Below are positions 1-64,000 of a DNA stretch of 64,000 bases, in pieces. Source of the stretch: Paraflavitalea soli (GTDB lineage Bacteria > Bacteroidota > Bacteroidia > Chitinophagales > Chitinophagaceae). Position 1 is the stretch's first letter, and each line of letters starts with the position of its first letter. A model generated the notes under the pieces. It saw only the letters and a program-made list of their open reading frames with translations, was not told the origin of the DNA and did no database searches. Location: positions 500,546 through 564,545 of the forward strand of contig NZ_CP032157.1 of assembly GCF_003555545.1 (NCBI RefSeq). Reading direction: 5' to 3'. Made by a program: the position numbers and the translations under genes.

Positions 1-245
1 GAACTGATTGATTTACCCCGTTCATCCAACGCCACCAGGTAATCGCCGCTATCGAGCCATTCGAGGATGGTCTCTCCTTCTTTTTTCTTCAGGTCCATCT
101 CGCTGAGCATACCGGCATTTTTGGGCACGGGGATAATGGTCCACTGTACCGGGAAATATTTTGTAATGCGCCCGGTGAAGTCTTCTATGCCGGCGTTTAC
201 ATAGCTTTCATGCTTTTTTCCTACTGACCAGAAATGGATCTTCAT
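1..245 (-). CDS. rlmH: 23S rRNA pseudouridine-1915 N3-methyltransferase RlmH (5' part; runs off left edge)
   Basis: The leftward frame starts at the ATG complementary to 243-245 and is open to the window edge, giving 81 N-terminal residues. It begins MKIHFWSVGKKHESYV and continues with an EDFTGRI segment and the turn GDYLVALDERGK. This is the layout of the SPOUT methyltransferase RlmH, whose family is about 155 residues long, so about half is seen. RlmH methylates the pseudouridine at position 1915 in helix 69 of 23S rRNA using SAM. The SAM-binding trefoil knot would lie in the missing C-terminal half. The start is supported by a TAnnTTTG box ending only four bases upstream, which suggests a leaderless transcript. 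Identification rests on recognising the N-terminal pattern. Confidence 0.9.
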   Translation of the reverse strand, partial: MKIHFWSVGKKHESYVNAGIEDFTGRITKYFPVQWTIIPVPKNAGMLSEMDLKKKEGETILEWLDSGDYLVALDERGKSIS

Positions 246-249
246 GGGG

Positions 250-257
250 CAAAAATA
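250..257 (-). promoter_or_regulatory. TAnnTTTG minus-7 element of rlmH
   Basis: On the minus strand this reads TATTTTTG and fits the Bacteroidota minus-7 consensus TAnnTTTG. Only CCCC separates it from the rlmH ATG, so transcription would start at or beside the start codon. The sequence immediately upstream is the 7-bp tandem array at 254-302, which overlaps this box and occupies the spacer and minus-33 area. Confidence 0.55.
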
Positions 258-302
258 CAGAATACAGAATATAGGAGACAGAATATAGAATACAGCATAC
301 AG
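254..302. repeat. Seven-copy 7-bp tandem array (consensus AATACAG)
   Basis: Seven consecutive heptamers: AATACAG, AATACAG, AATATAG, GAGACAG, AATATAG, AATACAG, CATACAG. They fill the space between the AI-2E permease stop and the rlmH start and overlap the rlmH minus-7 box. Period and copies can be counted directly. A role in changing rlmH expression by copy-number change is only inference. Confidence 0.8.
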
Positions 303-334
303 GAACCGGCTTCGGAGCGTTACCCTCGTTGCCT

Positions 335-1444
335 TTATGCCTCGTTGGCTGGTTGCCTTTTCGCCTTAGCGCCTTTTGCTTTGCTTTTGGTGGCGCTGTC
401 GTTTTCATCGCCCAGCAGGCGGCCCCAGGGTTTCAGGTCTTCAATGCGATCGAAAATGATCTTCAGTATGGCAATGGCGGGTATGGAAAGGAACATGCCG
501 GAAATGCCACAGAGCAGTCCGCCCACGATCACGCCTACAATGGTCATCAGGGCGTTGAGCTTCACTTTGGAGCCAACAATCTTAGGCATGATAATATTGT
601 TGTCAATAAACTGCACAATGAGTAATACCACCAATACCCAAATGGGCTCCCTGATATCGGTAGAGGTGGTGAGGGTGATGAGCATACAAAAAATGGAGGC
701 GATGAGCATACCTATATACGGCAATATGTTTAAGATGGCGGCGAATACGGCCAGGAAAATAGCATATTTAATACCGAGTATGAGGAACCCTATGGAGTTG
801 ATGGTGGCTACAATGATCAGTTCGATGATCAGTCCTACCATATAGCTTTGTACCACTATCCTTGATTCGTTGAGGATGGTAGCTACCTCGTTTTTGGGTG
901 TTTTGCTGAACACATCGATAAAGAATTGCCTGATGAGGCCACGATAATACAGCAACAGGAAAGTATAGATAGGAAGCAACGTAAGGCTGGTGAGCAGGCT
1001 GGTGATGGAGGAAAAAGTACTGCCAATGGCTCCCTGACCGGAGTTTTTCATGGATGCCAGGAAGTCGTTGAACATATCTTCCTGTTCCCGCATGCTAAAG
1101 CCAAACTGCTGTTTGATCCAGCGCTGCACGGTATTGAGGTGTACATTGATGCCCTTTTTGATCTGATCAAAGTCATTCAAAAAGGAAGCGATCTGGGAAG
1201 AAAGAAAATAAATGATGCCACCTGTAAAAAGCACTGCTACCAATAAAGCCAGCAGGATAGCCGGTACGCGGGGTAATCCTTTGCGCTGAAGGAAATTGCA
1301 TATTGGCATCAGCAGGATGGCGATCAGCATGGACAGGGCAAAGGGTACTACCAGGTCGCTGCCAAAATAAATGAACAGGGCAATGAGGGCCAGCATCAGC
1401 AGTACCATGGTGAGGCGGAAATAAAAGGGTTGTTCTTGTGTCAT
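335..1444 (-). CDS. AI-2E family transporter / permease (PF01594)
   Basis: A 369-residue integral membrane protein with the AI-2E exporter (formerly UPF0118/PerM) architecture. Two N-terminal membrane segments (about residues 12-50) and a third near 62-85 are followed by a soluble alpha-helical stretch (about 90-160), then a cluster of hydrophobic segments to about residue 335 that includes the family-typical IVQFIDNNIIMPKIVG motif near 265-280. The C-terminus is a short basic tail. Family members export small molecules such as AI-2, or act as Na+/H+ antiporters. The substrate here cannot be told from sequence. It follows rlmH on the same strand, with the heptamer array between them. No regulator is adjacent. 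Confidence 0.88.
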   Translation of the reverse strand: MTQEQPFYFRLTMVLLMLALIALFIYFGSDLVVPFALSMLIAILLMPICNFLQRKGLPRVPAILLALLVAVLFTGGIIYFLSSQIASFLNDFDQIKKGINVHLNTVQRWIKQQFGFSMREQEDMFNDFLASMKNSGQGAIGSTFSSITSLLTSLTLLPIYTFLLLYYRGLIRQFFIDVFSKTPKNEVATILNESRIVVQSYMVGLIIELIIVATINSIGFLILGIKYAIFLAVFAAILNILPYIGMLIASIFCMLITLTTSTDIREPIWVLVVLLIVQFIDNNIIMPKIVGSKVKLNALMTIVGVIVGGLLCGISGMFLSIPAIAILKIIFDRIEDLKPWGRLLGDENDSATKSKAKGAKAKRQPANEA

Positions 1445-1545
1445 ATAAGTGGTTAGGTTTCAGCAGATCTTAGGTCAATGGTCTATTCCTATCAATTCCT
1501 GTGCCCGTGGCAGTGGTTTTGCATAAGCAGCTTAAACATCCATTT

Positions 1546-1716
1546 ATGAACCGCACTATTTATAGTATTGCACTTATGGTAATGGTAACCAGTTTGTCGT
1601 CCTGTGAACTGATTGGCGGTATATTTAAGGCCGGCGTGTGGGTTGGTGTGCTGGCTGTGGTACTGGTGGTGGCCTTGCTGATCTGGATCATTGCACGGAT
1701 GGGGGGCAAGAAATAA
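1546..1716 (+). CDS. Small membrane lipoprotein of unknown function (56 aa)
   Basis: The frame is open from 1501, but the ATG at 1546 gives a clean lipoprotein signal: MNRTIYSIALMVMV followed by the lipobox LSSC, so mature processing would be at Cys18. The mature part is very short: a Gly-rich ELIGGIFKAG segment, one strong transmembrane helix (about residues 32-50) and a KK end. Similar tiny proteins with a C-E-x-I-G-G-I-F-K-A-G core are common in Bacteroidota, and I recall them being mis-annotated as phosphatidate cytidylyltransferase; they are far too short for that enzyme. It is a single gene between leftward neighbours, probably anchored in a membrane. Function unknown. Confidence 0.7.
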   Translation: MNRTIYSIALMVMVTSLSSCELIGGIFKAGVWVGVLAVVLVVALLIWIIARMGGKK

Positions 1717-1742
1717 AAAAGCCGCCGGCATGCAGGCCGGCG
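1715..1742 (-). terminator. Rho-independent terminator for the PA14 protein gene
   Basis: A perfect 7-bp stem CGCCGGC/GCCGGCG (1723-1729 with 1736-1742) has a 6-base loop. On the minus strand it is followed by six T (1720-1715). It lies 25 bases past the stop of the leftward gene ending at 1768. It also sits directly behind the rightward lipoprotein gene and may stop both transcripts. Confidence 0.75.
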
Positions 1743-1767
1743 ACTTACTTGTTGATTCGCCTTTCCT

Positions 1768-3288
1768 CTATCTGATAATAATTGATTGTTTGGTTACTAC
1801 TCCGTCATCGCCTGTCATACGGATCATGTAGGCGCCGGCTTTCTGTGCGGCTGCGGCGTTGAGGCCAAGGGTTTGTCTTCCTGCAGACAGTGTACGCTGT
1901 TCTGATTGTGCAATACGTCCGTTCATATCTACCAGTTCAATCATTACACGGCCCATTCTTTTATTGCTTTCAATAAATACCTGTTTGCTTTCTACAATGG
2001 TGGGGTATATTCTAATGGCATCAGCCTGCTGGATAGATACCACAACGATGGTTGAATAACGTTTGCTGCCATCTTTATCTACCATGGCCAGGCGGTACCA
2101 TGTTTTGCCGCCTTGCACATTTTGATCTGTGTAAGTATAGGATTGAACCTGGTTGCCTGTTTTGGCGGTTACCTGGGCAATGTCACGAAAGTTCTGGGCA
2201 TCTGTGCTTTTCTGGACAACGAAATGATCGAAGTTCACTGCATCAGCTGTTTTCCAGTTGAGTGCCACCTGGTTTGTATTGATCACCCTGGCGCTCCAGT
2301 CTGTAATGGTAACCGGCAAGAGTGTGAGTTGGGTAGCAGCAAAGGAGAGGCGGTTATCGCCACCGTTCTCATAATATTCCAACACCATATCATAGGTGCC
2401 GTTGAGGTTGCTGATGGTGCGGCTGGTTACTTTATAAGACTGGGCCTGCCATTCGTTAATGATCCAGGTAGCGCCACCATCCAGGCTCAGCCGATAACCG
2501 TCATCACCGCCCACTGTAAACTGGTAACTACCGGTGAGTGTAGTGCGGGAACGGAAGCGGGCGCTGAAGTTCTCCGTGGTAATGCTGCAATTGCTGGTGG
2601 CAAAAGCGCCATTGGTGGTGCCGAAGTTTTCATCAAAGTTCATATTGGCGCCATTGCCCTTGTTGATAAAGCCCCTGTATTGCTCAAAATTATTGCCCTG
2701 GTATAAATAACCGATCCAGTTATTGCTGGCGCCATAGGTAGCCGTATTGCCGCTGCCGGTACAAATACCTACTACATCAAAGGTGACACGGTTGGCGCCA
2801 AAGTTTTCGTAAAACTCCAATACGAGATTGTAAGTTCCTGCTGTAAGGGCCACAGAACGTTGTTCGGTAGTATAGCCCTGGTCGTTCCAACGATTGATGA
2901 GCCAGGTAGCACCGCCATCAAGGCTTAAGCGAAAGCCATCATCGGCACCAACGGTAAAGCTGTAATTGGAATCGGCAAATGTTTTGGTGAGCTTAAAACG
3001 AACACTGAATGTGTCGGTGTAAATAGAACATCCATTTGTAATATAGGTAGCCTGGTTACCGCCGAAGCCTTCATCAATGGATGGGTTGGTGATCGTTCCA
3101 TAGTTTACATATCCTTTATAATTGTTGAAATTCTTTCCCTGGTATACATAGCCAATCCAAACATTGTTGGTGCCGGAAGTGTGCTCATCTCCCTGCGGTG
3201 TGCAGGACTGGGCAAACATATTTGCTGTTGACAGCAGGATGGTGAGAGCGAATAAAACGGGTTTGATCAATTTGTAAAAAGGGTACAT
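1768..3288 (-). CDS. Secreted protein with two PA14-like domains and T9SS sorting tail
   Basis: 506 residues with an N-terminal signal peptide ending near FAQ-SC (about residue 27). Two homologous modules of about 145 residues follow (about 30-175 and 180-325). Each carries the PA14-type signature, a GADDGFRLSLDGG or GGDDGYRLSLDGG turn, then a Trp-rich strand and an N-x-V/L-x-F end. Residues about 330-415 form a fibronectin-like domain, typical before T9SS tails. The last ~75 residues (YPTIVES...ELVDMNGR...MIRMTGDDG) form a type A C-terminal sorting domain, implying export by T9SS and anchoring or release at the cell surface. PA14 domains bind carbohydrate in several families. No catalytic domain is visible, so it is probably an adhesin or glycan-binding surface protein. 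It is transcribed alone and ends at the terminator at 1715-1742. Confidence 0.8.
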   Translation of the reverse strand: MYPFYKLIKPVLFALTILLSTANMFAQSCTPQGDEHTSGTNNVWIGYVYQGKNFNNYKGYVNYGTITNPSIDEGFGGNQATYITNGCSIYTDTFSVRFKLTKTFADSNYSFTVGADDGFRLSLDGGATWLINRWNDQGYTTEQRSVALTAGTYNLVLEFYENFGANRVTFDVVGICTGSGNTATYGASNNWIGYLYQGNNFEQYRGFINKGNGANMNFDENFGTTNGAFATSNCSITTENFSARFRSRTTLTGSYQFTVGGDDGYRLSLDGGATWIINEWQAQSYKVTSRTISNLNGTYDMVLEYYENGGDNRLSFAATQLTLLPVTITDWSARVINTNQVALNWKTADAVNFDHFVVQKSTDAQNFRDIAQVTAKTGNQVQSYTYTDQNVQGGKTWYRLAMVDKDGSKRYSTIVVVSIQQADAIRIYPTIVESKQVFIESNKRMGRVMIELVDMNGRIAQSEQRTLSAGRQTLGLNAAAAQKAGAYMIRMTGDDGVVTKQSIIIR

Positions 3289-3543
3289 GACATACGATTT
3301 GGGTACGATATGAATTATTCCATACCTGTGCCAGAATACAGCAGGCTAATGCCCAGCTATTTATGAATGGTTGTTGATATGATCTATTCCCAACCTGGGA
3401 TTGGTATTATTAAAATGAGCCGGAATGATTATATGCCCACCCAGCTTGCTTCTGCTATTGATCCTATTCATACATTGTTTTAAGTAACTGTTAAAATTGT
3501 TTTTGATCGGTTTGCAAACTGGTCTATATCAACTCTATACCCT

Positions 3544-3551
3544 TATTTTTG
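3544..3551 (+). promoter_or_regulatory. TAnnTTTG minus-7 element before the small unknown gene
   Basis: TATTTTTG matches the Bacteroidota consensus. It lies inside the long open frame that begins with TTG at 3497 and 14 bases upstream of the GTG at 3566. The later start is therefore the likelier one, with a very short leader. No clear minus-33 TTTG occurs at the ideal distance. Confidence 0.45.
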
Positions 3552-3565
3552 CGCGGGCAACTATT

Positions 3566-3940
3566 GTGAATATTAAATACATCACATTATTAGTTATTTA
3601 TACCCTGGCGGGGTTTCTGGTAAAGGCCGAAGTGCCATGCTGGGACAGGCAGTCTTTGCCCTGTGATAACCCCTGTTGTTTTCAGGCAACGCGCACCCAG
3701 GCTGCTATTGGTTACCAGGATGACAATATCAGTTTTGCTGCGCAGCCACCGAAGCACAAGCAGCTAAAGTGCCGCACCAGGTTCAGGGCTGTTGCTTCTT
3801 TTGCTGTATCATCCGCCTTTGTTAATGATGGATCGCGCTCTTACGATCATAGCGGTGTTGACGAGCCATTGAATGGCAGCAACACCCATTGTATACTTCC
3901 CTTCTATTATATCTTTCTTTTCCGGTTTACGCCTTTCTGA
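3566..3940 (+). CDS. Unknown small exported or membrane protein upstream of RND efflux genes
   Basis: 124 residues if read from GTG 3566 (MNIKYITLLVIYTLAG, a signal-like hydrophobic start). The longer reading from TTG 3497 starts before the putative promoter box and is disfavoured. After the signal come a Cys-rich patch (WDRQSLPCDNPCCFQ), a basic middle and an aromatic C-terminus (LPFYYIFLFRFTPF) that could be a membrane segment or an outer-membrane insertion end. It stands 164 bases upstream of the efflux adaptor start, on the same strand, so it may share its regulation. I do not recognise a named family. The hydrophobic start and the conserved-looking C-terminus favour a real gene, but the frame could be fortuitous. 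Confidence 0.45.
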   Translation: MNIKYITLLVIYTLAGFLVKAEVPCWDRQSLPCDNPCCFQATRTQAAIGYQDDNISFAAQPPKHKQLKCRTRFRAVASFAVSSAFVNDGSRSYDHSGVDEPLNGSNTHCILPFYYIFLFRFTPF

Positions 3941-4104
3941 GTTGTTCTACCAATAATATTATCCTCTCATAGACTAGCCGTAAGCGGCCCAACCTTTTAT
4001 TTATCATCAATAGGGATCATACCTGGTCCTCGTGATCCTACATCATGGTGGGCGGCATCTATTGGCCGGATAGGAATAGCATCACTCTAAATCAAAACAT
4101 AGTT

Positions 4105-5220
4105 ATGAAGATTGTACAAATGACCGGTTTGCTGGGCATACTGTATTTAACAGGTTGCACTGTAAAGGGTAATTCCAAAGAAAATTCCCGTGATCCTGAA
4201 TTACCCGTGTTGCAGCTGGATTATAAAGACACGCTACTGCACCGTTCTTATGTGGCTTCCATCAATGCTTTTCAGAATGTGGAATTACGGGCAAAAGCTG
4301 CGGGTTTCCTGGAAGAAGTGCTGGTAGATGAAGGTCAGTTGGTGAAGAAGGGACAGGTCTTGTTCAAGTTGAATGATGCGGAGTTTAAAGTCCAGTTATC
4401 AGAAGCTTCGGCATCGCTGGCGAGTGCTCATGCAGAAATAAAGGCGGCAGAAGTGGAGTTGATGCGGGTGAATACACTGGTTGGCAAAAAAGTGCTTTCT
4501 GCTTCTGAACTGGACCTGGCCAAGGCGAAACTGGCTATGGCCAATGCCAAAGCGGCCGAAGCATCGGCGCAACAGGAGAAGGCACAAATAAGGCTTTCTT
4601 ATACCCTGGTGCGGGCTCCCTTCAATGGTATCATAGATCGCATTCCGCATAAGCGGGGCAGCCTGATCGCTGAAGGTAGTTTACTCACCACGGTATCCGA
4701 TATACATACTGTGCATGTCTATTTTAATGTATCGGAAAACGAATACCTGCACTATGTGAAGAGCGGGCAAACAGAGAACCGTATCGGACAATCTGTAAAC
4801 CTTATCCTGGCTGATGGTTCTACATATCCCTTTCCGGGCAAGATTGAAACGATGGAGAGTGAATTTGAGCCTGCAACAGGTTCTATCGCTTTCCGGGCCA
4901 GTTTCCCCAATCCCGCTAAATTATTAAAACATGGGGCCAGCGGAAAGGTGATGCTCACGGCAGCTGTGCCCAATGCGCTGATGATACCCCAACGTTCTGT
5001 ATTTGAGATACAGGACAAGAATTATGTGTTTGTGGTCAATAAAGACAATACGGTGCGTATGAAGAGTTTTGTACCTGAAAGGCGGGTGGAAGATTTTGTG
5101 CTGGTGAAATCGGGTCTTACGGATGAAGACAAGATCATTTATGAAGGGGTGCAAAATATCCGGGAAGGCAACAAAGTGGTGCCGCGCCTTATTTCGATGG
5201 AAGAACTGCAGGGAGAATAA
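4105..5220 (+). CDS. RND efflux periplasmic adaptor subunit (membrane fusion lipoprotein)
   Basis: The ATG at 4105 gives MKIVQMTGLLGILYLTGC, a lipoprotein signal with lipobox LTGC; the upstream in-frame ATG at 4045 would add 20 unlikely residues. The 371-residue protein shows the AcrA/HlyD order: lipoyl half-motif (AAGFLEEVLVDEGQLVKKGQ), alpha-hairpin coiled coil with Ala/Glu/Lys-rich helices (about 90-160), second lipoyl half (VRAPFNGIIDRIPHKRGS), beta-barrel and membrane-proximal domain ending near the C-terminus. It links the inner-membrane pump encoded 22 bases downstream to the outer-membrane channel. It is first of a three-gene operon (adaptor, pump, channel). Substrate is not predictable; drugs, bile or plant phenolics are typical for the class. 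Confidence 0.93.
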   Translation: MKIVQMTGLLGILYLTGCTVKGNSKENSRDPELPVLQLDYKDTLLHRSYVASINAFQNVELRAKAAGFLEEVLVDEGQLVKKGQVLFKLNDAEFKVQLSEASASLASAHAEIKAAEVELMRVNTLVGKKVLSASELDLAKAKLAMANAKAAEASAQQEKAQIRLSYTLVRAPFNGIIDRIPHKRGSLIAEGSLLTTVSDIHTVHVYFNVSENEYLHYVKSGQTENRIGQSVNLILADGSTYPFPGKIETMESEFEPATGSIAFRASFPNPAKLLKHGASGKVMLTAAVPNALMIPQRSVFEIQDKNYVFVVNKDNTVRMKSFVPERRVEDFVLVKSGLTDEDKIIYEGVQNIREGNKVVPRLISMEELQGE

Positions 5221-5242
5221 GAATCAACCTTAAAATTTAGAC

Positions 5243-8200
5243 ATGCTTGAAAAGTTTATCAGGAGGCCGGTGCTGTCTCTGGTTATATCATTGGTGATGG
5301 TGCTGCTGGGCATAATGGCCTTATTTACTTTGCCGATAACGCAGTTCCCGGATATTGTACCTCCTTCTGTGGTGGTGACTGCCAGTTATAATGGCGCCAA
5401 TGCGGAGGTATGTGCCAAGGCGGTGGCCACCCCGCTGGAGCGTGCGATCAATGGAGTGCCCGGTATGACGTATATGAATTCGGTGAGTAGTAATAATGGG
5501 GTAACACTGGTGCAGGTATTTTTTGAAGTAGGTACCGACCCCGACCTGGCGGCAGTGAATGTACAGAACAGGGTTACTACTGTGCTGGATGAGTTGCCGG
5601 AGGAAGTGATCAAAGCTGGGGTAACGACGGAGAAGGAGGTGAACAGCATGCTGCTGTACCTCAATGTAATGAGTAATGACAATAATGCGGATGAAGAATT
5701 TATTTACAATTTTACGGATATCAATATCCTGCAGGAACTAAAGCGTATTGATGGGGTGGGGTTTGTGGATATCATGGGTTCGCGTGATTACTCGATGCGG
5801 GTATGGCTGAAGCCTGATCGCTTGCTTTCCTATAATATATCCACGGAAGAGATCATTGCTGCTTTGCGGCATCAAAATATAGAAGCGGCTCCGGGGGTAA
5901 CGGGCGAAAACTCAGGTAAGGACCAACAGGCCAAACAATATGTGCTGAAGTATACGGGCAAATTCAGTACACCGGAGGAATACAAGGAGTTGGTATTAAG
6001 GGCCAACAATGATGGCTCTGTATTGAGGCTGAAGGACCTGGCGGATGTGGAGTTTGGGACAGTGAGTTATGATATGGTGTCTAAAACGGATGGGCGGCCG
6101 TCGGCTTCGATCATGATCAAGCAGCGGCCGGGTTCCAATGCGCAAGAGGTGATCAGTACGATCAAAGAAAAGATGGTGGAACTGGAGGCTACGAGCTTCC
6201 CACCGGGGATGGTATACAATTATGCGTATGATGTATCGCGCTTCCTGGACGCCAGTATCCATGAAGTGTTGCGAACGCTAATAGAAGCATTTATCCTGGT
6301 ATTTATTGTGGTGTTTATTTTCTTACAGGATTTCCGTTCCACGCTTATCCCAGCACTGGCGGTGCCGGTGGCGCTGGTGGGGACCCTGGCTTTTATGCAG
6401 GTGCTGGGCTTTTCTATCAATATGCTTACGTTGTTTGCGCTGGTACTGGCCATTGGTATTGTAGTGGATAATGCCATTGTGGTGGTGGAAGCGGTGCATG
6501 TGAAGATGAACCAGTTTCATATGAGTGCTATGGATGCTACCGTGGCGGCTATGAAAGAAATTGGCAGTGCCATTGTGGCCATCACGCTGGTGATGTCGGC
6601 GGTATTTGTACCCGTAGCGTTTTTGTCGGGGCCGGTGGGTGTATTCTACCGGCAGTTTTCGCTTACGCTGGCGATGGCCATTGTGATCTCTGGCATCAAT
6701 GCGCTGACGCTGACACCTGCCCTGTGCGCTCTACTGCTGAAGCACACACCGGCTGGGACGCGTAAAAAGAACTTTCTGCAACGATTCTACGGATCGTTCA
6801 ATAAGGGGTATGACCGTACAGAAAGAAAGTACGGCCGGATGGTGCAGTGGATGGCCGGACGGCGCATGGTAACTGTGTTGATGCTTGGGTTCTTTTGCTT
6901 TGCCATTTGGGGCAGTGGGAAACTATTGCCTACGGGTTTCATTCCTGCGGAGGACCAGGGGATGATCTATGTAAATGTGACAACACCTCCGGGATCGACG
7001 GTAGAGCGCACGGAGGATGTTTTGGATGCTGTGCAAAAAGCGATCGGAGGGGATGGGAGTATCGAAAACATCAGTACCCTGGCTGGTTATAGTTTGATGA
7101 GTGATATCTCCGGCGCTTCTTATGGGATGGCGATGATCAACCTGAAAAGCTGGGAGGAGAGAAAAGAAACGGTACCAGCATTGATCAGGGCACTGAAAGC
7201 AAAGACGAGCCATATAGCTGATGCGGCTATTGATTTCTTTTCACCTCCTACTGTGCCGGGCTTTGGTAATGCAGGCGGGTTTGAGTTGCGGCTGTTAAAT
7301 AAGAACCGTAGTACTGATCTGCGGGAAACTGCCCGGGTGAGTGATCAGTTCCTTTCATCGCTGAAAGGCAATCCGGCATTGGCGGGCGCCTTTACGAGCT
7401 TTGATCCCAACTTCCCGCAATACCTCATCCATGTAGACCAGGAGGTGGCGGCCAAGCAAGGCGTTACGATCGATAATGCCATGAGCACTTTGCAAACTCT
7501 ACTGGGCAGCTACTATGCAACGAACTTCATCAGGTTTGGTCAAATGTATAAGGTCATGTTGCAGGCGTTGCCACAATACCGGGCCAATCCGGAGGATGTG
7601 TTGAAGTTGTATGTCAAGAACAGTAATGATGAAATGGTGCCTTTTTCGAACTTTATCCGGATGGAAAAAGTATTTGGCCCCGAACAGATCACCCGTTATA
7701 ATATGTATACAGCTGCGATGATCAACGGTGATGCTGCGCCGGGATATACGAGTGGCCAGGCGATTGCGGCTATTCAACAAACGGCAGACAGTGTGCTGCC
7801 CCGGGGCTATAGTTTTGAGTGGAGTGGTATGACGCGGGAGCAGATACTTTCGGGTAACCAGGCTGTTTATATTTTCATTGTCTGCCTGATGTTTGTGTAC
7901 CTGTTGCTGGCCGCACAGTATGAAAGCTTTTTGCTGCCCCTGGTGGTCATACTCTCCCTGCCAGCCGGCATTGCAGGTGCTTTTGCTTTATTGCTGGCGG
8001 CGGGGCTGGAAAATAATATCTATGCGCAGGTAGCGCTGGTGATGTTGATTGGCTTACTGGGTAAAAACGCGATCCTTATTGTGGAGTTTGCCGTGCAGCG
8101 GCAAAAAGAAGGCCTTACGCCGCTGGAAGCCGCCCGGGAAGGGGCGGTATCGAGGTTGCGGCCGATCCTGATGACCTCTTTTGCTTTTATTGCCGGGCTG

Positions 8201-8416
8201 ATCCCTTTGTGTATTGCCAATGGAGCAGGTGCAATGGGTAACCGTTCTATCGGTACCGCTGCGGCCGGAGGAATGCTTACTGGTACGCTGCTGGGTATTT
8301 TTCTGGTGCCCGGGCTGTATGTGTTATTTGCTTCTAAGCACAACAAGAAAAAGAAACGGGTGAGTACGGATGCGCTGCCGCAGCAAGACCTGGTGCCTGA
8401 TCAGGTAACGGGGTAA
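5243..8416 (+). CDS. RND multidrug efflux pump, HAE-1 family (AcrB/MexB-like)
   Basis: 1057 residues, normal for HAE-1 pumps. It starts MLEKFIRRPVLSLVISLVMV (TM1), has two large periplasmic loops and twelve expected TM helices. Recognisable family segments include QFPDIVPPSVVVTASYNGA after TM1 and the TM4 stretch LALVLAIGIVVDNAIVVVEA, which carries the proton-relay Asp-Asn-Ala region. Others are a PAEDQG segment at the start of the second periplasmic part and a C-terminal GLLGKNAILIVEFA followed by RLRPILMT. It uses the proton gradient to drive substrates from periplasm or membrane into the outer-membrane channel. It sits between adaptor and channel genes on the same strand with short gaps (22 and 34 bases), so co-transcription is very likely. 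Confidence 0.95.
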   Translation: MLEKFIRRPVLSLVISLVMVLLGIMALFTLPITQFPDIVPPSVVVTASYNGANAEVCAKAVATPLERAINGVPGMTYMNSVSSNNGVTLVQVFFEVGTDPDLAAVNVQNRVTTVLDELPEEVIKAGVTTEKEVNSMLLYLNVMSNDNNADEEFIYNFTDINILQELKRIDGVGFVDIMGSRDYSMRVWLKPDRLLSYNISTEEIIAALRHQNIEAAPGVTGENSGKDQQAKQYVLKYTGKFSTPEEYKELVLRANNDGSVLRLKDLADVEFGTVSYDMVSKTDGRPSASIMIKQRPGSNAQEVISTIKEKMVELEATSFPPGMVYNYAYDVSRFLDASIHEVLRTLIEAFILVFIVVFIFLQDFRSTLIPALAVPVALVGTLAFMQVLGFSINMLTLFALVLAIGIVVDNAIVVVEAVHVKMNQFHMSAMDATVAAMKEIGSAIVAITLVMSAVFVPVAFLSGPVGVFYRQFSLTLAMAIVISGINALTLTPALCALLLKHTPAGTRKKNFLQRFYGSFNKGYDRTERKYGRMVQWMAGRRMVTVLMLGFFCFAIWGSGKLLPTGFIPAEDQGMIYVNVTTPPGSTVERTEDVLDAVQKAIGGDGSIENISTLAGYSLMSDISGASYGMAMINLKSWEERKETVPALIRALKAKTSHIADAAIDFFSPPTVPGFGNAGGFELRLLNKNRSTDLRETARVSDQFLSSLKGNPALAGAFTSFDPNFPQYLIHVDQEVAAKQGVTIDNAMSTLQTLLGSYYATNFIRFGQMYKVMLQALPQYRANPEDVLKLYVKNSNDEMVPFSNFIRMEKVFGPEQITRYNMYTAAMINGDAAPGYTSGQAIAAIQQTADSVLPRGYSFEWSGMTREQILSGNQAVYIFIVCLMFVYLLLAAQYESFLLPLVVILSLPAGIAGAFALLLAAGLENNIYAQVALVMLIGLLGKNAILIVEFAVQRQKEGLTPLEAAREGAVSRLRPILMTSFAFIAGLIPLCIANGAGAMGNRSIGTAAAGGMLTGTLLGIFLVPGLYVLFASKHNKKKKRVSTDALPQQDLVPDQVTG

Positions 8417-8450
8417 GGGAATTGGTAATTGTAATAAAACATCGATCGAC

Positions 8451-9911
8451 ATGAAAACATCTTTACGGCGACAATATTATGTATACTTCTTTGCTATGGT
8501 GGTAAGTGTACTGGCTGCTGGTTGTAAAGTAATGGCGCCTCAGCCAATGCCTGCGGTGAAAGCATTGCCTGAGCAATACAGCCGGCCGGATTCTCTACGG
8601 GTAGCTGATACCGTTAAATTGGAATTTCGGCGATTCTTTCCAGATGAACACCTGATCACATTCATTGATTCGGCCATGCAACACAATACTGATCTGCAGC
8701 TAGCGCTTCAACGGGTGATCACGGCAGAAGCCCGCTTGGCAGGCCGTAAAGGGGCCTTGTATCCATCGCTGGACGCGGTGGTGAGTGGAAGTGCGGACAA
8801 GTATGGCGATTATACCCTCAATGGGGTGGGTAATTTTGATACGAATCTTTCTCCTAATATCAATAAAGATCAACAGATACCGGTGAGTCCCACAACTGAT
8901 CTGTTGATCGGTTTGCGCAGCAACTGGGAGATCGATGTATGGGGCAAACTAAAGCATCTCAGGAAAGCCTCGCTTGTCCAGGTGCTGGCCACCAGGGAAG
9001 CCAGGCAGTTTGTAGTGACGAACCTGGTTGCGCGGTTAACACAGGGCTATTATCAATTACTGGCATTCGACACTGAGCTGGAGATCGTGCGCAGAAATGT
9101 GCGTTTACAGCAGGAAGCGCTGGAAATTGTAAAAGCCCAGAAGGAAGGAGGCAGGGCGACGGAGCTGGCTGTACAACAATTTGCTGCGCAGTTGTTGAAT
9201 ACGCGGGCCATTGAATATACTTTGTTGCAGGACCGGGTGCGTGCAGAAAATGAATTGAATGCGCTGGCAGGTAACTATCCGCAAACCATTGCACGGGATA
9301 CTGGTATATCTGCAGCCATTCTTACGACTGATATGGCAGCTGGGGTACCAGCTTCCCTGTTGTCGAACAGGCCGGATATCCGTCAGTATGAATGGCAGTT
9401 GGAGGCTGCCCGTGAAAATGTATATGCTGCCCGTAAGGCTTTTTTACCCTCACTGGTGATCAGTCCTTATATCGGAATGAATGCTTTTACACCGGGGCTG
9501 TTGGCCAAGCCGGGCAGCGGTGCATATGGAATATTGGGTGGTATTACTACGCCATTGCTGCGGCAGGGTGAGTTGCGCACGCAATATACGATGGCCAATG
9601 CCGCCAACCGGGAAGCGGTGTACCAGTATCAGCAATCTTTGCTGGATGCATACAGCGAAGTGATCACGCATATGCATGCCGTTCAAAACTTCAAACAATC
9701 CTGGTCGCTGAAGCAGCAGGAAGTGCAACAATTGCAGGAGGCTGTGGTCACAGCCCGTGACCTGTACCTTTCTGGCTTTGCCAATTACCTGGAAGTGATC
9801 ACTGCGCAGAAAACTGTGCTGGAAGCAGAGTTGCAACTGGCCAGGCAGCAGCGGGATATTATAGTGGCACAGGTGCAACTATACCGCTCTTTGGGGGGCG
9901 GATGGCAATAG
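8451..9911 (+). CDS. Outer-membrane efflux lipoprotein (NodT/OprM family)
   Basis: 486 residues with a lipoprotein signal ending LAAGC (Cys about residue 25). Two OEP repeats follow, with the TolC-family hairpin helices: SAMQHNTDLQLALQRV near residues 75-90 and the second repeat starting with LLSNRPDIRQYEWQLEAA, the hallmark RPD segment. Tyr/Ala-rich coiled-coil helices line the periplasmic tunnel. It provides the exit channel of the tripartite pump encoded by the two genes upstream. The next gene is convergent and starts 20 bases beyond the stop, so the operon ends here. Confidence 0.93.
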   Translation: MKTSLRRQYYVYFFAMVVSVLAAGCKVMAPQPMPAVKALPEQYSRPDSLRVADTVKLEFRRFFPDEHLITFIDSAMQHNTDLQLALQRVITAEARLAGRKGALYPSLDAVVSGSADKYGDYTLNGVGNFDTNLSPNINKDQQIPVSPTTDLLIGLRSNWEIDVWGKLKHLRKASLVQVLATREARQFVVTNLVARLTQGYYQLLAFDTELEIVRRNVRLQQEALEIVKAQKEGGRATELAVQQFAAQLLNTRAIEYTLLQDRVRAENELNALAGNYPQTIARDTGISAAILTTDMAAGVPASLLSNRPDIRQYEWQLEAARENVYAARKAFLPSLVISPYIGMNAFTPGLLAKPGSGAYGILGGITTPLLRQGELRTQYTMANAANREAVYQYQQSLLDAYSEVITHMHAVQNFKQSWSLKQQEVQQLQEAVVTARDLYLSGFANYLEVITAQKTVLEAELQLARQQRDIIVAQVQLYRSLGGGWQ

Positions 9912-9931
9912 GCCGGGTATGCTATTGGGCT

Positions 9932-11062
9932 TTAAAAGGTTGTTTTTGCGGACAATGTAATGGAAGGATGGCTATTGGGTGCATGAATGGCATTGAGCAC
10001 TTCGAAGGGAAGGTCAATGGTATTCAGCTTGTCTTTTGTTTTTACTTCCAGCACTACTTTCTCTCCGGGGGCGATGGTCACCAGGTCGGAGTGGCCATGA
10101 AAGGTATACTTTGATTTATTCATTAAGGTAAAAGCGGCACTGGTAAGGTTTTCGATCTCTAGCTTCAGCACGGTTGTTTTTTCTGTATAAGCGGCGCTGG
10201 TGATCTTCAATGATTCTTTGAGCAGGGGCAGGAGCCATTCGTCCCTGCCGATGAGGAGGTCTTTAAAGAATGCCACGGTTCTCCTGTTCATCAGGCCTTC
10301 TTTGATGCCTTCGATGGAAGAATCTTTGGCAAATACGAGGGTGATGGGGCGGTGGCCTCCCTGGGGAACGCCGAAGGTCCAGTCGATCAATTGGTGGACA
10401 TCGCTGGTGCCCATAATAGTAAGGTTGTTGTCGAGGGCTATCTGAAGGGCTTCATCGGAATAGCTGTTGTCGTTGACAACTTCAATACCATCGAGCAGCT
10501 TTTCTTTGATGAGCATTTTGTGCATGGGAGTGAGGGTGGAGATGCCGTCGGGGCGCTGGGCTACCCACATGGGATGGTTCCAGAAGGTGAAGGCATTTTG
10601 CCTTTTGGCTTCGCGGAATACGGCTACGGAATCATCCACCAACATCTTATTGGCATCTTCTATAAAGATGGCATTGTTGTGGCCGGGAGGCATTTTGCGG
10701 GTGATCTCCGAACCGCGGATGATGAGCAGGTGGTGGTCTTTGGCTTCTTTGAGGGCCAGTTCATAGGAGCGGTTACGGTCAGGATGGGGGATATCGGCTT
10801 TGTGGGGCTGGTATTCGAGGTGCTCGGTGAGTGATATGGCATCAAGTCCATCTTTCAGGGCTTCTGCTACGCGGATATCGGGCCATACAGCGCCATCGGA
10901 GAAGACGGTATGCATATGAAGGTCACATTTCATGACCTTGTAACCGGGCACAGGGGGAAATTTAAGGCTGCGGCCCATGCGGTGGCTATGCGGTCCTTCT
11001 TCTGTTTGGGCTATGACTGTTAAGGATACGAGGGAAAGAGCAAGGAAGAGCAATTTGTGCAT
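9932..11062 (-). CDS. Exported PHP-domain phosphoesterase-like protein
   Basis: The chosen start at 11062 gives a normal signal peptide (MHKLLFLALSLVSLTVIAQ); the longer frame adds 14 unlikely residues. The 376-residue protein has the PHP metal motifs: CDLHMHTVFSDG (HxH, motif I), SLTEHLEYQPH (motif II), a GSEIT segment (motif III) and GTSDVHQ (motif IV, D-x-H). The PHP fold hydrolyses phosphate esters with a three-metal centre. Exported Bacteroidota members of this type are common but uncharacterised. The C-terminal ~110 residues form a beta-rich domain without an assigned function. It is a single gene, convergent with the efflux operon. Metal residues look intact, so activity is plausible; substrate unknown. 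Confidence 0.82.
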   Translation of the reverse strand: MHKLLFLALSLVSLTVIAQTEEGPHSHRMGRSLKFPPVPGYKVMKCDLHMHTVFSDGAVWPDIRVAEALKDGLDAISLTEHLEYQPHKADIPHPDRNRSYELALKEAKDHHLLIIRGSEITRKMPPGHNNAIFIEDANKMLVDDSVAVFREAKRQNAFTFWNHPMWVAQRPDGISTLTPMHKMLIKEKLLDGIEVVNDNSYSDEALQIALDNNLTIMGTSDVHQLIDWTFGVPQGGHRPITLVFAKDSSIEGIKEGLMNRRTVAFFKDLLIGRDEWLLPLLKESLKITSAAYTEKTTVLKLEIENLTSAAFTLMNKSKYTFHGHSDLVTIAPGEKVVLEVKTKDKLNTIDLPFEVLNAIHAPNSHPSITLSAKTTF

Positions 11063-11165
11063 TGGTGTACATGTTTGAGGGGCAAAAGGTAGGGCAATTT
11101 TCAAGACAGGTTTATTAAGAAAGGATTATTTATTACTGCTGGTTTTTGCGGGAGGATCAAGGGAA

Positions 11166-11199
11166 ACAAACAGCCGGAATGTGGGTCCCGGCTGTTTGT
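11166..11199 (-). terminator. Hairpin terminator after the Cys-rich protein gene
   Basis: A perfect 12-bp stem ACAAACAGCCGG/CCGGCTGTTTGT (11166-11177 with 11188-11199) has a 10-base loop. It begins six bases past the stop of the leftward gene at 11205. On the minus strand the second arm is T-rich and is followed by TTCCC, so the U-tract is weak. Confidence 0.65.
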
Positions 11200-11204
11200 G
11201 ATCA

Positions 11205-11534
11205 TTAGCTCATGGCCATGCACTGTTCGGCGCATTCGTGGCAGGCTTTGGCACATTCGGCGCAATGCTCCATATGTTTGTGTTTTTCACATTCAGTGGC
11301 GCAGGCATTGCAGATATCGGCGCAGATGCGGCACATCTCTTCCGCTTTGCTGCTGCCCAGGCTCATGAGCTGGGCGGCGCTGTAGCAGATGGCGGCGCAC
11401 TCCATGTCGAGCTGGATACATTTAGTCATCATCTTCACGTCTTTTTCCTGCAGGCAGGAAGAAGCACAATGATTGCAGATGGCGGCACAACGCAGGCAAG
11501 CGTCTATGCATTGTTGAAATTCATGATAGCCCAT
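11205..11534 (-). CDS. Four-helix bundle copper-binding protein (DUF326, Csp-like)
   Basis: 109 residues containing 19 cysteines, mostly as CxxxC and CxxC pairs along amphipathic helices (C9, C13, C16, C20, C23, C27 in helix 1, and similar spacing later). His and Met occur near the C-terminal cluster (KHKHMEH). This is the DUF326/Csp pattern, in which a four-helix bundle binds many Cu(I) ions through inward-facing Cys. There is no signal peptide, so it would be a cytosolic copper or other soft-metal store, like Csp3. It is monocistronic, divergent from the helicase gene, with a 12-bp inverted repeat between them. No copper ATPase or CueR-type regulator is adjacent. Confidence 0.88.
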   Translation of the reverse strand: MGYHEFQQCIDACLRCAAICNHCASSCLQEKDVKMMTKCIQLDMECAAICYSAAQLMSLGSSKAEEMCRICADICNACATECEKHKHMEHCAECAKACHECAEQCMAMS

Positions 11535-11705
11535 AGTCTTTACATTTTAATGTTGATGAAATGACGGCGGGCATAGAAGTTAATAAGGCATGGTGCAAAA
11601 AAATGGTGCCAGGCTTACCTTGAATGGGGCAGGGTTCTGATAAGTGGTAATGTAGTTTGATCTGTAATAATGGATTGAGCTTCATGGGGTTGTTGAGCAG
11701 AACAA

Positions 11706-11732
11706 AATTTCGCAACAACCTGTTGCGAAATT
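11706..11732. promoter_or_regulatory. Perfect 12-bp inverted repeat between divergent genes
   Basis: AATTTCGCAACA-ACC-TGTTGCGAAATT lies between the Cys-rich copper protein gene (leftward, starts 11534) and the helicase gene (rightward, starts 11787). The arms are perfect and the 3-base spacer is short, so it could be a dyad operator for a dimeric regulator or a stem-loop in the helicase leader. It is not followed by a T-run on either strand, so it is unlikely to be a terminator. The remaining sequence at 11535-11786 shows nothing else I can name. Confidence 0.5.
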
Positions 11733-11786
11733 GAGGTGGATAGTTAACCCGCATAAAGATGTTATTATTCAATAAATTGCCGCCTT

Positions 11787-13568
11787 ATGCAATTGACGAG
11801 TGAACAGAAGGCTATTGTTGGATCGACGGGGGATATCAGGATCAATGCGGTGGCGGGATCGGGTAAGACTACTACCATTATGGAGTATGCCCGGGCGCGG
11901 CTGGATAGCCGCATTCTGTACCTGGCATTCAACAAAGCGGTGAAACTGGAAGCGGCGCGCAAATTTGCTGCGCCGGGACTGGAACATGTGAAAGTAGAAA
12001 CGGCGCACTCACTGGCTTACAAGCATATTGTATTCCGGCATCAATACAAAGTGCGGGCACAGGGGTATAAGACGGCAGAGGTGGTGGCATTGCTGGGACT
12101 GCCGGGAAGCGGAGAGCGACATGCAGAACATATACTGGCCAATCATATCAATAAATTTGTATCGTACTTCTGCAACAGCGACAAAAAGCGGGTGCAGGAC
12201 CTGAATTACCTGGACATTGTAACGGATAAGGCTGCCAAAGCATTTGTGACCAGTTTCTACGACCTTATCGAACAACAAACACGCTTGTTCCTCGCAAAAA
12301 TGGATAAGGGGGAGATTGAAGTGATCCACGACTTCTACCTGAAAAAGTTCCAGTTATCGGGCCCCCGGCTTCCTTATGACTATATTTTGTTTGATGAGGG
12401 GCAGGATGCTTCCGCTGCGATGCTCGATGTATTCTTCCAGCAATCAGCCACCAAGGTGATCGTGGGAGATACGCATCAACAGATCTATAGCTGGCGATTT
12501 GCTGTCAACTCATTGGAGAAAGCTGATTTCAAGACTTACCAGTTATCAACCAGTTTCCGGTTTGGACAGGATATTGCGGATCTGGCCATGCGGGTACTGG
12601 ACTTCAAAAAGTACATCGACCTGGATGTGCCGGTGTCCATCAAAGGAAAGGGAACAGGGAAGACGGTGCAATCGAAAGCGGTGATCGCCCGTACGAACCT
12701 GGGGCTGTTGCTGACGGCTATTGATTATGTAACAGAAGGAAAACTGAAACGTATTTACTTCGAAGGGAATATCAATTCTTATACGTATGCTGATGAGGGC
12801 GCTTCGCTGTATGATGTGCTCAACCTTTACAATGACAAACGGTCGTTGATACGGGATAGTCTTATCAATAGCATGAAGGATATGAAGGACCTGGAGGAGT
12901 ACATTGAAAAAACGGAGGACAAGCAATTGTCGATGATGGTGGAGGTGGTGAAGGAATATGGTAGCCAGATCCCAGCCATTCTCAAGTCTATCCGCGATAA
13001 GCACGTAAAGGACGAAGACAAGAGCAAGGCCGATATGATCTTTTCTACGGTGCACCGTTGTAAGGGGATCGAATATGATGAGGTGCAACTGGCGGATGAT
13101 TTTATGACGGAAGAAAGGTTGAAGAAGACCGCAGCGGAAAAGAAGAAAGAAGACATTAATGCTTCAAAACTCAATGAAGAGATCAACCTGTTGTATGTAG
13201 CGGTAACGCGCGCCAAAAGGCATATTTTTGTACCGGATGCCATGATGCCGGAAGGGTTTCCTTTTTCGGCACAGGTGAGGGCGCTGCTCTTTCAAAAGGA
13301 GGCAAAACCACCCGTGGCTGCTTCGGTGCCGAAAGGCAAGCAGGCACCTGGAAAAGTGTCCAGGACAGCCTTGGCCAAACATAACTTATCTTATGAAACG
13401 GTGCGGGACGATTACCAGCAGGTTTATAGCTCCTGGACGAGTGAGCTGGATGATGAGTTGACCATTATGCATGGTGATGAGGTAAGTCTTTCGGCCATGG
13501 CTGATCATTTTGGCTGTACGAAGGGGGCGGTGAGGGCCCGGTTGAAGAAACTGGGGCTGGAGTTGTGA
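11787..13568 (+). CDS. FBH1-like superfamily 1A (UvrD/Rep) DNA helicase
   Basis: 593 residues with the SF1A motif series. Q-motif LTSEQKAIV at the N-terminus; Walker A AVAGSGKTT (K27); motif Ia LAFNKAVKLEA; HSLAYKH; motif II FDEGQDA near residue 205; motif III VGDTHQQIYSWR; motif IV STSFRFGQDIA; motif V-like HRCKGIEYDEV; motif VI LLYVAVTRAKR. The SFRFG and AFNK signatures resemble the FBH1 branch, which removes recombinase filaments and restarts stalled forks. Compared with UvrD the 1B/2B subdomains are short. The last ~40 residues form a small helix-turn-helix-like tail (ADHFGCTKGAVRARLKKLGL). A role in DNA repair is a family inference. It stands alone, divergent from the copper protein gene. 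Confidence 0.85.
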   Translation: MQLTSEQKAIVGSTGDIRINAVAGSGKTTTIMEYARARLDSRILYLAFNKAVKLEAARKFAAPGLEHVKVETAHSLAYKHIVFRHQYKVRAQGYKTAEVVALLGLPGSGERHAEHILANHINKFVSYFCNSDKKRVQDLNYLDIVTDKAAKAFVTSFYDLIEQQTRLFLAKMDKGEIEVIHDFYLKKFQLSGPRLPYDYILFDEGQDASAAMLDVFFQQSATKVIVGDTHQQIYSWRFAVNSLEKADFKTYQLSTSFRFGQDIADLAMRVLDFKKYIDLDVPVSIKGKGTGKTVQSKAVIARTNLGLLLTAIDYVTEGKLKRIYFEGNINSYTYADEGASLYDVLNLYNDKRSLIRDSLINSMKDMKDLEEYIEKTEDKQLSMMVEVVKEYGSQIPAILKSIRDKHVKDEDKSKADMIFSTVHRCKGIEYDEVQLADDFMTEERLKKTAAEKKKEDINASKLNEEINLLYVAVTRAKRHIFVPDAMMPEGFPFSAQVRALLFQKEAKPPVAASVPKGKQAPGKVSRTALAKHNLSYETVRDDYQQVYSSWTSELDDELTIMHGDEVSLSAMADHFGCTKGAVRARLKKLGLEL

Positions 13569-13924
13569 ACAATAATAATGGTCCTTATGGCTATATTCCT
13601 CTCTATATCAATCTCTTGTAAAGTGTCTCTGAGCACATTCCCGCGTCCAGCCTGCATTTGAGGCAGTTTCTCTTACTATTGGCTAACTATTACCTAACTT
13701 CTTTTTTGCTATTGATTAGCATCTGGCGGCCTTGACCCTGGGCTCGACCCTTCTTCAACTGCGGTAGACCCGGGGAGAAAGCTGTCTGCCGGCGGGAGAG
13801 GGTTGACAGGTTCGCTCTTCCTGCTTTCCCAAGCGAAATCTCCGTTGGCAGTGACAGACTGATAGAGCAAATCTACAGCGGTTCCTACTCCCGTATTTCA
13901 AATTTGGGTCGGGCTTGTAGGAAA

Positions 13925-14040
13925 CCTGGGACGAATGACGAATGTCCTGGGACGAACAGTCTTTTCTCCTCCAAAATGCCTGGCCAATAGGGACGGAGCG
14001 AGGAAACCCCTGGGACGAACGATATATGTCCTGGGACGAA
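13925..14040. repeat. 21-bp-periodic CCTGGGACGAA repeat
   Basis: The 11-mer CCTGGGACGAA occurs exactly at 13925, 13946, 14009 and 14030, offsets of 0, 21, 84 and 105 bases, all multiples of 21. A decayed copy (TAGGGACGGAG) sits at the 63-base offset. The segments between copies are partly conserved too (AATGTCC and ATATGTCC before copies 2 and 4). The 21-bp phase equals two DNA helix turns or seven codons. Confidence 0.8.
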
Positions 14041-14063
14041 TTACACATTTTTCATCCTTTCTT

Positions 14064-14178
14064 CTCTTTGCTTCCCCGGATCCTCCTCAATGCCTCCTCT
14101 TTGGCTCCTCGGGGCCCGGGGAAGCAAAGAGGACCCAAAGAGGAGAATGTTCGAATCTATTGAGGTACCATTGAGGAG
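14064..14178. repeat. Three interleaved perfect inverted repeats (pseudoknot-like order)
   Basis: Arm pairs: A, 16 bp, 14064-14079 with 14116-14131 (CTCTTTGCTTCCCCGG and its complement). B, 11 bp, 14094-14104 with 14135-14145 (CTCCTCTTTGG and CCAAAGAGGAG). C, 10 bp, 14083-14092 with 14169-14178 (CTCCTCAATG and CATTGAGGAG). Order along DNA is A, C, B, A', B', C', so B and C each cross A and all three cannot form as simple nested hairpins at once. No T-run follows. This could be a mobile repeat, a structured RNA or a recombination substrate; which one is unknown. Confidence 0.7.
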
Positions 14179-14255
14179 AAAGATGGTTTTTGGGGACAAA
14201 GAATGCCTCTAAATAATTGTTATTCTGATAAATGTGGAAATTTTATTGAATTCTG

Positions 14256-14287
14256 TTTGGGAGCAATGCATAATATCTTTATTTTTG
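14256..14287 (+). promoter_or_regulatory. Promoter of tRNA-Arg (TTTG-N20-TATTTTTG)
   Basis: TTTG at 14256-14259 and TATTTTTG at 14280-14287 are separated by exactly 20 bases, a textbook match to the Bacteroidota minus-33/minus-7 promoter. The predicted start is about 25 bases before the mature tRNA. Confidence 0.8.
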
Positions 14288-14318
14288 CAGCCCATTTACA
14301 CAATGTAGATGTTCTCAA

Positions 14319-14392
14319 GGCCCCGTAGCTCAATTGAATAGAGCATTTGACTACGGATCAAAAGGTTTCTGGTTTGAATCCAGACGGGGTCA
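14319..14392 (+). tRNA. tRNA-Arg, anticodon ACG
   Basis: 74 bases that fold as a complete cloverleaf. Acceptor GGCCCCG pairs with CGGGGTC, with one G-U at pair 2 and discriminator A. The D-arm is GCTC/GAGC, the anticodon stem TTTGA/TCAAA with loop CTACGGA giving anticodon ACG, and the T-arm TCTGG/CCAGA with loop TTTGAAT. The 3' CCA is not encoded. Anticodon ACG reads CGN arginine codons after A34 deamination. It is preceded by its own promoter and followed by a hairpin terminator. The gene immediately beyond is on the other strand in AT-richer DNA, a common arrangement at island insertion points. Confidence 0.95.
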
Positions 14393-14398
14393 CGAAAG

Positions 14399-14426
14399 AA
14401 GGTCATCGAAAGGTGGCCTTTTTTTT
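14399..14426 (+). terminator. Rho-independent terminator of tRNA-Arg
   Basis: A 9-bp stem AAGGTCATC/GGTGGCCTT (two G-U pairs) closed by a GAAA tetraloop (14399-14407, 14412-14420) runs into a T tract to 14426. It ends beside the stop of the convergent STAND gene. Confidence 0.85.
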
Positions 14427-14427
14427 G

Positions 14428-17400
14428 TTACTTAGCTGGATCATTAGATCTCTGACAGTTTTGCAGATACAACTTTAACCCATTCACCTCTTCCTGTATC
14501 AGTTCGGCAAGATCTGTTTTGGCCAGAAGTTGCCAGAATTTTCTGCCCTTGATCCATGACACTGGTATGTTATAATAATCTATAAATTTCATCTCCATAT
14601 ACTTCAATAGACTAGCACATCGCTTATCATTAACTTCATTTTTGAAATAAGCAGACTCATACGGGAAGTTTTTAAGTATATGTTCTGACAACCGGACGTT
14701 ACAATATGTAAACAGATCGCTTGTTTTCTGATTGTCATTAAATACAAACGAGCATTTCATTTTCCCTCTGAATATTCTACAGGTAAAGAATGTATTAAAA
14801 TAATGGAAGTATTGCTTTATCAATATTTCGCTATCAGGGCTGTCTACAGCTTGTACAAATCGACTAATAGTTGGATAAGTAAAATATTTATGAAAGTCTG
14901 CCTTATCAATAGAGGACAGATAAGGGATGACAGATGGGAAATCCCTGATACCATCTGGCTTGAACGAGGATAGATATTGGTTAATTTTAGCCTTAGAAGA
15001 TTTAAACTGTTCAGCAACGAAAAGACTTATCATGTCCTTCAACAAAAAACAGTACCAATTATTATTTTCAACCAGTACACCATATATAACCATCTTCTCC
15101 AAAAGGCTTCTTTCGCAGGCATGAAGTCTGGTAAATTCACCGAACTGCCTTGCATTGAAGTACGACCAGTTTTTTGCTTCCGAAATAACAGAAAATTGTT
15201 TTATGGCCTCCTTTTCGGGAACAGAAAATTCATGAAGGGCTGCCTCTATAAATCCAATAATGAATTGTTCTTTTTGTTCAGGAATGTCTAATTTCAATTT
15301 CAGGCAATAGGTTACGAGAGAATTTAATTGGTAATAAAACTTCGATAATTTGTATAAATACTTTCTGGACGCAAAAAGCGCTTCAAGTTGAATACGCTGT
15401 TCAGGAAAATTCATTTCAATCCACTCATGTATTTTCTGTCGATTAAGCCTTACCAATTCAGCCACCGGCAGGAAATCATTCATTCTTTTTGCTATGACAA
15501 CGTTATCGTATTGCGACACACCATTACGCCTGGGAGAAGGGGGCAGTAATTTTTCTTTTTCCATCTTCCTTGGGCTTAAACCAGCAGTTTTTATCCAGGC
15601 ATTCCATTTTCGATCTATAAGCGTAAGGTTATACTTTTTGTATACATCTAATATGATATAATCAAACAGATCATTCAATGCATAATACGAAAATGTATAC
15701 TCCATTTGTTCCCAAAAACCTTTATGAGCAGTAATATCGTTGTAAATTACATGCTCCAGTCTTTCAATAAGGTCCTTACGATTCTCTACAATATACCGGT
15801 CAAATTCCTTTTTATATATTTTCCTAAGTTCATAAAAATTCAAGAAGTGGCTTGTGCTTCTTATTTCATAAAAAAAAGAATCAAAGACTTCCTTAAGCGG
15901 CGTCTTTATTTCTTTATAAATAAGACAAATAAGACCGGGAATTTCAGCAAATTCATCATCATGAAGGTAAATATGTTTATCTTCTTCCCAAATTGCAAAC
16001 TGCTTCACTTGCTTCAATGCAAATTGCTTAATTTTCCAGTTTCTATGCAACCCGATATCAAAACATTCGATTAGTTTTTTTAATCTGGCAACCCGGTTAT
16101 CCTTATTATTTTTCCTATCAAAGGTCACCTCCCCATTGTCCCATATTTTTTTCCTGATCCGAATTTCTGTCAACTGATCAAACTGAGTGGTAATTTTTTC
16201 TATAAACAACTCCTGCAGCCTATAATTTAGTAAAATCTTTTCTCCTTGCGAAGGAGTCTCTGTGAAGTCGATTTCCAGACGATCTTGTTCACGGGTAGTA
16301 AAGGCATAAAATAGCTGGTTGCTATTAATGGCTCCCTTTATCAGGTACTCAATATTATGATCATACGAACGAAGATAATGCAACAAAAAATCCTTTATTA
16401 GCGTGTTTGAAAAGGAATAGGCCATTTCGCCCGTCTTGGTATCTATTTCTACATTAATAAAAGTGTCATTTAATTCTGAAACGGCTTTTACAAACACATC
16501 AGCCTCAAAGCCCGGAGCCGAAATCTGACGAAATCTACTGACCGACCTGAATGTATCCAGCAATGAATGGTGTAAGGCAGGATCGTTTGAAATAAAGAGA
16601 CAAAGCAGGAATAATTGACTACCGGCAGACAATTCCAGAAAATTTGACTCCCAATAAGAATTAGGCGAACAAATAAAATTATACAGTGCGTATCCCCAGT
16701 CATAGTCACTTTCAATATCCTTATGTTTTGTTCTGATAAACTCGGCAATAAGTTTGGGATTATAACCCGGAGAATCTATAATTGAAATCGCATTTCTTTT
16801 TAAAGATTCATATGCAATTAAAGATAGCGGTGTTCTGTTTACGTTTTTAAGCAGGATATCAAATTTCTCTACTGGAGAAAAGTCAGATAGTTTTATAACA
16901 GATTTAAAACCATCCAACGTATTCAGGCGTGGTGTAAACTTCTTTTGCTGCTGATAAATATATTCACGGGTAGTCATAACCAATAGATGGCCTCCGTCAA
17001 TTATATCATCAACAAATCTTACAAAATAGCTAATATCATTTATTCCGGACTGTTGCCAGATATTACTTCCAAGAAAGTCATCAAGAAAAAAAATACTTCT
17101 TTTTGATCTGTCAGGAATATACAATGGGGGATTAATTCCCTGATGGCAATACACTGACTGAACCTTCTTATGATGAAGAAAGTAATTGCACAATGCCCTC
17201 GCCAGTGTTGTTTTGCCAATTCCAGGATCGCCAGTGATAATTAACACATTTCTTTGCTCCAGAATATCAATCCCTTCCTGATAATAAGCAGTTGGTACAA
17301 AATAGCTTTGAACATCAGCTATGGACTCAATTTCTTTCCCAGTACTATTCCATTTCACCTCTCCCATTGCTTTGCTAACCGCTTCCACTAATAGTTGTTG

Positions 17401-17847
17401 TAAAATGTGTACACTTGATATCCAAAGCTTATTATAACGCAATAAAATTTCTCTATGCTCTTCCAGAAGCCTGCAAAGATCAATCTGATCAATAATATCT
17501 GTCTCTGTTTTTATAAACGGATGGAAAACTTCCACAATTTCCTTACGCAATGCAAACGACAAGGGTAAGGAAACAATTAGGATGTATCTTGAAGGATTGA
17601 GATCAATTACTTTCTGAACTTCTTTTTTCAAACTTTTTCTTAATGCCTGAATATCTTGATACCGCTTTGCCTGCCCGATTATTTTACCGTCATCTAACTT
17701 AAAATCCACGCCCTTGTCGGGACCGCCTTCTTGGGTAATCACAGTAAGTGAAGTTTTGCTAGTTGCATTTATACTCGCAGTGATGACATCAGCCACAAGG
17801 TGCTCAAACTCCAAAGGGGACAATATGTTGAAATCATATATTTGCAT
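14428..17847 (-). CDS. Mrr-type nuclease fused to STAND NTPase; candidate anti-phage protein
   Basis: 1139 residues. Residues 1-130 form a restriction-endonuclease fold of the Mrr_cat type: LSPLEFEHLVADV with E15, then KGVDF (D48) and GQAKRY (Q59-x-K61). A STAND-like P-loop ATPase follows, with Walker A GDPGIGKTT (K212), Walker B SIFFLDDF near 255-260 and a TTREY sensor-like motif near 295. The remaining ~750 residues are Leu/Lys/Tyr/Phe-rich helical sequence without recognised repeats and would be the target sensor. This nuclease-STAND-sensor order matches Avs-type antiviral STAND proteins (Avs4 carries an Mrr-like nuclease), in which a phage protein triggers oligomerisation and DNA cutting. 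It lies back-to-back with tRNA-Arg in AT-richer DNA, suggesting horizontal transfer. Domain calls are by motif; the defence role is inference. Confidence 0.72.
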   Translation of the reverse strand: MQIYDFNILSPLEFEHLVADVITASINATSKTSLTVITQEGGPDKGVDFKLDDGKIIGQAKRYQDIQALRKSLKKEVQKVIDLNPSRYILIVSLPLSFALRKEIVEVFHPFIKTETDIIDQIDLCRLLEEHREILLRYNKLWISSVHILQQLLVEAVSKAMGEVKWNSTGKEIESIADVQSYFVPTAYYQEGIDILEQRNVLIITGDPGIGKTTLARALCNYFLHHKKVQSVYCHQGINPPLYIPDRSKRSIFFLDDFLGSNIWQQSGINDISYFVRFVDDIIDGGHLLVMTTREYIYQQQKKFTPRLNTLDGFKSVIKLSDFSPVEKFDILLKNVNRTPLSLIAYESLKRNAISIIDSPGYNPKLIAEFIRTKHKDIESDYDWGYALYNFICSPNSYWESNFLELSAGSQLFLLCLFISNDPALHHSLLDTFRSVSRFRQISAPGFEADVFVKAVSELNDTFINVEIDTKTGEMAYSFSNTLIKDFLLHYLRSYDHNIEYLIKGAINSNQLFYAFTTREQDRLEIDFTETPSQGEKILLNYRLQELFIEKITTQFDQLTEIRIRKKIWDNGEVTFDRKNNKDNRVARLKKLIECFDIGLHRNWKIKQFALKQVKQFAIWEEDKHIYLHDDEFAEIPGLICLIYKEIKTPLKEVFDSFFYEIRSTSHFLNFYELRKIYKKEFDRYIVENRKDLIERLEHVIYNDITAHKGFWEQMEYTFSYYALNDLFDYIILDVYKKYNLTLIDRKWNAWIKTAGLSPRKMEKEKLLPPSPRRNGVSQYDNVVIAKRMNDFLPVAELVRLNRQKIHEWIEMNFPEQRIQLEALFASRKYLYKLSKFYYQLNSLVTYCLKLKLDIPEQKEQFIIGFIEAALHEFSVPEKEAIKQFSVISEAKNWSYFNARQFGEFTRLHACERSLLEKMVIYGVLVENNNWYCFLLKDMISLFVAEQFKSSKAKINQYLSSFKPDGIRDFPSVIPYLSSIDKADFHKYFTYPTISRFVQAVDSPDSEILIKQYFHYFNTFFTCRIFRGKMKCSFVFNDNQKTSDLFTYCNVRLSEHILKNFPYESAYFKNEVNDKRCASLLKYMEMKFIDYYNIPVSWIKGRKFWQLLAKTDLAELIQEEVNGLKLYLQNCQRSNDPAK

Positions 17848-17890
17848 ACCTTAATTAAGCTCCAACATAATCGGTTTAAATTATGTAATC

Positions 17891-18001
17891 TTAATTGATT
17901 TTATTCATCGGCCCAATTATAACCCCAGTGTGTGTACCATTGTCTTTAAAGACTACGTCTTGCATTACCCAATTCCCATAGAATGTTGCTCCAATGATCA
18001 A
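17891..18001 (-). pseudogene. Probable 3' remnant of an unidentified gene
   Basis: Between the two large leftward genes, a 36-codon open stretch has no ATG. It begins after a stop codon at TTG and reads LIIGATFYGNWVMQDVVF, then DNGTHTGVIIGPMNKIN and a stop. The composition is very protein-like (GATFYGNW, TGVIIGP), as expected for the C-terminal end of a decayed or recombined gene. No family is assigned. It may instead be chance. Confidence 0.35.
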
Positions 18002-18038
18002 TTATTTTTTCTTATCTGGTTTTCAAATGCTTTATTCA

Positions 18039-19352
18039 TCAAAGCCCAAGCAGCTTCTCAGTATAATCAACCATAAATAATGGAATGTTGATTAATTCAT
18101 CATCTTTTTTTAAGTTTTTTAATGAATACCGGATACGGACAGGCGGTTGATAAAGGTCGTTATAAACGGTAAGACTTTTACTTCGGATGCTTTCGTCGGA
18201 TTTTACTTCTATTGGAATGATTTCATTCTTTACCTGAATTATGAAATCTACTTCTGCCTGGTTTCCCGATGTCCAGTAACGGGGTGTGCCCTCGAAACTC
18301 GCGATAAGATGTTGTAAAATATAATTTTCACTTAATGCACCTTTAAACTCTGTAAATAGCCGGTTTCCCTCCCTTATTGCTACCGGATCCAAAAATGAAA
18401 GCCTACGTAACAATCCCACATCGATTAAATAAAGCTTGAATGCCGAAAGATCATCATAGGCCGAAAGTGGCAAACCGGGCTTTGATATCCGGAAAATTCG
18501 GTGTATTAATCCTGCATGTGAAAGCCAGAGCAATGCATCTTCGTATTCACGGGCACGAGCACCGTTTTTTACAGACTGATATAGAAATTTTTTATTATCC
18601 CTCGCTAACTGAGAGGGAATTGAAGACCAAAGATGATTGATTTTAGGAATATCTTTATTTTCTGCATGCTTTGAAAAATCAAGGGCATAAGCATTGATAA
18701 TATTTTGCAGCACCTGCTGCGTTTTTGCTGTGTCTTGTTTTTCTAATAATGCGACTATAGCTTCCGGCATCCCTCCGCAAATAAAAAACATTTTTAATTT
18801 GTCAACCAACGGATGAAAGAAAATATCAGGAAGTGGTTCAATTTGATTAACGCTTTCTAAAAAGGAAAATAAGTGTGGATCCGCCGCGGACAAAAACTCT
18901 GAAAAACAGACTGGATTTAGCTGCAGAAAATCAACTTTTCCTACCGGAAAAGAGTTACCCCGTGACATCGTCACTCCTAACAACGAACCAGCGCAGGCGA
19001 CGGCAAATTCAGGAGCATTTTCACAAAAGTACTTTAGCGCATTCAGTGCATCATTGCATTCCTGGATTTCATCAAATATAACAAGCGTTTTTTGAGGTAG
19101 TATGGCTTGCCCATGAACCAAAGACAAGTTTTGTATGATACGTGGTACATCCTTTGTGTTTTCAAAGAACTGTTTTAGGTCTGGCTGTTCTTCGAAATTA
19201 AAATAGGCTACCGTATCAAATTCAGATGCACCAAAATGCTTCAATAACCAGGTTTTGCCGACTTGCCTGGCACCTTGCAATATAAGTGGTTTTCTATCCG
19301 GGGCCTGTTTCCAGGCAGATAATCTTCTTTGTATTGATCTTTTTATTTCCAT
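18039..19352 (-). CDS. AAA_14/DUF4143 family ATPase
   Basis: 437 residues. The N-terminal half is an AAA_14 ATPase: LILQGARQVGKTWLL (Walker A, K about 32), Walker B TLVIFDEIQEC near 92-102, an arginine/Asn sensor region around CAGSLLGV, and the family-typical FPVGKVDFLQLNPVCFSEFL segment. The C-terminal half is DUF4143, with YLIDVGLLRRL, LSENYILQHL, then YWTSGNQAEVDFII...IPIEVKS, a PD-(D/E)XK-like core (E-V-D and E-V-K) typical of this family. Members are abundant, often mobile and of unknown function; some behave as defence or toxin-like accessory genes. It lies in the AT-rich segment behind tRNA-Arg, downstream of a nested inverted repeat. The protein looks full length. Confidence 0.85.
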   Translation of the reverse strand: MEIKRSIQRRLSAWKQAPDRKPLILQGARQVGKTWLLKHFGASEFDTVAYFNFEEQPDLKQFFENTKDVPRIIQNLSLVHGQAILPQKTLVIFDEIQECNDALNALKYFCENAPEFAVACAGSLLGVTMSRGNSFPVGKVDFLQLNPVCFSEFLSAADPHLFSFLESVNQIEPLPDIFFHPLVDKLKMFFICGGMPEAIVALLEKQDTAKTQQVLQNIINAYALDFSKHAENKDIPKINHLWSSIPSQLARDNKKFLYQSVKNGARAREYEDALLWLSHAGLIHRIFRISKPGLPLSAYDDLSAFKLYLIDVGLLRRLSFLDPVAIREGNRLFTEFKGALSENYILQHLIASFEGTPRYWTSGNQAEVDFIIQVKNEIIPIEVKSDESIRSKSLTVYNDLYQPPVRIRYSLKNLKKDDELINIPLFMVDYTEKLLGL

Positions 19353-19361
19353 TTTTCACTG

Positions 19362-19405
19362 TTATGTGCTTTTTATGTGCTAAAAATCACATAAATGGCA
19401 CATAA
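19362..19405. promoter_or_regulatory. Nested inverted repeats (TTATGTG core) upstream of the AAA_14 ATPase
   Basis: Outer arms TTATGTGC (19362-19369) and GCACATAA (19398-19405) enclose inner arms TTATGTG (19373-19379) and CACATAA (19388-19394). The same half-site is present four times, twice in each orientation, starting ten bases before the ATPase start codon. This is the layout of a two-site operator and could serve autoregulation. Nothing else except the scrap at 19469-19564 and a terminator is visible in the gene-free stretch 19353-19669. Confidence 0.55.
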
Positions 19406-19468
19406 TTATGATAAAGATAAGAATTCTGATACCTTTTAATGAAGTAATAAGTAGTTAAGTTTTACTGA

Positions 19469-19564
19469 AACGCCTGTACTGTAGTCAATCCTAGAAGTCA
19501 TTCTATTGAAATAGAAGTAGATGGTCCCGGTGAACTCTATAACTTATTAAAAGTCAGAGTTTAA
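19469..19564 (+). pseudogene. Possible short coding remnant
   Basis: A 31-codon open stretch directly after a TGA, without a start codon, contains SIEIEVDGPGELYNLLKVRV before its stop. It is protein-like but very short. It is listed because a similar scrap lies at 17891-18001 and both sit in the AT-rich segment. It could be chance. Confidence 0.2.
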
Positions 19565-19628
19565 TCTTGAATAGCTGGCTAAGTTCCTCCCTTAATTGGT
19601 TTGAAGTAATTCCAATCCGGTTCACAAA

Positions 19629-19659
19629 AGCCTTTCAGCGATTGCTGAAGGGCTTTTTT
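19629..19659 (+). terminator. Strong hairpin terminator without an obvious gene
   Basis: An 11-bp stem AGCCTTTCAGC/GCTGAAGGGCT (one G-U) with loop GATT is followed by TTTTTT. It stands ten bases before the histidine-kinase start, with no intact rightward gene upstream. It may be the surviving terminator of a lost tRNA or protein gene, or act as an attenuator for the kinase. Confidence 0.7.
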
Positions 19660-19669
19660 GTTTGGGGTA

Positions 19670-22600
19670 ATGGAGCTTATCAAAAACTTATATTTGATAA
19701 TGCCTTTCAAGCAAATCCTTAAGCTGATTGTCTTTTTATTAACCGGGCTTTATAGCTATGGGCAACCTTCTTCGTTACTTTTTAGTCATCTCAATGTGAA
19801 TAATGGCCTTTCTCAAGGGGTAAATAATTGCATCTATAAAGACTCGCGAGGATATGTATGGATAAGTTCATTTGATGGGCTCAACCGCTTTGATGGGCTT
19901 GCCTGTACAGTTTACCGGGAAAACCTGCAGGATACCCTGGCGATACAAGGCACACTTTTTCTCAACATATTGGAAGATAAAAAAGGGAATTTATGGATAG
20001 GTAGCAATAAAGGCCTGAACTTTTACGATCGTATCCATGATCGTTTTCTTAACTACCTGTTACCCGGCAGAAAATCTGACGAACAAATATGCTCTCCATT
20101 CTATATTGATGATAAAAACAGGGTTTGGCTCCAGGCGGGCTCGGATATCTTTCGTTTTGATCCGGGCAATCAACAATACCAGTTACTGCATCATTTTGCC
20201 ATTCCGGGAAATCTTTTCATAAAAACCATTCCTGCAGAACAATTCCACCAGCTAGAACAATTATATACGATTGTCAATAACTCACCTGAAGTATACAAAG
20301 GGAACATTAACCAAAATAGCATACAATGGACGCCATTGATTGGTTTATTGCCGGTATCAGATCTGCATTTCAATACATTGCTTCCTGCTCCGGCCGGATT
20401 ATGGATTGGCAGCAATGCAGGGGTCTTATTTTATGATCAGGGACGCATTCAATTCCGGCTTGATCGTTTTGGAAATGAAGAAGCCAGGGATGTGACCACC
20501 TTATTATTGGATAAGAATAGCATGCTGTGGTTTGGCACCAGGAGGCAAGGTCTTTTTGTAGCGGATACACAACAAAAAATAATAAGGAACCATTATATTT
20601 CTTCTGCCCTTAACGCTTATTCAATTTCGGGTAATCAGTTACAATATTTATACACTGATCAGGAAAATCATCTTTGGGCATCTGTGTGGGGCAAGGGAGT
20701 AGATTATGTGAGCCTGGATAAATTTCGTTTTCATCATCATCTTACCAACGAAGATGCGGTTGAATATGGGATAGATAATTTTATACGAAGCATTATTGAA
20801 ACAGATGATCACCAGTTTTGGTGCGGCACTCAATCAGACGGCATACTGATACTTGATAAGGAGAAAAAACCAACCGGTAAAATAAAGACTGGTCTTCCTC
20901 CCGCTATTGAGCATTTATACAAAGACAAAAAAGGAAATGTATGGGCCGCTACTTTCTCGGGCTTGTTTGTCATTAATCCTGTGACGAAAAAAAATATAAA
21001 AGTTGCAGGTGCTGATCCCAATTATCTTCCGGCAAGCCATCAATTTAATTTTATCACGCAGTTGGCAGATGGTCAAATGCTTGCCTCTTCAAACGCCGGC
21101 CTTTTTCTTGTCGACCAAGAACGGGGGCATTTTTCCACCATTCCCGTAAAAGGAGTTCCTGGAAACGATGTTTACCTTACCAGTTTTTGTGATAATACAG
21201 GGAATATTTACATATCCAGGGCGTTTAAAGGTTTTATAACAGGAACGCTTCAGGGAGACTCCTTTACGATAAAAAAAGATTTCCCTTACAAGGCCACTAT
21301 AAAATGTTTTACTGAGACAAATGACGGCCATGTATGGATCGGCAGCACGATTGGCCTGATGAAATTTAATAAGTTGTCTTGTAGTGTCGATAAGATCTAT
21401 ACCACCAACGATGGGTTAAGTAATCAATACATCTATGGTGTTTTGCCGGATAATGAGGCGCTTTGGGTAAGTACAAATGCGGGTATCAACCGGTTGCAGT
21501 TATCCAATAACAGTATTAAAAGTTTCGATGCCGGCGATGGTTTGCAAAGTAATGAATTCAACACTTACTCATTTTGCCGGGCCACTGATGGAGAGTTGTT
21601 GTTTGGCGGTGTAAATGGATTGAATTCTTTTTCCCCATCTGCCATTCATAAATACCCTTATTCACCGCAGCTTCAATTGTCTGCGCTGCAAATAAATGAT
21701 GCAGTGCCTGCACCCGGGCTTAATACCAGTGAATTAAAAACGGTATCACTAAGGCCGGATCAGAACACCTTAAGCTTTCAATTTACTGTATTGGATTTTG
21801 CCAAGCCCGGTGCTAATAAATTATTTTATACACTTCAGGGATATGACAAAAACTGGATAGCAGCCAGTAATAAATCGTTGATCCGGTATGCCAACCTTCC
21901 CCCGGGCAACTATACATTGCTTGCAAAAGCCATTAATTCGGAAAAAGTAGAGGGCGTTGATATTTATAAGCTGCCAGTTATCGTACTGCCGCCTTTCTGG
22001 AAAACCTGGTGGTTTACTTTGCTGCTTATTCTGACAATGATACTGTTGCTGTATTTTTTTATAAGATCCTACCTGGAAAGGCAATTGCAAAAGCAACGCG
22101 CCATGATGGAGAAAGAATTGGCCATTGAGCAGGAAAGAACCAGGATGGCTTGTGAACTGCACGATGGACTGGGCAGCATGCTCAGCGGAATTAAATATTC
22201 TTTTTCAGCTATGAAAAACCAATTGGATCTGAACGAAAGCCAGCAAGTGATGTTCCACTCCAATATTGATAAATTAAATGAATCCATAATCGAGTTGCGT
22301 AATATAACGCATAGTATGGCTTCTGATAGCTTATTAAAATATGGTCTTGATAATTCGCTTCGTGATTACTGCAACAACATGAGCCAGCCGGGGGAATTGG
22401 ATATTTCTTTTAAAGCGCTGCATACAGAAAAGGTGAAGTTAAGCGAAGAACAATCTTTCCATATTTTCAGGATTATGCAGGAACTGTTACAAAACATTGT
22501 AAAACATGCCGGTGCAGCTCATGCAATTGTGCAGATCAGTTACCATGACAGGAAACTCTATATTGCCGTGGAAGACGATGGAAACGGGTTTGACATGAAT

Positions 22601-22741
22601 AGTACGGTACGTAAAGATGGGATGGGGCTGAAGAATATAGAAAGCCGGATAAAAATTTTAAAAGGCAGAATGGATTACCAGACAGCCCCATCCAAAGGAA
22701 CTTCGGTGCTTATTGAAATACCCTGTAAAGAAAACAGGTAG
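19670..22741 (+). CDS. Periplasmic beta-propeller sensor histidine kinase (HisKA_3 type)
   Basis: 1023 residues from ATG 19670; ATG 19700 (MPFKQILKLIVFLLTG) gives a tidier signal peptide. The periplasmic part is a two-component-regulator propeller with repeated blades (GNLWIGSNKGLNFYD, HLWASVWGKGVDY, GNVWAATFSGLFVIN, GHVWIGSTIGLMKFN), then a Y_Y_Y domain (LPPGNYTLLAKA). One TM helix (WWFTLLLILTMILLLYFF, about 775-795) leads to a NarL-type kinase. The phospho-acceptor His is in ELHDGLG (about residue 831), the N-box in LLQNIVKHAG (about 940) and the G-box in GMGLKNI. Unlike hybrid systems (HTCS) there is no receiver or DNA-binding domain, and no response regulator gene is adjacent. Such propellers usually sense oligosaccharides; its partner is unknown. 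Confidence 0.88.
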   Translation: MELIKNLYLIMPFKQILKLIVFLLTGLYSYGQPSSLLFSHLNVNNGLSQGVNNCIYKDSRGYVWISSFDGLNRFDGLACTVYRENLQDTLAIQGTLFLNILEDKKGNLWIGSNKGLNFYDRIHDRFLNYLLPGRKSDEQICSPFYIDDKNRVWLQAGSDIFRFDPGNQQYQLLHHFAIPGNLFIKTIPAEQFHQLEQLYTIVNNSPEVYKGNINQNSIQWTPLIGLLPVSDLHFNTLLPAPAGLWIGSNAGVLFYDQGRIQFRLDRFGNEEARDVTTLLLDKNSMLWFGTRRQGLFVADTQQKIIRNHYISSALNAYSISGNQLQYLYTDQENHLWASVWGKGVDYVSLDKFRFHHHLTNEDAVEYGIDNFIRSIIETDDHQFWCGTQSDGILILDKEKKPTGKIKTGLPPAIEHLYKDKKGNVWAATFSGLFVINPVTKKNIKVAGADPNYLPASHQFNFITQLADGQMLASSNAGLFLVDQERGHFSTIPVKGVPGNDVYLTSFCDNTGNIYISRAFKGFITGTLQGDSFTIKKDFPYKATIKCFTETNDGHVWIGSTIGLMKFNKLSCSVDKIYTTNDGLSNQYIYGVLPDNEALWVSTNAGINRLQLSNNSIKSFDAGDGLQSNEFNTYSFCRATDGELLFGGVNGLNSFSPSAIHKYPYSPQLQLSALQINDAVPAPGLNTSELKTVSLRPDQNTLSFQFTVLDFAKPGANKLFYTLQGYDKNWIAASNKSLIRYANLPPGNYTLLAKAINSEKVEGVDIYKLPVIVLPPFWKTWWFTLLLILTMILLLYFFIRSYLERQLQKQRAMMEKELAIEQERTRMACELHDGLGSMLSGIKYSFSAMKNQLDLNESQQVMFHSNIDKLNESIIELRNITHSMASDSLLKYGLDNSLRDYCNNMSQPGELDISFKALHTEKVKLSEEQSFHIFRIMQELLQNIVKHAGAAHAIVQISYHDRKLYIAVEDDGNGFDMNSTVRKDGMGLKNIESRIKILKGRMDYQTAPSKGTSVLIEIPCKENR

Positions 22742-22768
22742 GAGTATTTTAGTAGCGCGATCTGCGGA

Positions 22769-24229
22769 TCAACCGGGGTTCAGCTCCCAGCCACTGCGGT
22801 ATTGCCTTTTCACAAATTGGTTAACGGCATCAAAATTAGTTACTTTCATATTTTCATTATCCCATAGGTACTTGATATATCTCCCCGGGAAACCGGCTTT
22901 ACCATCTGCTTTGTTCACCTGTAAGTTATATCCACGTATGGCCAGGTTGGCGATCAGCAGGGCCTCTGTCAAGGGGCCTGCGGTCTCAAAAGGAGCGCTA
23001 AGTTCCTTTTTGCCATAACCTGCAATAGCGGCTTCCACCCATTGCGCATAATGGCCCTGGGCTCCATTGGGAACGCGTTCAAGGGTTTGCTTTACCTTTA
23101 CTTCCTGGTTGCGGCTGAGCGGAAGCAGGCGCGGATCTGCGCTGTAGGTTCCGGCCATCATCTTTCCTTTCGTGCCAATGAAAAGTGTTCCATTCCTGCC
23201 ATCACCAAACAGTTCATCAGGTCCTAATTCATCCGGGCGTGTAGGTTGAATACCGCCGTCCATCCAATGCATCACTACATCGCCTTTTGTTTTTGTGGTC
23301 TTCGGAAAGGTCAGCGTTACATGACTGGATGGGGGACAGCTTTCGGGGAAGAAGCCTTCTTTCATGGCATCTACATATACAGTGCCCACAGTAGCTTGTA
23401 CATCTTTGGCATGGGTAAGGCCCAGTACCCTGAAGGGCGCTTCCATCAGGTGACAACCCATATCGCCCAATGCGCCGGTGCCATAATCCCACCAGCCACG
23501 CCAGTTAAAGGGCACCAGCTTTTCTATATAGTCCTTGGCCGGAGCCGTACCGAGCCAAAGATCCCAATTCAGTTCTTTCGGTATGGGGGCTTTTGTACTG
23601 GGCCAGGGAATACCTTGCGGCCACACAGGGCGGTTGGTCCAGCAGTAAACAGTATGCACATCGCCGATCACACCGGCATCAAACCATTCTTTCAACTGAC
23701 GTGTACCATCGTTGGAGGCACCCTGGTTGCCCATCTGGGTAACCACTTTGTATCTTTTGGCAGCCTGGGTCAATATCCTTGCTTCATAAATATCGTGGGT
23801 CAATGGCTTTTGTACATATACATGCTTGTTCAATTGCATGGCTGCCAGGGTGGCCACTGCGTGGGTATGATCGGGTGTCGATATAGATACGGCATCAAAA
23901 TTCTTGTGTTCTTTCTCATACATTTCCCGCCAGTCTTTATAGTATTTGGCTTTGGGAAAAGCCTTCACTGTTGTTGCTGCGCGGGCATCGTCCACATCAC
24001 AAAGAAATGGGATCTCAGCTTTGCCACTTTTATAGAACATGGCAATGTCGGATTCTCCTTTACCACCAACGCCTACACTGGCAATCAGCAATTTGTCGCT
24101 GGGCGCAATATATCCTTTGCCGCCCAGTACATGGCGGGGAACGATCCAGAAGCCGGCAGCGGCGAGGGATGTCTGTTTAATGAAGTTTCTACGGCTGTTG
24201 ACTGGTTTATTGTTTTTATGCATGGTCAT
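22769..24229 (-). CDS. Tat-exported Gfo/Idh/MocA family oxidoreductase
   Basis: 486 residues. The N-terminus carries a twin-arginine signal (SRRNFIKQTSLAAAGFWIV), so export as a folded, cofactor-bound enzyme is expected. The Rossmann fold begins LLIASVGVGGKGESD, and the VYVQKPLTHD strand is the family's (E)KP motif with the catalytic-region Lys. The substrate domain contains the W-x-x-WWDYGTGALGDMGCH segment typical of Bacteroidota exported members. These NAD(P)-dependent enzymes oxidise or reduce sugars, including C3 oxidation to keto-glycosides or alpha-retaining glycosidase-like reactions (GH109). It is last of the leftward utilization locus, 21 bases after the beta-helix/TIM fusion gene, so it is probably co-transcribed from the FecR-proximal promoter. 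Confidence 0.88.
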   Translation of the reverse strand: MTMHKNNKPVNSRRNFIKQTSLAAAGFWIVPRHVLGGKGYIAPSDKLLIASVGVGGKGESDIAMFYKSGKAEIPFLCDVDDARAATTVKAFPKAKYYKDWREMYEKEHKNFDAVSISTPDHTHAVATLAAMQLNKHVYVQKPLTHDIYEARILTQAAKRYKVVTQMGNQGASNDGTRQLKEWFDAGVIGDVHTVYCWTNRPVWPQGIPWPSTKAPIPKELNWDLWLGTAPAKDYIEKLVPFNWRGWWDYGTGALGDMGCHLMEAPFRVLGLTHAKDVQATVGTVYVDAMKEGFFPESCPPSSHVTLTFPKTTKTKGDVVMHWMDGGIQPTRPDELGPDELFGDGRNGTLFIGTKGKMMAGTYSADPRLLPLSRNQEVKVKQTLERVPNGAQGHYAQWVEAAIAGYGKKELSAPFETAGPLTEALLIANLAIRGYNLQVNKADGKAGFPGRYIKYLWDNENMKVTNFDAVNQFVKRQYRSGWELNPG

Positions 24230-24250
24230 AAACGATGATGGTTTACTGAA

Positions 24251-27200
24251 TTATTTTGAAGCGGTCCTACTGTTCAGCAGGTTCCTGAAATAAGCTACAC
24301 TCTCTATAATATCGGGCACATTGTTGAACCAGTTGTATTCGTATTCAACAGAGATCATTCCTTTGAACCTTTGCCTTTTCAATTCGTTGATGATGCTGCT
24401 AATGCCGGATACGCCCGTTCCCCAAATTACATCATGGGCTTTTTTGTTATTTTTCTCATTGAGGTCTTTCAGGTGTAATTGTAACACGCGGCCATCCAGT
24501 TTTTTAAGACAGTCCAGGGGATCTAACCCGGAACGCACCCAATGGCCGATATCTGCACAGGCGCCTATGCGTTTGCTCTGACCTTTCAGTACGGCCAGCA
24601 GCGTATCGGGGTGCCAGTAGGGGGATGGTTCTGCATGGTTGTGGATAGCCATGTTGATCTTATACTCATCACACAGTTTGGACAGGAAAGGGATGAACTG
24701 CCTGCGGGGTTCGGCGGTAAAGGTCTGTATGCCCATGGATTTGCCAAATTCGAATAGTTGACGCCAGTCTGCTTCGTTGTCGCATTTTACAACGCCAAAT
24801 GCTTTCAGTGTGACGCCTGCTTCTTTTAGCCTTTGTAAAACCTGTACTCTTTTAGCCGCCTCCATTTTATAATCGATATTGCCTTCCAGTCCGCCGCCCA
24901 ACGGCTGACCGGGGTAGGCTTCCACGTATTTCAGGTTACAACTGTCTACTTTACGGATGGCATCGAAGAAGGGAAATTTATTGAAAGTATAAGTTTGCGC
25001 TCCGAGAAACCAGCCCAATGTTTCTTCCGGGTAACTTTCAGCAGTAGCCCTATAGCTTTGTTCGTCCATGACCAGGTAGGTAGAACGTTGTAATCCCGGA
25101 TTGATCTCTACTGCTTTTTCGATATCACTGTAATGGTTGTTGTGGATGAGCACATTGGATGTGCTGTTGCCCGCGCCGCCGATCTGGATGGCTGTATGGG
25201 CAGTGGTAATGTTGTTGTTCTCGATGATCACATCTGCAATGGCGCCCGGTTCTACGCCCGGTGAGGTGCGAATGTAGCTAAAATCATATAACTTATTTCT
25301 TCTGACGAGCGTGCCGATGTTCATGCCTGAGCCGCCATTGCCGATGAGGGTGATGCTTTGGTTGCCGGAGTGCCGGTCGCCGGTGCCGAACCAATGTGAA
25401 TAATTGCCTTCCCGCAGTTCACAATCTACAATGTCCACATACCAGTTAGGCTGTTTGCCGTGGTACAAAAATGAGCCCCGGCTTACAATACCGCTGCAAC
25501 GGGTCATTTTTAATCCGGCCAGCACAGCACCCTGGGCTGAACCATATAATTGATAAGCACCGCCATCGAATATTTCGTTGTTAACGTAGTATAAGTTCTT
25601 ACGTACGGTGGTAATGCTGATGATGGAGCTGGTGTCGGGATCAACGAGGAAAGGAAGATCAACCGTTATGCTGTCCAGGGTATGGCGCAATATCCTGCGG
25701 TACTGGCCTGCGCCCTTCCCGCTGAGGATGAAAAGGCCGCCGCCGACCCATTTATTGGCTGACCACTGGTAAGTTGCAGCGTTGGGGGGCAAAGCCAGTG
25801 TGTTGTTCCTGATGCCGCTGATCTTACCGGCGTAGGCGCCGCTGCCTCCATCGAGGGTCATTACTTCGCGGTCATTGGTATAATCGTAAGGGGTAATATT
25901 CCGCGCTTCGTATAGGTCACGGCTTTCATCAATAGTAGCAGCATAACCAAAGCCATCACCCTGTCTGTAGCAATCTTCAAAGATCAATCCTTTGGGGTGT
26001 ATGGCCATATAGGGTTGGTTCACGCCGGTAGTGACCTTTTGAAATTTGGTATGTTGTATAAATCCACTGACGGCAGCGAAGGTGTACATTCCGGTAGAAT
26101 TGAAATCGCAGTTGCGTACTTTGATGTTCTGCCCACGCAGGATGATACCGGTCTTGTTCCATTTGCTGTTCAGCTCCAGTTCTACGGAATCCCTGTTGGC
26201 TTTTAGTGCATATAGCTGTCCCCCCATTTGCGGTGTCTGCCGGATCACGAGGTTCTCCAATGTTACATTCCCCATTTCGTTGACGGGGCCTGTGGTCTGT
26301 ATCAGTCCCCAGGCCCTGGTGGCCCAGATGTTCAGGTCTTTGATCGCAAAATCGTGGGTGCCGCTGATCAGGTTGGCGGGCAGTTCACCCATATCCCAGT
26401 TGAGGGCGCTCCATACGAGTTGTGTCTGTTCCTGCGACTGACCTTTGAGCAATGTATGGGGAGAAAGGATAAGTTCCCCGGTCAATATATAACGTCCGCG
26501 TGGCACATACACGGTGCCGCCGCCATGTTTTTCTGCTGCATCCAGGGCTGCCCGAAAGGCGGCGGTCTCATTATTGATGCCATCTCCTTTAGCGCCATAT
26601 TGCTGAACGTTGAAAGTGTCTTTTGCATATTTGTTGGGAGAACGTGCAGTTACATCAATTAACAAAGGTTCGCTCCACGCAGTCTTACCTCCGTAGCCAT
26701 TGTGGTAATACAAGTGGTATTTACCTGGCTGGACATTGGCAGGAATGTTCACGCTCACGGAATAATCGTCGAATGCTTTGGTGATCCTGGTTCTGACCAC
26801 CTGTGTGTTGTTATCGCCTATCAATACCACCTGCGCATCGGCACTGTTGCGCAGGAGGTTTTTACCCTGCACACGCAGGTAATCGCCCGGTATGGCCTTT
26901 AGTCCTTCTTCGCTAATGACCCAGTTGACGATGGGTACATTGATATAGAAACTGGTCTTGTTGTTCTGTTTGTCTGTCAGTTGTACACTGTATACACCCG
27001 GCAGCCAATCGGACGGGATGATAAACTTTACAGACTGTGCATTCTGCAATAACCTGTCGACCGTTACGGGATTGCTGGTAATAGGCTTTGATCTTTTATC
27101 GGTCCCGTTCAGGTCGAGTGGCTGGTCTTCATGTGGTAATGGAATATAGCCGGGTGTTGCATTCCGAACATTGTCATCGGGCAGGCGGCTCACTTCTATT

Positions 27201-27379
27201 TTACTTATCTGGTCGAGGTATTCACCACGTACCAGCACGGCTTCGCCGGGCAGGGTGCGTGCGGTGGTGACATGGAATACCTGGGGTGAAACATCGGGAG
27301 CATGGTTGGCCTGCTGTGCAAATGTGGGTGGGCCAGTGAGGATGAGCAAGGCCACCCGTATTATTTGATAGGTGTTCAT
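24251..27379 (-). CDS. Secreted fusion: beta-helix glycan lyase/hydrolase-like plus TIM-barrel sugar isomerase-like domain
   Basis: 1042 residues, signal peptide ending near TFAQ. Residues ~30-250 are beta-rich (two Ig/IPT-like parts). From ~255 a pectate-lyase-superfamily right-handed beta-helix starts with YGAKGDGINNETAAFRAAL and GGGTVYVPRGRY and continues with Asn-rich coils to ~750. From ~795 to the end there is a separate AP-endonuclease-2/xylose-isomerase-like TIM barrel: YVEAYPGQPLGG, AFGVVKCDNEADW, IHNHAEPS (about 910), CADIGHW, LQLHLKDLNEK (about 967), SVEYEYNW. Metal-ligand-like His/Asp/Glu residues look intact. The two parts are normally separate proteins, and the frame is continuous. 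It overlaps the GH127 gene by four bases (ATGA), indicating translational coupling. Function is probably backbone or side-chain processing followed by keto-sugar chemistry. Confidence 0.8.
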   Translation of the reverse strand: MNTYQIIRVALLILTGPPTFAQQANHAPDVSPQVFHVTTARTLPGEAVLVRGEYLDQISKIEVSRLPDDNVRNATPGYIPLPHEDQPLDLNGTDKRSKPITSNPVTVDRLLQNAQSVKFIIPSDWLPGVYSVQLTDKQNNKTSFYINVPIVNWVISEEGLKAIPGDYLRVQGKNLLRNSADAQVVLIGDNNTQVVRTRITKAFDDYSVSVNIPANVQPGKYHLYYHNGYGGKTAWSEPLLIDVTARSPNKYAKDTFNVQQYGAKGDGINNETAAFRAALDAAEKHGGGTVYVPRGRYILTGELILSPHTLLKGQSQEQTQLVWSALNWDMGELPANLISGTHDFAIKDLNIWATRAWGLIQTTGPVNEMGNVTLENLVIRQTPQMGGQLYALKANRDSVELELNSKWNKTGIILRGQNIKVRNCDFNSTGMYTFAAVSGFIQHTKFQKVTTGVNQPYMAIHPKGLIFEDCYRQGDGFGYAATIDESRDLYEARNITPYDYTNDREVMTLDGGSGAYAGKISGIRNNTLALPPNAATYQWSANKWVGGGLFILSGKGAGQYRRILRHTLDSITVDLPFLVDPDTSSIISITTVRKNLYYVNNEIFDGGAYQLYGSAQGAVLAGLKMTRCSGIVSRGSFLYHGKQPNWYVDIVDCELREGNYSHWFGTGDRHSGNQSITLIGNGGSGMNIGTLVRRNKLYDFSYIRTSPGVEPGAIADVIIENNNITTAHTAIQIGGAGNSTSNVLIHNNHYSDIEKAVEINPGLQRSTYLVMDEQSYRATAESYPEETLGWFLGAQTYTFNKFPFFDAIRKVDSCNLKYVEAYPGQPLGGGLEGNIDYKMEAAKRVQVLQRLKEAGVTLKAFGVVKCDNEADWRQLFEFGKSMGIQTFTAEPRRQFIPFLSKLCDEYKINMAIHNHAEPSPYWHPDTLLAVLKGQSKRIGACADIGHWVRSGLDPLDCLKKLDGRVLQLHLKDLNEKNNKKAHDVIWGTGVSGISSIINELKRQRFKGMISVEYEYNWFNNVPDIIESVAYFRNLLNSRTASK

Positions 27380-30300
27380 AGTCCGTATTTTTTCAGGTAA
27401 GCGGGCAATGGCACATTATAATAATCCTGCAGGAAATTGTCTGCTTCGCCATTGATGGGGTCATCTATTTTCAGCACTTCGAGGTTGTCGATCTTCATGG
27501 CGGCATCTGTAAATTTAATAGATACATTGCCAAAAGTGAGGGGAGAAAGGGTATCATTTCCTTCTATGATCAGTTTGTTGTCGTAGTATATTTCATAGCG
27601 GGTGTCGAGCAAGCGGACTTTCAGGTTGTGAAACCGGCCATTGAAATAATTGGGCAGCTGAACGTTCCTGTAGAACAACTGTCCTCCTGCGCCATACTTC
27701 TCAAAAGCTAATTTATTACCTCCCCGCAGGGTTACTGCATAATACCTGGCCATATTGTTGTAGATGGCGATCTCCTGGTTCCGTAGCCGTATGGTAAAGT
27801 CGCTGGTGGCCATGCTGGCGCTGTCGAAAGCCAGGTCGAGGCTGACCTCATAGTCTGCCCATTTTTTATTACCGAAGCTGAATTGTCCATCACCCGTCTT
27901 GCGCCAGTACCGTTCGGGCTTTTTGCCATAGGGTAGTTGTGCGAACCTGATGCCTTTCCACACGGGGTTGGTGGGCGTTTCCGGAAGATTGGATAAACTG
28001 CCATCATTGAAATTATCGCGTAAGATGGTGCCGGGCTTTACGGGCATGGCATCGGTGTAAGACTGTTCTGCGGGTGTGTAGTTTTCCTGGTAGTGAAAGG
28101 TCCAGTCGCGGAAGGACGAGCGGGTATATTCGTTTACCAGGGTTCCGGAACAGGCATACAGACCGGTCAGCATGGAGGCGCCTGTTTCTGCCATGGCGGT
28201 TGCGCCTTTCACCCAGTCGCCCTTCGTGTTTTTATAGTAAGCAGTATAGAAATCACCCTGGCGCAATAACTTCAGTTCAACGGGAAAGGAACAGGTAGCC
28301 ATGTGCACATAAGCAGTAGGCTCATTGTCTCTCCGGCGGTAAAACAAATAAACATCACCGGTAGCGCTGGTTTCCAGGTGTACATTGGCGGCGCCCAGCT
28401 CTTTATTGGCACGCATCATAATACCTGCGGAACCGGCGGATACGCTGTCCACTTTAACTGTTACTGTCAACCGGGAACAATCATCATAAGGAAAGGGTTG
28501 CTCTTTCCAGGCAAAGCTATAGGCGTCGGATTGAAAGAAGCCATGACGGGTGTTCTGTGTAGTGATCCGCATGGTGTTGCCAGTATAAGTAAAAGTGCCA
28601 CCGGCATTGGCACCAAAGTTTTCCTTTTGCCATACGATGGCTGTATCTGTTGATGGCTGCTGCTGTTGCAGTATAGGGAATACGGTTAATCGAAGGCGGG
28701 TGCTGCCATAGGGAACGAGGGTAAGGGTTGTGTCTTTGACGGAGGATGCAGGCGCTCCTGCTGCTGGTAGCGGCGGCGTGTAGCGACCTTCTTCCAGTTT
28801 CCAGGTGCCGAGCATGTGTGCCTGCACCTGTATTTTCATTGGTACGAAGGATGGATCGAACGGATAACCTTTCGTCTTCTTTTTAATCAACCGCAGGTCT
28901 TTCTGTACGGTGTTCAAGGCATAGTTCCAGTTGCCGGCCGGTTGTATATCAAGGGCCGGAAAGGCGGGATCTGTCGATCTTTTATTGCCCAGGTTGGGAT
29001 AAGCCGCTTTATCAATGGTTACTTTTTCGGGTACGGGGTAAGTGAACAACAGCGGTCCCGCTTCCACAAATGCCCCATTTTCCTGCCAGTGTTGCAGGGC
29101 AGCTTTCATGGGCAGGTGCACTGTTATCTTGTCGCCGTTGGTAAAGTTTCGTGTAAGGGTAACAAAGGGGCCGGGTGTGAGCGGGCCGGTATACGTTTTA
29201 TTATTAATGGTCAGGGCAGGATTAGCGCACCAGCCGGGAATACGAAAGCTGAAGTTGATCTTTTCACTGCTACGCATATTGAATACAAAACTGATCTCTT
29301 CACCGAAGGGGTAGTCTGTTGATTCCGTAACTGTGCAATTGGTGTTGTACCGGTAAGTAGAAGGGCCGTACAAGGCGGCTACAATACCGCCCCTGTTATC
29401 TTTCATCCACATACGGGCTGCGTAGTTGGGCATGAAGCGGTGTACATTGCCTGCACAGCATTCTGTTTCATGGCAGGGCCAGTAGGCCATCCAGGTGGAG
29501 CCATGGGCAAAGCGGTTGTGGTTGGAATTGCCGGTGGCAATTACCTGATTTACGCTGGAGAAGTATTGCAGGTTCTTAAAGTCTTTCGACACGGCGCCGG
29601 GGCCTGCATTGAAGACGGCCCTTTCAATACGGTCGGCCCAGGATGCGTCACCGGTGGTCATCAGGAAGTAACCCAATGTCCAGGTGTAATCGGTGATATC
29701 GCAGGTCTCATGGCTTTGCAAAGGATCTTTGCCTGCGAGGAATTCATTGGAGCTGGGTACGCCGTCCGGCAGCAGGTGATCGCGGTGCAACTTCTGCATA
29801 GCGCGCAAGGCCAGGTCCAGGTATTCTTTTTTGCCGCTGCAGGCATAGAGTATGACAGGCAGCTTGGCCATTTCCATATAGGTGACGCCGTGCAGGGAAT
29901 CTTTATCGTTGCCGAGTATTCTTTGTTTATTCAGTTCAAAGCCGCCCAGTGCCCAGGCTTTTTCTGCCAGTTCCAGCAATGCAGGGTCGCCGGTTTGATG
30001 GTAGGTCCAGAGCGCACCTTCTATGTTTACAATGTTCCTTTTGAAGTTGCCTAATTCTTCGGGTGTGTAACTAAGGTAATGTTTGTGCAAGGCATCGATG
30101 ATCTTTTCATTTCCTGTGACCAGGTACTCTGCCTGCAACACCCTGAAGTAAACGGCTACGGGCCACTGGCTGGTGAATGTGGTAGGACCCAGGCGGCCAT
30201 TGGGCTGCACATGGCTTAATGTGTAAGCGATGCCGGCCCGTGCTTTACGGATCATTTTATCATCGTTCAGTAAATAGCCGAGCCGCAATAATCCATCGGA

Positions 30301-30591
30301 GTAATAAGCGGTTTGTTCATAGCGCCACCAGTTGGCGCCATGCTGTTCATCCTCCCGCCGGATATCGCCAGCCCAGAGGACGGTGTTGTAGGGATAGGAC
30401 ATGACTTCCGGATGTCCTGTCAGGCCTGTTCTTTGCCTTTGCAGGAACTCTTGTAGCCAGCCTCGTGGTGAAACCGCATTGATCGCCGTTTCTGTAAAGC
30501 GGCCTGCATTTTTTGCGGTACGGGATCCCTGTTGTGCTGTTGCCTGCAGGCAATGCAGTGACAGGATGAAAAACAATAGCCTGTTCATCAC
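27376..30591 (-). CDS. GH127-type beta-L-arabinofuranosidase with C-terminal lectin-like domains
   Basis: 1071 residues with a signal peptide (to about residue 19, ATAQ). Residues ~35-600 match the GH127 (DUF1680) (alpha/alpha)6 enzyme. It has the four zinc/catalytic positions known from HypBA1: E295 and C297 in HETCDITDY, and C378-C379 in HETECCAGN. The first Cys of the CC pair is the nucleophile in the family. Two beta-sandwich regions follow (about 660-850 and 860-1050), the last with WADYEVSLDL and FHNLKVRLLDTRYEIYYDN, resembling 3-keto-disaccharide hydrolase/LamG-like folds. The family removes beta-L-arabinofuranose from plant glycans and glycoproteins. It starts 23 bases after the FecR stop and overlaps the next gene by four bases. 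Confidence 0.88.
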   Translation of the reverse strand: MMNRLLFFILSLHCLQATAQQGSRTAKNAGRFTETAINAVSPRGWLQEFLQRQRTGLTGHPEVMSYPYNTVLWAGDIRREDEQHGANWWRYEQTAYYSDGLLRLGYLLNDDKMIRKARAGIAYTLSHVQPNGRLGPTTFTSQWPVAVYFRVLQAEYLVTGNEKIIDALHKHYLSYTPEELGNFKRNIVNIEGALWTYHQTGDPALLELAEKAWALGGFELNKQRILGNDKDSLHGVTYMEMAKLPVILYACSGKKEYLDLALRAMQKLHRDHLLPDGVPSSNEFLAGKDPLQSHETCDITDYTWTLGYFLMTTGDASWADRIERAVFNAGPGAVSKDFKNLQYFSSVNQVIATGNSNHNRFAHGSTWMAYWPCHETECCAGNVHRFMPNYAARMWMKDNRGGIVAALYGPSTYRYNTNCTVTESTDYPFGEEISFVFNMRSSEKINFSFRIPGWCANPALTINNKTYTGPLTPGPFVTLTRNFTNGDKITVHLPMKAALQHWQENGAFVEAGPLLFTYPVPEKVTIDKAAYPNLGNKRSTDPAFPALDIQPAGNWNYALNTVQKDLRLIKKKTKGYPFDPSFVPMKIQVQAHMLGTWKLEEGRYTPPLPAAGAPASSVKDTTLTLVPYGSTRLRLTVFPILQQQQPSTDTAIVWQKENFGANAGGTFTYTGNTMRITTQNTRHGFFQSDAYSFAWKEQPFPYDDCSRLTVTVKVDSVSAGSAGIMMRANKELGAANVHLETSATGDVYLFYRRRDNEPTAYVHMATCSFPVELKLLRQGDFYTAYYKNTKGDWVKGATAMAETGASMLTGLYACSGTLVNEYTRSSFRDWTFHYQENYTPAEQSYTDAMPVKPGTILRDNFNDGSLSNLPETPTNPVWKGIRFAQLPYGKKPERYWRKTGDGQFSFGNKKWADYEVSLDLAFDSASMATSDFTIRLRNQEIAIYNNMARYYAVTLRGGNKLAFEKYGAGGQLFYRNVQLPNYFNGRFHNLKVRLLDTRYEIYYDNKLIIEGNDTLSPLTFGNVSIKFTDAAMKIDNLEVLKIDDPINGEADNFLQDYYNVPLPAYLKKYGL

Positions 30592-30614
30592 CTCTTAGTT
30601 TATGTAGGATAATC

Positions 30615-31769
30615 TTACTTTAAATAAATAGTGCCTTTTTCGTCGATGCGTGACTGTATGCCTGAGGAAATAGCAATATTAGTCAGGAAAACCTGTATGG
30701 GTTTGTGCTTATTAATTGCGCCGGAGAAAGTCTGGTTCAGGGTGGCCTGGTCTTCTATCACTACTTTCACATCATACCAACGGGCTATGATGGCGCTGAT
30801 ATCACTGAGCTTTGTGTTGTTAAAATAGCTGATGCCCTGCATCCAGGACAGTACATTCGTTGCCTCAAAAGGGCTTGTGGAAAAAGCAGTGTTGGAGTAT
30901 ATGGCCTGGCGGCCAGGCATTAATTTCAGGGAATCGCTGCCTGCGGTAGTCAGCACAGAACCTTCCACCAGGGACGTAATGGTCTTGTTGGTTTCATAGG
31001 TATTGATGTTGAAGGAGGTGCCCAACACCTTTACATCGGTTTTACCGGCATGTACAATAAAAGGCCTGGCCGCATTTTTAGCTACTTCAAAATATCCTTC
31101 GCCTTCGAGGTACACTTCGCGGGTGTTGCCATAAAAAGCATAGGGGAACCGCAGTGAGGAGGATGCATTTAGCCAAACCTTGCTGCCATCGGGCAATAAT
31201 AACTGGTAGTCCAGTTTTGCGGGTACCTGTAAACTGGCCCAGCGGATATCCTTGTCGTTGCCGGTGGCATAGGAGAGCTGTTTATTGCCCAATGAGAGTT
31301 TGATGCCTTTTGCATTCACTTTTTTGCCAGTTTCCGACAGGTTTACGACTGATCCATCTGCCAGTTTTAGTTCGGGCGACTTTGATGCGGGCGACAGGGA
31401 AGGTATAGCGGCAGCCTGCTGCCCGGGTTGTTTGTTGGTGGAGCGGGATGAAAGATAAAATATGCCAGCGATGCTGATACATAATACTACGGCTGCGGCC
31501 TGTAATAGCCTTAGCCGGATAAGGCGGGCGTTACCGCCTTTTCGTGGCTGCAACCTTGCTTTCACCTTTTTCCAGTCCTCGTCTTCGTTTATCTGTGCAA
31601 GAAAGGTATTATGGGGAGGATCAAATTCGTTTTGTATTTCCTGCCACAGGGCTGCTATTTCGCTGTCATTCCTGATCGCATCATCCACCAGTTCGTTATC
31701 TGCCTCACTGATCGTTCCCCCTATCTTCTCGAATAATAAATGCCTGATATGTTCTCTGTTTATCTCCAT
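30615..31769 (-). CDS. FecR-type anti-sigma factor
   Basis: 384 residues from ATG 31769. The upstream in-frame ATG at 31787 is rejected because it would lie at the expected transcription start of the promoter motif at 31792-31818. A cytosolic anti-sigma region (about 1-85) is followed by one TM helix (LLQAAAVVLCISIAGIFYL, about 85-105), then the periplasmic FecR domain (YQLLLPDGSKVWLNASSSLRFP, VYLEGEGYFEVAKN, FIVHAGKTDVKVLGTSFNI). A DUF4974/STN-like C-terminus (FNNTKLSDISAIIARWYDVKV) completes it. It should hold the neighbouring ECF sigma until the SusC-type receptor's STN domain signals substrate binding. It is encoded directly after sigma, 52 bases apart, but with its own candidate promoter. 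Confidence 0.93.
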   Translation of the reverse strand: MEINREHIRHLLFEKIGGTISEADNELVDDAIRNDSEIAALWQEIQNEFDPPHNTFLAQINEDEDWKKVKARLQPRKGGNARLIRLRLLQAAAVVLCISIAGIFYLSSRSTNKQPGQQAAAIPSLSPASKSPELKLADGSVVNLSETGKKVNAKGIKLSLGNKQLSYATGNDKDIRWASLQVPAKLDYQLLLPDGSKVWLNASSSLRFPYAFYGNTREVYLEGEGYFEVAKNAARPFIVHAGKTDVKVLGTSFNINTYETNKTITSLVEGSVLTTAGSDSLKLMPGRQAIYSNTAFSTSPFEATNVLSWMQGISYFNNTKLSDISAIIARWYDVKVVIEDQATLNQTFSGAINKHKPIQVFLTNIAISSGIQSRIDEKGTIYLK

Positions 31770-31791
31770 TGGTGTGACTTCTATCAAATAA

Positions 31792-31818
31792 GACAGTTTT
31801 TGGTACGAGTTGGGTGAA
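31792..31818 (-). promoter_or_regulatory. Candidate ECF-sigma promoter before FecR (TTCACCC-N15-CTGTC)
   Basis: On the minus strand TTCACCC (31818-31812) and CTGTC (31796-31792) are 15 bases apart, followed by TTA. The motif sits between the sigma stop (31821) and the FecR ATG (31769), leaving 22 bases before the start. The same two blocks with the same spacing precede GH29 and SusC. Confidence 0.6.
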
Positions 31819-31820
31819 TA

Positions 31821-32357
31821 TTACAGGTCACGCAATTTCTCCCGCAGCGTTTTTAATGAAAGTTTGAGGTGTGTTTTTACCGAATTGATTGTAATGCCCA
31901 TTTCTTCTGCAGCTTCCTGGTATTTCTTATCCTCGAGGTATACCAGGCTAACCGCTTTTAAACGTTGCGCCGGCAGTTCGTTGAGCAGGGTATTTACTTT
32001 GCGGGAGGTTTCGTTGATCTCCAGGACATTGTCGTTGATCTTGTCCTGTAGCGTACGGGCGTAGGCGTTAAACCTGTTTGCTTTGGTCTTTTTCTTTTCA
32101 ATGAGGTTGAGACACTTATTGTGAATGGCCTTGTGGAGATATGATTTTACTGATGTGTTCAGGTTTTTGTACAGCTTTTTGTCCCACATTTCAATAAAGA
32201 GTAACTGCACCTGGTCCTGGGCCTCCATTTCTTCTTTGAGCAGGAAGTAGGCTTCGGCCACCAGGGGCTTGTAATAGATCCTGAACAATTGTTCAAAGGC
32301 TTCTATATCGCCTTTCCTGAGTTGTTCCAGGAAAAGTGTGTCGGCGTCTTTAATCAT
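31821..32357 (-). CDS. ECF RNA polymerase sigma factor (Bacteroides expansion family 1)
   Basis: 178 residues from ATG 32357 (MIKDADTLFLEQLRKGD). Region 2 (about 10-80) includes FEQLFRIYYKPLVAEAY and the QDQVQLLFIEMWDKK segment that contacts core RNA polymerase and the minus-10 DNA. Region 4 (about 115-175) ends with a clear helix-turn-helix, EAAEEMGITINSVKTHLKLSLKTLRE. This pairing with FecR and a SusC carrying an STN domain is the standard trans-envelope switch for glycan uptake loci. Here sigma is not beside SusC but 12 kb downstream, 47 bases after the FAD oxidoreductase. It is therefore probably transcribed with that unit, giving positive feedback. Confidence 0.93.
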   Translation of the reverse strand: MIKDADTLFLEQLRKGDIEAFEQLFRIYYKPLVAEAYFLLKEEMEAQDQVQLLFIEMWDKKLYKNLNTSVKSYLHKAIHNKCLNLIEKKKTKANRFNAYARTLQDKINDNVLEINETSRKVNTLLNELPAQRLKAVSLVYLEDKKYQEAAEEMGITINSVKTHLKLSLKTLREKLRDL

Positions 32358-32404
32358 GAGAAAAATGGTCAAGCATCGTTTAAAAATAGGCTGTCTAAAT
32401 ATAG

Positions 32405-34393
32405 CTAATTATTCTTCCTGAAAAGCACAGCGTCGCCCGTAATCTCTCCGCTTGCATACAGGGTGCTGATCTCCACAGTATTATTACTCCCCCTGGTTAA
32501 ATTAAAATGACCGAGCAGGTGCCATTCGCCACTTGTCTGTCCTACCACCTGGATATTGGCCCGCTGTACGGTTACCTGTTTTGTTTCCCGCCCATCCGAT
32601 ACGGTCCATTGCATGGTTTCGGCTGCATTTTTTCTGCCTGGCATGGTGTACACATATACGGCATAGTTGCCCGGAGTGGTAATGACCGGCCTGAAAGTCA
32701 TCGTTGATTTTTTACCGGTTTCCGCTACGGTCACAAAGTAATCCGGACCATAACCATCGTTCTTTTGCTTTTGCCAGTCACCGGTCATGGATACGGAAGC
32801 GGTATCGGCATTGTCTACTACAATATCCGGTGTGCTGCCATTGACCAGCGGATCTTTGTTAATGAGCTGTCGCAGTTCGTTGATATTGACCTCATGCAAT
32901 GGGGTCTTATGGTTGATGGCCATCACGGCTGCTGTGGCGGCTGATTGGGCCAGCACCATAAACACGGGTTCCATCCTGATAGACCCGTAAGCGATGTGGC
33001 TGGCGGATAAACAAACCGGTACGAGCAGGTTGGTACATTCTGTTGACCTGGGCAGTATGGCCCTGTAGGAAACGGGGTAGGGGCCAAATCCACCTACCTG
33101 TACGTCGCCTTCATTCTTCACCATACCACTGTCTACTATGCGTTGACAGTTGTGGGAATCCATGGTGTAGGCGGCCATGCCAATGCCATCATGTACGATG
33201 GCTTTACCCTGACAATTAGCCTGCGTCATTACATATTCGCCTACCATCCTGCGGGCTTCCCGCACATACATTTGTGGCGACCAGTTGCCATTGTCAGGAT
33301 ATTCATCTGTCGGATATCCCCATTGCAGCATTTCTTTACGCAAGGGGGCGGGCATCCGCTCATCGTGGCCCACGAAATAGAGCAGGCCTTTAATATAATC
33401 CTCGTGGCGTTTTACAATGATCTTGCGTTGCTGGTAGTCAGCATCGGGGTAGTCATAGTTCATGCCGATCATATCGGTGGAGAAACCGCCGTTGTTGTTG
33501 ATATCTGTTTTGTTGTTGGGCATTTTATCCATCTTCAGGATAGCGTTCAGGTTCGGGGCGGGTTTCTTTTCCAGCAACCGCAGCAGCAATTCATACCGGG
33601 AGGAATCATAACCGCCAGGACGTGTGATCTCTATCCGGTTTGCGGGGTTGTTGGTAAGACAAATGCGGAAGTTGTAAGCCTGTACTTTTTTATCGGCACT
33701 GCCGCGCCCGGCCAGGGGGGCGGGGCTGATGCCCCACAAAAGGCCACTGGCTGGCTGGCCGGGCGTTTTATATGGATCAACACCTTCCGGAAACTGGTGC
33801 TTGTTCAACAACTGCACGCCGTTCCAGTTCTCCTTATATTGGCTGTTGGCTTCCCGGCCTACAGTGTAGGAAATGCCGGCTTTGGCCATCAGGTCACCTT
33901 CATAGGTGCAATCGATGAACATCTTTGCGTTGATAGTAATGGTGGTCTTACCGGAAATGACGGTTATCGAGTTGATCAACCGGTTTGTTTTGAGTACGCT
34001 GGTCAACTGGTGCTGCAGCAGTACTTTGATCTTTGCTTCGCGGATGTATTGCAGGAAAATATCTTTTGCTACATGGGGCTCAAATGTCCAGGATTCCAGG
34101 CGGCCATAGTGTGTGCCCATGCGCCGGTAAAAGTCGAGGGCGAGCCCCGAGACTACGTATTTGTTGCCGATATCTGTCATGCCGAGCCCTCCGGAGGAAA
34201 GACCACCTATATGGTTGCCCGGCTCTATGAGCACTACCGATTTGCCCATCATCTTCGCCGTATAAGCGGCAATGACGCCCGCAGAAGTGGCGCCATACAC
34301 ACAAATGTCATACTCATCAGCAGCGTAAGTTCGCGTAGTGAGTGCAGTGGTAAAAATAGTCAGTATGATCAATGATTTCTTTAACCGGCGCAT
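32405..34393 (-). CDS. Secreted FAD-dependent oxidoreductase (PF12831) with golvesin-like C-terminal domain
   Basis: 662 residues from ATG 34393, which gives a signal peptide (MRRLKKSLIILTIFTTALTT); the longer frame overlaps the upstream gene and is rejected. The dinucleotide-binding start is DICVYGATSAGVIAAYTAKMM (G34) with an acidic strand end VVLIEPG, followed by the family's GGLSSGGLG and FIDCTYEGDL motifs. Residues ~540-662 are a separate beta-sandwich (GNYAVYVYTMPGRKN, EWHLLGHFNLTRG), like golvesin C-terminal/carbohydrate-binding domains. PF12831 enzymes recur in plant-glycan loci and are suspected to oxidise sugars; substrate is unproven. It follows the SGNH esterase gene by one base, so coupling is likely, and precedes the sigma gene. 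Confidence 0.85.
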   Translation of the reverse strand: MRRLKKSLIILTIFTTALTTRTYAADEYDICVYGATSAGVIAAYTAKMMGKSVVLIEPGNHIGGLSSGGLGMTDIGNKYVVSGLALDFYRRMGTHYGRLESWTFEPHVAKDIFLQYIREAKIKVLLQHQLTSVLKTNRLINSITVISGKTTITINAKMFIDCTYEGDLMAKAGISYTVGREANSQYKENWNGVQLLNKHQFPEGVDPYKTPGQPASGLLWGISPAPLAGRGSADKKVQAYNFRICLTNNPANRIEITRPGGYDSSRYELLLRLLEKKPAPNLNAILKMDKMPNNKTDINNNGGFSTDMIGMNYDYPDADYQQRKIIVKRHEDYIKGLLYFVGHDERMPAPLRKEMLQWGYPTDEYPDNGNWSPQMYVREARRMVGEYVMTQANCQGKAIVHDGIGMAAYTMDSHNCQRIVDSGMVKNEGDVQVGGFGPYPVSYRAILPRSTECTNLLVPVCLSASHIAYGSIRMEPVFMVLAQSAATAAVMAINHKTPLHEVNINELRQLINKDPLVNGSTPDIVVDNADTASVSMTGDWQKQKNDGYGPDYFVTVAETGKKSTMTFRPVITTPGNYAVYVYTMPGRKNAAETMQWTVSDGRETKQVTVQRANIQVVGQTSGEWHLLGHFNLTRGSNNTVEISTLYASGEITGDAVLFRKNN

Positions 34394-34394
34394 G

Positions 34395-35666
34395 CTAATT
34401 TTTTGAAAGGGTTCCCAATAATAATATCCAGCCTGCATAGCAGGCGTTCTGCTCATATTTTTTCAGATCGCCGATCACGCCATCTCCCTTTTTAAGGATC
34501 TCCATTTTGTCCAGCTTTTTATCAGACACTTTAAAGACGATCTGGTGCTCCTTGCTTTCCAGCATGGGAAGAAAGAAGGCATTAGCCCGTACATAAGTGG
34601 CATATCTATCGAAGCGGGGAAATAATTTCTCCGGCCCGTTGTCGATCTTCACGGCATATTGTCCGCAATCGGGCCCGATGATATCCGACATACCCACCAA
34701 CCTGCCATTGAAGCGGATGGTAAGGGATGCGCCCGGTTCATTTGACTTTAGCAATACGGGGTACTTCACGCGATAAGTTCTGGCAACAGTGTCACCTGTT
34801 TTTGCCAGGTCGGTCCAGTTGCCGCTCATGAGCAGTTCGTTTACCGGGATCATCTGCGCTTCTTCCCAATTGTCTATGGTATAGGGATCTTTAAGAGCGT
34901 GTTGCATGGCTCCGCTCTTGTTCATCATGATCTTCATGGACCTGGCTATGGCTTCGGTGTACAGGCGATGGCCGGTGTGGGTATTAGGGTGCACATTGTC
35001 TCCGGTAAATACCAGTTTGCCGGGATAGTCTTCCGGCTTGCCATTGAAGACCAGCTTGCCTTCTTCCATCAGTTTCAGTACGTCCAGTCCTAATTGTATG
35101 GAAGGGATGGAATAGTGTTGAGCGATATGTTCCATAGCCAGCATGGAACCAAACAAACGACCCTGCCTCAAGGTGTCCAGCATATTGCCGGCAATGGTGT
35201 ATACAAAACAGATATCTGTATAGGGATCATTCTTCCAGATCTGGCGTACAATGCCTTCCATCGCCTGATGTGAGGTGCGGCCGCTGCCATCATTTACGGC
35301 AAACTCCACAAAAACGAGATGCGGCCTGAATTGCAACACATCTCTTTGCAAGCGAAACACGCCAAGATCGGAGCCGGTGCCACCAACGCCTGCAATGATC
35401 TGTGATATCTTAGCCGCGGGGTATTGTTGTTTGAACCATTGCATGGATTGATCGCGCCAGCCGCCATTGGCTGCTGTGATGCTGCCACCGAGGTACCCAA
35501 TGCGTACGGAATCACCCTGCTTCAAACGTGCAAAGAAATTAGGCAGGCCCGCTCTCAAGCGACACTCCTGCAGGTAATCAAGGGTATCGCGCTGCGCCTG
35601 CAGTGAAAAGAAAAGGACCAATGAAAACAAAGTGGCCAACAGGGTGAATTTTGCTTTGTAGCTCAT
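34395..35666 (-). CDS. Secreted SGNH/GDSL-type esterase
   Basis: 423 residues from ATG 35666 (MSYKAKFTLLATLFSLVLFF signal); the open frame extends 49 codons further into the fucosidase gene and is not used. SGNH blocks: I in IGYLGGSITAANGG (catalytic Ser in GGS), II with Gly in GVGGTGSDLG, III with Asn in FVEFAVNDG, V as DNVHPNTHTGH (D-x-x-H). The C-terminal ~130 residues are a beta-sandwich that probably binds carbohydrate. Likely removes acetyl or other ester groups from the target glycan in the periplasm or at the surface. It lies between GH29 (8 bases upstream) and the FAD oxidoreductase (1 base downstream). Confidence 0.85.
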   Translation of the reverse strand: MSYKAKFTLLATLFSLVLFFSLQAQRDTLDYLQECRLRAGLPNFFARLKQGDSVRIGYLGGSITAANGGWRDQSMQWFKQQYPAAKISQIIAGVGGTGSDLGVFRLQRDVLQFRPHLVFVEFAVNDGSGRTSHQAMEGIVRQIWKNDPYTDICFVYTIAGNMLDTLRQGRLFGSMLAMEHIAQHYSIPSIQLGLDVLKLMEEGKLVFNGKPEDYPGKLVFTGDNVHPNTHTGHRLYTEAIARSMKIMMNKSGAMQHALKDPYTIDNWEEAQMIPVNELLMSGNWTDLAKTGDTVARTYRVKYPVLLKSNEPGASLTIRFNGRLVGMSDIIGPDCGQYAVKIDNGPEKLFPRFDRYATYVRANAFFLPMLESKEHQIVFKVSDKKLDKMEILKKGDGVIGDLKKYEQNACYAGWILLLGTLSKN

Positions 35667-35674
35667 GGGCTGGG

Positions 35675-37111
35675 TTATTTGGTTTTCTTTGGTACTTCTA
35701 TTTTGAATACCCAGGCAGGCTGGCCTGCCAGTTGCTGGCGTAAGGTTTGAGGGATGATGAGTGCTGTGCCCTCGTCGTTTTGGCTCAGGGATAAGGGTTT
35801 GGTGGTCCCACAAATACTAACGGCACTGCCTGCGGGCAAAGCGAAGGAGGGGAGCACAATACGGGCTGGCAATGTATTTTCATTTTCTTCGGGCAGGTAA
35901 AATGCAAACAGGGACTGTTGGTTTTGGGTGAAGGCCCATTTGCCGGCGCGGTAAGGGGAAAGGGGTTTGGTGTCGAAGATGGCCTGTCCGTTGTTTTTCA
36001 TCCAGGCTGCTATTTCATTCAATCGCTGGTAAGCTTCTTCGTGCCATTCTCCATCGGGGCCGGGACCAATGTTTAACAGCAGGTTGCCGTTTTTAGCCAC
36101 AATGTCTATGAGCGTCTGGATCAGTTGCCGGGCGCTTTTGTAATGTTCGTTGACCTTGTAAGACCAGGATTCTCCCATGGTCATGCAGGTTTCCCAGGGA
36201 ACTGGTATAAAATGGTCCGGTACTTTTTGTTCGGGTGTGAGGTAGTTGGTCAGTTGGGGATTGCCGTGCCGTTCTACAATGATGAGGCCGGGCTGGTGTT
36301 GCCGTGCCTTGTTGGCAATGGGCATCATGTTCATTTTTACCCAATCTCCATCGAACCATAGCAGGTCTACCTTGCCATAAGCGGTGGTCAGTTCGTTGAG
36401 CTGGTTGGCCGTGAAGTCGTAAAACCTTTTCCAGCGTTCGGGATGTTTGAGGGTATCGTAATTGGGGTTCCTGTCTTTTGGTGGAAAGTAGCGCCACCAG
36501 AAATCATCGGAGTGCCAGTCGGGTTTTGAATAATAAGCGCCTACCATAAAGTTGGCTGTGCGGAATGCGTCGAAAATCTCTTTGGTGAGGTTGCTGCGTG
36601 GATTGGCGGCAAAGGCGCCCGATGGGTTGGTGATCCGGTAGTCGGTGTACTTTGTATCGAACATACAAAATCCATCGTGGTGTTTGGTGGTGAACACCAT
36701 ATATTTCATGCCGGCAGCTTTGGCAGCAGCTGCCCATTTTTTGGGGGTGAAACGGGTGGGGTTGAAGGTTTGTCCCAGGCGTTCGTATGCCTGGGTGTAG
36801 GCAAAGTAATTGGCCGAATCGGGGCCGGTCCTTTGCGTGAAGTTGTTCTTTGTATGGCTATAATCTTCCGGGCTCAGGGTCCAGGATTCCACAATGCCGC
36901 GCTGGCTGTATGGGCCCCAGTGCAGGAAGAGGCCAAACTTCAGGTTTTGCCATTGCGTCAGTTTGGCCCTCACTAATGTATCGGTGGGGTACTGGTAGGC
37001 TGTTTCATCCTTATGTTCCTGGGAATACAAGGATGAGTTTGTCAATAGCAAAGTAGTTGACAGCAGGGCATGGAGCGCCACATATTTTAACTTGGCAAGT
37101 ACAGGCATCAT
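35675..37111 (-). CDS. GH29 alpha-L-fucosidase
   Basis: 478 residues with a signal peptide (to about residue 30, SLYSQ). The GH29 barrel is clear: KFGLFLHWGPYS near residue 58-70, WAAAAKAAGMKYMVFTTKHHDGFCMF (active-site HH), YYSKPDWHS, and VDLLWFDGDW, in which D254 is the expected nucleophile. LLLNIGPGPDG marks the barrel end, and a small beta-sandwich closes the protein. It removes terminal alpha-L-fucose with retention. A start of transcription just upstream is likely, because a TTCACCC-N15-CTGTC motif ends 13 bases before the ATG. It heads a tight unit with the SGNH esterase and FAD oxidoreductase. Confidence 0.94.
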   Translation of the reverse strand: MMPVLAKLKYVALHALLSTTLLLTNSSLYSQEHKDETAYQYPTDTLVRAKLTQWQNLKFGLFLHWGPYSQRGIVESWTLSPEDYSHTKNNFTQRTGPDSANYFAYTQAYERLGQTFNPTRFTPKKWAAAAKAAGMKYMVFTTKHHDGFCMFDTKYTDYRITNPSGAFAANPRSNLTKEIFDAFRTANFMVGAYYSKPDWHSDDFWWRYFPPKDRNPNYDTLKHPERWKRFYDFTANQLNELTTAYGKVDLLWFDGDWVKMNMMPIANKARQHQPGLIIVERHGNPQLTNYLTPEQKVPDHFIPVPWETCMTMGESWSYKVNEHYKSARQLIQTLIDIVAKNGNLLLNIGPGPDGEWHEEAYQRLNEIAAWMKNNGQAIFDTKPLSPYRAGKWAFTQNQQSLFAFYLPEENENTLPARIVLPSFALPAGSAVSICGTTKPLSLSQNDEGTALIIPQTLRQQLAGQPAWVFKIEVPKKTK

Positions 37112-37123
37112 CAGTCTACTTAT

Positions 37124-37150
37124 GACAGGTTTATGGGGAAAACGGGTGAA
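37124..37150 (-). promoter_or_regulatory. Candidate ECF-sigma promoter before GH29 (TTCACCC-N15-CTGTC)
   Basis: Minus strand: TTCACCC (37150-37144), 15 bases beginning GTTTTCCCC, then CTGTC (37128-37124) and ATA. It fills the gap between the esterase stop (37164) and the fucosidase ATG (37111). Its spacer also shares TTTTCCC with the SusC copy. Confidence 0.6.
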
Positions 37151-37163
37151 AGCTGTTGCTTTT

Positions 37164-38453
37164 TTACTTTTTCATTTGCTCTACCAGCCAGTCTATTGCC
37201 TTTGTGGCTTGCTCTGGATAGTTCCAGTGCCCGGTTTCGGGAACGGACAGTAGTTGTTTGGGAGCCGTGATCGCATTGTAGGCAGCATACATGGAAGTAG
37301 GGGGGCAGGTTTCATCATTAAAGCCCCAGGAATAAAAGCCGGGTACCTTCAGCCGTTTTGCAAAGTTTACCACGTCATAGTAGGCGCTGGTGGCAATCTT
37401 ATCTTTCTTGTTGTTGAAAGAAAGGTTTTCGGGTGCAAATAAATGAGGCCAGCCACCTGCGCGGCCATGCAGGTAACCAGTCAGGTCGCAGAGGGCGGGG
37501 AAGAAGCTGAACAGGTATTTGACGCGATGGTCCAGTGCTGCGGTGATGATGGACAATGCTCCGCCCTGACTCACGCCGCACACGCCCAGTTTATTGCCAT
37601 CGAAGCCGGGCAGGCTGTAGATAAAATCAATAGCACGCACACAACCGAGGTACACCCTCTTGTAATAATACTGGTCGCGGTCATCGAGGTTGTACATCCA
37701 GTAATTGCTGATGGCGCCGGTGATCAGGTCATAATATACCGACATGTCCATGTTGACCGGAATGCCGTGGATGCCGATCTCGAAGGTAATAAACCCTTTG
37801 GCGGCCAGTGCGGTATCGCCGTAATAAGGACGGGCACCTGCGCTCGGTACTTTTAGTATCGCAGGATATTTCCCTTCTTTTTTGGGTATACACAACATGC
37901 CATACAACCGGGTGCGGTAGGAGTAGTGCGCTATGCTTACATGGTATACATTCACCGTTTCTGTGCAACGCTCCGGCATCAGCGTCAGCTTTGCATCCAA
38001 TGGCCTTTTGGCATTGGCAGCGATGGCCTGGTTCCAGAACTGGTCAAAATCCTTTGGCTCTTCCGCTACTGGTTTCAGGTTACCGATATCCATGCCGGCA
38101 GTAGCGAGGTTGGTGTATTCCTGGTTATCGTATTTCAGCTTTACGGTGCAGCGCATAAAGCCGGGGGCGGTCATTGCGGGTGCTTGTATGGTCTTGCTGC
38201 CGGTAGCCAATACTTCCCTGGCGGAATCAAGGGCCGGCATTCTTTCGGGGCCAACCCACCAGCTCACTTCCACATGCTGAAGCGGTACATTGCTTTTTAA
38301 AACTGTAATAGTGAAGCGGGGCTTTTCGCCGGCCTTGTATTGCCAGTCGGCATGATCGGGGGTGATGAGTATTTTAATTAATTTCTCCGCCGGCTGTGCA
38401 TAAGTGAAAACACTGTACAGTACGAATATCAGGGAAAGTGCTTTTTTAAACAT
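37164..38453 (-). CDS. CE7-like acetyl (xylan) esterase, AXE1 family
   Basis: 429 residues, signal peptide MFKKALSLIFVLYSVFTYAQ. An N-terminal beta-sandwich (about 25-125) precedes an alpha/beta-hydrolase of the AXE1/cinnamoyl-ester group. The nucleophile elbow is CGVSQGGALS (S295), with a possible acid in WGFNDETCPP (Asp) and the histidine in ETGHWNY near the C-terminus. RMPALDSAREV and LYGMLCIPKKEGKYPAIL are typical surface strands. It probably deacetylates the target polysaccharide before the glycosidases act. It follows the DUF5017 lipoprotein by 19 bases in the SusC-led unit. Confidence 0.85.
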   Translation of the reverse strand: MFKKALSLIFVLYSVFTYAQPAEKLIKILITPDHADWQYKAGEKPRFTITVLKSNVPLQHVEVSWWVGPERMPALDSAREVLATGSKTIQAPAMTAPGFMRCTVKLKYDNQEYTNLATAGMDIGNLKPVAEEPKDFDQFWNQAIAANAKRPLDAKLTLMPERCTETVNVYHVSIAHYSYRTRLYGMLCIPKKEGKYPAILKVPSAGARPYYGDTALAAKGFITFEIGIHGIPVNMDMSVYYDLITGAISNYWMYNLDDRDQYYYKRVYLGCVRAIDFIYSLPGFDGNKLGVCGVSQGGALSIITAALDHRVKYLFSFFPALCDLTGYLHGRAGGWPHLFAPENLSFNNKKDKIATSAYYDVVNFAKRLKVPGFYSWGFNDETCPPTSMYAAYNAITAPKQLLSVPETGHWNYPEQATKAIDWLVEQMKK

Positions 38454-38472
38454 ATCATCTTTGTTGTGCCTG

Positions 38473-39450
38473 TTAGGGTGTTACGGTGAGGGTTACGGTC
38501 CTTATTACCTGGCTGGTGCCGTTTGTCCTGGAGTTGGTGGCCACAAAGGTGGCGGTATAGGTGCCGGGTGTTTTGTAGATGAAGCGGAAACTGGCCATTT
38601 GTCCCTGTACACCTGTTTTGATCACCTGGCTTGGTGCATCTCCTTTAACGGTCCTTAAATTAACAGCCGACGTGAGCAGCCAGTCTTCATTGCCTTCGCC
38701 GGTGGAATCAAGGCCGGGATTAAAGGTGATGGGATAGGCAGTACGGATGGGTATGCCGGCGCTGTTGTTGATGCTATTGGAAGCGGATACATTCCATTCG
38801 CCTACGTCCCAGGCCTCCGCGGCATTTTTTACGCTGGTTTGCGCCCAACCGATGTTGGCGAAGTTGGAGAACAGGGGTGTATAGGTGCCGTCACTCAACT
38901 TGTTGCCCAGCGTCAGGTTTTGCACCTGGAACTTTCTTTGCATGGCGGTATCTGTTCTTTTCGTGATAACGCGGAAGGCAATGTTGACCTTTTCGGCATC
39001 GCTGAAGTCGGTGATGTCAATGGAATCGGAAGTAACAAATGTATTGGACAAGGCTGTAGGCCATTTTTGGTTGCGGGTAGTGATATTTGTCCAGTTGGCG
39101 GCGGCAATGCCTGCTGCGTCATAATTTACCAGGTTGGTAGAGATCAGCAGGTCGATCGTATCGTCGCTGACCAATTTGCCCTGGTTCATATTGGTCTGAA
39201 ATACGAGCTTGTTCACGCCTTTTTCTGAAATACGGTCCTTTTTATTATATACCTTGCCAAACTCACCGGAGTAGAAGGTGATGATATCGGCATCGCCGGT
39301 GAAGTCGAACTGAATGGTATCGTTTACTTTGTAATTGCCTGCTTTGACAGATACGGTAAAATCATCAGGGTTTTCGGCCACATCATCCTTATCGCAGGCA
39401 GCAGCCAGCGTTATTATAGCGAAGAGACATATCGTGCTTAATGAGCGCAT
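38473..39450 (-). CDS. DUF5017 surface lipoprotein of the SusCD unit
   Basis: 325 residues from ATG 39450 (MRSLSTICLFAIITLAAAC), a lipoprotein signal with lipobox AAAC; the upstream in-frame ATG would overlap the SusD stop. Mature acidic residues after the Cys (DKDDVAENPDDF) favour surface export. Next comes DUF5017-like beta-rich sequence with IQFDFTGDADIITFYSGEFG, the hallmark of this family, and a C-terminal PKD/Ig-like segment (FIYKTPGTYTATFVATN). DUF5017 proteins sit next to SusD in many Bacteroidota loci and are thought to be surface glycan-binding proteins, like SusE/F. The position directly after SusD fits. Confidence 0.85.
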   Translation of the reverse strand: MRSLSTICLFAIITLAAACDKDDVAENPDDFTVSVKAGNYKVNDTIQFDFTGDADIITFYSGEFGKVYNKKDRISEKGVNKLVFQTNMNQGKLVSDDTIDLLISTNLVNYDAAGIAAANWTNITTRNQKWPTALSNTFVTSDSIDITDFSDAEKVNIAFRVITKRTDTAMQRKFQVQNLTLGNKLSDGTYTPLFSNFANIGWAQTSVKNAAEAWDVGEWNVSASNSINNSAGIPIRTAYPITFNPGLDSTGEGNEDWLLTSAVNLRTVKGDAPSQVIKTGVQGQMASFRFIYKTPGTYTATFVATNSRTNGTSQVIRTVTLTVTP

Positions 39451-39479
39451 AGGAGCTTTTTTAATTGTTTGCAACAGCA

Positions 39480-41369
39480 TTACCATCCATTGTTTTGGGT
39501 GAGGGCTTTGTCTAGCGCCATCTCCGAAGATGGGATGGGGAACAGGACGTATTTATCTGGCGCGGTCAGGAAGTTATTAGCCGCCATGTTGGCTGCTGTG
39601 AGGTAGGCGGTCGGCGCTCTGTTCGTGTTGTCATCGAACACAGTTTGCATAGCAGTGGTCATGATGCCCCAGCGGATGAGGTCATTGCGCCGCTGCCCCT
39701 CGAAGCATAATTCCCTGGATCGTTCATCCACGATATCCTGGAAGGTGAATGTGCTTACGTCGACAGGCGATGCAGTTAACGGATCGTATCCAAAAGCCCT
39801 TCTTTTTACCTGGTTAAAATAGCCAACGGCTTTTGCTGAAGGAGCGCCATTTACTTTGAGGTCAGCTTCGGCAGCCATCAGCAATACATCAGCATAACGC
39901 AGGATGGGGAAATTGCAACTGGTATAGTTCTGCTGGCGAACGGGTGGTGGGTTGATCTCATATTCCCTTCTCCATTTACCGATGCCCCTGTCGTATATGG
40001 TGGCGTAGCCTAAGCCGGGTTTGGTAACCGTGATGGCCGTGATCTTGCCGCCAGAGATGGTGGCTGTCGCTGTTGCTTTATTAGCGGTTACTGTAACTGC
40101 CTGTGGTGGAATAGCAGGCAATGCTACTGCACTGTTCTTATAAGTGTTGAAAGTAATAGCAGGTTCGCTGGTGTAGCCAGTACCCGGATTGTCTATTTCT
40201 ATGGAAATAATAGAACCGTCCTGGGCGGTTTTGGCGGTTGCCTTTGCGCCTGTGCCACCCCCACCGGTAAACACTACTTCGAGGTAAGGATATTTGGTGG
40301 TGGTGATGTTTTTGTAAGAATAAGGTGCAATGTTCCAGTCGCGGCGAAGATCGCCGGGTGCATAAAGGTCAAACAATTTAGGGTAGGGTCTGTAGGCTGC
40401 AGATGAATAACCGGCCACGGAGGTGGCAGAGGCATCCGGGTTGTATACGCCCATCAGGTTGCCCAGTTGTTGAAGAACAAGATAGCCGGTACCGGAATAG
40501 GAACCGGAAGTATTCGACTTCGACAGGAAGGCTGCGTCCCAGATCCCTTCTTTGGTGTTCCGGTCTTTCATATTGTTCTCCATGTTGTTGATGAAAGTCC
40601 TTGAATAATCGGGATTAAGACTGTGTACATTGGATTGGATGAGCTTTTGTGACCATGCCAGTGCCTGGGCAAACTTGTCGTTTTGCAACAGCGGATAGCC
40701 GGCCATTTTCAAACATACTCTTGCCAGCATTGCCTGTACGGCGCCCTGGGTTACATAGGTAGTGGATTGTACTTCGGCCATGGTGGGCACCAGTGGCTCT
40801 GCTTTGGTCATTTCCGTGATGATGAAGTCGTATATCTTTTTGGAGTCATCACGGGGCAGGTTGAAGTTGGTGCCTATCTCCGTAGCGAGCTGTGTTTTTA
40901 AAGGCACGTCTCCGAAATAATTTACCAGCAGGTAAAAGTAGTAAGCTCTTAAAAAGGTGGCTTGCCCAATCACCTGTTCCCGTTTTCGCTCTGGCATGTC
41001 GGGTACATCCGCCACATCGAGTATGATATTGGCATCTTCTATGCCCTTGTACAGTTGCCGCCAGAAGTTCCAATAGACGGATTCGCCTGCGGATGCATTG
41101 TATAGTTCCGGGAATAAAGTAGATGTAGTAGCATTACTGCGCCAGCTTTCATCAGCGCCAGCTGTAAGATAGCCCCATAACCCCTGTGCATAAAGCTGGT
41201 CCTGTGTCAGGAGATTATAGGCGCCTGCCAGTTGCTCATCCAATTGATCTGCTGTGGTGAAGGTAATGGGCTGAAAGGTAGGTGGGGCGAGGCTCACATC
41301 TTTCAAACAGGAGGTAAAAAGGCTACTGGTGAAGGCGAAAATGACCAGGTGTTTCCGGATTGGTATCAT
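39480..41369 (-). CDS. SusD/RagB family glycan-binding outer-membrane lipoprotein
   Basis: 629 residues. The N-terminal signal ends SLFTSC (lipobox, Cys about 20). SusD features follow: YNLLTQDQLYAQG, QLYKGIEDANIILD, QATFLRAYYFYLLVNYFGDVPL near 125-150 (TPR-like helices) and a C-terminal RQNYTSCNFPILRYADVLLMAAEA plus ELCFEGQRRNDLIRWG, the most conserved SusD block. An unusual insertion of ~90 residues (about 370-470) contains two Gly/Thr-rich beta stretches (PGTGYTSEPAITF and KPGLGYATIYDRG) not found in short members. It caps the SusC channel and presents oligosaccharides. The gene starts 23 bases after SusC. Confidence 0.94.
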   Translation of the reverse strand: MIPIRKHLVIFAFTSSLFTSCLKDVSLAPPTFQPITFTTADQLDEQLAGAYNLLTQDQLYAQGLWGYLTAGADESWRSNATTSTLFPELYNASAGESVYWNFWRQLYKGIEDANIILDVADVPDMPERKREQVIGQATFLRAYYFYLLVNYFGDVPLKTQLATEIGTNFNLPRDDSKKIYDFIITEMTKAEPLVPTMAEVQSTTYVTQGAVQAMLARVCLKMAGYPLLQNDKFAQALAWSQKLIQSNVHSLNPDYSRTFINNMENNMKDRNTKEGIWDAAFLSKSNTSGSYSGTGYLVLQQLGNLMGVYNPDASATSVAGYSSAAYRPYPKLFDLYAPGDLRRDWNIAPYSYKNITTTKYPYLEVVFTGGGGTGAKATAKTAQDGSIISIEIDNPGTGYTSEPAITFNTYKNSAVALPAIPPQAVTVTANKATATATISGGKITAITVTKPGLGYATIYDRGIGKWRREYEINPPPVRQQNYTSCNFPILRYADVLLMAAEADLKVNGAPSAKAVGYFNQVKRRAFGYDPLTASPVDVSTFTFQDIVDERSRELCFEGQRRNDLIRWGIMTTAMQTVFDDNTNRAPTAYLTAANMAANNFLTAPDKYVLFPIPSSEMALDKALTQNNGW

Positions 41370-41392
41370 ATAACAATCGGTTTTAGTAAGAA

Positions 41393-44300
41393 TTAAAAAA
41401 TGGCGCGTAAGCCGAAACTGAAAACGAGAGAACGGGGATAAGCGGTGTAATCCAATCCACCGGACAATGCGGTGTAACTGCTGCTCGGCTGAATGAAAGT
41501 ATAACCCGTACCGCCTGAAACAGTGCTGCCGCCAGACAGAAAAGGTGCGTTGGAGGCATTTTGTACGCGGAAGGTGGATACTTCCGGATCGATGCCGGAG
41601 TATTTCGTCCAGGTATAGAGGTTTTGTGCAGATACATTGAGCTGCAGGCCGCTGAGGCCTGCTTTTTTTACCATTTTGGACGGCATATTATAAGTGAGGG
41701 CTACTGTTTTCAAGCGCAGAAAAGAAGCGTCTTCAACCAACCGGGAAGACACCCGCGGTAAGCCCTGACCGGGGTCGCCACGCAAATTGTAATAAGCCCT
41801 TGCATAATCGTTGGTAGGATTGTCGGGTGTCCAACGATTGGCGTATTCGGCAAATTGATTGCCATTGGTGAAATAGCCGCCGGTGCTGGCAAATACCATG
41901 CGATTGGCATTGAGGACATCATTGCCATAGCTCCACTGGAAAAAAATATTCAGGGAGAAATTCTTGTAATCAAAGTTGTTGGAGAAACCGCCGGTGTGGA
42001 TCGGTAAAGGGCTTCCGAGTATGGTCTGGTCGCCACTATTACCAACCGTATTGCTGTTGCCGGATATAATGCCATCTCCATTCAGGTCTTTGTATTTAGG
42101 ATCGCCGGGTTGAGCGCTCACTGTACCTGCATAATTGGGTATGCCGGGTTTCAACACGTATTTTCCATTGGCCTGCCGGTCGAAATCTGAATATTGGTAC
42201 ACGCCATCCCATATAAAACCATAGAACCTCGATATGGGTCCTCCCTTCTCTGCGATCCAGGCGGTGGCTTGATTACCACCCGGCAGGTTCAGCAGTGTTT
42301 CCATTACATCATAGCCGCTGTAAAAATCAACGATCTTGCCCCTGTTGAAGCTGATATTGAAGCTGCTTCTCCAGGCAAAGGTCTTTGTTTTGAAATTCGT
42401 TGAATTGATGGTAAGCTCAAAGCCTTTATTGCTCACTACGCCGGTGTTCTGGTATTGCAGGTTGAAAGAAGTGCCGCTATAGCCGGCAAGGTAAGGCAGG
42501 TTGATCTGCAACAGGAAGTCTTTGGTGCGTTTGCTGTAATAATCCGCCTCAATGGTAATGCGGTCGTCCAGGAAGCCGAGGTTCAATCCTACATCCAGTT
42601 GTGTAGAGGTTTCCCAACGCAGGTTGGCATTGCCATTGAAGAAAGGTACTACACCACGGATGTACTGGTTGTTGAACGGATAGCCAAACTGAGTGCCGCC
42701 TGCAATATTGGCCATATAGCTGAAGTCGCCCACGCGGTTGTTGCCCACATTTCCATAGCTGACACGCAATTTCCCATCAGATAGTATCTTGCTGAAGCCA
42801 CTCATAAAGCTTTCTTCCGAGAAGCGCCAGGCCACGGCGCCGGAAGGGAAATACCCCCACTGTTTGCCGGGAGCAAATTTGGAAGACCCATCTGCCCTTG
42901 CCGTCGCAGTAAGCAAATAGCGGTCTTTGTAGATATAGTTTAACCTTGTCAGGAAAGAATACAATTGCCACCGGGTACCACCGCTATAAGGATTGGAAGC
43001 AGTGCCTCCGCCAATGCTTTTGATGCCCAGGTATTCTGTTGATTGAGGAATGTTGTTGGTGCGGAATCCTGTACCGGTGTTCTCTGCATATTGATAGGTG
43101 AAGCCTGCCAGTGCATTGATCCTGTGGTGGTCGCCTATTTTACCGCGGTAGGATAAAATGTTTTCACTTAAATAATTGCTGTTGAGCTGTGAGTTGATAC
43201 TGCCATTGATCCCGTTGGGATTGGCCACGGCACCATTCAGGTTCTTGAAGGTATTCCCCTGCTGTGTCCTGGAGTTGTAGAAACTTTCCGACAATACGGT
43301 GGTGGTATTGTATCCCCCTGATATTTTCAGGGTGAAGTTCTTCAGGAAAGTATATTCCAGCGAAGCATTCAGGGTGCCGGTGCCATTGGTGTTTTTCCTG
43401 AATTCGTTCTGTGCCTGCATCAGGGGATTGATCAGGTTGTTGCCGAGGCTGGAAGTGGTTCCCTCGTTGAAATCCTCGAAGGCAAGGCTATCTATCAAAG
43501 AGTTGAGCAGGTCCTGGTTGCCCAATCCGGATACGGGCCGGTACTGCCACATGCCCTGCACCACGCCTCCACTAAAACCTGCGGCAGGAACAGTGCCATA
43601 GGCCACTGTACGGCTATAGCCGGCAGAGAGTGCGAAACGGAGGTTCTTTCTCAGCCGTTGATCGAGGGTGAACTTCCCTTCGTACCGTTTAAGCCCGGTA
43701 TTGATGATCACACCATCCTGGTTGAAGAAAGAACCGCTGAGTGAGTATTTCGTATCTGCATTGCCACCCGTCATATTGATGGAGTGGCTTTGCTGAATAC
43801 CGGTGCGCAGCAACAGATCCTGCCAATCGTAGCCTTGTACGGCTTTATAGTAATCCAGTCCGTAGGGGCGGCCTCCTTTGGAGGAGTCGTAAGCACCGAG
43901 GTAAATATCATGATAGGTATTGACCGGGTTGGCGGGTGTGCTACGGATGCTGTCGAGTTCCAATTGCAGTCTTACGAACTCATAAGGATTCATCATTTTG
44001 ATGGTCTTCACAGGCTGTTGCAGCCCATAGGAAAAATTATAGGTTACCCGGGGGGGACCGCTGGCGCCTCTTTTAGTGGTGATGAGGATGACACCATTGG
44101 CGCCCCTGGCGCCATAGATAGCTATTGAAGAGGCATCTTTCAATACTTCGAAGGATGCGATATCGTTTGGATTAATGGAGTTGATGTCCATGTTCTCAAT
44201 AGGAAAGCCATCTATAACGAAGAGGGGAGAGGCATCCTGGGTAACAGAAGCGCCCCTGATATTGATCTGGGCGGCGGCGCCGGGCTGTCCATCCCTGGGT

Positions 44301-45037
44301 ATAACCGTTACACCGGCAATACGGCCAGCTAATGCCTGGTCGAAAGCAGGTACGGGGGCTTTGGCCATGTCTTCCACATTCGCTTTACCTACAGCGCCTG
44401 TAAGGTCTTTACGGGTGGAAGTCCCATAGCCGATGATCACCACTTCATCAAGGCCGCTGTTCTTACGGACCAGTCGTACGTTGAGTGAAGTGCTACCATT
44501 CACTGTTAGTTCCTGGGTGGCATAGCCTACAAAGCTTACTGTGATCTTTTTGTTGCCGCCTTGCGCAAGCATGCTGAACTTGCCGTCGGGGCCTGTGACC
44601 ACGGCCAGTGAAGTCCCTTTTAATTGCACTGTAGCCCCGGCAATGGCGGCGCCATTTTCATCGGCCACCCTGCCTGTAATGTTTTCAGGGTTTACTGCGG
44701 CCGGTGCGTTGAGGGCGTTTTGCAGACTTTCCTTTTTTTTAAGAATGATAAACTGGTCATTAATGGTCCAGTCGATGTCCTTTCCTTTCAGCAGGGTGGT
44801 CATCACAGCAGGCAGCTCAACGTCATTGAAAGATACGCTGACCTTCTCTTTATCATTGATAAGGCTGTTGTTGTAAAAGACCGTAAAGCCTGTTTGCTGC
44901 TTGATGGACTTGAAAACATCTGCGAGGCTGATATGCTGCTGCACAATGGTCACCTTGCGGGTTTGTGCATGCACAGCAGTGAGGGAGAACAGGACGGCTA
45001 ATAAAGTCAGGCCAATCCATTTTCTGTATGGCATCAT
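41393..45037 (-). CDS. SusC/RagA TonB-dependent receptor with signalling (STN) domain
   Basis: 1214 residues. Signal peptide to about residue 25 (AVHAQ). An STN domain (about 28-105, HISLADVFKSIKQQTGFTVFY) enables transfer of a substrate signal to FecR. The carboxypeptidase-D-like domain follows (ITGRVADENGAAIAGATVQLKGT), then a TonB-box-like stretch, the plug (VIIGYGTSTRKDLTGAV, the SusC signature; FEVLKDASSIAIYGARGANGVILITTK) and a 22-strand barrel ending in aromatic Phe. It imports oligosaccharides with SusD using TonB energy. It is first gene of the locus, with a candidate ECF promoter 30 bases before the ATG. Confidence 0.96.
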   Translation of the reverse strand: MMPYRKWIGLTLLAVLFSLTAVHAQTRKVTIVQQHISLADVFKSIKQQTGFTVFYNNSLINDKEKVSVSFNDVELPAVMTTLLKGKDIDWTINDQFIILKKKESLQNALNAPAAVNPENITGRVADENGAAIAGATVQLKGTSLAVVTGPDGKFSMLAQGGNKKITVSFVGYATQELTVNGSTSLNVRLVRKNSGLDEVVIIGYGTSTRKDLTGAVGKANVEDMAKAPVPAFDQALAGRIAGVTVIPRDGQPGAAAQINIRGASVTQDASPLFVIDGFPIENMDINSINPNDIASFEVLKDASSIAIYGARGANGVILITTKRGASGPPRVTYNFSYGLQQPVKTIKMMNPYEFVRLQLELDSIRSTPANPVNTYHDIYLGAYDSSKGGRPYGLDYYKAVQGYDWQDLLLRTGIQQSHSINMTGGNADTKYSLSGSFFNQDGVIINTGLKRYEGKFTLDQRLRKNLRFALSAGYSRTVAYGTVPAAGFSGGVVQGMWQYRPVSGLGNQDLLNSLIDSLAFEDFNEGTTSSLGNNLINPLMQAQNEFRKNTNGTGTLNASLEYTFLKNFTLKISGGYNTTTVLSESFYNSRTQQGNTFKNLNGAVANPNGINGSINSQLNSNYLSENILSYRGKIGDHHRINALAGFTYQYAENTGTGFRTNNIPQSTEYLGIKSIGGGTASNPYSGGTRWQLYSFLTRLNYIYKDRYLLTATARADGSSKFAPGKQWGYFPSGAVAWRFSEESFMSGFSKILSDGKLRVSYGNVGNNRVGDFSYMANIAGGTQFGYPFNNQYIRGVVPFFNGNANLRWETSTQLDVGLNLGFLDDRITIEADYYSKRTKDFLLQINLPYLAGYSGTSFNLQYQNTGVVSNKGFELTINSTNFKTKTFAWRSSFNISFNRGKIVDFYSGYDVMETLLNLPGGNQATAWIAEKGGPISRFYGFIWDGVYQYSDFDRQANGKYVLKPGIPNYAGTVSAQPGDPKYKDLNGDGIISGNSNTVGNSGDQTILGSPLPIHTGGFSNNFDYKNFSLNIFFQWSYGNDVLNANRMVFASTGGYFTNGNQFAEYANRWTPDNPTNDYARAYYNLRGDPGQGLPRVSSRLVEDASFLRLKTVALTYNMPSKMVKKAGLSGLQLNVSAQNLYTWTKYSGIDPEVSTFRVQNASNAPFLSGGSTVSGGTGYTFIQPSSSYTALSGGLDYTAYPRSLVFSFGLRAIF

Positions 45038-45066
45038 GAGCGCTATCGTTTTGGGTCAATAGTTTA

Positions 45067-45093
45067 GACAGGGTTTTCGGGAAAATGGGTGAA
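45067..45093 (-). promoter_or_regulatory. Candidate ECF-sigma promoter before SusC (TTCACCC-N15-CTGTC)
   Basis: Minus strand: TTCACCC (45093-45087), 15-base spacer beginning ATTTTCCC, then CTGTC (45071-45067) followed by TAA. The CTGTC block ends 30 bases before the SusC ATG. No TAnnTTTG housekeeping box is visible in the same place. Confidence 0.62.
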
Positions 45094-45195
45094 GGAACGG
45101 TTTGATCATTATTTTACTTATGGGCCATTCCCCCGGTTTGGGGCTAATCCTGTCTTATAGGTTATCATTATTCCTTCATCTTAAAAACCTTTCCA

Positions 45196-47559
45196 ATGGT
45201 ATTTGAAACAATTAACGCATTGCGGGCTTACAATCCTGCTTCTCTGCCGGTCAACAACGAAGTGATCACAGTACTGAGCTATTATGTGCGCGGTATTGTT
45301 GGCGACAGTGGCGGCGGGGAGTTTTACTGGGACAGTACTTCTACGGACGCGGACGACGGCGGCATGGTGATCAAAATGAACGTAACTGCTCCTGCTGCTG
45401 CCGGCCGGTGGAAGCGGCCAGACAACGTGACCGTGAACGTACGGCAGTTTGGCGCCCGGGGCGATAATACCGGCGATGATGCGTCCTTTATCCAAAAAGC
45501 GATGGATTACGCACGTGTAGAGCGGATCCGGCGCAAGGTATTCTTCCCTAATGGTACCTACCGCACCAGCAAGGTGGATATCACGGGTGTGTGGGCCATC
45601 CAGGGCGAGAGCCCGGTAGTGGTATTGCAGGGATTGCCCAATCAAGATATTTTTTACTGGCAGTTTCCCGGTGAAGCGAATTACAAAGCACCCGAAGACA
45701 TATTTATCTCCGATCTGACATTTTATTTGAATGCGAACAACGATGTTTCGCAAAATTTTATGCGCGTGGGCTTTGAAGGGGAACGGATAGGTAACTGTGC
45801 TGTTGTGATGCCAGGAGATATTGGCCAGACTTTTTCCAATATCACCGTTATTGCCAAGGCAGATGTTAATCATACCGGCATCAACCACCGGCATTGCGCT
45901 TTCTTTTTTGGTGGTCCACCCTATAAACTGACGCTGAGCGGCAAAATAGAGTTCAGGGATATAGATTATGGCCTTGTTGTAGGTGCTACTGACAGAGTTC
46001 CTTTGTTGGAGCCTTGCAAGGTAACTGCGACCAACGGCGCTACCGGCACTTTTACGTGCACGCTTATCGATCCGCCGCCTGTAGACAGCAATGGAGATGG
46101 CATACCGGATAACCTGGTGAAAGAAGTAGCGATCCTATGGGATATCAATGAAACCAATATTCCTGAGCTCAGAAGAAGGAGAAGGTACTACCTGGTAAAC
46201 CGTACGGCTACCACTTTCCAATTGAGTGCTACCTCTGGCGGTGCGCCCATTCTGTTTACTGATCCAGGTGACCTGGCTACTATGTATACCGTGCCCGCGG
46301 GCGCTTCCACCATCACATTTGCCTGTGATGAATGGAGCAGTGAGCACCTGGTGATCCGCAGTCACCGCGTTGCTTTTTCAGTGCCCAATATCACCCAATC
46401 CATCTTTGGTACTTTTGGTTGCCAAAGCACGCGCGTATCCGTACGGTCATTGGTATTTGCTTCGAACAACGGTGCTTTTCAGCCACATACTTTCACGTTT
46501 AGCGAATTGTATACGGAAGGGCCCTTCGATACTGCCTACATGAACAACAAGGAATACGCCTTGCTGGAAGGAGAATACATCAACGTGGGATCGGGCCCAC
46601 GCTGCCGTGGTGCTTTTGGCGCTTATATTACCATTGGCACCAATCACTCTAAGTATGGCATCACGGCTATCGATGACCAGAACAAAGTGGTGATCACCGG
46701 GGATAATAATTATGTGCAGGTGGATTCGCAGAATAAAGACACGTATATCGTAGACCAGGGTGTGGGCAATGTAGTACAATATGCCCGCTATGATGCGGGC
46801 GGTGATACCACACGCTTTCTTTCTTACCTCAACCGTAAAAGCCTTAACCAGCAACCGGGTGGCGCCTGGCCGGATTACCTGTTGCGCGGCAGTGCTGACG
46901 CACCTTATCAGAACGATGCTACATTATTCTTTTACGGGCAGGCGCAAATGTTGTTCAATGCCGCCAATATCGCTTATGAATACCGGTATGATGATGCCAC
47001 ACTGGACATGGCGGGCTACCTGCGCTGGCCGGTTTTCCCCACGGCGCTGGCCATCCGGAAAGGATTGGGCAGTAACAGCGAAAACCTTGCTATCAATCGT
47101 TTCTTTCCCAAATCAAGATGGGTATTGTATGCAAAAGTGCGGAGCCGGGTTGCTTCGGGCACAGATAATATGACCATTGGAGTGAACAAAGTGTCAGGCA
47201 CTTCCGGTGCTAATTTTTCCAGGGTCACGGCGGTAGGAACAGCCTGGCAGGTGATCAATGTAGAAGTGGATCATCGAGCCACGTCTGATGATTTTATGGC
47301 CGAGTTCTACGTGAAGGGAGCGACAGCGGGCCTGGACTTTGCCTATTTCATGGTGGTGCCCTTTGCCGGTGATACCTTTACTATCCGCACGAATTTCGGC
47401 GGTAATGTACTGGACATGACGGGAAGCGGCGAGCCGGAGGGGGTTGTTACTGCTGCACCGGGATCTACCTATCGAAGAACGGATGACGTGGCCGTAGTAC
47501 ACCCGAGGTTTTTTATAAAATCTTCCGGTACCGGCAATACCGGCTGGTTAGCCTTGTAG
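45196..47559 (+). CDS. Beta-helix (pectate-lyase superfamily/GH28-related) protein without signal peptide
   Basis: 787 residues beginning MVFETINALRAYNPASL. No signal peptide or lipobox is present. The N-terminal ~80 residues (GDSGGGEFYWDSTSTDADD, AAGRWKRPDN) resemble the short head segments seen before viral-type tailspike helices. A Pectate_lyase_3 start follows (NVRQFGARGDNTGDDASFIQKAM, VFFPNGTYRTSKVD), with right-handed beta-helix coils to about residue 540. The end (about 550-787) is a beta-sandwich (WVLYAKVRSRVASG; VINVEVDHRATSDDF). It is transcribed away from SusC, sharing the 158-base divergent region. It may be a glycan depolymerase, but no catalytic residues could be assigned with confidence. 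Confidence 0.7.
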   Translation: MVFETINALRAYNPASLPVNNEVITVLSYYVRGIVGDSGGGEFYWDSTSTDADDGGMVIKMNVTAPAAAGRWKRPDNVTVNVRQFGARGDNTGDDASFIQKAMDYARVERIRRKVFFPNGTYRTSKVDITGVWAIQGESPVVVLQGLPNQDIFYWQFPGEANYKAPEDIFISDLTFYLNANNDVSQNFMRVGFEGERIGNCAVVMPGDIGQTFSNITVIAKADVNHTGINHRHCAFFFGGPPYKLTLSGKIEFRDIDYGLVVGATDRVPLLEPCKVTATNGATGTFTCTLIDPPPVDSNGDGIPDNLVKEVAILWDINETNIPELRRRRRYYLVNRTATTFQLSATSGGAPILFTDPGDLATMYTVPAGASTITFACDEWSSEHLVIRSHRVAFSVPNITQSIFGTFGCQSTRVSVRSLVFASNNGAFQPHTFTFSELYTEGPFDTAYMNNKEYALLEGEYINVGSGPRCRGAFGAYITIGTNHSKYGITAIDDQNKVVITGDNNYVQVDSQNKDTYIVDQGVGNVVQYARYDAGGDTTRFLSYLNRKSLNQQPGGAWPDYLLRGSADAPYQNDATLFFYGQAQMLFNAANIAYEYRYDDATLDMAGYLRWPVFPTALAIRKGLGSNSENLAINRFFPKSRWVLYAKVRSRVASGTDNMTIGVNKVSGTSGANFSRVTAVGTAWQVINVEVDHRATSDDFMAEFYVKGATAGLDFAYFMVVPFAGDTFTIRTNFGGNVLDMTGSGEPEGVVTAAPGSTYRRTDDVAVVHPRFFIKSSGTGNTGWLAL

Positions 47560-47638
47560 TGTAGTTCACTTGCAGATTGGCCGGATTGCCGGTACGTTGC
47601 TGCTGGAGCAAGGTGGGCAGTGTTGCAGAACAAAGGGA

Positions 47639-48388
47639 TCAGAACTTGATCTGTAGCTTCAAAGAAATAAGTTTATTGTCTTTATAATACTCGAACAGCC
47701 ATTCTCCGTCTTTCTTGAAAACTACACCGTTGGATGCGCCACCTTCTGCTATAAAATAATCCTGTAGGGAAGTCTTAAGCAGGGTCATTACTTTTTTGGG
47801 AGAGGTATCGATCAACTGATAGCCATTGGGGGTGGCTTGTGCGTATAGCACACCTGTGTTTTCTGTAACAGCAGGTAATACAGGGGGCGGGGCAGGAGCG
47901 GGGGCAGTAGTGGTTGCTGCCGGCACGGAGCTGGTAGCCTGTGACTGGGTAAATGTGGTGCCATCGTATTTATAAGCGAGACTGTTAAATGATGTAAACG
48001 CATCTCTTAAAGCCTCGTCATACGCTGCCTGAAAGTCTTTCTCCCTGCTTTTGCCTTCCTTACTTTTAAAAACGATATTGCCCTGGCAGTCCTTCAGCAG
48101 CAGGGTGATCTTTGTGACGAGCAGCCCGTTTTTCTCCACGGCTTCTGCAGTGAGGGCATTACACTTATTGCCTGCCACTTCCGGCGGCAGTTGCTCATTA
48201 CCCACAAAAGCGGTAAATCCTTTTGCATTCAGCAGGGATTGGGTTAAGGTATTCAATCCATACTGATTATCTGTCTTGGCAAAATTATATTTTGCAGGCA
48301 CCAATACATACTTGTAATTGTTGATGGAGCTCTGCGAAAAAGCAGTGACAGTCAATAGCAGGGCAATAAATAAAGCGGAAGTTTTCAT
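47639..48388 (-). CDS. Exported protein of unknown function
   Basis: 249 residues from ATG 48388 (MKTSALFIALLLTVTAFSQ, clean signal peptide); the frame extends 11 codons upstream without need. The N-terminal domain (about 20-150) begins YKYVLVPAKYNFAKTDNQYGLN and contains ITLLLKDCQGNIVFKSKEGKSREKDF, a pattern I have seen in unnamed Bacteroidota periplasmic proteins. A Pro/Ala/Thr-rich linker (about 155-180) follows. The C-terminal ~65 residues (LYAQATPNGYQLIDTSPK, FKKDGEWLFEYYKDNKLI) look like a small beta-sheet domain. It is a single gene, convergent with the beta-helix gene. No function can be assigned. Confidence 0.65.
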   Translation of the reverse strand: MKTSALFIALLLTVTAFSQSSINNYKYVLVPAKYNFAKTDNQYGLNTLTQSLLNAKGFTAFVGNEQLPPEVAGNKCNALTAEAVEKNGLLVTKITLLLKDCQGNIVFKSKEGKSREKDFQAAYDEALRDAFTSFNSLAYKYDGTTFTQSQATSSVPAATTTAPAPAPPPVLPAVTENTGVLYAQATPNGYQLIDTSPKKVMTLLKTSLQDYFIAEGGASNGVVFKKDGEWLFEYYKDNKLISLKLQIKF

Positions 48389-48495
48389 AATATCATTCTT
48401 CTGGGTTACGAATATATACAAAAAAGTTGCAAGCGCTTAAAATAGCTGCTCTGGGGGTATGGTGGTAAATAGTTAATTTACAGCAAACTTAGTCT

Positions 48496-50163
48496 ATGTC
48501 AACATGGATCGGCTTGCCCGGTAAATTCACATCCCTGATCTTGTTATTGCTGCTGATGTCTGTTGCCCCGGTTTGCGCACAGTTAACCTGGCCCACGGGC
48601 CAGTTGCTTCCTTCTTTTCCCGCAGCTGCTCCCACGCAGGACCTGATCACCCTGCGGGAAACTGCCACAGGGCGAGGGGCGGAAGCCGGGCAAAATGAGA
48701 GCACGGCTGAATTGTACCTGTTTGCATCGCTCAAGGGAATCGTTAATCGCAAGCAACCGCGGATATTCAGTTATGAAGGAGATGCCTTTGCAGAAGGGAA
48801 ATATACCTGGCTTCAATCATTGGGATTGAGCTGGTCTGAGATTGCCGATAAATGGAGTCTTATCACGAAGTACCGTAGTGAGTTATCGGGCCTGATCGTT
48901 TATGATCCTGCACAAATACATACGATCAACCTGGCCACGATGCTGGCGAAGGACAAGAAGGCGCTCATCGTATCGCCGGCATTGGTATCAAAACTCACTT
49001 CGGCTCCTTATAACCTGCCTGTAGTACTTGACCTGCGCGGACAGTATACGAGTAAGTTGCAGGTATACCAGGCGCTCTACGATACCTACTGGCCTACGCT
49101 TGACCATCGTTTATTGATCGGGCTGAACCCTGACGCGCAGAAAGCTGCACTACGTGAATACGCTACGGCATTGGGAGCTGCCGTGGTGTGGCTTGATCCT
49201 GAGGTGCCTGCTGAAAGCAGTTTGCTGAACAGTTTTCTTTCCTCCATGCCAGCGGGTTCCAATTACATGGGCTGGTGGCCGGAAGAGGGTCCTGGTGTGG
49301 AACGGGGATCGAAGTATGGCATCAGCACCATTGCCAGTGACTGGTGCAGTAATTTGACGGTGCACAGCGGAACCGCACGTACGGTGAATATTAAACCCAT
49401 GCCTGCCAAACCCACTTTGCAAAACAAGGTGTATGTTGCCTTTATCTTAAGTGATGGGGATAACCTGCAATATGTAGAGCATCTGATGCGTAAACTCTGG
49501 AACAATCCGGATCGTGGATCAGTACCTATGGGGTGGACGCTTTCACCTGCCATGGTGGATGCGATGCCGGGGGCACTGAATTTCTACTGGAAGACAGCTA
49601 CTGCTAATGATAACCTGATCTCCGGTCCTTCGGGTTATGGGTATGTATATCCCAATAGCTGGCCAAGCCAAAGTTTGTTGGATCAATTTGTATTGAAGAC
49701 GGAAGCTTATAATCGTCGCGCGGGCTTCCGGGTGGTGACGGTCTGGAATACGATTACGGGTGGCATCAACCAAAATGTGGGACAAAGTTTTGCGGCCAAT
49801 GCGCCAACGCTGCTTGGGCTGACGGCACAAAATACGGGTGGGGGACTTACGATCTATAATTCCTCGCTGCCGGGTATGGCGCTCAGCTGTAATTATTGCA
49901 CCAGTGAACAAGCAATGAAGGATCATATTGCCTCTGCTGCAGCAGGATGGAATGGTACTTCACCCCGGTTTGTTATTATCCAGGCGCAGCCGTGGACCAA
50001 TATAACGCCTACCAGCTTTAAAAATGTGGCTGCCTCGCTCAATGGCAATTATGTGGTGGTGCGTCCTGATCACCTGTTTCAGCTACTGCGGGAAGCCAAT
50101 GGGCTTGTTGTAAATCCGGTTAGTTCAGTTTACCCCAATACAGTAAAGTCTCATAATCAATAG
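48496..50163 (+). CDS. GxGYxYP-family secreted protein (putative glycan-active)
   Basis: 555 residues. Signal peptide MSTWIGLPGKFTSLILLLLL...VCAQ. The name-giving motif is present as GYGYVYP near residue 378-384, inside SGPSGYGYVYPNSWPSQ. Conserved neighbours include ARTVNIKPMPAKP, KVYVAFILSDGDNLQYVEH (acidic DGDN near 320), and PRFVIIQAQPWTN near the C-terminus. The N-terminal part (about 60-250) forms the companion N-domain, with ASLKGIVNRKQPRIF. The family recurs near glycan-degradation genes, and the DGDN and GxGYxYP motifs suggest a deacetylase- or hydrolase-like barrel; no activity that I know of is proven. Its 3' end overlaps the convergent methyltransferase gene by 44 bases. Confidence 0.85.
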   Translation: MSTWIGLPGKFTSLILLLLLMSVAPVCAQLTWPTGQLLPSFPAAAPTQDLITLRETATGRGAEAGQNESTAELYLFASLKGIVNRKQPRIFSYEGDAFAEGKYTWLQSLGLSWSEIADKWSLITKYRSELSGLIVYDPAQIHTINLATMLAKDKKALIVSPALVSKLTSAPYNLPVVLDLRGQYTSKLQVYQALYDTYWPTLDHRLLIGLNPDAQKAALREYATALGAAVVWLDPEVPAESSLLNSFLSSMPAGSNYMGWWPEEGPGVERGSKYGISTIASDWCSNLTVHSGTARTVNIKPMPAKPTLQNKVYVAFILSDGDNLQYVEHLMRKLWNNPDRGSVPMGWTLSPAMVDAMPGALNFYWKTATANDNLISGPSGYGYVYPNSWPSQSLLDQFVLKTEAYNRRAGFRVVTVWNTITGGINQNVGQSFAANAPTLLGLTAQNTGGGLTIYNSSLPGMALSCNYCTSEQAMKDHIASAAAGWNGTSPRFVIIQAQPWTNITPTSFKNVAASLNGNYVVVRPDHLFQLLREANGLVVNPVSSVYPNTVKSHNQ

Positions 50164-50890
50164 TCACCAGTCCGCTCTCATTGTAGGCAACAAAGAGTTG
50201 TATCAGTTCGGTGATCATGGGGTCATATGACTCGTGACCAGGGAGTGGGATATAAGATTTTGATAAGAGTTGTCCTTTCAAACCTTCAAAATCGAGCTGC
50301 TGCTTATTGGCGAAAGTTTTCGATGTTGCTTTTTGAGGGGTAAAAAAGTCGTTGATCACCACGGGATCAATTTGAACGGGGCCGGGTTCTCCAATCCGGT
50401 ACTTGTTGCGCAAGTCGGTATACTTTTTACCAAATTCACTTTGGTTTATCTGGCGGTTCCAGGCCAGCAGCACATGGCCATGGGGCTTCAGGATACGGGT
50501 ACACTCCAACCTGGCGGCCACGGGATCGAGCCAATGGAAGGTCTGGGCAATAGTGATCAGGTCTACGCTGTTATCTTCCAGGCCGGTATGTTCTGCTGTG
50601 GATTGAATACTTTTGAAAGAGGGATATTTTTTCAGGCGTTCTTCACCGGCCTTGCGCATGTCTTCATTCGGTTCCAGGCAAACAACGTTGTACCCATGTT
50701 TCAATAAAGGCTCTGCGAACAGGCCTGTACCGGAGCCAATATCCACAATATGGTCTACAGATTGCAGGTCCATTTCCGCTTCAATAAATGTGAACAGTTC
50801 ATCCGGATACCCAGGCCGGAACTTGGCATAGTTTTCTGCACGGTTGGAAAATCTGCTTGTAGAAGAAATGCTCTTTACCGATGAAATCAT
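50120..50890 (-). CDS. Class I SAM-dependent methyltransferase
   Basis: 256 residues from ATG 50890; the longer frame from 50929 starts upstream of the putative minus-7 box at 50919-50926 and is rejected. Motif I is HIVDIGSGTGLFAEPLL (about residues 45-60), the acidic strand-2 end is VVCLEPNEDM, motif post-II is EHTGLEDNSVDLITIAQTFHWLD, and motif IV follows with LKPHGHVLLAWNRQ. The HWLD and NRAENYAKFRPGYP features fit the Methyltransf_11/trans-aconitate-like group acting on small molecules. Substrate is unknown. It is monocistronic, and its C-terminal codons overlap the end of the convergent GxGYxYP gene. Confidence 0.88.
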   Translation of the reverse strand: MISSVKSISSTSRFSNRAENYAKFRPGYPDELFTFIEAEMDLQSVDHIVDIGSGTGLFAEPLLKHGYNVVCLEPNEDMRKAGEERLKKYPSFKSIQSTAEHTGLEDNSVDLITIAQTFHWLDPVAARLECTRILKPHGHVLLAWNRQINQSEFGKKYTDLRNKYRIGEPGPVQIDPVVINDFFTPQKATSKTFANKQQLDFEGLKGQLLSKSYIPLPGHESYDPMITELIQLFVAYNESGLVTIDYETLLYWGKLN

Positions 50891-50918
50891 CCTTATTGCT
50901 GTTTGTAATAAAAGGAGG

Positions 50919-50926
50919 CAAAGGTA
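50919..50926 (-). promoter_or_regulatory. TAnnTTTG minus-7 element of the methyltransferase gene
   Basis: TACCTTTG on the minus strand ends 28 bases before the ATG at 50890. It fits the consensus exactly and decides against the longer reading frame. Confidence 0.55.
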
Positions 50927-50953
50927 CACAGATTTTAACGGATGATCTCTGAT

Positions 50954-50982
50954 AAAAAAAGCCTCCCGTGGAAACGGGAGGC
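50954..50982 (-). terminator. Rho-independent terminator of the GH128 gene
   Basis: A perfect 9-bp stem GCCTCCCGT/ACGGGAGGC (50961-50969 with 50974-50982) with a GGAA loop is followed on the minus strand by seven T. It begins 29 bases past the stop at 51012. Confidence 0.85.
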
Positions 50983-51011
50983 GGTTACTAAAACTGATTG
51001 CTAGACAAAAA

Positions 51012-54000
51012 CTACTCTTTAATTATTTTTTTACTGATCACTTCGGTTCCATTGTTGATCACCACCTGGTACATGCCAGCGGGTAAACGCTTTAAAGAAA
51101 TGATGCGGGTAGTCGCATTCATTGTTGCAGTGGCAACGATGATCCCGGAAGCATTGTACACTTTTACGATGGCATTGGAAGCCACCTGGTCCAACCGGAT
51201 GTTGAGGTTGTCCTGCACCGGATTGGGATACAACAGGGCAGCAGACAAGGTGCCTGTTGTGGAATGCTCTTTTCCAACGATACCGGTTGCTGTGTTGTTG
51301 CTGGTAAGCAGGGCTTCGGATGGCTCAATACCCGCTATCAACTGTCCTTTGTAGTAGATGGTTATTCTTTCGTTTTGGGCCAGGGCGGCTGACAGGTTAT
51401 TGGAGTGATCATTGTATTGATCAAAAGCGGACCAATCGGATTTGGCGATGCGGTATTGAATGCCGCCTGTGTTGCACAAGGGATAGAATACGCCAAGGGT
51501 GGGTTTAAAGCTAAATTCCAGGTAGGCATCTGCGCCGTTGCGCGGCTGAGGGAGCCGGGTAAAGGCTCCGGTAATAGTAGCGGTGCCTGCAGGTGCATAA
51601 TCTATCCAATTGGTAAGGGTGGCATTGCCTTCGGCGGTGAACCAATAACGTATGGTGAGATCCTCATAATTGACGGGCATATTACCGGTATTGGAAAGCT
51701 GTATCACCGTGCTGATGGTATTGGCGCCTGATTGCCTGCTTTGAGAAGCAACGGTGAGCTGCAACTGTTCTGCAACAGCAGCAGGTTCTGTGCCAGCTAT
51801 TAGTTTACCATTCCTGTACAGGGTAATGTGGGGATTGGTTACATAAGTAGCATTTGTTGTATGGGAGTAATCATCGTTCTCATTGAAGCTGCCCCAATTG
51901 ACATTTGCAGCACGGGATTGGATGACGCCTGAATTGGCACCTGCCAACAAGGCTCCTGCAGTAGAGTCGAAGGAATACGCAATATATCCCAGCGCACCGT
52001 TTCTGGGTACCGGTAAGGATTGGTATTTCGCTTTCACCTTATTGCCCAGTACGGCATAGTCTATCCAGGTATTGATGCCGGTATAGTTTTCGGCGGTGAG
52101 CCAATAGCGGGCGGTGAGTTCTTTCCAGGCCAGGGCGATGGAATCGTCATTTACTATTGTAAGGTAAGGGCGGATACTGTTGCCGGTGGCATTGGTTCCA
52201 TTGGCATTCAGGTGTTCTGTCCGCAGGTTGTAGGGGAACACAATAAGGGTTTGTGTGGCGCTGGCCGGGTTGTATGCTTCGTTGCCGGCCTGGAGGGCTG
52301 TTAACTGCACGGTGCCTGCTCCGTTGATCTGTAGGTTGCCCTGCTGATCGATGGTGGCTACGCTGGTATCTGCACTGCTGAAAGAAAGAGGTAAGCCGGA
52401 GCTGGCAGCAGCTGTGGCGACCGCATCAACATCACCGATCCTTTTATGGCTAATAGGGGTGAAGGTGATCAGCTGGTATTTTTTGAGCTCGGTGTTATTG
52501 GCCAGTTGGTTGACCTCTGCATCGGTGAGCCCGTAGTTGTAGATCCTGAAATCATCGTATTGGTGATCACTGTAGGGATCGTTGGGCCATTGGGACCTGC
52601 CTAAATAGTTATCACGGGTAAAGCCCATGGCGGATGGCTTTACGACAGCATTGCTATCAGTATATTGCAACTGTCCGTTGACGTACAACTTAAACACATT
52701 TCCTTTTTGGCTGATGGCCATGTGCACCCACTGGTTGAGCGGGGTTGTATAAGAAATATCGCGTTGGAAAGTACCGGCCGGACAGGTGATCTTATAACGA
52801 ACCTGGTTGTTGTTGAGCCTGGGAACGAGTACCATGAAGGTGGCTTCGTCGTTGCCAAAATCAAACAAGCGGGTATTGTTGCCCTGGTTAGCAGGTAATT
52901 TGAACCAGGTAGCGATGGTGAAATCGTTCAACCTACTCACCACGCCTTCGGGCAACTGTACATAGGAGCGGGCAGCTACATTGAGACCAACGGCGCCGGT
53001 GGCACTGTCTTTGCCGGCTGTCCATGCAGCGCCATCTTTCAGGGTACCATGGTAGGCACCCCAGGTATCTTCTGCCAGGGGGCCAGTGCCTTCGTTGAAG
53101 GTAATGTGCAGGTGCTGTCCGAAGACCGGGGTGGCTGATAAAGGGCCTGCTTCGGGCCCACGGCCTGCGGGGTTATAAGGCACTACCTTATAATAGTAGG
53201 TATGGTCGTTGATGGCCGTTGTGTCAGCATATATAATGGCGTTGATAGCAGGGGCAATCACGATGTAAGGGCCGCTGGCCGCATCGGCACGCTGTATCTC
53301 ATATCGGGCATCGTAGATAAAGTCCCAGCTGAGGGTGATCCTGTTATCGCCGGCAGCGATGCGTGGATTCTTAACGCCGGCAGGTGTCACCAGGGCTTTC
53401 GTTGTTAAAGGCAAAACGGTAGAATTAACGCTTTCACCCGCGCCGTTCAATGTGGTGACCACATAGTAGTAAGTGGTAGCGGGGGCCAGGATAGTATCCT
53501 GCCAGGTGAGCTGTGTGGTTTTTCCCAGTATGGTTTCAAAAGGACCGTCAGCCGACAAAGCCCGCTTTAGGTTGTAAGAACGCACATTGGTTCCTGCATT
53601 CCAGGTGAGCTTTACCTGGCTGGAAGCCAGCACTTCGCCGGTGAGGCTGGAAGGTGGCAATGGGGTTGCATCGCGCAGCACCCTGTATTGACCGGAATAA
53701 GCAGACTTAGCGCCGTTGCGGCTGTACGCTTTGATGCGGTAAGTGGTACTGGCATAAATGGAATCGACAAAACTGATATCCTTGCCATAGATGTAGGCAG
53801 AATCAGTATGTATGGCTACAAAGGCGGTATCCACACCATCTACTTTGCGTTCAATGATATATTTGGAACCCAGTTCACCGTTGACCTCCAGGTAACGGAG
53901 CGTTAGCCGGGAATAATTGGCGGTGTCGATAGCGCCGGTAATGATGGGTACGGCCAGTTTCCAGTTGTGTGTAAAAGCCTGCCTGGGATCGTAGGCAATG

Positions 54001-56405
54001 GCCGACCTGTTGGCGGCATAATATTTCCCGGCCTTGGTGAGGGTATCGGCCAGCACCATGGCTCTTTTGTTTTCTACCCAATTATAGATGGAATAGCGCT
54101 CTACAAAAGAAGTGGTATCGAGTACTTCGAGTATGCCTTTGAGATCGTTGTATTGTTTTTCAAATTGTGCAGTGGGATCGGTGGGCCAGGCTTCGCCGGT
54201 CCAGTTGGCGCCATTGTTCCATTCGGTGATCCAGAGGGGACGTTTTACCTGGTCGTAGATGGCTTTGAGGCCACTGTACCATTGTTGGGGTGTACGGCTG
54301 TTCCAGTAACAATGCACCGCCACAAAATCGACCCGGTAGTTGAGGGAATCGCATTTGCTGAGAAAGGTAGGTAGCCAGCTATTGGACGAATTGGCGGGCG
54401 CAGGCGATCCGATGCGCAGGCCCGATTTCATCAGCTCGGGCCACTGGCGGATGGCTTCATCAACGGGCATATTGGCCTGGTCGGCCTGATCGGGTTCGTT
54501 GAAGCCAAGCAGGGTGTTGGAATTTGTTTTGGCATTGATGTCGTTGAATGCAGGCCATCCTGCATTATGCCGGATGAGGGCATAGTTGTAATCGTTAGTA
54601 GGTATACCGCCGATATTCCAGTCGTAAAACCAGGTAGCATTGGTGAGGGAAACGGGAAGTCCTCCACCGGCCCATCCTTTTTTCGAGGGCCAGTCCCATT
54701 TGTGTACCCTGATAAAAGAGACAGAAGTGTCCAGCCCTTCGGGCATGGTATTGATCACCAGGTCGCTGTCGTTGGCGATGAATACGCGGCTATAGCCGGT
54801 GCCGTCGGGATTGTTGGCCAGGGTGGCCAGGAACCCACGGCGCAGCCTGAACGATCGGATGTTGTTGTCGAAAATACCGAGGCTATCGTGGTAGGTAGCG
54901 GTCTCAAACGTGCGGCTGTTGCCCGTAAGCCCGGGGGCTGTAAATGCCTCGAGGGCCTGGGCAGCAGTAAGGTTGCCATTGGGAATAATAGCGGTGCCAT
55001 TCTTATATATAGCGATGCGGACATTGGGATTGCCGGCAGCGGGCAACCCATTGATGGTTATTTTATTCAACCAGTTGGCTACTACCTGCGATGGCTTCAC
55101 ATTGTCGATAAACAGCCAGGCGTCATTGCTGTTGAGTTCGACGGTTGAGTTGACGAAGGGAGTCCAGTTACCAGTTAGGTGCAGGTCGGTTTTACCGGAA
55201 ACCACATACTGGGTGTTGAAGCTGGTGAGATAGGAAGCTGTTGCGCCGGCAACATTGACGGTTTGTGTGGCGCCGGTAATGATGGAAGCAGGCGCGTAAG
55301 CACCTTCTTCGTAGGTAACGGAAGCAATCTCCATATTGACAGCCCCGGCGGGATAATTCTTACCGAATATAAACCGTGGTTCTGCATAAAATTTACGCAG
55401 GGCGAGTTCGCCCACGGTAAAGAGGGCCCAATCGCCGGTGATAGTCAAATAGTAAGTGCCGGCTTCCTGGGAGGTGAACGCAAAGTTCTCGCGTTTCAAC
55501 ACCCGGGTGCCGGTGGTGGCAAAAGTATGTGCCGCCAGGCGGTCTGTGACGGCGGTTGTTTTACCAACGCCCACGGTCATGGAGCGTCCGCCGGTGCTAT
55601 TGGAAAAATAGGCATGGAGCATGGAAAAGTCATAGTTGGTATTGGCTTCCAGGGTCACGGGGTAATAGAAGACGGTATTTTGGGTGGTGGAGCCGTCCCA
55701 GCGAAGGAAGAGCAGGCGAGCATTGTAGGTAGCTCCATCGAGGGTATGGGTGTTGACGGTAGCGTTTACATCGGTGTAGCGAACGCCACTGGTGCCATTG
55801 GCCACATTGAAAAGGTTGGTGACGGTGGTGCCGTTATATCCCCAGCCATAATCGCTGGGCTTTCCGGTGTTGTTGGGCGCGGTGCCTGCCCAGTTGGACA
55901 CGAGGGAGGGGCTGCCGGAATTGGGAGGATTGTTGACCTCTATGCCATTGGCAATGTCTTTAATGGCGGCCAGTGGTTGTGTTTCTATATAAGCGCCATT
56001 CTGGTATATATAAGCGGAGTCTCCTTTTACGGCCACGCGGATGGTATGCTCTTCACCACTCCGGGAAAGGGTGATGGCTTTGGCGGAAGTGAGGGTAGAG
56101 CTGGTTTTTAGGTTTAGTGGGTCAAGGGATAAACGCCATCCTTTCATGGCCCCGTTGCGGGCTTCGATGTCCAGGCCCCGGCCGGTAGCGTCATTGACTT
56201 TGGCCACCACTTCGAGGGTATAGCTGGCAGGCAGGTCTTTCCAGGTGGTGATGGTGTCGGTTTGGGTAGGATTGGAGAATGTCTTATTGACGAGTAAGGA
56301 CTGATTTAAAGAGGCTTTGGCGGGTAGGTTTGGTTGTTGTGCATACACCTGTGTGCTGAGCAAACCCATCGCCAATGCCGTTAGCATGGATAGATTTTTT
56401 TTCAT
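51012..56405 (-). CDS. Large T9SS-secreted GH128-type glucanase with LamG and two CBM3-like modules
   Basis: 1797 residues. Signal peptide to about 22 (VYAQ). The first ~560 residues are beta-rich. The catalytic part (about 590-830) is Asl1-like/Glyco_hydro_cc (GH128): WFYDWNIGG, LLGFNEPDQAD (E637, likely acid/base), VAVHCYWN, and PLWITEWNNGANW (Glu near 728, likely nucleophile). Two fibronectin-III-like domains (about 915-1095), a LamG/concanavalin-like domain (about 1100-1300) and a Big_2-like segment follow. Two tandem CBM3-type modules share the signatures YWLTAEN/YWFTAEG, TWIDYA/NWIDYA and PRNGA (about 1400-1560, 1560-1715). A T9SS type A sorting tail (LYPNPVQDNLNIRL...) ends the protein. 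GH128 enzymes cleave beta-1,3-glucan, while CBM3 binds cellulose or chitin. It is transcribed alone. Confidence 0.8.
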   Translation of the reverse strand: MKKNLSMLTALAMGLLSTQVYAQQPNLPAKASLNQSLLVNKTFSNPTQTDTITTWKDLPASYTLEVVAKVNDATGRGLDIEARNGAMKGWRLSLDPLNLKTSSTLTSAKAITLSRSGEEHTIRVAVKGDSAYIYQNGAYIETQPLAAIKDIANGIEVNNPPNSGSPSLVSNWAGTAPNNTGKPSDYGWGYNGTTVTNLFNVANGTSGVRYTDVNATVNTHTLDGATYNARLLFLRWDGSTTQNTVFYYPVTLEANTNYDFSMLHAYFSNSTGGRSMTVGVGKTTAVTDRLAAHTFATTGTRVLKRENFAFTSQEAGTYYLTITGDWALFTVGELALRKFYAEPRFIFGKNYPAGAVNMEIASVTYEEGAYAPASIITGATQTVNVAGATASYLTSFNTQYVVSGKTDLHLTGNWTPFVNSTVELNSNDAWLFIDNVKPSQVVANWLNKITINGLPAAGNPNVRIAIYKNGTAIIPNGNLTAAQALEAFTAPGLTGNSRTFETATYHDSLGIFDNNIRSFRLRRGFLATLANNPDGTGYSRVFIANDSDLVINTMPEGLDTSVSFIRVHKWDWPSKKGWAGGGLPVSLTNATWFYDWNIGGIPTNDYNYALIRHNAGWPAFNDINAKTNSNTLLGFNEPDQADQANMPVDEAIRQWPELMKSGLRIGSPAPANSSNSWLPTFLSKCDSLNYRVDFVAVHCYWNSRTPQQWYSGLKAIYDQVKRPLWITEWNNGANWTGEAWPTDPTAQFEKQYNDLKGILEVLDTTSFVERYSIYNWVENKRAMVLADTLTKAGKYYAANRSAIAYDPRQAFTHNWKLAVPIITGAIDTANYSRLTLRYLEVNGELGSKYIIERKVDGVDTAFVAIHTDSAYIYGKDISFVDSIYASTTYRIKAYSRNGAKSAYSGQYRVLRDATPLPPSSLTGEVLASSQVKLTWNAGTNVRSYNLKRALSADGPFETILGKTTQLTWQDTILAPATTYYYVVTTLNGAGESVNSTVLPLTTKALVTPAGVKNPRIAAGDNRITLSWDFIYDARYEIQRADAASGPYIVIAPAINAIIYADTTAINDHTYYYKVVPYNPAGRGPEAGPLSATPVFGQHLHITFNEGTGPLAEDTWGAYHGTLKDGAAWTAGKDSATGAVGLNVAARSYVQLPEGVVSRLNDFTIATWFKLPANQGNNTRLFDFGNDEATFMVLVPRLNNNQVRYKITCPAGTFQRDISYTTPLNQWVHMAISQKGNVFKLYVNGQLQYTDSNAVVKPSAMGFTRDNYLGRSQWPNDPYSDHQYDDFRIYNYGLTDAEVNQLANNTELKKYQLITFTPISHKRIGDVDAVATAAASSGLPLSFSSADTSVATIDQQGNLQINGAGTVQLTALQAGNEAYNPASATQTLIVFPYNLRTEHLNANGTNATGNSIRPYLTIVNDDSIALAWKELTARYWLTAENYTGINTWIDYAVLGNKVKAKYQSLPVPRNGALGYIAYSFDSTAGALLAGANSGVIQSRAANVNWGSFNENDDYSHTTNATYVTNPHITLYRNGKLIAGTEPAAVAEQLQLTVASQSRQSGANTISTVIQLSNTGNMPVNYEDLTIRYWFTAEGNATLTNWIDYAPAGTATITGAFTRLPQPRNGADAYLEFSFKPTLGVFYPLCNTGGIQYRIAKSDWSAFDQYNDHSNNLSAALAQNERITIYYKGQLIAGIEPSEALLTSNNTATGIVGKEHSTTGTLSAALLYPNPVQDNLNIRLDQVASNAIVKVYNASGIIVATATMNATTRIISLKRLPAGMYQVVINNGTEVISKKIIKE

Positions 56406-56497
56406 ATGAAAGTATTATCGTTGGATGCAAAGTAGGCCATGAGCATGCCAACAGAGGGGGGCGTATTTTGATAAAAAGGGGGCAAATTTTAAAAGCA

Positions 56498-56528
56498 GAT
56501 GGGCCGCCTTTTTCTAAAGCGGCCCATC
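56498..56528. terminator. Perfect 10-bp hairpin between leftward genes
   Basis: GATGGGCCGC/GCGGCCCATC (56498-56507 with 56519-56528), 11-base loop. It lies 77 bases past the stop of the lipoprotein gene (56605) and before the GH128 gene start. A weak T-rich stretch follows on the minus strand (TGCTTTTAAAATTTG), so a terminator for the upstream lipoprotein gene is likely. Confidence 0.6.
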
Positions 56529-56604
56529 GGGGAAGATGATAAATCCTTCATTTTCAAGTGCGACCCATGAAAGATGAGGGTTGTAATGTAGTTAACAGCA
56601 TTCG

Positions 56605-57387
56605 TCAATATTGGTATTGGAATACCAGGCTGTCCGGCTGCTGGGCAAAACGCTCTGTAAAGACTTTTTTGGTGAGCCTTTGCCGGTTGTCATAGGTATT
56701 CTGGTAACTGACATTGATATTGAACAGTTCATAATATTTGGTGGTGCTGTTGTGCTGGCTCAGGATAAACTCCCGGGCGATATCGCTTCTTGATAAAACG
56801 ACCAACAGGTCATCCACGAAATACAGGGGATTATACTTATTATCATAGGTATACCTTTTAACATCGAGGTCTACAGACCGCGGCATGTTGGTAACCCAGC
56901 GGGCAATATCTTTTTGACCATTATAGTATACAGAATCGATCCGGTCGGTTATTGGCGGATATTGGGGGTAAGTGGTCATGGACCGCAATAGCCCCTGGTG
57001 GTAGGTGAGCACGGTTGGTTCGGGAAAAGGACCGGGAGGTAATTCGCCGGTGAGGAAGCGGGTAAGGTTGCCGGCGCTGTCGTACTGCAGGTTATAATGA
57101 TACCACTTAGGTGTACCGTTGGCCAGGTATACCACAGAGTCGACCTGGTTGTTGCGACGGAAGATGCGGTATACGCCTTTTTCTTTCAGGTCATCCAGGC
57201 CTACGGAATCCAGCAATTTCTTTTTGTTGAAATAAAAGGTATAGGCGCGCGTACCATGGATAACTTTTTTCAGCAGGTAATACTTGTCATTGATGCCGGG
57301 GGGTAAAGGGCCATTATGATCCCACTTTTTACAAGCGGCCAGCAATAGGAGACTCAATAACACATAGATGCAGTGTGATTTTTTCAT
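56605..57387 (-). CDS. Lipoprotein of unknown function, RHS/YD-like
   Basis: 260 residues. Signal MKKSHCIYVLLSLLLLAAC with Cys19 lipobox; the basic KKW after the Cys gives no clear surface-export signal. The body consists of short beta-strand repeats such as YHYNLQYDSAGNLTRF, VYRIFRRNNQVDSVVYL and KRYTYDNKYNPLYFV, resembling DUF4595/YD-type strands seen in many Bacteroidota lipoproteins. No enzymatic motif is visible. It is a single leftward gene followed by a hairpin. Function unknown. Confidence 0.7.
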   Translation of the reverse strand: MKKSHCIYVLLSLLLLAACKKWDHNGPLPPGINDKYYLLKKVIHGTRAYTFYFNKKKLLDSVGLDDLKEKGVYRIFRRNNQVDSVVYLANGTPKWYHYNLQYDSAGNLTRFLTGELPPGPFPEPTVLTYHQGLLRSMTTYPQYPPITDRIDSVYYNGQKDIARWVTNMPRSVDLDVKRYTYDNKYNPLYFVDDLLVVLSRSDIAREFILSQHNSTTKYYELFNINVSYQNTYDNRQRLTKKVFTERFAQQPDSLVFQYQY

Positions 57388-57576
57388 ACAAGGAAAAGTT
57401 TAATGATGAATAATACAAAAATCTTGTACCCCGTCAAAGCGGGGAATTTGTGATACAGGCGGTAAAGTATAGCTTTAAACAGGATGTCGGAGAACCGGGA
57501 TAAACGTTACGGTGATGGGCTCATGCATGTCCAGCCACCAATGAAAGGGTGTAGACGGATCCGGGGCTTTTTTCTG

Positions 57577-58770
57577 TCAGAACGCACGCTTAATGGCTGT
57601 AAGGTATTGTTTGTTGTTTGATTTTTTGATAACAATGTCCTGGCATTGGTTGAATTGGGCAAAAGCCTGAATGGCGGCTGTGATCTGGCTGATGGCCTGC
57701 TTGCTTAGTTTCACGGCTTCGAAGTGAAGGTTGTGAATGGTCAGCATCTTTTGTTTACGATCGGCCTTGGAGTCCATCCGGGCCACAAAAGTATCGCCTA
57801 TCAATACGGGTAAAGAGAAATAGCCGTATTTGCGTTTGGGAGCAGGAACAAAACATTCTATCTGGTAGTCGAAGTCGAAGAAGTCCCGCAGGCGATGCCT
57901 GAAGACATTCAATACATCGAAGGGGGAAAGGATGAAAGCATCACCAGACAGGTTGATCTTTTTACTTTTATAAGCGGGTAGCATGTATAGCGCGCCCGTT
58001 TTCAATCCTTCCACTGACACCTGGCATATTTTACCTTCTTTAACGAGGCTTTCCAATTCTTTTTTCACCAGGTTACCTTTCACATGACGGGCGCGCCAGG
58101 CGATCTCTTTTGCATAAGCGATACCCAATGCTTTTAATTCGCGCAGGATAACATGCCGTGCAAATTCCTGTGGTGTGGGTAGGGTAGTGTCGATGTCGTC
58201 TGGGATCAGGTTGATCGGAAGGTCATATATTTTCCGGAAGTTTTTGTCCCGCGTGATCATCAGTCTTCCATCCATATAGGCTCTTTCGAGTGCGATCTTG
58301 GAGGGCCGCCAATCCCACCAACCTGTACTGGCCACCTGGCGGTCATTGTCGAAGTCCTTTACAGTGAGGGGGCCTTCGCGGGCAATCCGGTCGAGCACTT
58401 TGTTCATAAGGTTGATCTCGGGCTGGGGCAGGGCCTTTCTGTTGGCGGCAAAACCTTGCTTAACGGGCAGTGAAAAGCGGAAGTTGTGCATGGGTTGGTA
58501 GCCGGAGTCGGAAGTAAAGAATTCAAAGATGCGGCCATCGGCCTGTAATTCTTCCAGCCATTCGTGTTTGTAATCGGGCACGCGGGAAGCAATAGTATGA
58601 TGATGAGCACGCTCTACGACGGCATTGGCATCGATCTGAATATAACCGAGGTGATCGATCAGTTTATAGACGGCCTCCCGTCCTTTTCCAAACTGCGCAG
58701 GCTTAGACAGTCCGGCGGCATGGAGTATGATCTTCCTGGCTTGCGCCCTGGTAAGGATTGTCTGGTTCAT
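57577..58770 (-). CDS. Winged-helix DNA glycosylase of the AlkZ/YcaQ family (HTH_42)
   Basis: 397 residues. HTH_42 architecture with three tandem winged-helix domains. The N-terminal QIDANAVVERAHHH contains the Q-x-D catalytic motif (Q45, D47) that distinguishes YcaQ-type enzymes from the QxQ motif of AlkZ. STGWWDWRPSKIALERAYMDGRL and LSPFDVLNVFRHRLRDFF (F-x-P-x-D region) are family signatures. YcaQ of E. coli unhooks interstrand crosslinks and removes bulky N7-alkylguanine, so a role in repair of natural-product alkylation is expected. It is followed leftward by no close partner and starts 12 bases after the stop of the PD-(D/E)XK gene, so the two could be co-transcribed. Confidence 0.85.
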   Translation of the reverse strand: MNQTILTRAQARKIILHAAGLSKPAQFGKGREAVYKLIDHLGYIQIDANAVVERAHHHTIASRVPDYKHEWLEELQADGRIFEFFTSDSGYQPMHNFRFSLPVKQGFAANRKALPQPEINLMNKVLDRIAREGPLTVKDFDNDRQVASTGWWDWRPSKIALERAYMDGRLMITRDKNFRKIYDLPINLIPDDIDTTLPTPQEFARHVILRELKALGIAYAKEIAWRARHVKGNLVKKELESLVKEGKICQVSVEGLKTGALYMLPAYKSKKINLSGDAFILSPFDVLNVFRHRLRDFFDFDYQIECFVPAPKRKYGYFSLPVLIGDTFVARMDSKADRKQKMLTIHNLHFEAVKLSKQAISQITAAIQAFAQFNQCQDIVIKKSNNKQYLTAIKRAF

Positions 58771-58782
58771 ACAGTGCGGTTT

Positions 58783-60510
58783 TTATAATTTACTGGCACT
58801 GGGTTTTAAAATAGCATCTATAACGATAAGGGTAGCAAATTTCTCTCCATTTTTAGCCTTTTCATTGATCAGGTTGGTGAGAGCTTCAATTTTACTGTTG
58901 CCTCTGGTCCCTACCTTCAGGATCAGGTAAATGCTGTGATTGAGGGCTACTCCTTCAGCGGCATTGTACGCTGTCAGTTGTTTGGTATAACCCTCTATTA
59001 ACTTGGGATTATCGGAAAATTTCATTTCTACGTTGACCTTGGCTTTCCCGGACGATATCTTAAAGTCCAGGGCGCCTGAGCCGGCATTGATCTCCCGGTT
59101 TAGGTCGAGGCGGTTCGCAGAGCAATAGCTTTCTGCTATTGCGTAAAATAATAGCTGTGGAAATCGTTCTGACCTTCTTTTTTTGTTCTTGTCATATAAA
59201 TGCTCCACAAGTCCGTTGTGTTCAATCAATTTTTGGAATTGCTGGCAAATGGTTTTCACTACATCAAAAATGGAATTGGCCGTTACTCTTTTATAATTAG
59301 TTAGGTCTACCGGATGTTCTGCTGCTGCCGATGCCCCCACCTTCCTCCATAAATTGATGTTGAGGGGGTCCAGGTCGAAATCGTAATCATGGCCATGTTT
59401 CTTTTTGTATTTTTCCCGTAATGTGTTTATCAATTCAGCGATCTTGTCGATTTCATTCTGCTGATTTCTGATTATATTATTTCTAATCTGTGACCTGAAA
59501 TTGAGTTTCAACATGGCTTCTTCAAGCCCGGCCATTGTTGGGTAGGAATCTTCGTAGACCTGTTTGATAAAGCGCTCAATTTCGTCCGAGTTCTCTTCAA
59601 TGGTATCAATTTTCTTATAAGTGAGTGATATACTTTTTAATTTGTTGTGCAGATAATCCTGTAGTGAGTCGGATCTTTCAGGGGTTATGCTTTTTGAAAA
59701 TTTCTTGTCTTTGATAGCCTGTATCACATTGCTGAAGCATTCTTTTTCTGCATGGATCCTCAATATGCCATTTTTAAGTGTATTGATCTTCTTATCCTTA
59801 AAGTCGCCAACATTTCTAAGGAGCCAGGATTTAAAGGTCCGGTTCCTGCTCTTCTGAAACCAGCAATGTAGTGCTGAACCTGAATCGCCTTCAATGGGAA
59901 TCTTTGTAATCTCGTCGGGAGCATACTGGAAGCCTTCGTTCTTATTCAGGGAAACAAATATCTGGGGCATGCAGGTTTTTATGCAGGCCTTGTGTTTGTC
60001 ATTAATCGCTTTGATGTTGGTGGTGGAGATCAGGTGGAGTTCCTGCAACCCTTTTTCCAGATGGCTGAACTTATATTCAGTATATTTAAATTCTTTGTTC
60101 CTGACAGAGACGTTTAGATCAAGAATACGGTCTATAATAAGTTCCAGCTCGCGGTAATTATATAGCCTGCGCCGGTTGGCGGTATCGAAACAATATTGAA
60201 ACTTAGAAAGCACCTTGCCGTCATAAAAGTAGTGGTTGAACCAGTTAGTGATCTGAAGGTGGTCGAGTTCCGGGATTACCAACCGGCGTGGTATTTTAAT
60301 TCCTTTAGTGGTGGGGCAGAGATAGTTCTCCCAAATATTGATATTGCCCAAGCGGGTGGGTATCCTGTTTCGGGTGTTCTCATACATCTTTCCGCTTCCG
60401 CGTACAAATTCCTTGTCGAAGTTAGGGCCTGTCCACCGCGGAGAATTCAGTACTTTAAAATTTCCGAAACTACGGATATCAGTAAGGGTGAATTGAAAGA
60501 TTATTACCAT
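58783..60510 (-). CDS. Unknown protein with C-terminal PD-(D/E)XK nuclease-like domain
   Basis: 575 residues, noticeably rich in Lys, Asn and Ile and more AT-rich than its neighbours. The C-terminal ~130 residues have a restriction-endonuclease core: helix FPQLLFYAIAESYC, then GALDFKI (D482), VNVEMKF (E495-x-K497) and GYTKQLTAYNAAE, matching D-x(n)-ExK and the following Gln/Tyr helix. Residues 1-445 match no family I recognise. They contain a long helical middle (about 290-380) and an N-terminal beta-rich start with PRWTGPNFDKEFVRGSGK. There is no signal peptide. It could be a restriction or abortive-infection effector, or a Card1/NucC-like nuclease. It is orphan, with a 738-base gene-poor region upstream and a DNA glycosylase gene downstream. 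Confidence 0.6.
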   Translation of the reverse strand: MVIIFQFTLTDIRSFGNFKVLNSPRWTGPNFDKEFVRGSGKMYENTRNRIPTRLGNINIWENYLCPTTKGIKIPRRLVIPELDHLQITNWFNHYFYDGKVLSKFQYCFDTANRRRLYNYRELELIIDRILDLNVSVRNKEFKYTEYKFSHLEKGLQELHLISTTNIKAINDKHKACIKTCMPQIFVSLNKNEGFQYAPDEITKIPIEGDSGSALHCWFQKSRNRTFKSWLLRNVGDFKDKKINTLKNGILRIHAEKECFSNVIQAIKDKKFSKSITPERSDSLQDYLHNKLKSISLTYKKIDTIEENSDEIERFIKQVYEDSYPTMAGLEEAMLKLNFRSQIRNNIIRNQQNEIDKIAELINTLREKYKKKHGHDYDFDLDPLNINLWRKVGASAAAEHPVDLTNYKRVTANSIFDVVKTICQQFQKLIEHNGLVEHLYDKNKKRRSERFPQLLFYAIAESYCSANRLDLNREINAGSGALDFKISSGKAKVNVEMKFSDNPKLIEGYTKQLTAYNAAEGVALNHSIYLILKVGTRGNSKIEALTNLINEKAKNGEKFATLIVIDAILKPSASKL

Positions 60511-61248
60511 AATAAAAAAGCTCCAGAACGAGTCTTAGAGCTACTACTTTTACGACTAAGGTTGGAAATTCTTTTTTGGTTTTTAGGGGATTACCCCTTG
60601 TTTGGTCTTTCACAGTGAACATTGAATCGGTTCTTCTCAGATACCGGATTCTTTTTTTGATGGTTAATAAAAAAATACAGAATCAATCAGCGCTCATTCT
60701 CTCCACTTACATCCATAAACAGAGGGTTTAAACGAACGCGTTTCAATTAACACCACTGATTAATCAACGTTTTGGGTGTGATTTCTATTCCCAATTGGAA
60801 GCAGGATAGAAATGACCTTAACGGATCATCAATGATCGCCATGGCAGTTACGATGGATGAATCCCGACCAGATGCGACTACTGCTAATTTGTGTTTGTTT
60901 CATAATTCTTAATTTTTAAGTTAACAAATCATGATTCCAAAGAACTTCTTCCTGCGTCATTCGAGTAACGATAAAAGCGGTCGACAGCCCTTTTATCTAC
61001 TTAAAGATACGGTTTTACTTATTTGTTTTTGATTGCTAGTCAATAAGGTTAGCTGGTTTTCAAGATATATGATGTAAGTCAAACGCCTTAGGGTGATTTA
61101 ACGGTATTGTTAAGTTCGGAAAAGTGCTTCATAATTTGCGGATTATCATGCAGATATGTGAGTGTTTAATATTTGATTGGCAGCTATTGTGCAGGCTAAC
61201 GTGAATAAATCATCGGACGAGGATAGGCTAACGCAGGTATTTACCGCT
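60511..61248. other. AT-rich gene-poor stretch
   Basis: 738 bases between the PD-(D/E)XK gene and the GlxA-type regulator. It has many A/T runs and no RNA gene or repeat array that I can recognise. Only one short ORF (60931-61032) stands out and is listed separately. The longer open frame that enters from the regulator (61177-61590, rightward) is a shadow of that gene. Confidence 0.5.
60931..61032 (+). CDS. Possible 33-residue small protein
   Basis: ATG-initiated and preceded by a leader typical of Bacteroidota (AATTCTTAATTTTTAAGT...). It reads MIPKNFFLRHSSNDKSGRQ, then PFYLLKDTVLLICF and TGA. The hydrophobic end could sit in a membrane; the protein-like composition is the only other support. 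It could equally be the intact start of a decayed gene or chance. Confidence 0.25.
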   Translation: MIPKNFFLRHSSNDKSGRQPFYLLKDTVLLICF

Positions 61249-62238
61249 TTAGACTACCGCCTCTTTGTTGTATTTGTTTTTATACTCCAGCGGCGATATA
61301 CCGGTGATCTTTCTGAATACTTCCCGGAAGGCTTTCACATCGGAATAGCCTACTTCATACATTACTTCATTGATGGTTTTCCGGGTGGTTTCCAGTGTTC
61401 TCTTGGCGCTTTCGATCTTCACCCGTTGGGCATATTCTGTAGGCGTATTGCCAGTTGCCTTGATAAACCTTCTGTCGAAATTGCGCCTGCCAACAGCAAA
61501 CTTAGAAGACAGGTCTTCAATGGTGATCTTTTCATCGAGCCTGCTTTCAATGTACTCCTGTGCTTTCATTACTATTTCATCGCCGTGTGACTTCTGTGCG
61601 CTAAAAATGATGAAGGGCGACTGGCTTTGTCTGTCTATCTCCACCTGGAATAATTTGGAGCAATAAATGGCTGTTGGCCGGTCATAGTATTTCTCAATCA
61701 AATAGATCACCAGGTTCAGGAAAGAATACCCACCACCGTTTGTGTAGATCCCATTTTCATCGGTGATCAATTTTTCAGGCTGCAGGTTCACCTGGGGGAA
61801 GAGGGACCTGAAGTTATCCGCATAACACCAGTGTGTAGAGCATTTCTTCCCATTCAGCAGGCCTGCTGCCGCCAGCATATAGGCCCCGCTGCACATGCTG
61901 GCGATCTCGGCACCGTTCCTGTATTGCTTACTCACCCAATCGCTCAGCAATTGGGTGCCCTTCATGGCTTTTTGATAATCCCGGATCAGGGAAGGAATAA
62001 TGATGAGATCGGTTTTGGGGGTATCATCAATATGGGTATGTGGGGAGACTGTTACCAGTCCCTTATGGAAATCCGCTTTTTTTGAAACACCTACCAGTTC
62101 GGTCTTAATGAATTCCTGCCTGCCGTTTTCTTTCCAATATTCATTGGCCAGGTCAAACATTTCGTAGGCGCCCACTATACAAGCAACACTGCTCAGGGTA
62201 GTTTGGTTATCGGGAACTATAATACTGACATGCTTCAT
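61249..62238 (-). CDS. GlxA-type transcriptional regulator (DJ-1/PfpI domain plus AraC HTH)
   Basis: 329 residues. The N-terminal half is a class I glutamine-amidotransferase/DJ-1-like fold with DLIIIPSL and EIASMCSGAYMLAAAGLLNG (C116 at the nucleophile-elbow position), then STHWCYADNFRSLFP. The C-terminal ~105 residues form the AraC double helix-turn-helix: IEDLSSKFAVGRRNFDRRFIKATGNTPTEY and TINEVMYEVGYSDVKAFREVFRKITGISPLEY. The DJ-1 part usually senses a small molecule and is not catalytic in this family. It is divergent from the SnoaL-like gene across 318 bases, an arrangement that suggests it regulates that gene. Confidence 0.92.
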   Translation of the reverse strand: MKHVSIIVPDNQTTLSSVACIVGAYEMFDLANEYWKENGRQEFIKTELVGVSKKADFHKGLVTVSPHTHIDDTPKTDLIIIPSLIRDYQKAMKGTQLLSDWVSKQYRNGAEIASMCSGAYMLAAAGLLNGKKCSTHWCYADNFRSLFPQVNLQPEKLITDENGIYTNGGGYSFLNLVIYLIEKYYDRPTAIYCSKLFQVEIDRQSQSPFIIFSAQKSHGDEIVMKAQEYIESRLDEKITIEDLSSKFAVGRRNFDRRFIKATGNTPTEYAQRVKIESAKRTLETTRKTINEVMYEVGYSDVKAFREVFRKITGISPLEYKNKYNKEAVV

Positions 62239-62556
62239 ATGTATGGTTTATCGTGTATTCAAAGATTGAAATTCAAAAATGTCCAAATCGACCCCTCATA
62301 AATTCCATTTCGCCACCTGCTGAAGTAATATTTAGACAATAGTTTTGTGTGAGATAATACATAAATGTAAAAAAAATAAACTCAACATCATGGCAAACAT
62401 CAGGCATAACGTTGTTATTTAAGTTTGGCGAGATCCGGAATGATAGGAAGGTAACAGCGCTTGTTCCTGGTTTATGAAAAGCCTTAAATCTTATTGTGAA
62501 ACAGGTAAAGGAGAACCATCCTAAGCGATATACATTAAACAATTAAAACAAAAACA
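62239..62556. promoter_or_regulatory. Divergent regulator/SnoaL intergenic region
   Basis: 318 bases without a gene. One exact TAnnTTTG box (TAAGTTTG, 62420-62427) points rightward and could start a ~125-base leader for the SnoaL-like gene. No clear inverted repeat is seen, as is common for AraC-type sites, which are direct half-sites. Confidence 0.4.
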
Positions 62557-62937
62557 ATGACAACAACACAAAAAAAGGTGCTTACAACTCAGGAAGTTGC
62601 AACACGCTTCAACGAACTTGCACAACAAGAAAAGTGGTTTGAGATACAGGAAGAGTTTTTTGCGGATAATGTAAAAAGTATTGATCCGCCCCAATCACCT
62701 TATTTTGGATATGCAGAAGGCAAAGCGGATGTTCGCAAAAAAGGAGAAGATTTTGTAGCCCGGATTGAGGCCGCTCACAGAATGTATACGAGCGAACCCA
62801 TTGTTACCGGCAATCACTTTGCCGTGGCGAGAGAGAAGGATCTTACTGTACAAGGCTATGGAAGAATACAAATTAATGAGATTATGTTGTATGAAGTAAA
62901 AGACGGTCAGATCGTGTCGGAACAATTCTTTTATTAA
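62557..62937 (+). CDS. SnoaL-like/NTF2-fold protein
   Basis: 126 residues without a signal peptide. Pattern of the SnoaL-like NTF2 fold: N-terminal helix VATRFNELAQQEKWFEIQEE, then FFADNVKSIDPPQSPYFGYAEGKADV (cone entrance), an Arg/Glu helix, and C-terminal strands RIQINEIMLYEVKDGQIVSEQFFY, the typical ending 'x-E-x-x-x-Y-x-x-x-D-G-x-I-x-x-x-Q-F-x-Y'. Family members include cyclases, isomerases and binding proteins; activity here is unknown. It is transcribed away from the GlxA-type regulator, which probably controls it. The MFS gene follows after 148 bases but has its own promoter-like box. Confidence 0.85.
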   Translation: MTTTQKKVLTTQEVATRFNELAQQEKWFEIQEEFFADNVKSIDPPQSPYFGYAEGKADVRKKGEDFVARIEAAHRMYTSEPIVTGNHFAVAREKDLTVQGYGRIQINEIMLYEVKDGQIVSEQFFY

Positions 62938-63073
62938 GCAATCTTCTTTCGGCTGGTTACAACTTTGGCTGCAGCCATTGTGATCTCATCACCGGCCAGG
63001 CTGGCAGTGATCCTGTCGCGATCGACCCTATAGAATGTCTTACCAACACCCGTTGTGGTGCATTTACACCTAT

Positions 63074-63081
63074 TAGATTTG
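63074..63081 (+). promoter_or_regulatory. TAnnTTTG minus-7 element of the MFS gene
   Basis: TAGATTTG ends four bases before the ATG at 63086, with a TTG 18 bases upstream at 63053-63055. The geometry equals that at rlmH and predicts a leaderless or nearly leaderless mRNA. Initiation at the next ATG (63092) is an alternative. Confidence 0.5.
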
Positions 63082-63085
63082 TTGT

Positions 63086-64000
63086 ATGAAAATGAGATCG
63101 GCGGAATTTATTGCGCTGTCGGCCAGTACCATGATGCTTACAGCGCTGGGCATTGACATCATGCTTCCGGTATTGGGAGTGGTGCGGATGCATTTTGGGC
63201 TCAGGCCTGAGTCTACGTCCACTGCCCAGATCATTGGGTTCTTTTTCATGGGCCAGGTGGCCCAGCTTGTCTTCGGGGTACTGTCCGACCGTTTTGGACG
63301 GTTGCCGATCCTGCGGATAGGGTTTCCGCTTTATATTACCGGCGGGCTGGCAGCTACTTTTGCACCGACGCTGGGGCTTATGTTTGCGGCCCGGTTTGTG
63401 GCTGGCATGGGGGCCTCGGCAGTGTTCATGACCACCATTGCAGGTGTTCGTGACCGCTTTGTTGGTGACCAGATGGCCCGTACCATGTCATTGATCTTTA
63501 CGATCTTTCTTTTTACACCGATCGTGGCGCCTTTTCTGGGATTGGCTATTTTGTCGGTCTCCTCCTGGCAGGTGGTATTCCTTACGCCTCCACTGTTTGC
63601 GGTGATCATCTTTATCTGGTCGCTCAGACTGGAGGAGTCGCTTCCCCGCGAACAACGCAGTGTGCTTAACTGGAGTATTATTGGTCAATCGATCCGGAAA
63701 GTGATCGGTAACCAGGTATTTCTCCGGTATACGGGCATCACAACACTCCTTTTTACGGCATTGAGTTCATACGTTTCCAGTTCAGAACATATTGTGGGAG
63801 AGATCTATGGCAAACCGCAATTATTCGCCTGGATCTTTGCAGGTATCGGCGTGGTGATGTGCGTTTGCACTTTTATGAATGCCCATTTTTCTTCCAGGTT
63901 TGGAGCAAGGCGAACCATCCGATGGTTGTTGTTTATTTACACGCTGGTAGGGGGCTTGCTATTATTGTATACGTTTAGCTTTAATGATCCGCCGGGCATG
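63086..64000 (+). CDS. Bcr/CflA-type MFS drug efflux transporter (5' part; runs off right edge)
   Basis: 305 residues are visible from ATG 63086 and the frame is open at the window end; the family is ~400 long. It reads MKMRSAEFIALSASTMMLTA, with the Bcr/CflA TM1 feature GIDIMLPVL. GFFFMGQVAQLVFGVLSDRFGRLPILRIG follows, where the last part is the MFS loop 2-3 signature (G-x-x-x-D-R-x-G-R). ARFVAGMGASA in TM4 and the F-T-P-x-x-A-P-x-L-G block of TM5 also fit. About eight TM helices are present. These are proton-driven exporters of drugs and small metabolites. It follows the SnoaL-like gene on the same strand. Confidence 0.9.
   Translation, partial: MKMRSAEFIALSASTMMLTALGIDIMLPVLGVVRMHFGLRPESTSTAQIIGFFFMGQVAQLVFGVLSDRFGRLPILRIGFPLYITGGLAATFAPTLGLMFAARFVAGMGASAVFMTTIAGVRDRFVGDQMARTMSLIFTIFLFTPIVAPFLGLAILSVSSWQVVFLTPPLFAVIIFIWSLRLEESLPREQRSVLNWSIIGQSIRKVIGNQVFLRYTGITTLLFTALSSYVSSSEHIVGEIYGKPQLFAWIFAGIGVVMCVCTFMNAHFSSRFGARRTIRWLLFIYTLVGGLLLLYTFSFNDPPGM

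Follow-up and report, generated by a model that had tools for sequence, protein, structure and literature searches.

Repeated copies of a predicted FecI-type sigma promoter in a polysaccharide utilization locus of Paraflavitalea soli, and a related site in the sigma/anti-sigma junction of other Bacteroidota

Gene Content and Units of the Locus

The locus lies in a 64,000-nucleotide stretch of the Paraflavitalea soli genome (contig NZ_CP032157.1, positions 500,546 to 564,545), here called the window, to which all coordinates refer. Its genes fall into three units on the minus strand. Unit 1 starts with a SusC-type TonB-dependent receptor carrying an N-terminal STN signalling domain (41393..45037), followed by SusD (39480..41369), a DUF5017 protein (38473..39486), and an AXE1 acetyl xylan esterase-like protein (37164..38453) as its last gene. 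Unit 2 begins with a GH29 alpha-L-fucosidase (35675..37111), continues with a GDSL esterase (34395..35813) and a FAD-dependent oxidoreductase with a golvesin C-terminal domain (32405..34456), and ends with a FecI-like ECF sigma factor (31821..32357, ATG at 32357) that contains regions 2 and 4 and the helix ITINSVKTHLKL. Unit 3 starts with a FecR anti-sigma/sigma regulator bearing FecR and FecR_C domains (30615..31769) and further comprises a GH127 beta-L-arabinofuranosidase-like protein (27376..30591), an RHGA/epimerase-type protein with a beta-helix and a TIM barrel (24251..27379), and, last, a GFO/IDH/MocA oxidoreductase (22769..24229). An HTCS-like sensor is encoded nearby (19658-22741), and a pectate-lyase/RHGA-type gene diverges from unit 1 on the plus strand (45196..47559).

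The presence of a SusC/SusD pair together with carbohydrate-active enzymes identifies the region as a polysaccharide utilization locus, and the enzyme set suggests a pectin-type glycan as its substrate. The gene kit for FecI/FecR cell-surface signalling is also present, with a sigma factor containing regions 2 and 4, an adjoining FecR, and an STN-bearing TonB-dependent receptor in the same locus. Just upstream of fecI, two near-housekeeping boxes on the minus strand, at 32403-32396 (TATATTTA) and 32388-32381 (TATTTTTA), each differ from TAnnTTTG at one position and form a candidate basal promoter. A terminator scan of 31500-45300 returned 27 sites against 15.9 expected; no terminator-like site on the minus strand falls in the three gaps between AXE1, GH29, fecI, and fecR, so the scan neither separates nor proves the units.

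Three Copies of TTCACCC-N15-CTGTC

An earlier note on this DNA had described three minus-strand copies of a two-block motif, and the blocks TTCACCC and CTGTC do recur exactly, with 15 bases between them in each copy. The first copy (45067..45093) heads unit 1, the second (37124..37150) heads unit 2, and the third (31792..31818) occupies the gap between fecI and fecR, a place that it shares with the site in relatives, and heads unit 3. All three are found in short gaps at gene starts, the distance from CTGTC to the ATG being 29 nt for susC, 12 nt for GH29, and 22 nt for fecR. The third base downstream of CTGTC is A in every copy, and TTTTCCC is common to the spacers of the susC and GH29 copies and absent from that of the fecR copy. 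No TAnnTTTG housekeeping box, even with one mismatch, occurs within 120 nt upstream of the susC, GH29, and fecR starts. In each of these particulars the earlier description holds. The 12 nt that separate CTGTC from the GH29 start codon would force a very short leader, which counts against reading the copies as promoters. Transcription from the same GH29 copy could extend to fecI, which closes unit 2.

The earlier note had proposed a genome-wide search as a check, and this search found the exact motif three times in 8,443,189 bp, each time in this locus, while the pattern read backwards had no exact match in the same genome. The window contains the same three exact matches, and no exact match appeared in 100 dinucleotide-shuffled versions of it. 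When up to one mismatch is allowed, the genome holds 53 sites (the three exact copies and 50 others) versus 34 for the backwards control, which places the one-mismatch copies near background. Dividing the one-mismatch counts by the 36 possible single changes gives, by our arithmetic, about one exact copy per genome expected by chance. Chance does not account for three same-strand copies that fall within 13.3 kb and all stand at gene starts.

The 50 one-mismatch copies were set aside, with a single exception that was retained for its place. This possible, weaker fourth copy lies on the plus strand at 45128..45154, upstream of the divergent gene at 45196, and reads TTCCCCC-N15-CTGTCTTATAGG (second block CTGTC), with one mismatch. 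One-mismatch sites occur in the genome about once per 170 kb, and at that frequency the position of this copy is suggestive. A housekeeping box with one mismatch also precedes the gene at 45196, at a distance of 81 nt. A divergent fourth site before the lyase-type gene is regarded as possible.

The Site in the Sigma/Anti-Sigma Junction of Other Genomes

Relatives of the window sigma were collected by scanning named genomes with an alignment of 17 sigmas. Among the best 79 loci of a longer list, 78 were counted, and L136 was dropped because its frame was not resolved. The pattern TCACCY-N14-17-TGTC is present in the gap between the sigma gene and fecR in 25 of these 78 foreign loci, whereas shuffled gaps averaged 0.01 and never exceeded 1 over 500 rounds, and neither the reverse-complemented nor the reversed control contained any. 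Within the loci listed, CACCY and TGTC lie 16 apart in 21 cases, 15 apart in four, and 25 apart in one, so that 25 of 26 sites have a distance of 15-16. The hosts of the loci to which a -10 variant could be assigned (see below) include Flavobacteriaceae, Sphingobacteriaceae, Chitinophagaceae, and Bacteroidales, and the junction site is present in relatives from several classes of the phylum. The two closest relatives of the window sigma, from G227 (49% identity) and G006 (46%), both have TTCACCC-N15-GGGTC. At E <= 1e-40, the window sigma itself was found in none of four other genomes of the genus, and a search by peptide patterns returned no close FecR relatives. The sites accordingly show what is expected of ECF promoters, namely two conserved blocks that are separated by a near-fixed spacing of roughly 15-17 nt and closely precede the target genes.

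The -10 Block and Second Copies of the Motif

Four variants of the -10 block were distinguished in the junctions. A label could be assigned to 54 of 140 junctions, with TGTC in 27, TGTA in 14, TGCC in seven, and GGTC in six; the other 86 fell outside the labelling pattern and were dropped. The block has a GTC/TGTC-type core that is distinct from TAnnTTTG, as expected of an ECF promoter. For a weight matrix, the window's own junction and 13 others were removed from the 54, the latter for a spacer other than 15 or a core that could not be located in the stretch, which left 40 junctions, 20 of them TGTC. Scored with the matrix from these 20 foreign TGTC sites, the three window copies take the top three places in the window, with scores of 15.7, 13.2, and 9.8 against 9.2 for the next site, and the possible fourth copy falls outside the best 12. 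Three scores above 15.7 (18.8, 18.4, and 16.0) occur in 721 kb of other loci in the same genome, and the matrix alone is thus not specific. In the foreign sites, too, T predominates at several positions of the spacer.

In 45 labelled loci of the named genomes, copies carrying any of the four variants were sought wherever they preceded a gene, the junction itself excepted. Twenty second copies were detected, all on the strand of the sigma gene, in 16 of the 45 labelled loci listed; the other 29 have no detectable second copy in the flanking stretch covered, which is short in some of them. Twelve of the 20 precede a susC-sized frame (1091-1174 aa, called by size). As many as 19 bear the -10 variant of their own junction, whereas the average with permuted labels is 3.98 and none of 10,000 permutations attains 19; the sole mismatching copy stands before the sigma gene of L164. 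Near-copies such as L110/L113 and L146/L152 were kept in the junction counts and in the second-copy counts, those from the further genomes below included, which are therefore not all independent. Few second copies were detected in the TGTC class, to which the window belongs, with one of 24 labelled named loci (L126) having one and the stretches covered of the remaining 23 having none.

Eight further genomes of the family were searched by the same rules. They contain eight copies outside the junction, seven of which agree with their own junction, including all six that precede susC-sized frames; the disagreeing copy, in G004, precedes a 164-aa frame. G059 has no second copy by these rules, and its only other candidate, excluded as coding, is of the TGTC type beside a TGTA junction. 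In G007, the susC-sized gene is opposite in direction to the sigma gene.

On the best sigma tree, which comes from a short search and has 18 weak branches among its 50 inner ones, the four -10 variants require five changes. Residue 84 is K in all seven GGTC sigmas (L073 having been added by hand) and in none of 48 others. Since this pattern amounts to two changes on the tree and a sign test on it is powerless, no residue-level claim is made, and an N84K substitution as the cause of a change from TGTC to GGTC is kept as a hypothesis.

The -35 Block and the Region-4.2 Helix

The -35 block was compared with the region-4.2 helix in 163 of 200 sigmas, after removal of near-copies at >=80% identity. 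A C-type promoter, the class of the window copies, accompanies 48 of the 79 sigmas whose helix is of the NxxKT[HQV] form (mean of shuffles 1.70, maximum 7; reversed 1). It occurs beside one of 41 sigmas with x[VI][KR]N, one of 31 others, none of 10 with VE, and none of two with other VKT helices. The converse distribution is seen for a G-type promoter, defined as [AG]GT[AC]C-N15-18-[CTG]GTC, which accompanies 14 of the 41 x[VI][KR]N sigmas (shuffled mean 0.62, maximum 4; reversed 2), one of the 31 others, and none of the 79 NxxKT[HQV], 10 VE, and two other VKT sigmas. No C-type promoter was detected for 31 of the 79 NxxKT sigmas, and no G-type promoter for 27 of the 41 with [KR]N. Because the sigmas were sampled by homology, promoter class and descent are confounded in this association. 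No single residue is put forward as the basis of the -35 class within the TCACCC/TAACCC group, where the mutual-information columns are dominated by relatedness.

The P. soli genome offers an internal comparison. It encodes 39 FecR-type genes with FecR_C, a sigma gene being detected beside 33 of them. A G-type promoter is present for four of its six sigmas with a [KR]N helix. One locus of this genome, L066, mirrors the architecture of the window in a sequence of its own, GGTAC-N16-CGTCTTTT, which precedes both fecR and a second susC. Of the two other sigmas of this genome with an NxxKT helix, L044 has a junction that fails the pattern and in which TCACCC-N15-GCGAC was seen by eye. L056, whose helix is NTVKTH, has CATACC rather than TCACCC and is a counterexample.

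Interpretation and Proposed Mechanism

The three copies are very probably promoters of the adjacent FecI-type sigma (31821-32357), a prediction made from sequence comparison. The earlier note had offered the two blocks as candidate -35 and -10 elements of this sigma, and its reading gains support from the phylum-wide junction copy with its near-constant spacing, from the coupling of -10 variants within loci, and from the tracking of the -35 class with the 4.2 helix, confounded as this last is with descent. The within-locus agreement and the helix association, under the same reservation, are also the covariation with the sigma that ECF promoters are expected to show.

It is very unlikely that the copies are promoters of a different ECF sigma, or of one shared between loci. 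The genome has candidates enough in its 39 FecR-type genes, 33 with an adjoining sigma, and the TCACCC box in the L044 junction means that -35 recognition may overlap; however, the -10 of L044 is GCGAC, the exact TTCACCC-N15-CTGTC is confined to the window locus, and -10 variants follow the sigma of their own locus. Highly improbable, too, is the proposal that some other regulator of the locus, such as an HTCS response regulator, binds the two blocks as half-sites of an operator. Near-constant spacing would suit a bipartite operator equally well, and an HTCS-like sensor is indeed encoded nearby, but the two blocks are dissimilar to each other, and such a regulator would find no housekeeping box to activate within 120 nt. 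The site moreover stands in the fecI-fecR junction of relatives from several classes, its -10 variant is coupled within loci, and its -35 class tracks the helix of the sigma itself, none of which speaks for an operator. That the copies are functionless, as recent duplicates of one upstream region or as products of chance, is scarcely credible despite the TTTTCCC common to two spacers and the roughly one exact match per genome expected at random, given that the three spacers otherwise differ, that T is the commonest base at several foreign spacer positions too, that the copies lie on the same strand within 13.3 kb at gene starts, and that the junction copy recurs in many genera.

With the copies read as promoters of the adjacent sigma, TTCACCC would be the -35 and CTGTC(NNA) the -10 element, recognized by FecI across a 15-nt spacer. 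A low basal level of FecI would come from the weak candidate promoter of housekeeping type that directly precedes fecI. Glycan bound at the STN-bearing SusC would send a signal through FecR to FecI, and the FecI-RNA polymerase would then fire at susC to produce the importer and esterase. Firing at the GH29 copy would yield hydrolases and, by read-through into fecI, positive feedback, while firing at the fecR copy would supply the regulator and the downstream hydrolases, giving negative or resetting feedback. The weaker divergent copy may bring in the lyase gene.

Beyond the first reading, the fecR copy is common to the sigma class, the -35 half is class-wide, and it is in the -10 that loci differ from one another. 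Every sigma of this kind seems to possess a distinct promoter type that can be read off from the junction of the sigma and anti-sigma genes. Because the sigma's own promoter commonly lies in this junction in the class, the junction would display the recognition sequence of each sigma. We lean slightly towards a broader proposal, a nearly one-to-one promoter code in the FecI sigmas of Bacteroidota. Under this code, each sigma would have its own promoter in the junction, with the -35 set by the region-4.2 helix (T[CA]ACCC for NxxKT, GTAC/GTCC for [KR]N) and the -10, which separates sister loci, set by region 2 (candidate positions 69 and 84).

A Bacteroidota genome may contain dozens of FecI/FecR pairs (33 were detected here), many of them in sugar-uptake loci. 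For promoters of the FecI class, the junction seems to be the site that searches have so far missed, and it yields a motif for this class of sigma. Repeated promoter copies would explain how one sigma fires several separated units of one locus, and sigma-promoter pairs could be predicted from junctions and tested in bulk. If the code is true, the regulons of many uncharacterized sugar-locus sigmas would be predictable from sequence alone.

Comparison with Known Systems

The ECF promoter as a kind is known; what is new, as far as we have checked, is its placement in the junction, the occurrence of the class across the phylum, and the agreement of the -10 within a locus. A literature search on TCACCC and Bacteroidota sigma factors, judged by titles, returned no title naming FecI/FecR sugar loci. 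Neither the motif nor the junction rule was found in the literature searched, and the motif may yet be contained in the 2021 ECF reclassification of Casas-Pastor et al., reportedly the main one.

In the portions of the literature available to us, promoters of Bacteroidota FecI/FecR pairs are treated as unknown, or as unpredictable without start-site data. The sections seen of a 2020 start-site map of Bacteroides thetaiotaomicron give a known motif for none of its ECF sigmas (PMC7366714). In the available parts of a 2025 network study, SigW-1, which acts on a sugar locus, has a non-significant motif, and SigH-1, a stress sigma, has a MEME motif with P <.05 (PMC12596196). The 5' end of PUL24 lacks a housekeeping box and was suggested to be sigma-dependent, according to the excerpt consulted (PMC11501099), and a comparative reconstruction describes, in the part seen, ECF promoter prediction in Bacteroides as challenging and in need of start-site data (PMC3878776). 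The present locus resembles the ECF-sigma/anti-sigma polysaccharide loci of B. thetaiotaomicron, which have the same kit of SusC/D, sigma, anti-sigma, and hydrolases.

Two other Bacteroidota motifs can be compared. EcfO of Bacteroides fragilis is likewise an ECF sigma from the Bacteroidota whose recognition motif has been published, but it is an oxidative-stress sigma (both as mentioned in the part seen of PMC7366714). The promoter motif SM6 of Flavobacterium psychrophilum differs in that it is linked chiefly to genes for type IX secretion and to a single sigma/anti-sigma pair, and FecI and FecR are not named in the available text of that paper (PMC9723704).

The inference made here follows that used for autoregulated ECF groups, in which a two-block promoter is deduced from the sigma's own neighbourhood. 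In those groups, the promoter lies upstream of the sigma gene, whereas here it lies between sigma and anti-sigma. The standard reading of the region upstream of the sigma gene leaves out FecI-like groups; in the sections seen of a main promoter-mining study, groups ECF05-10 were omitted as not autoregulating (PMC3817407).

A further parallel is the ferric citrate system of Escherichia coli (FecI-FecR-FecA), which also combines a FecI-type ECF sigma, a FecR regulator, a receptor with a signalling domain, and a sigma-dependent promoter before the receptor gene. E. coli FecI controls a single promoter, that of fecA, and transcription of fecIR is carried out with sigma-70 and controlled by Fur, as stated in the part seen of PMC9249621. 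In the P. soli locus, by contrast, the site also precedes fecR and a hydrolase gene, and read-through from one copy can reach fecI.

Probable Promoter Variants in Related FecI/FecR Loci

In six loci of the TGTA class, so named for the -10 variant at their fecI-fecR junction (L116, L117, L119, L122, L123, and L084), the fecR promoter has TAACCC as its -35 block, with the TAA stop codon of the sigma gene sitting inside it. Wherever a copy was detected before the susC-sized gene of these loci (a frame of 1091-1174 aa, identified by length only), TCACCC is found instead. L066, a further multi-promoter locus in the P. soli genome, carries a motif unlike that of the window, GGTAC-N16-CGTCTTTT, which is located before fecR (~8371-8410) and before a second susC (upstream of 13254).

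In three Chitinophaga loci of the TGCC class, a copy is also found upstream of the sigma gene, at 9842 in L146 and 2226 in its near-copy L152 (both TGCC) and at 9830 in L164 (TGTC). Since the sigma gene itself is preceded by a copy, the sequence suggests that true autoregulation of the sigma may occur in these loci.

Possible Receptor Frames and Neighboring Genes

The FecR_C model also matches within five very long frames of the P. soli genome (929-1217 aa; for example, at 8374017-8374214 and 955537-955743), four of which are adjoined by FecR genes. These matches perhaps represent STN domains of SusC receptors.

Directly adjoining the end of the window's sugar locus is a gene for an HTCS-like sensor with Reg_prop, Y_Y_Y, HisKA_3, and HATPase domains (19658-22741, plus strand). 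This sensor may act on the locus as a second regulator. The window also encodes a 1139-aa protein (14428-17847, minus strand) with a domain match to nSTAND3 NTPase, a domain type known from anti-phage STAND proteins.
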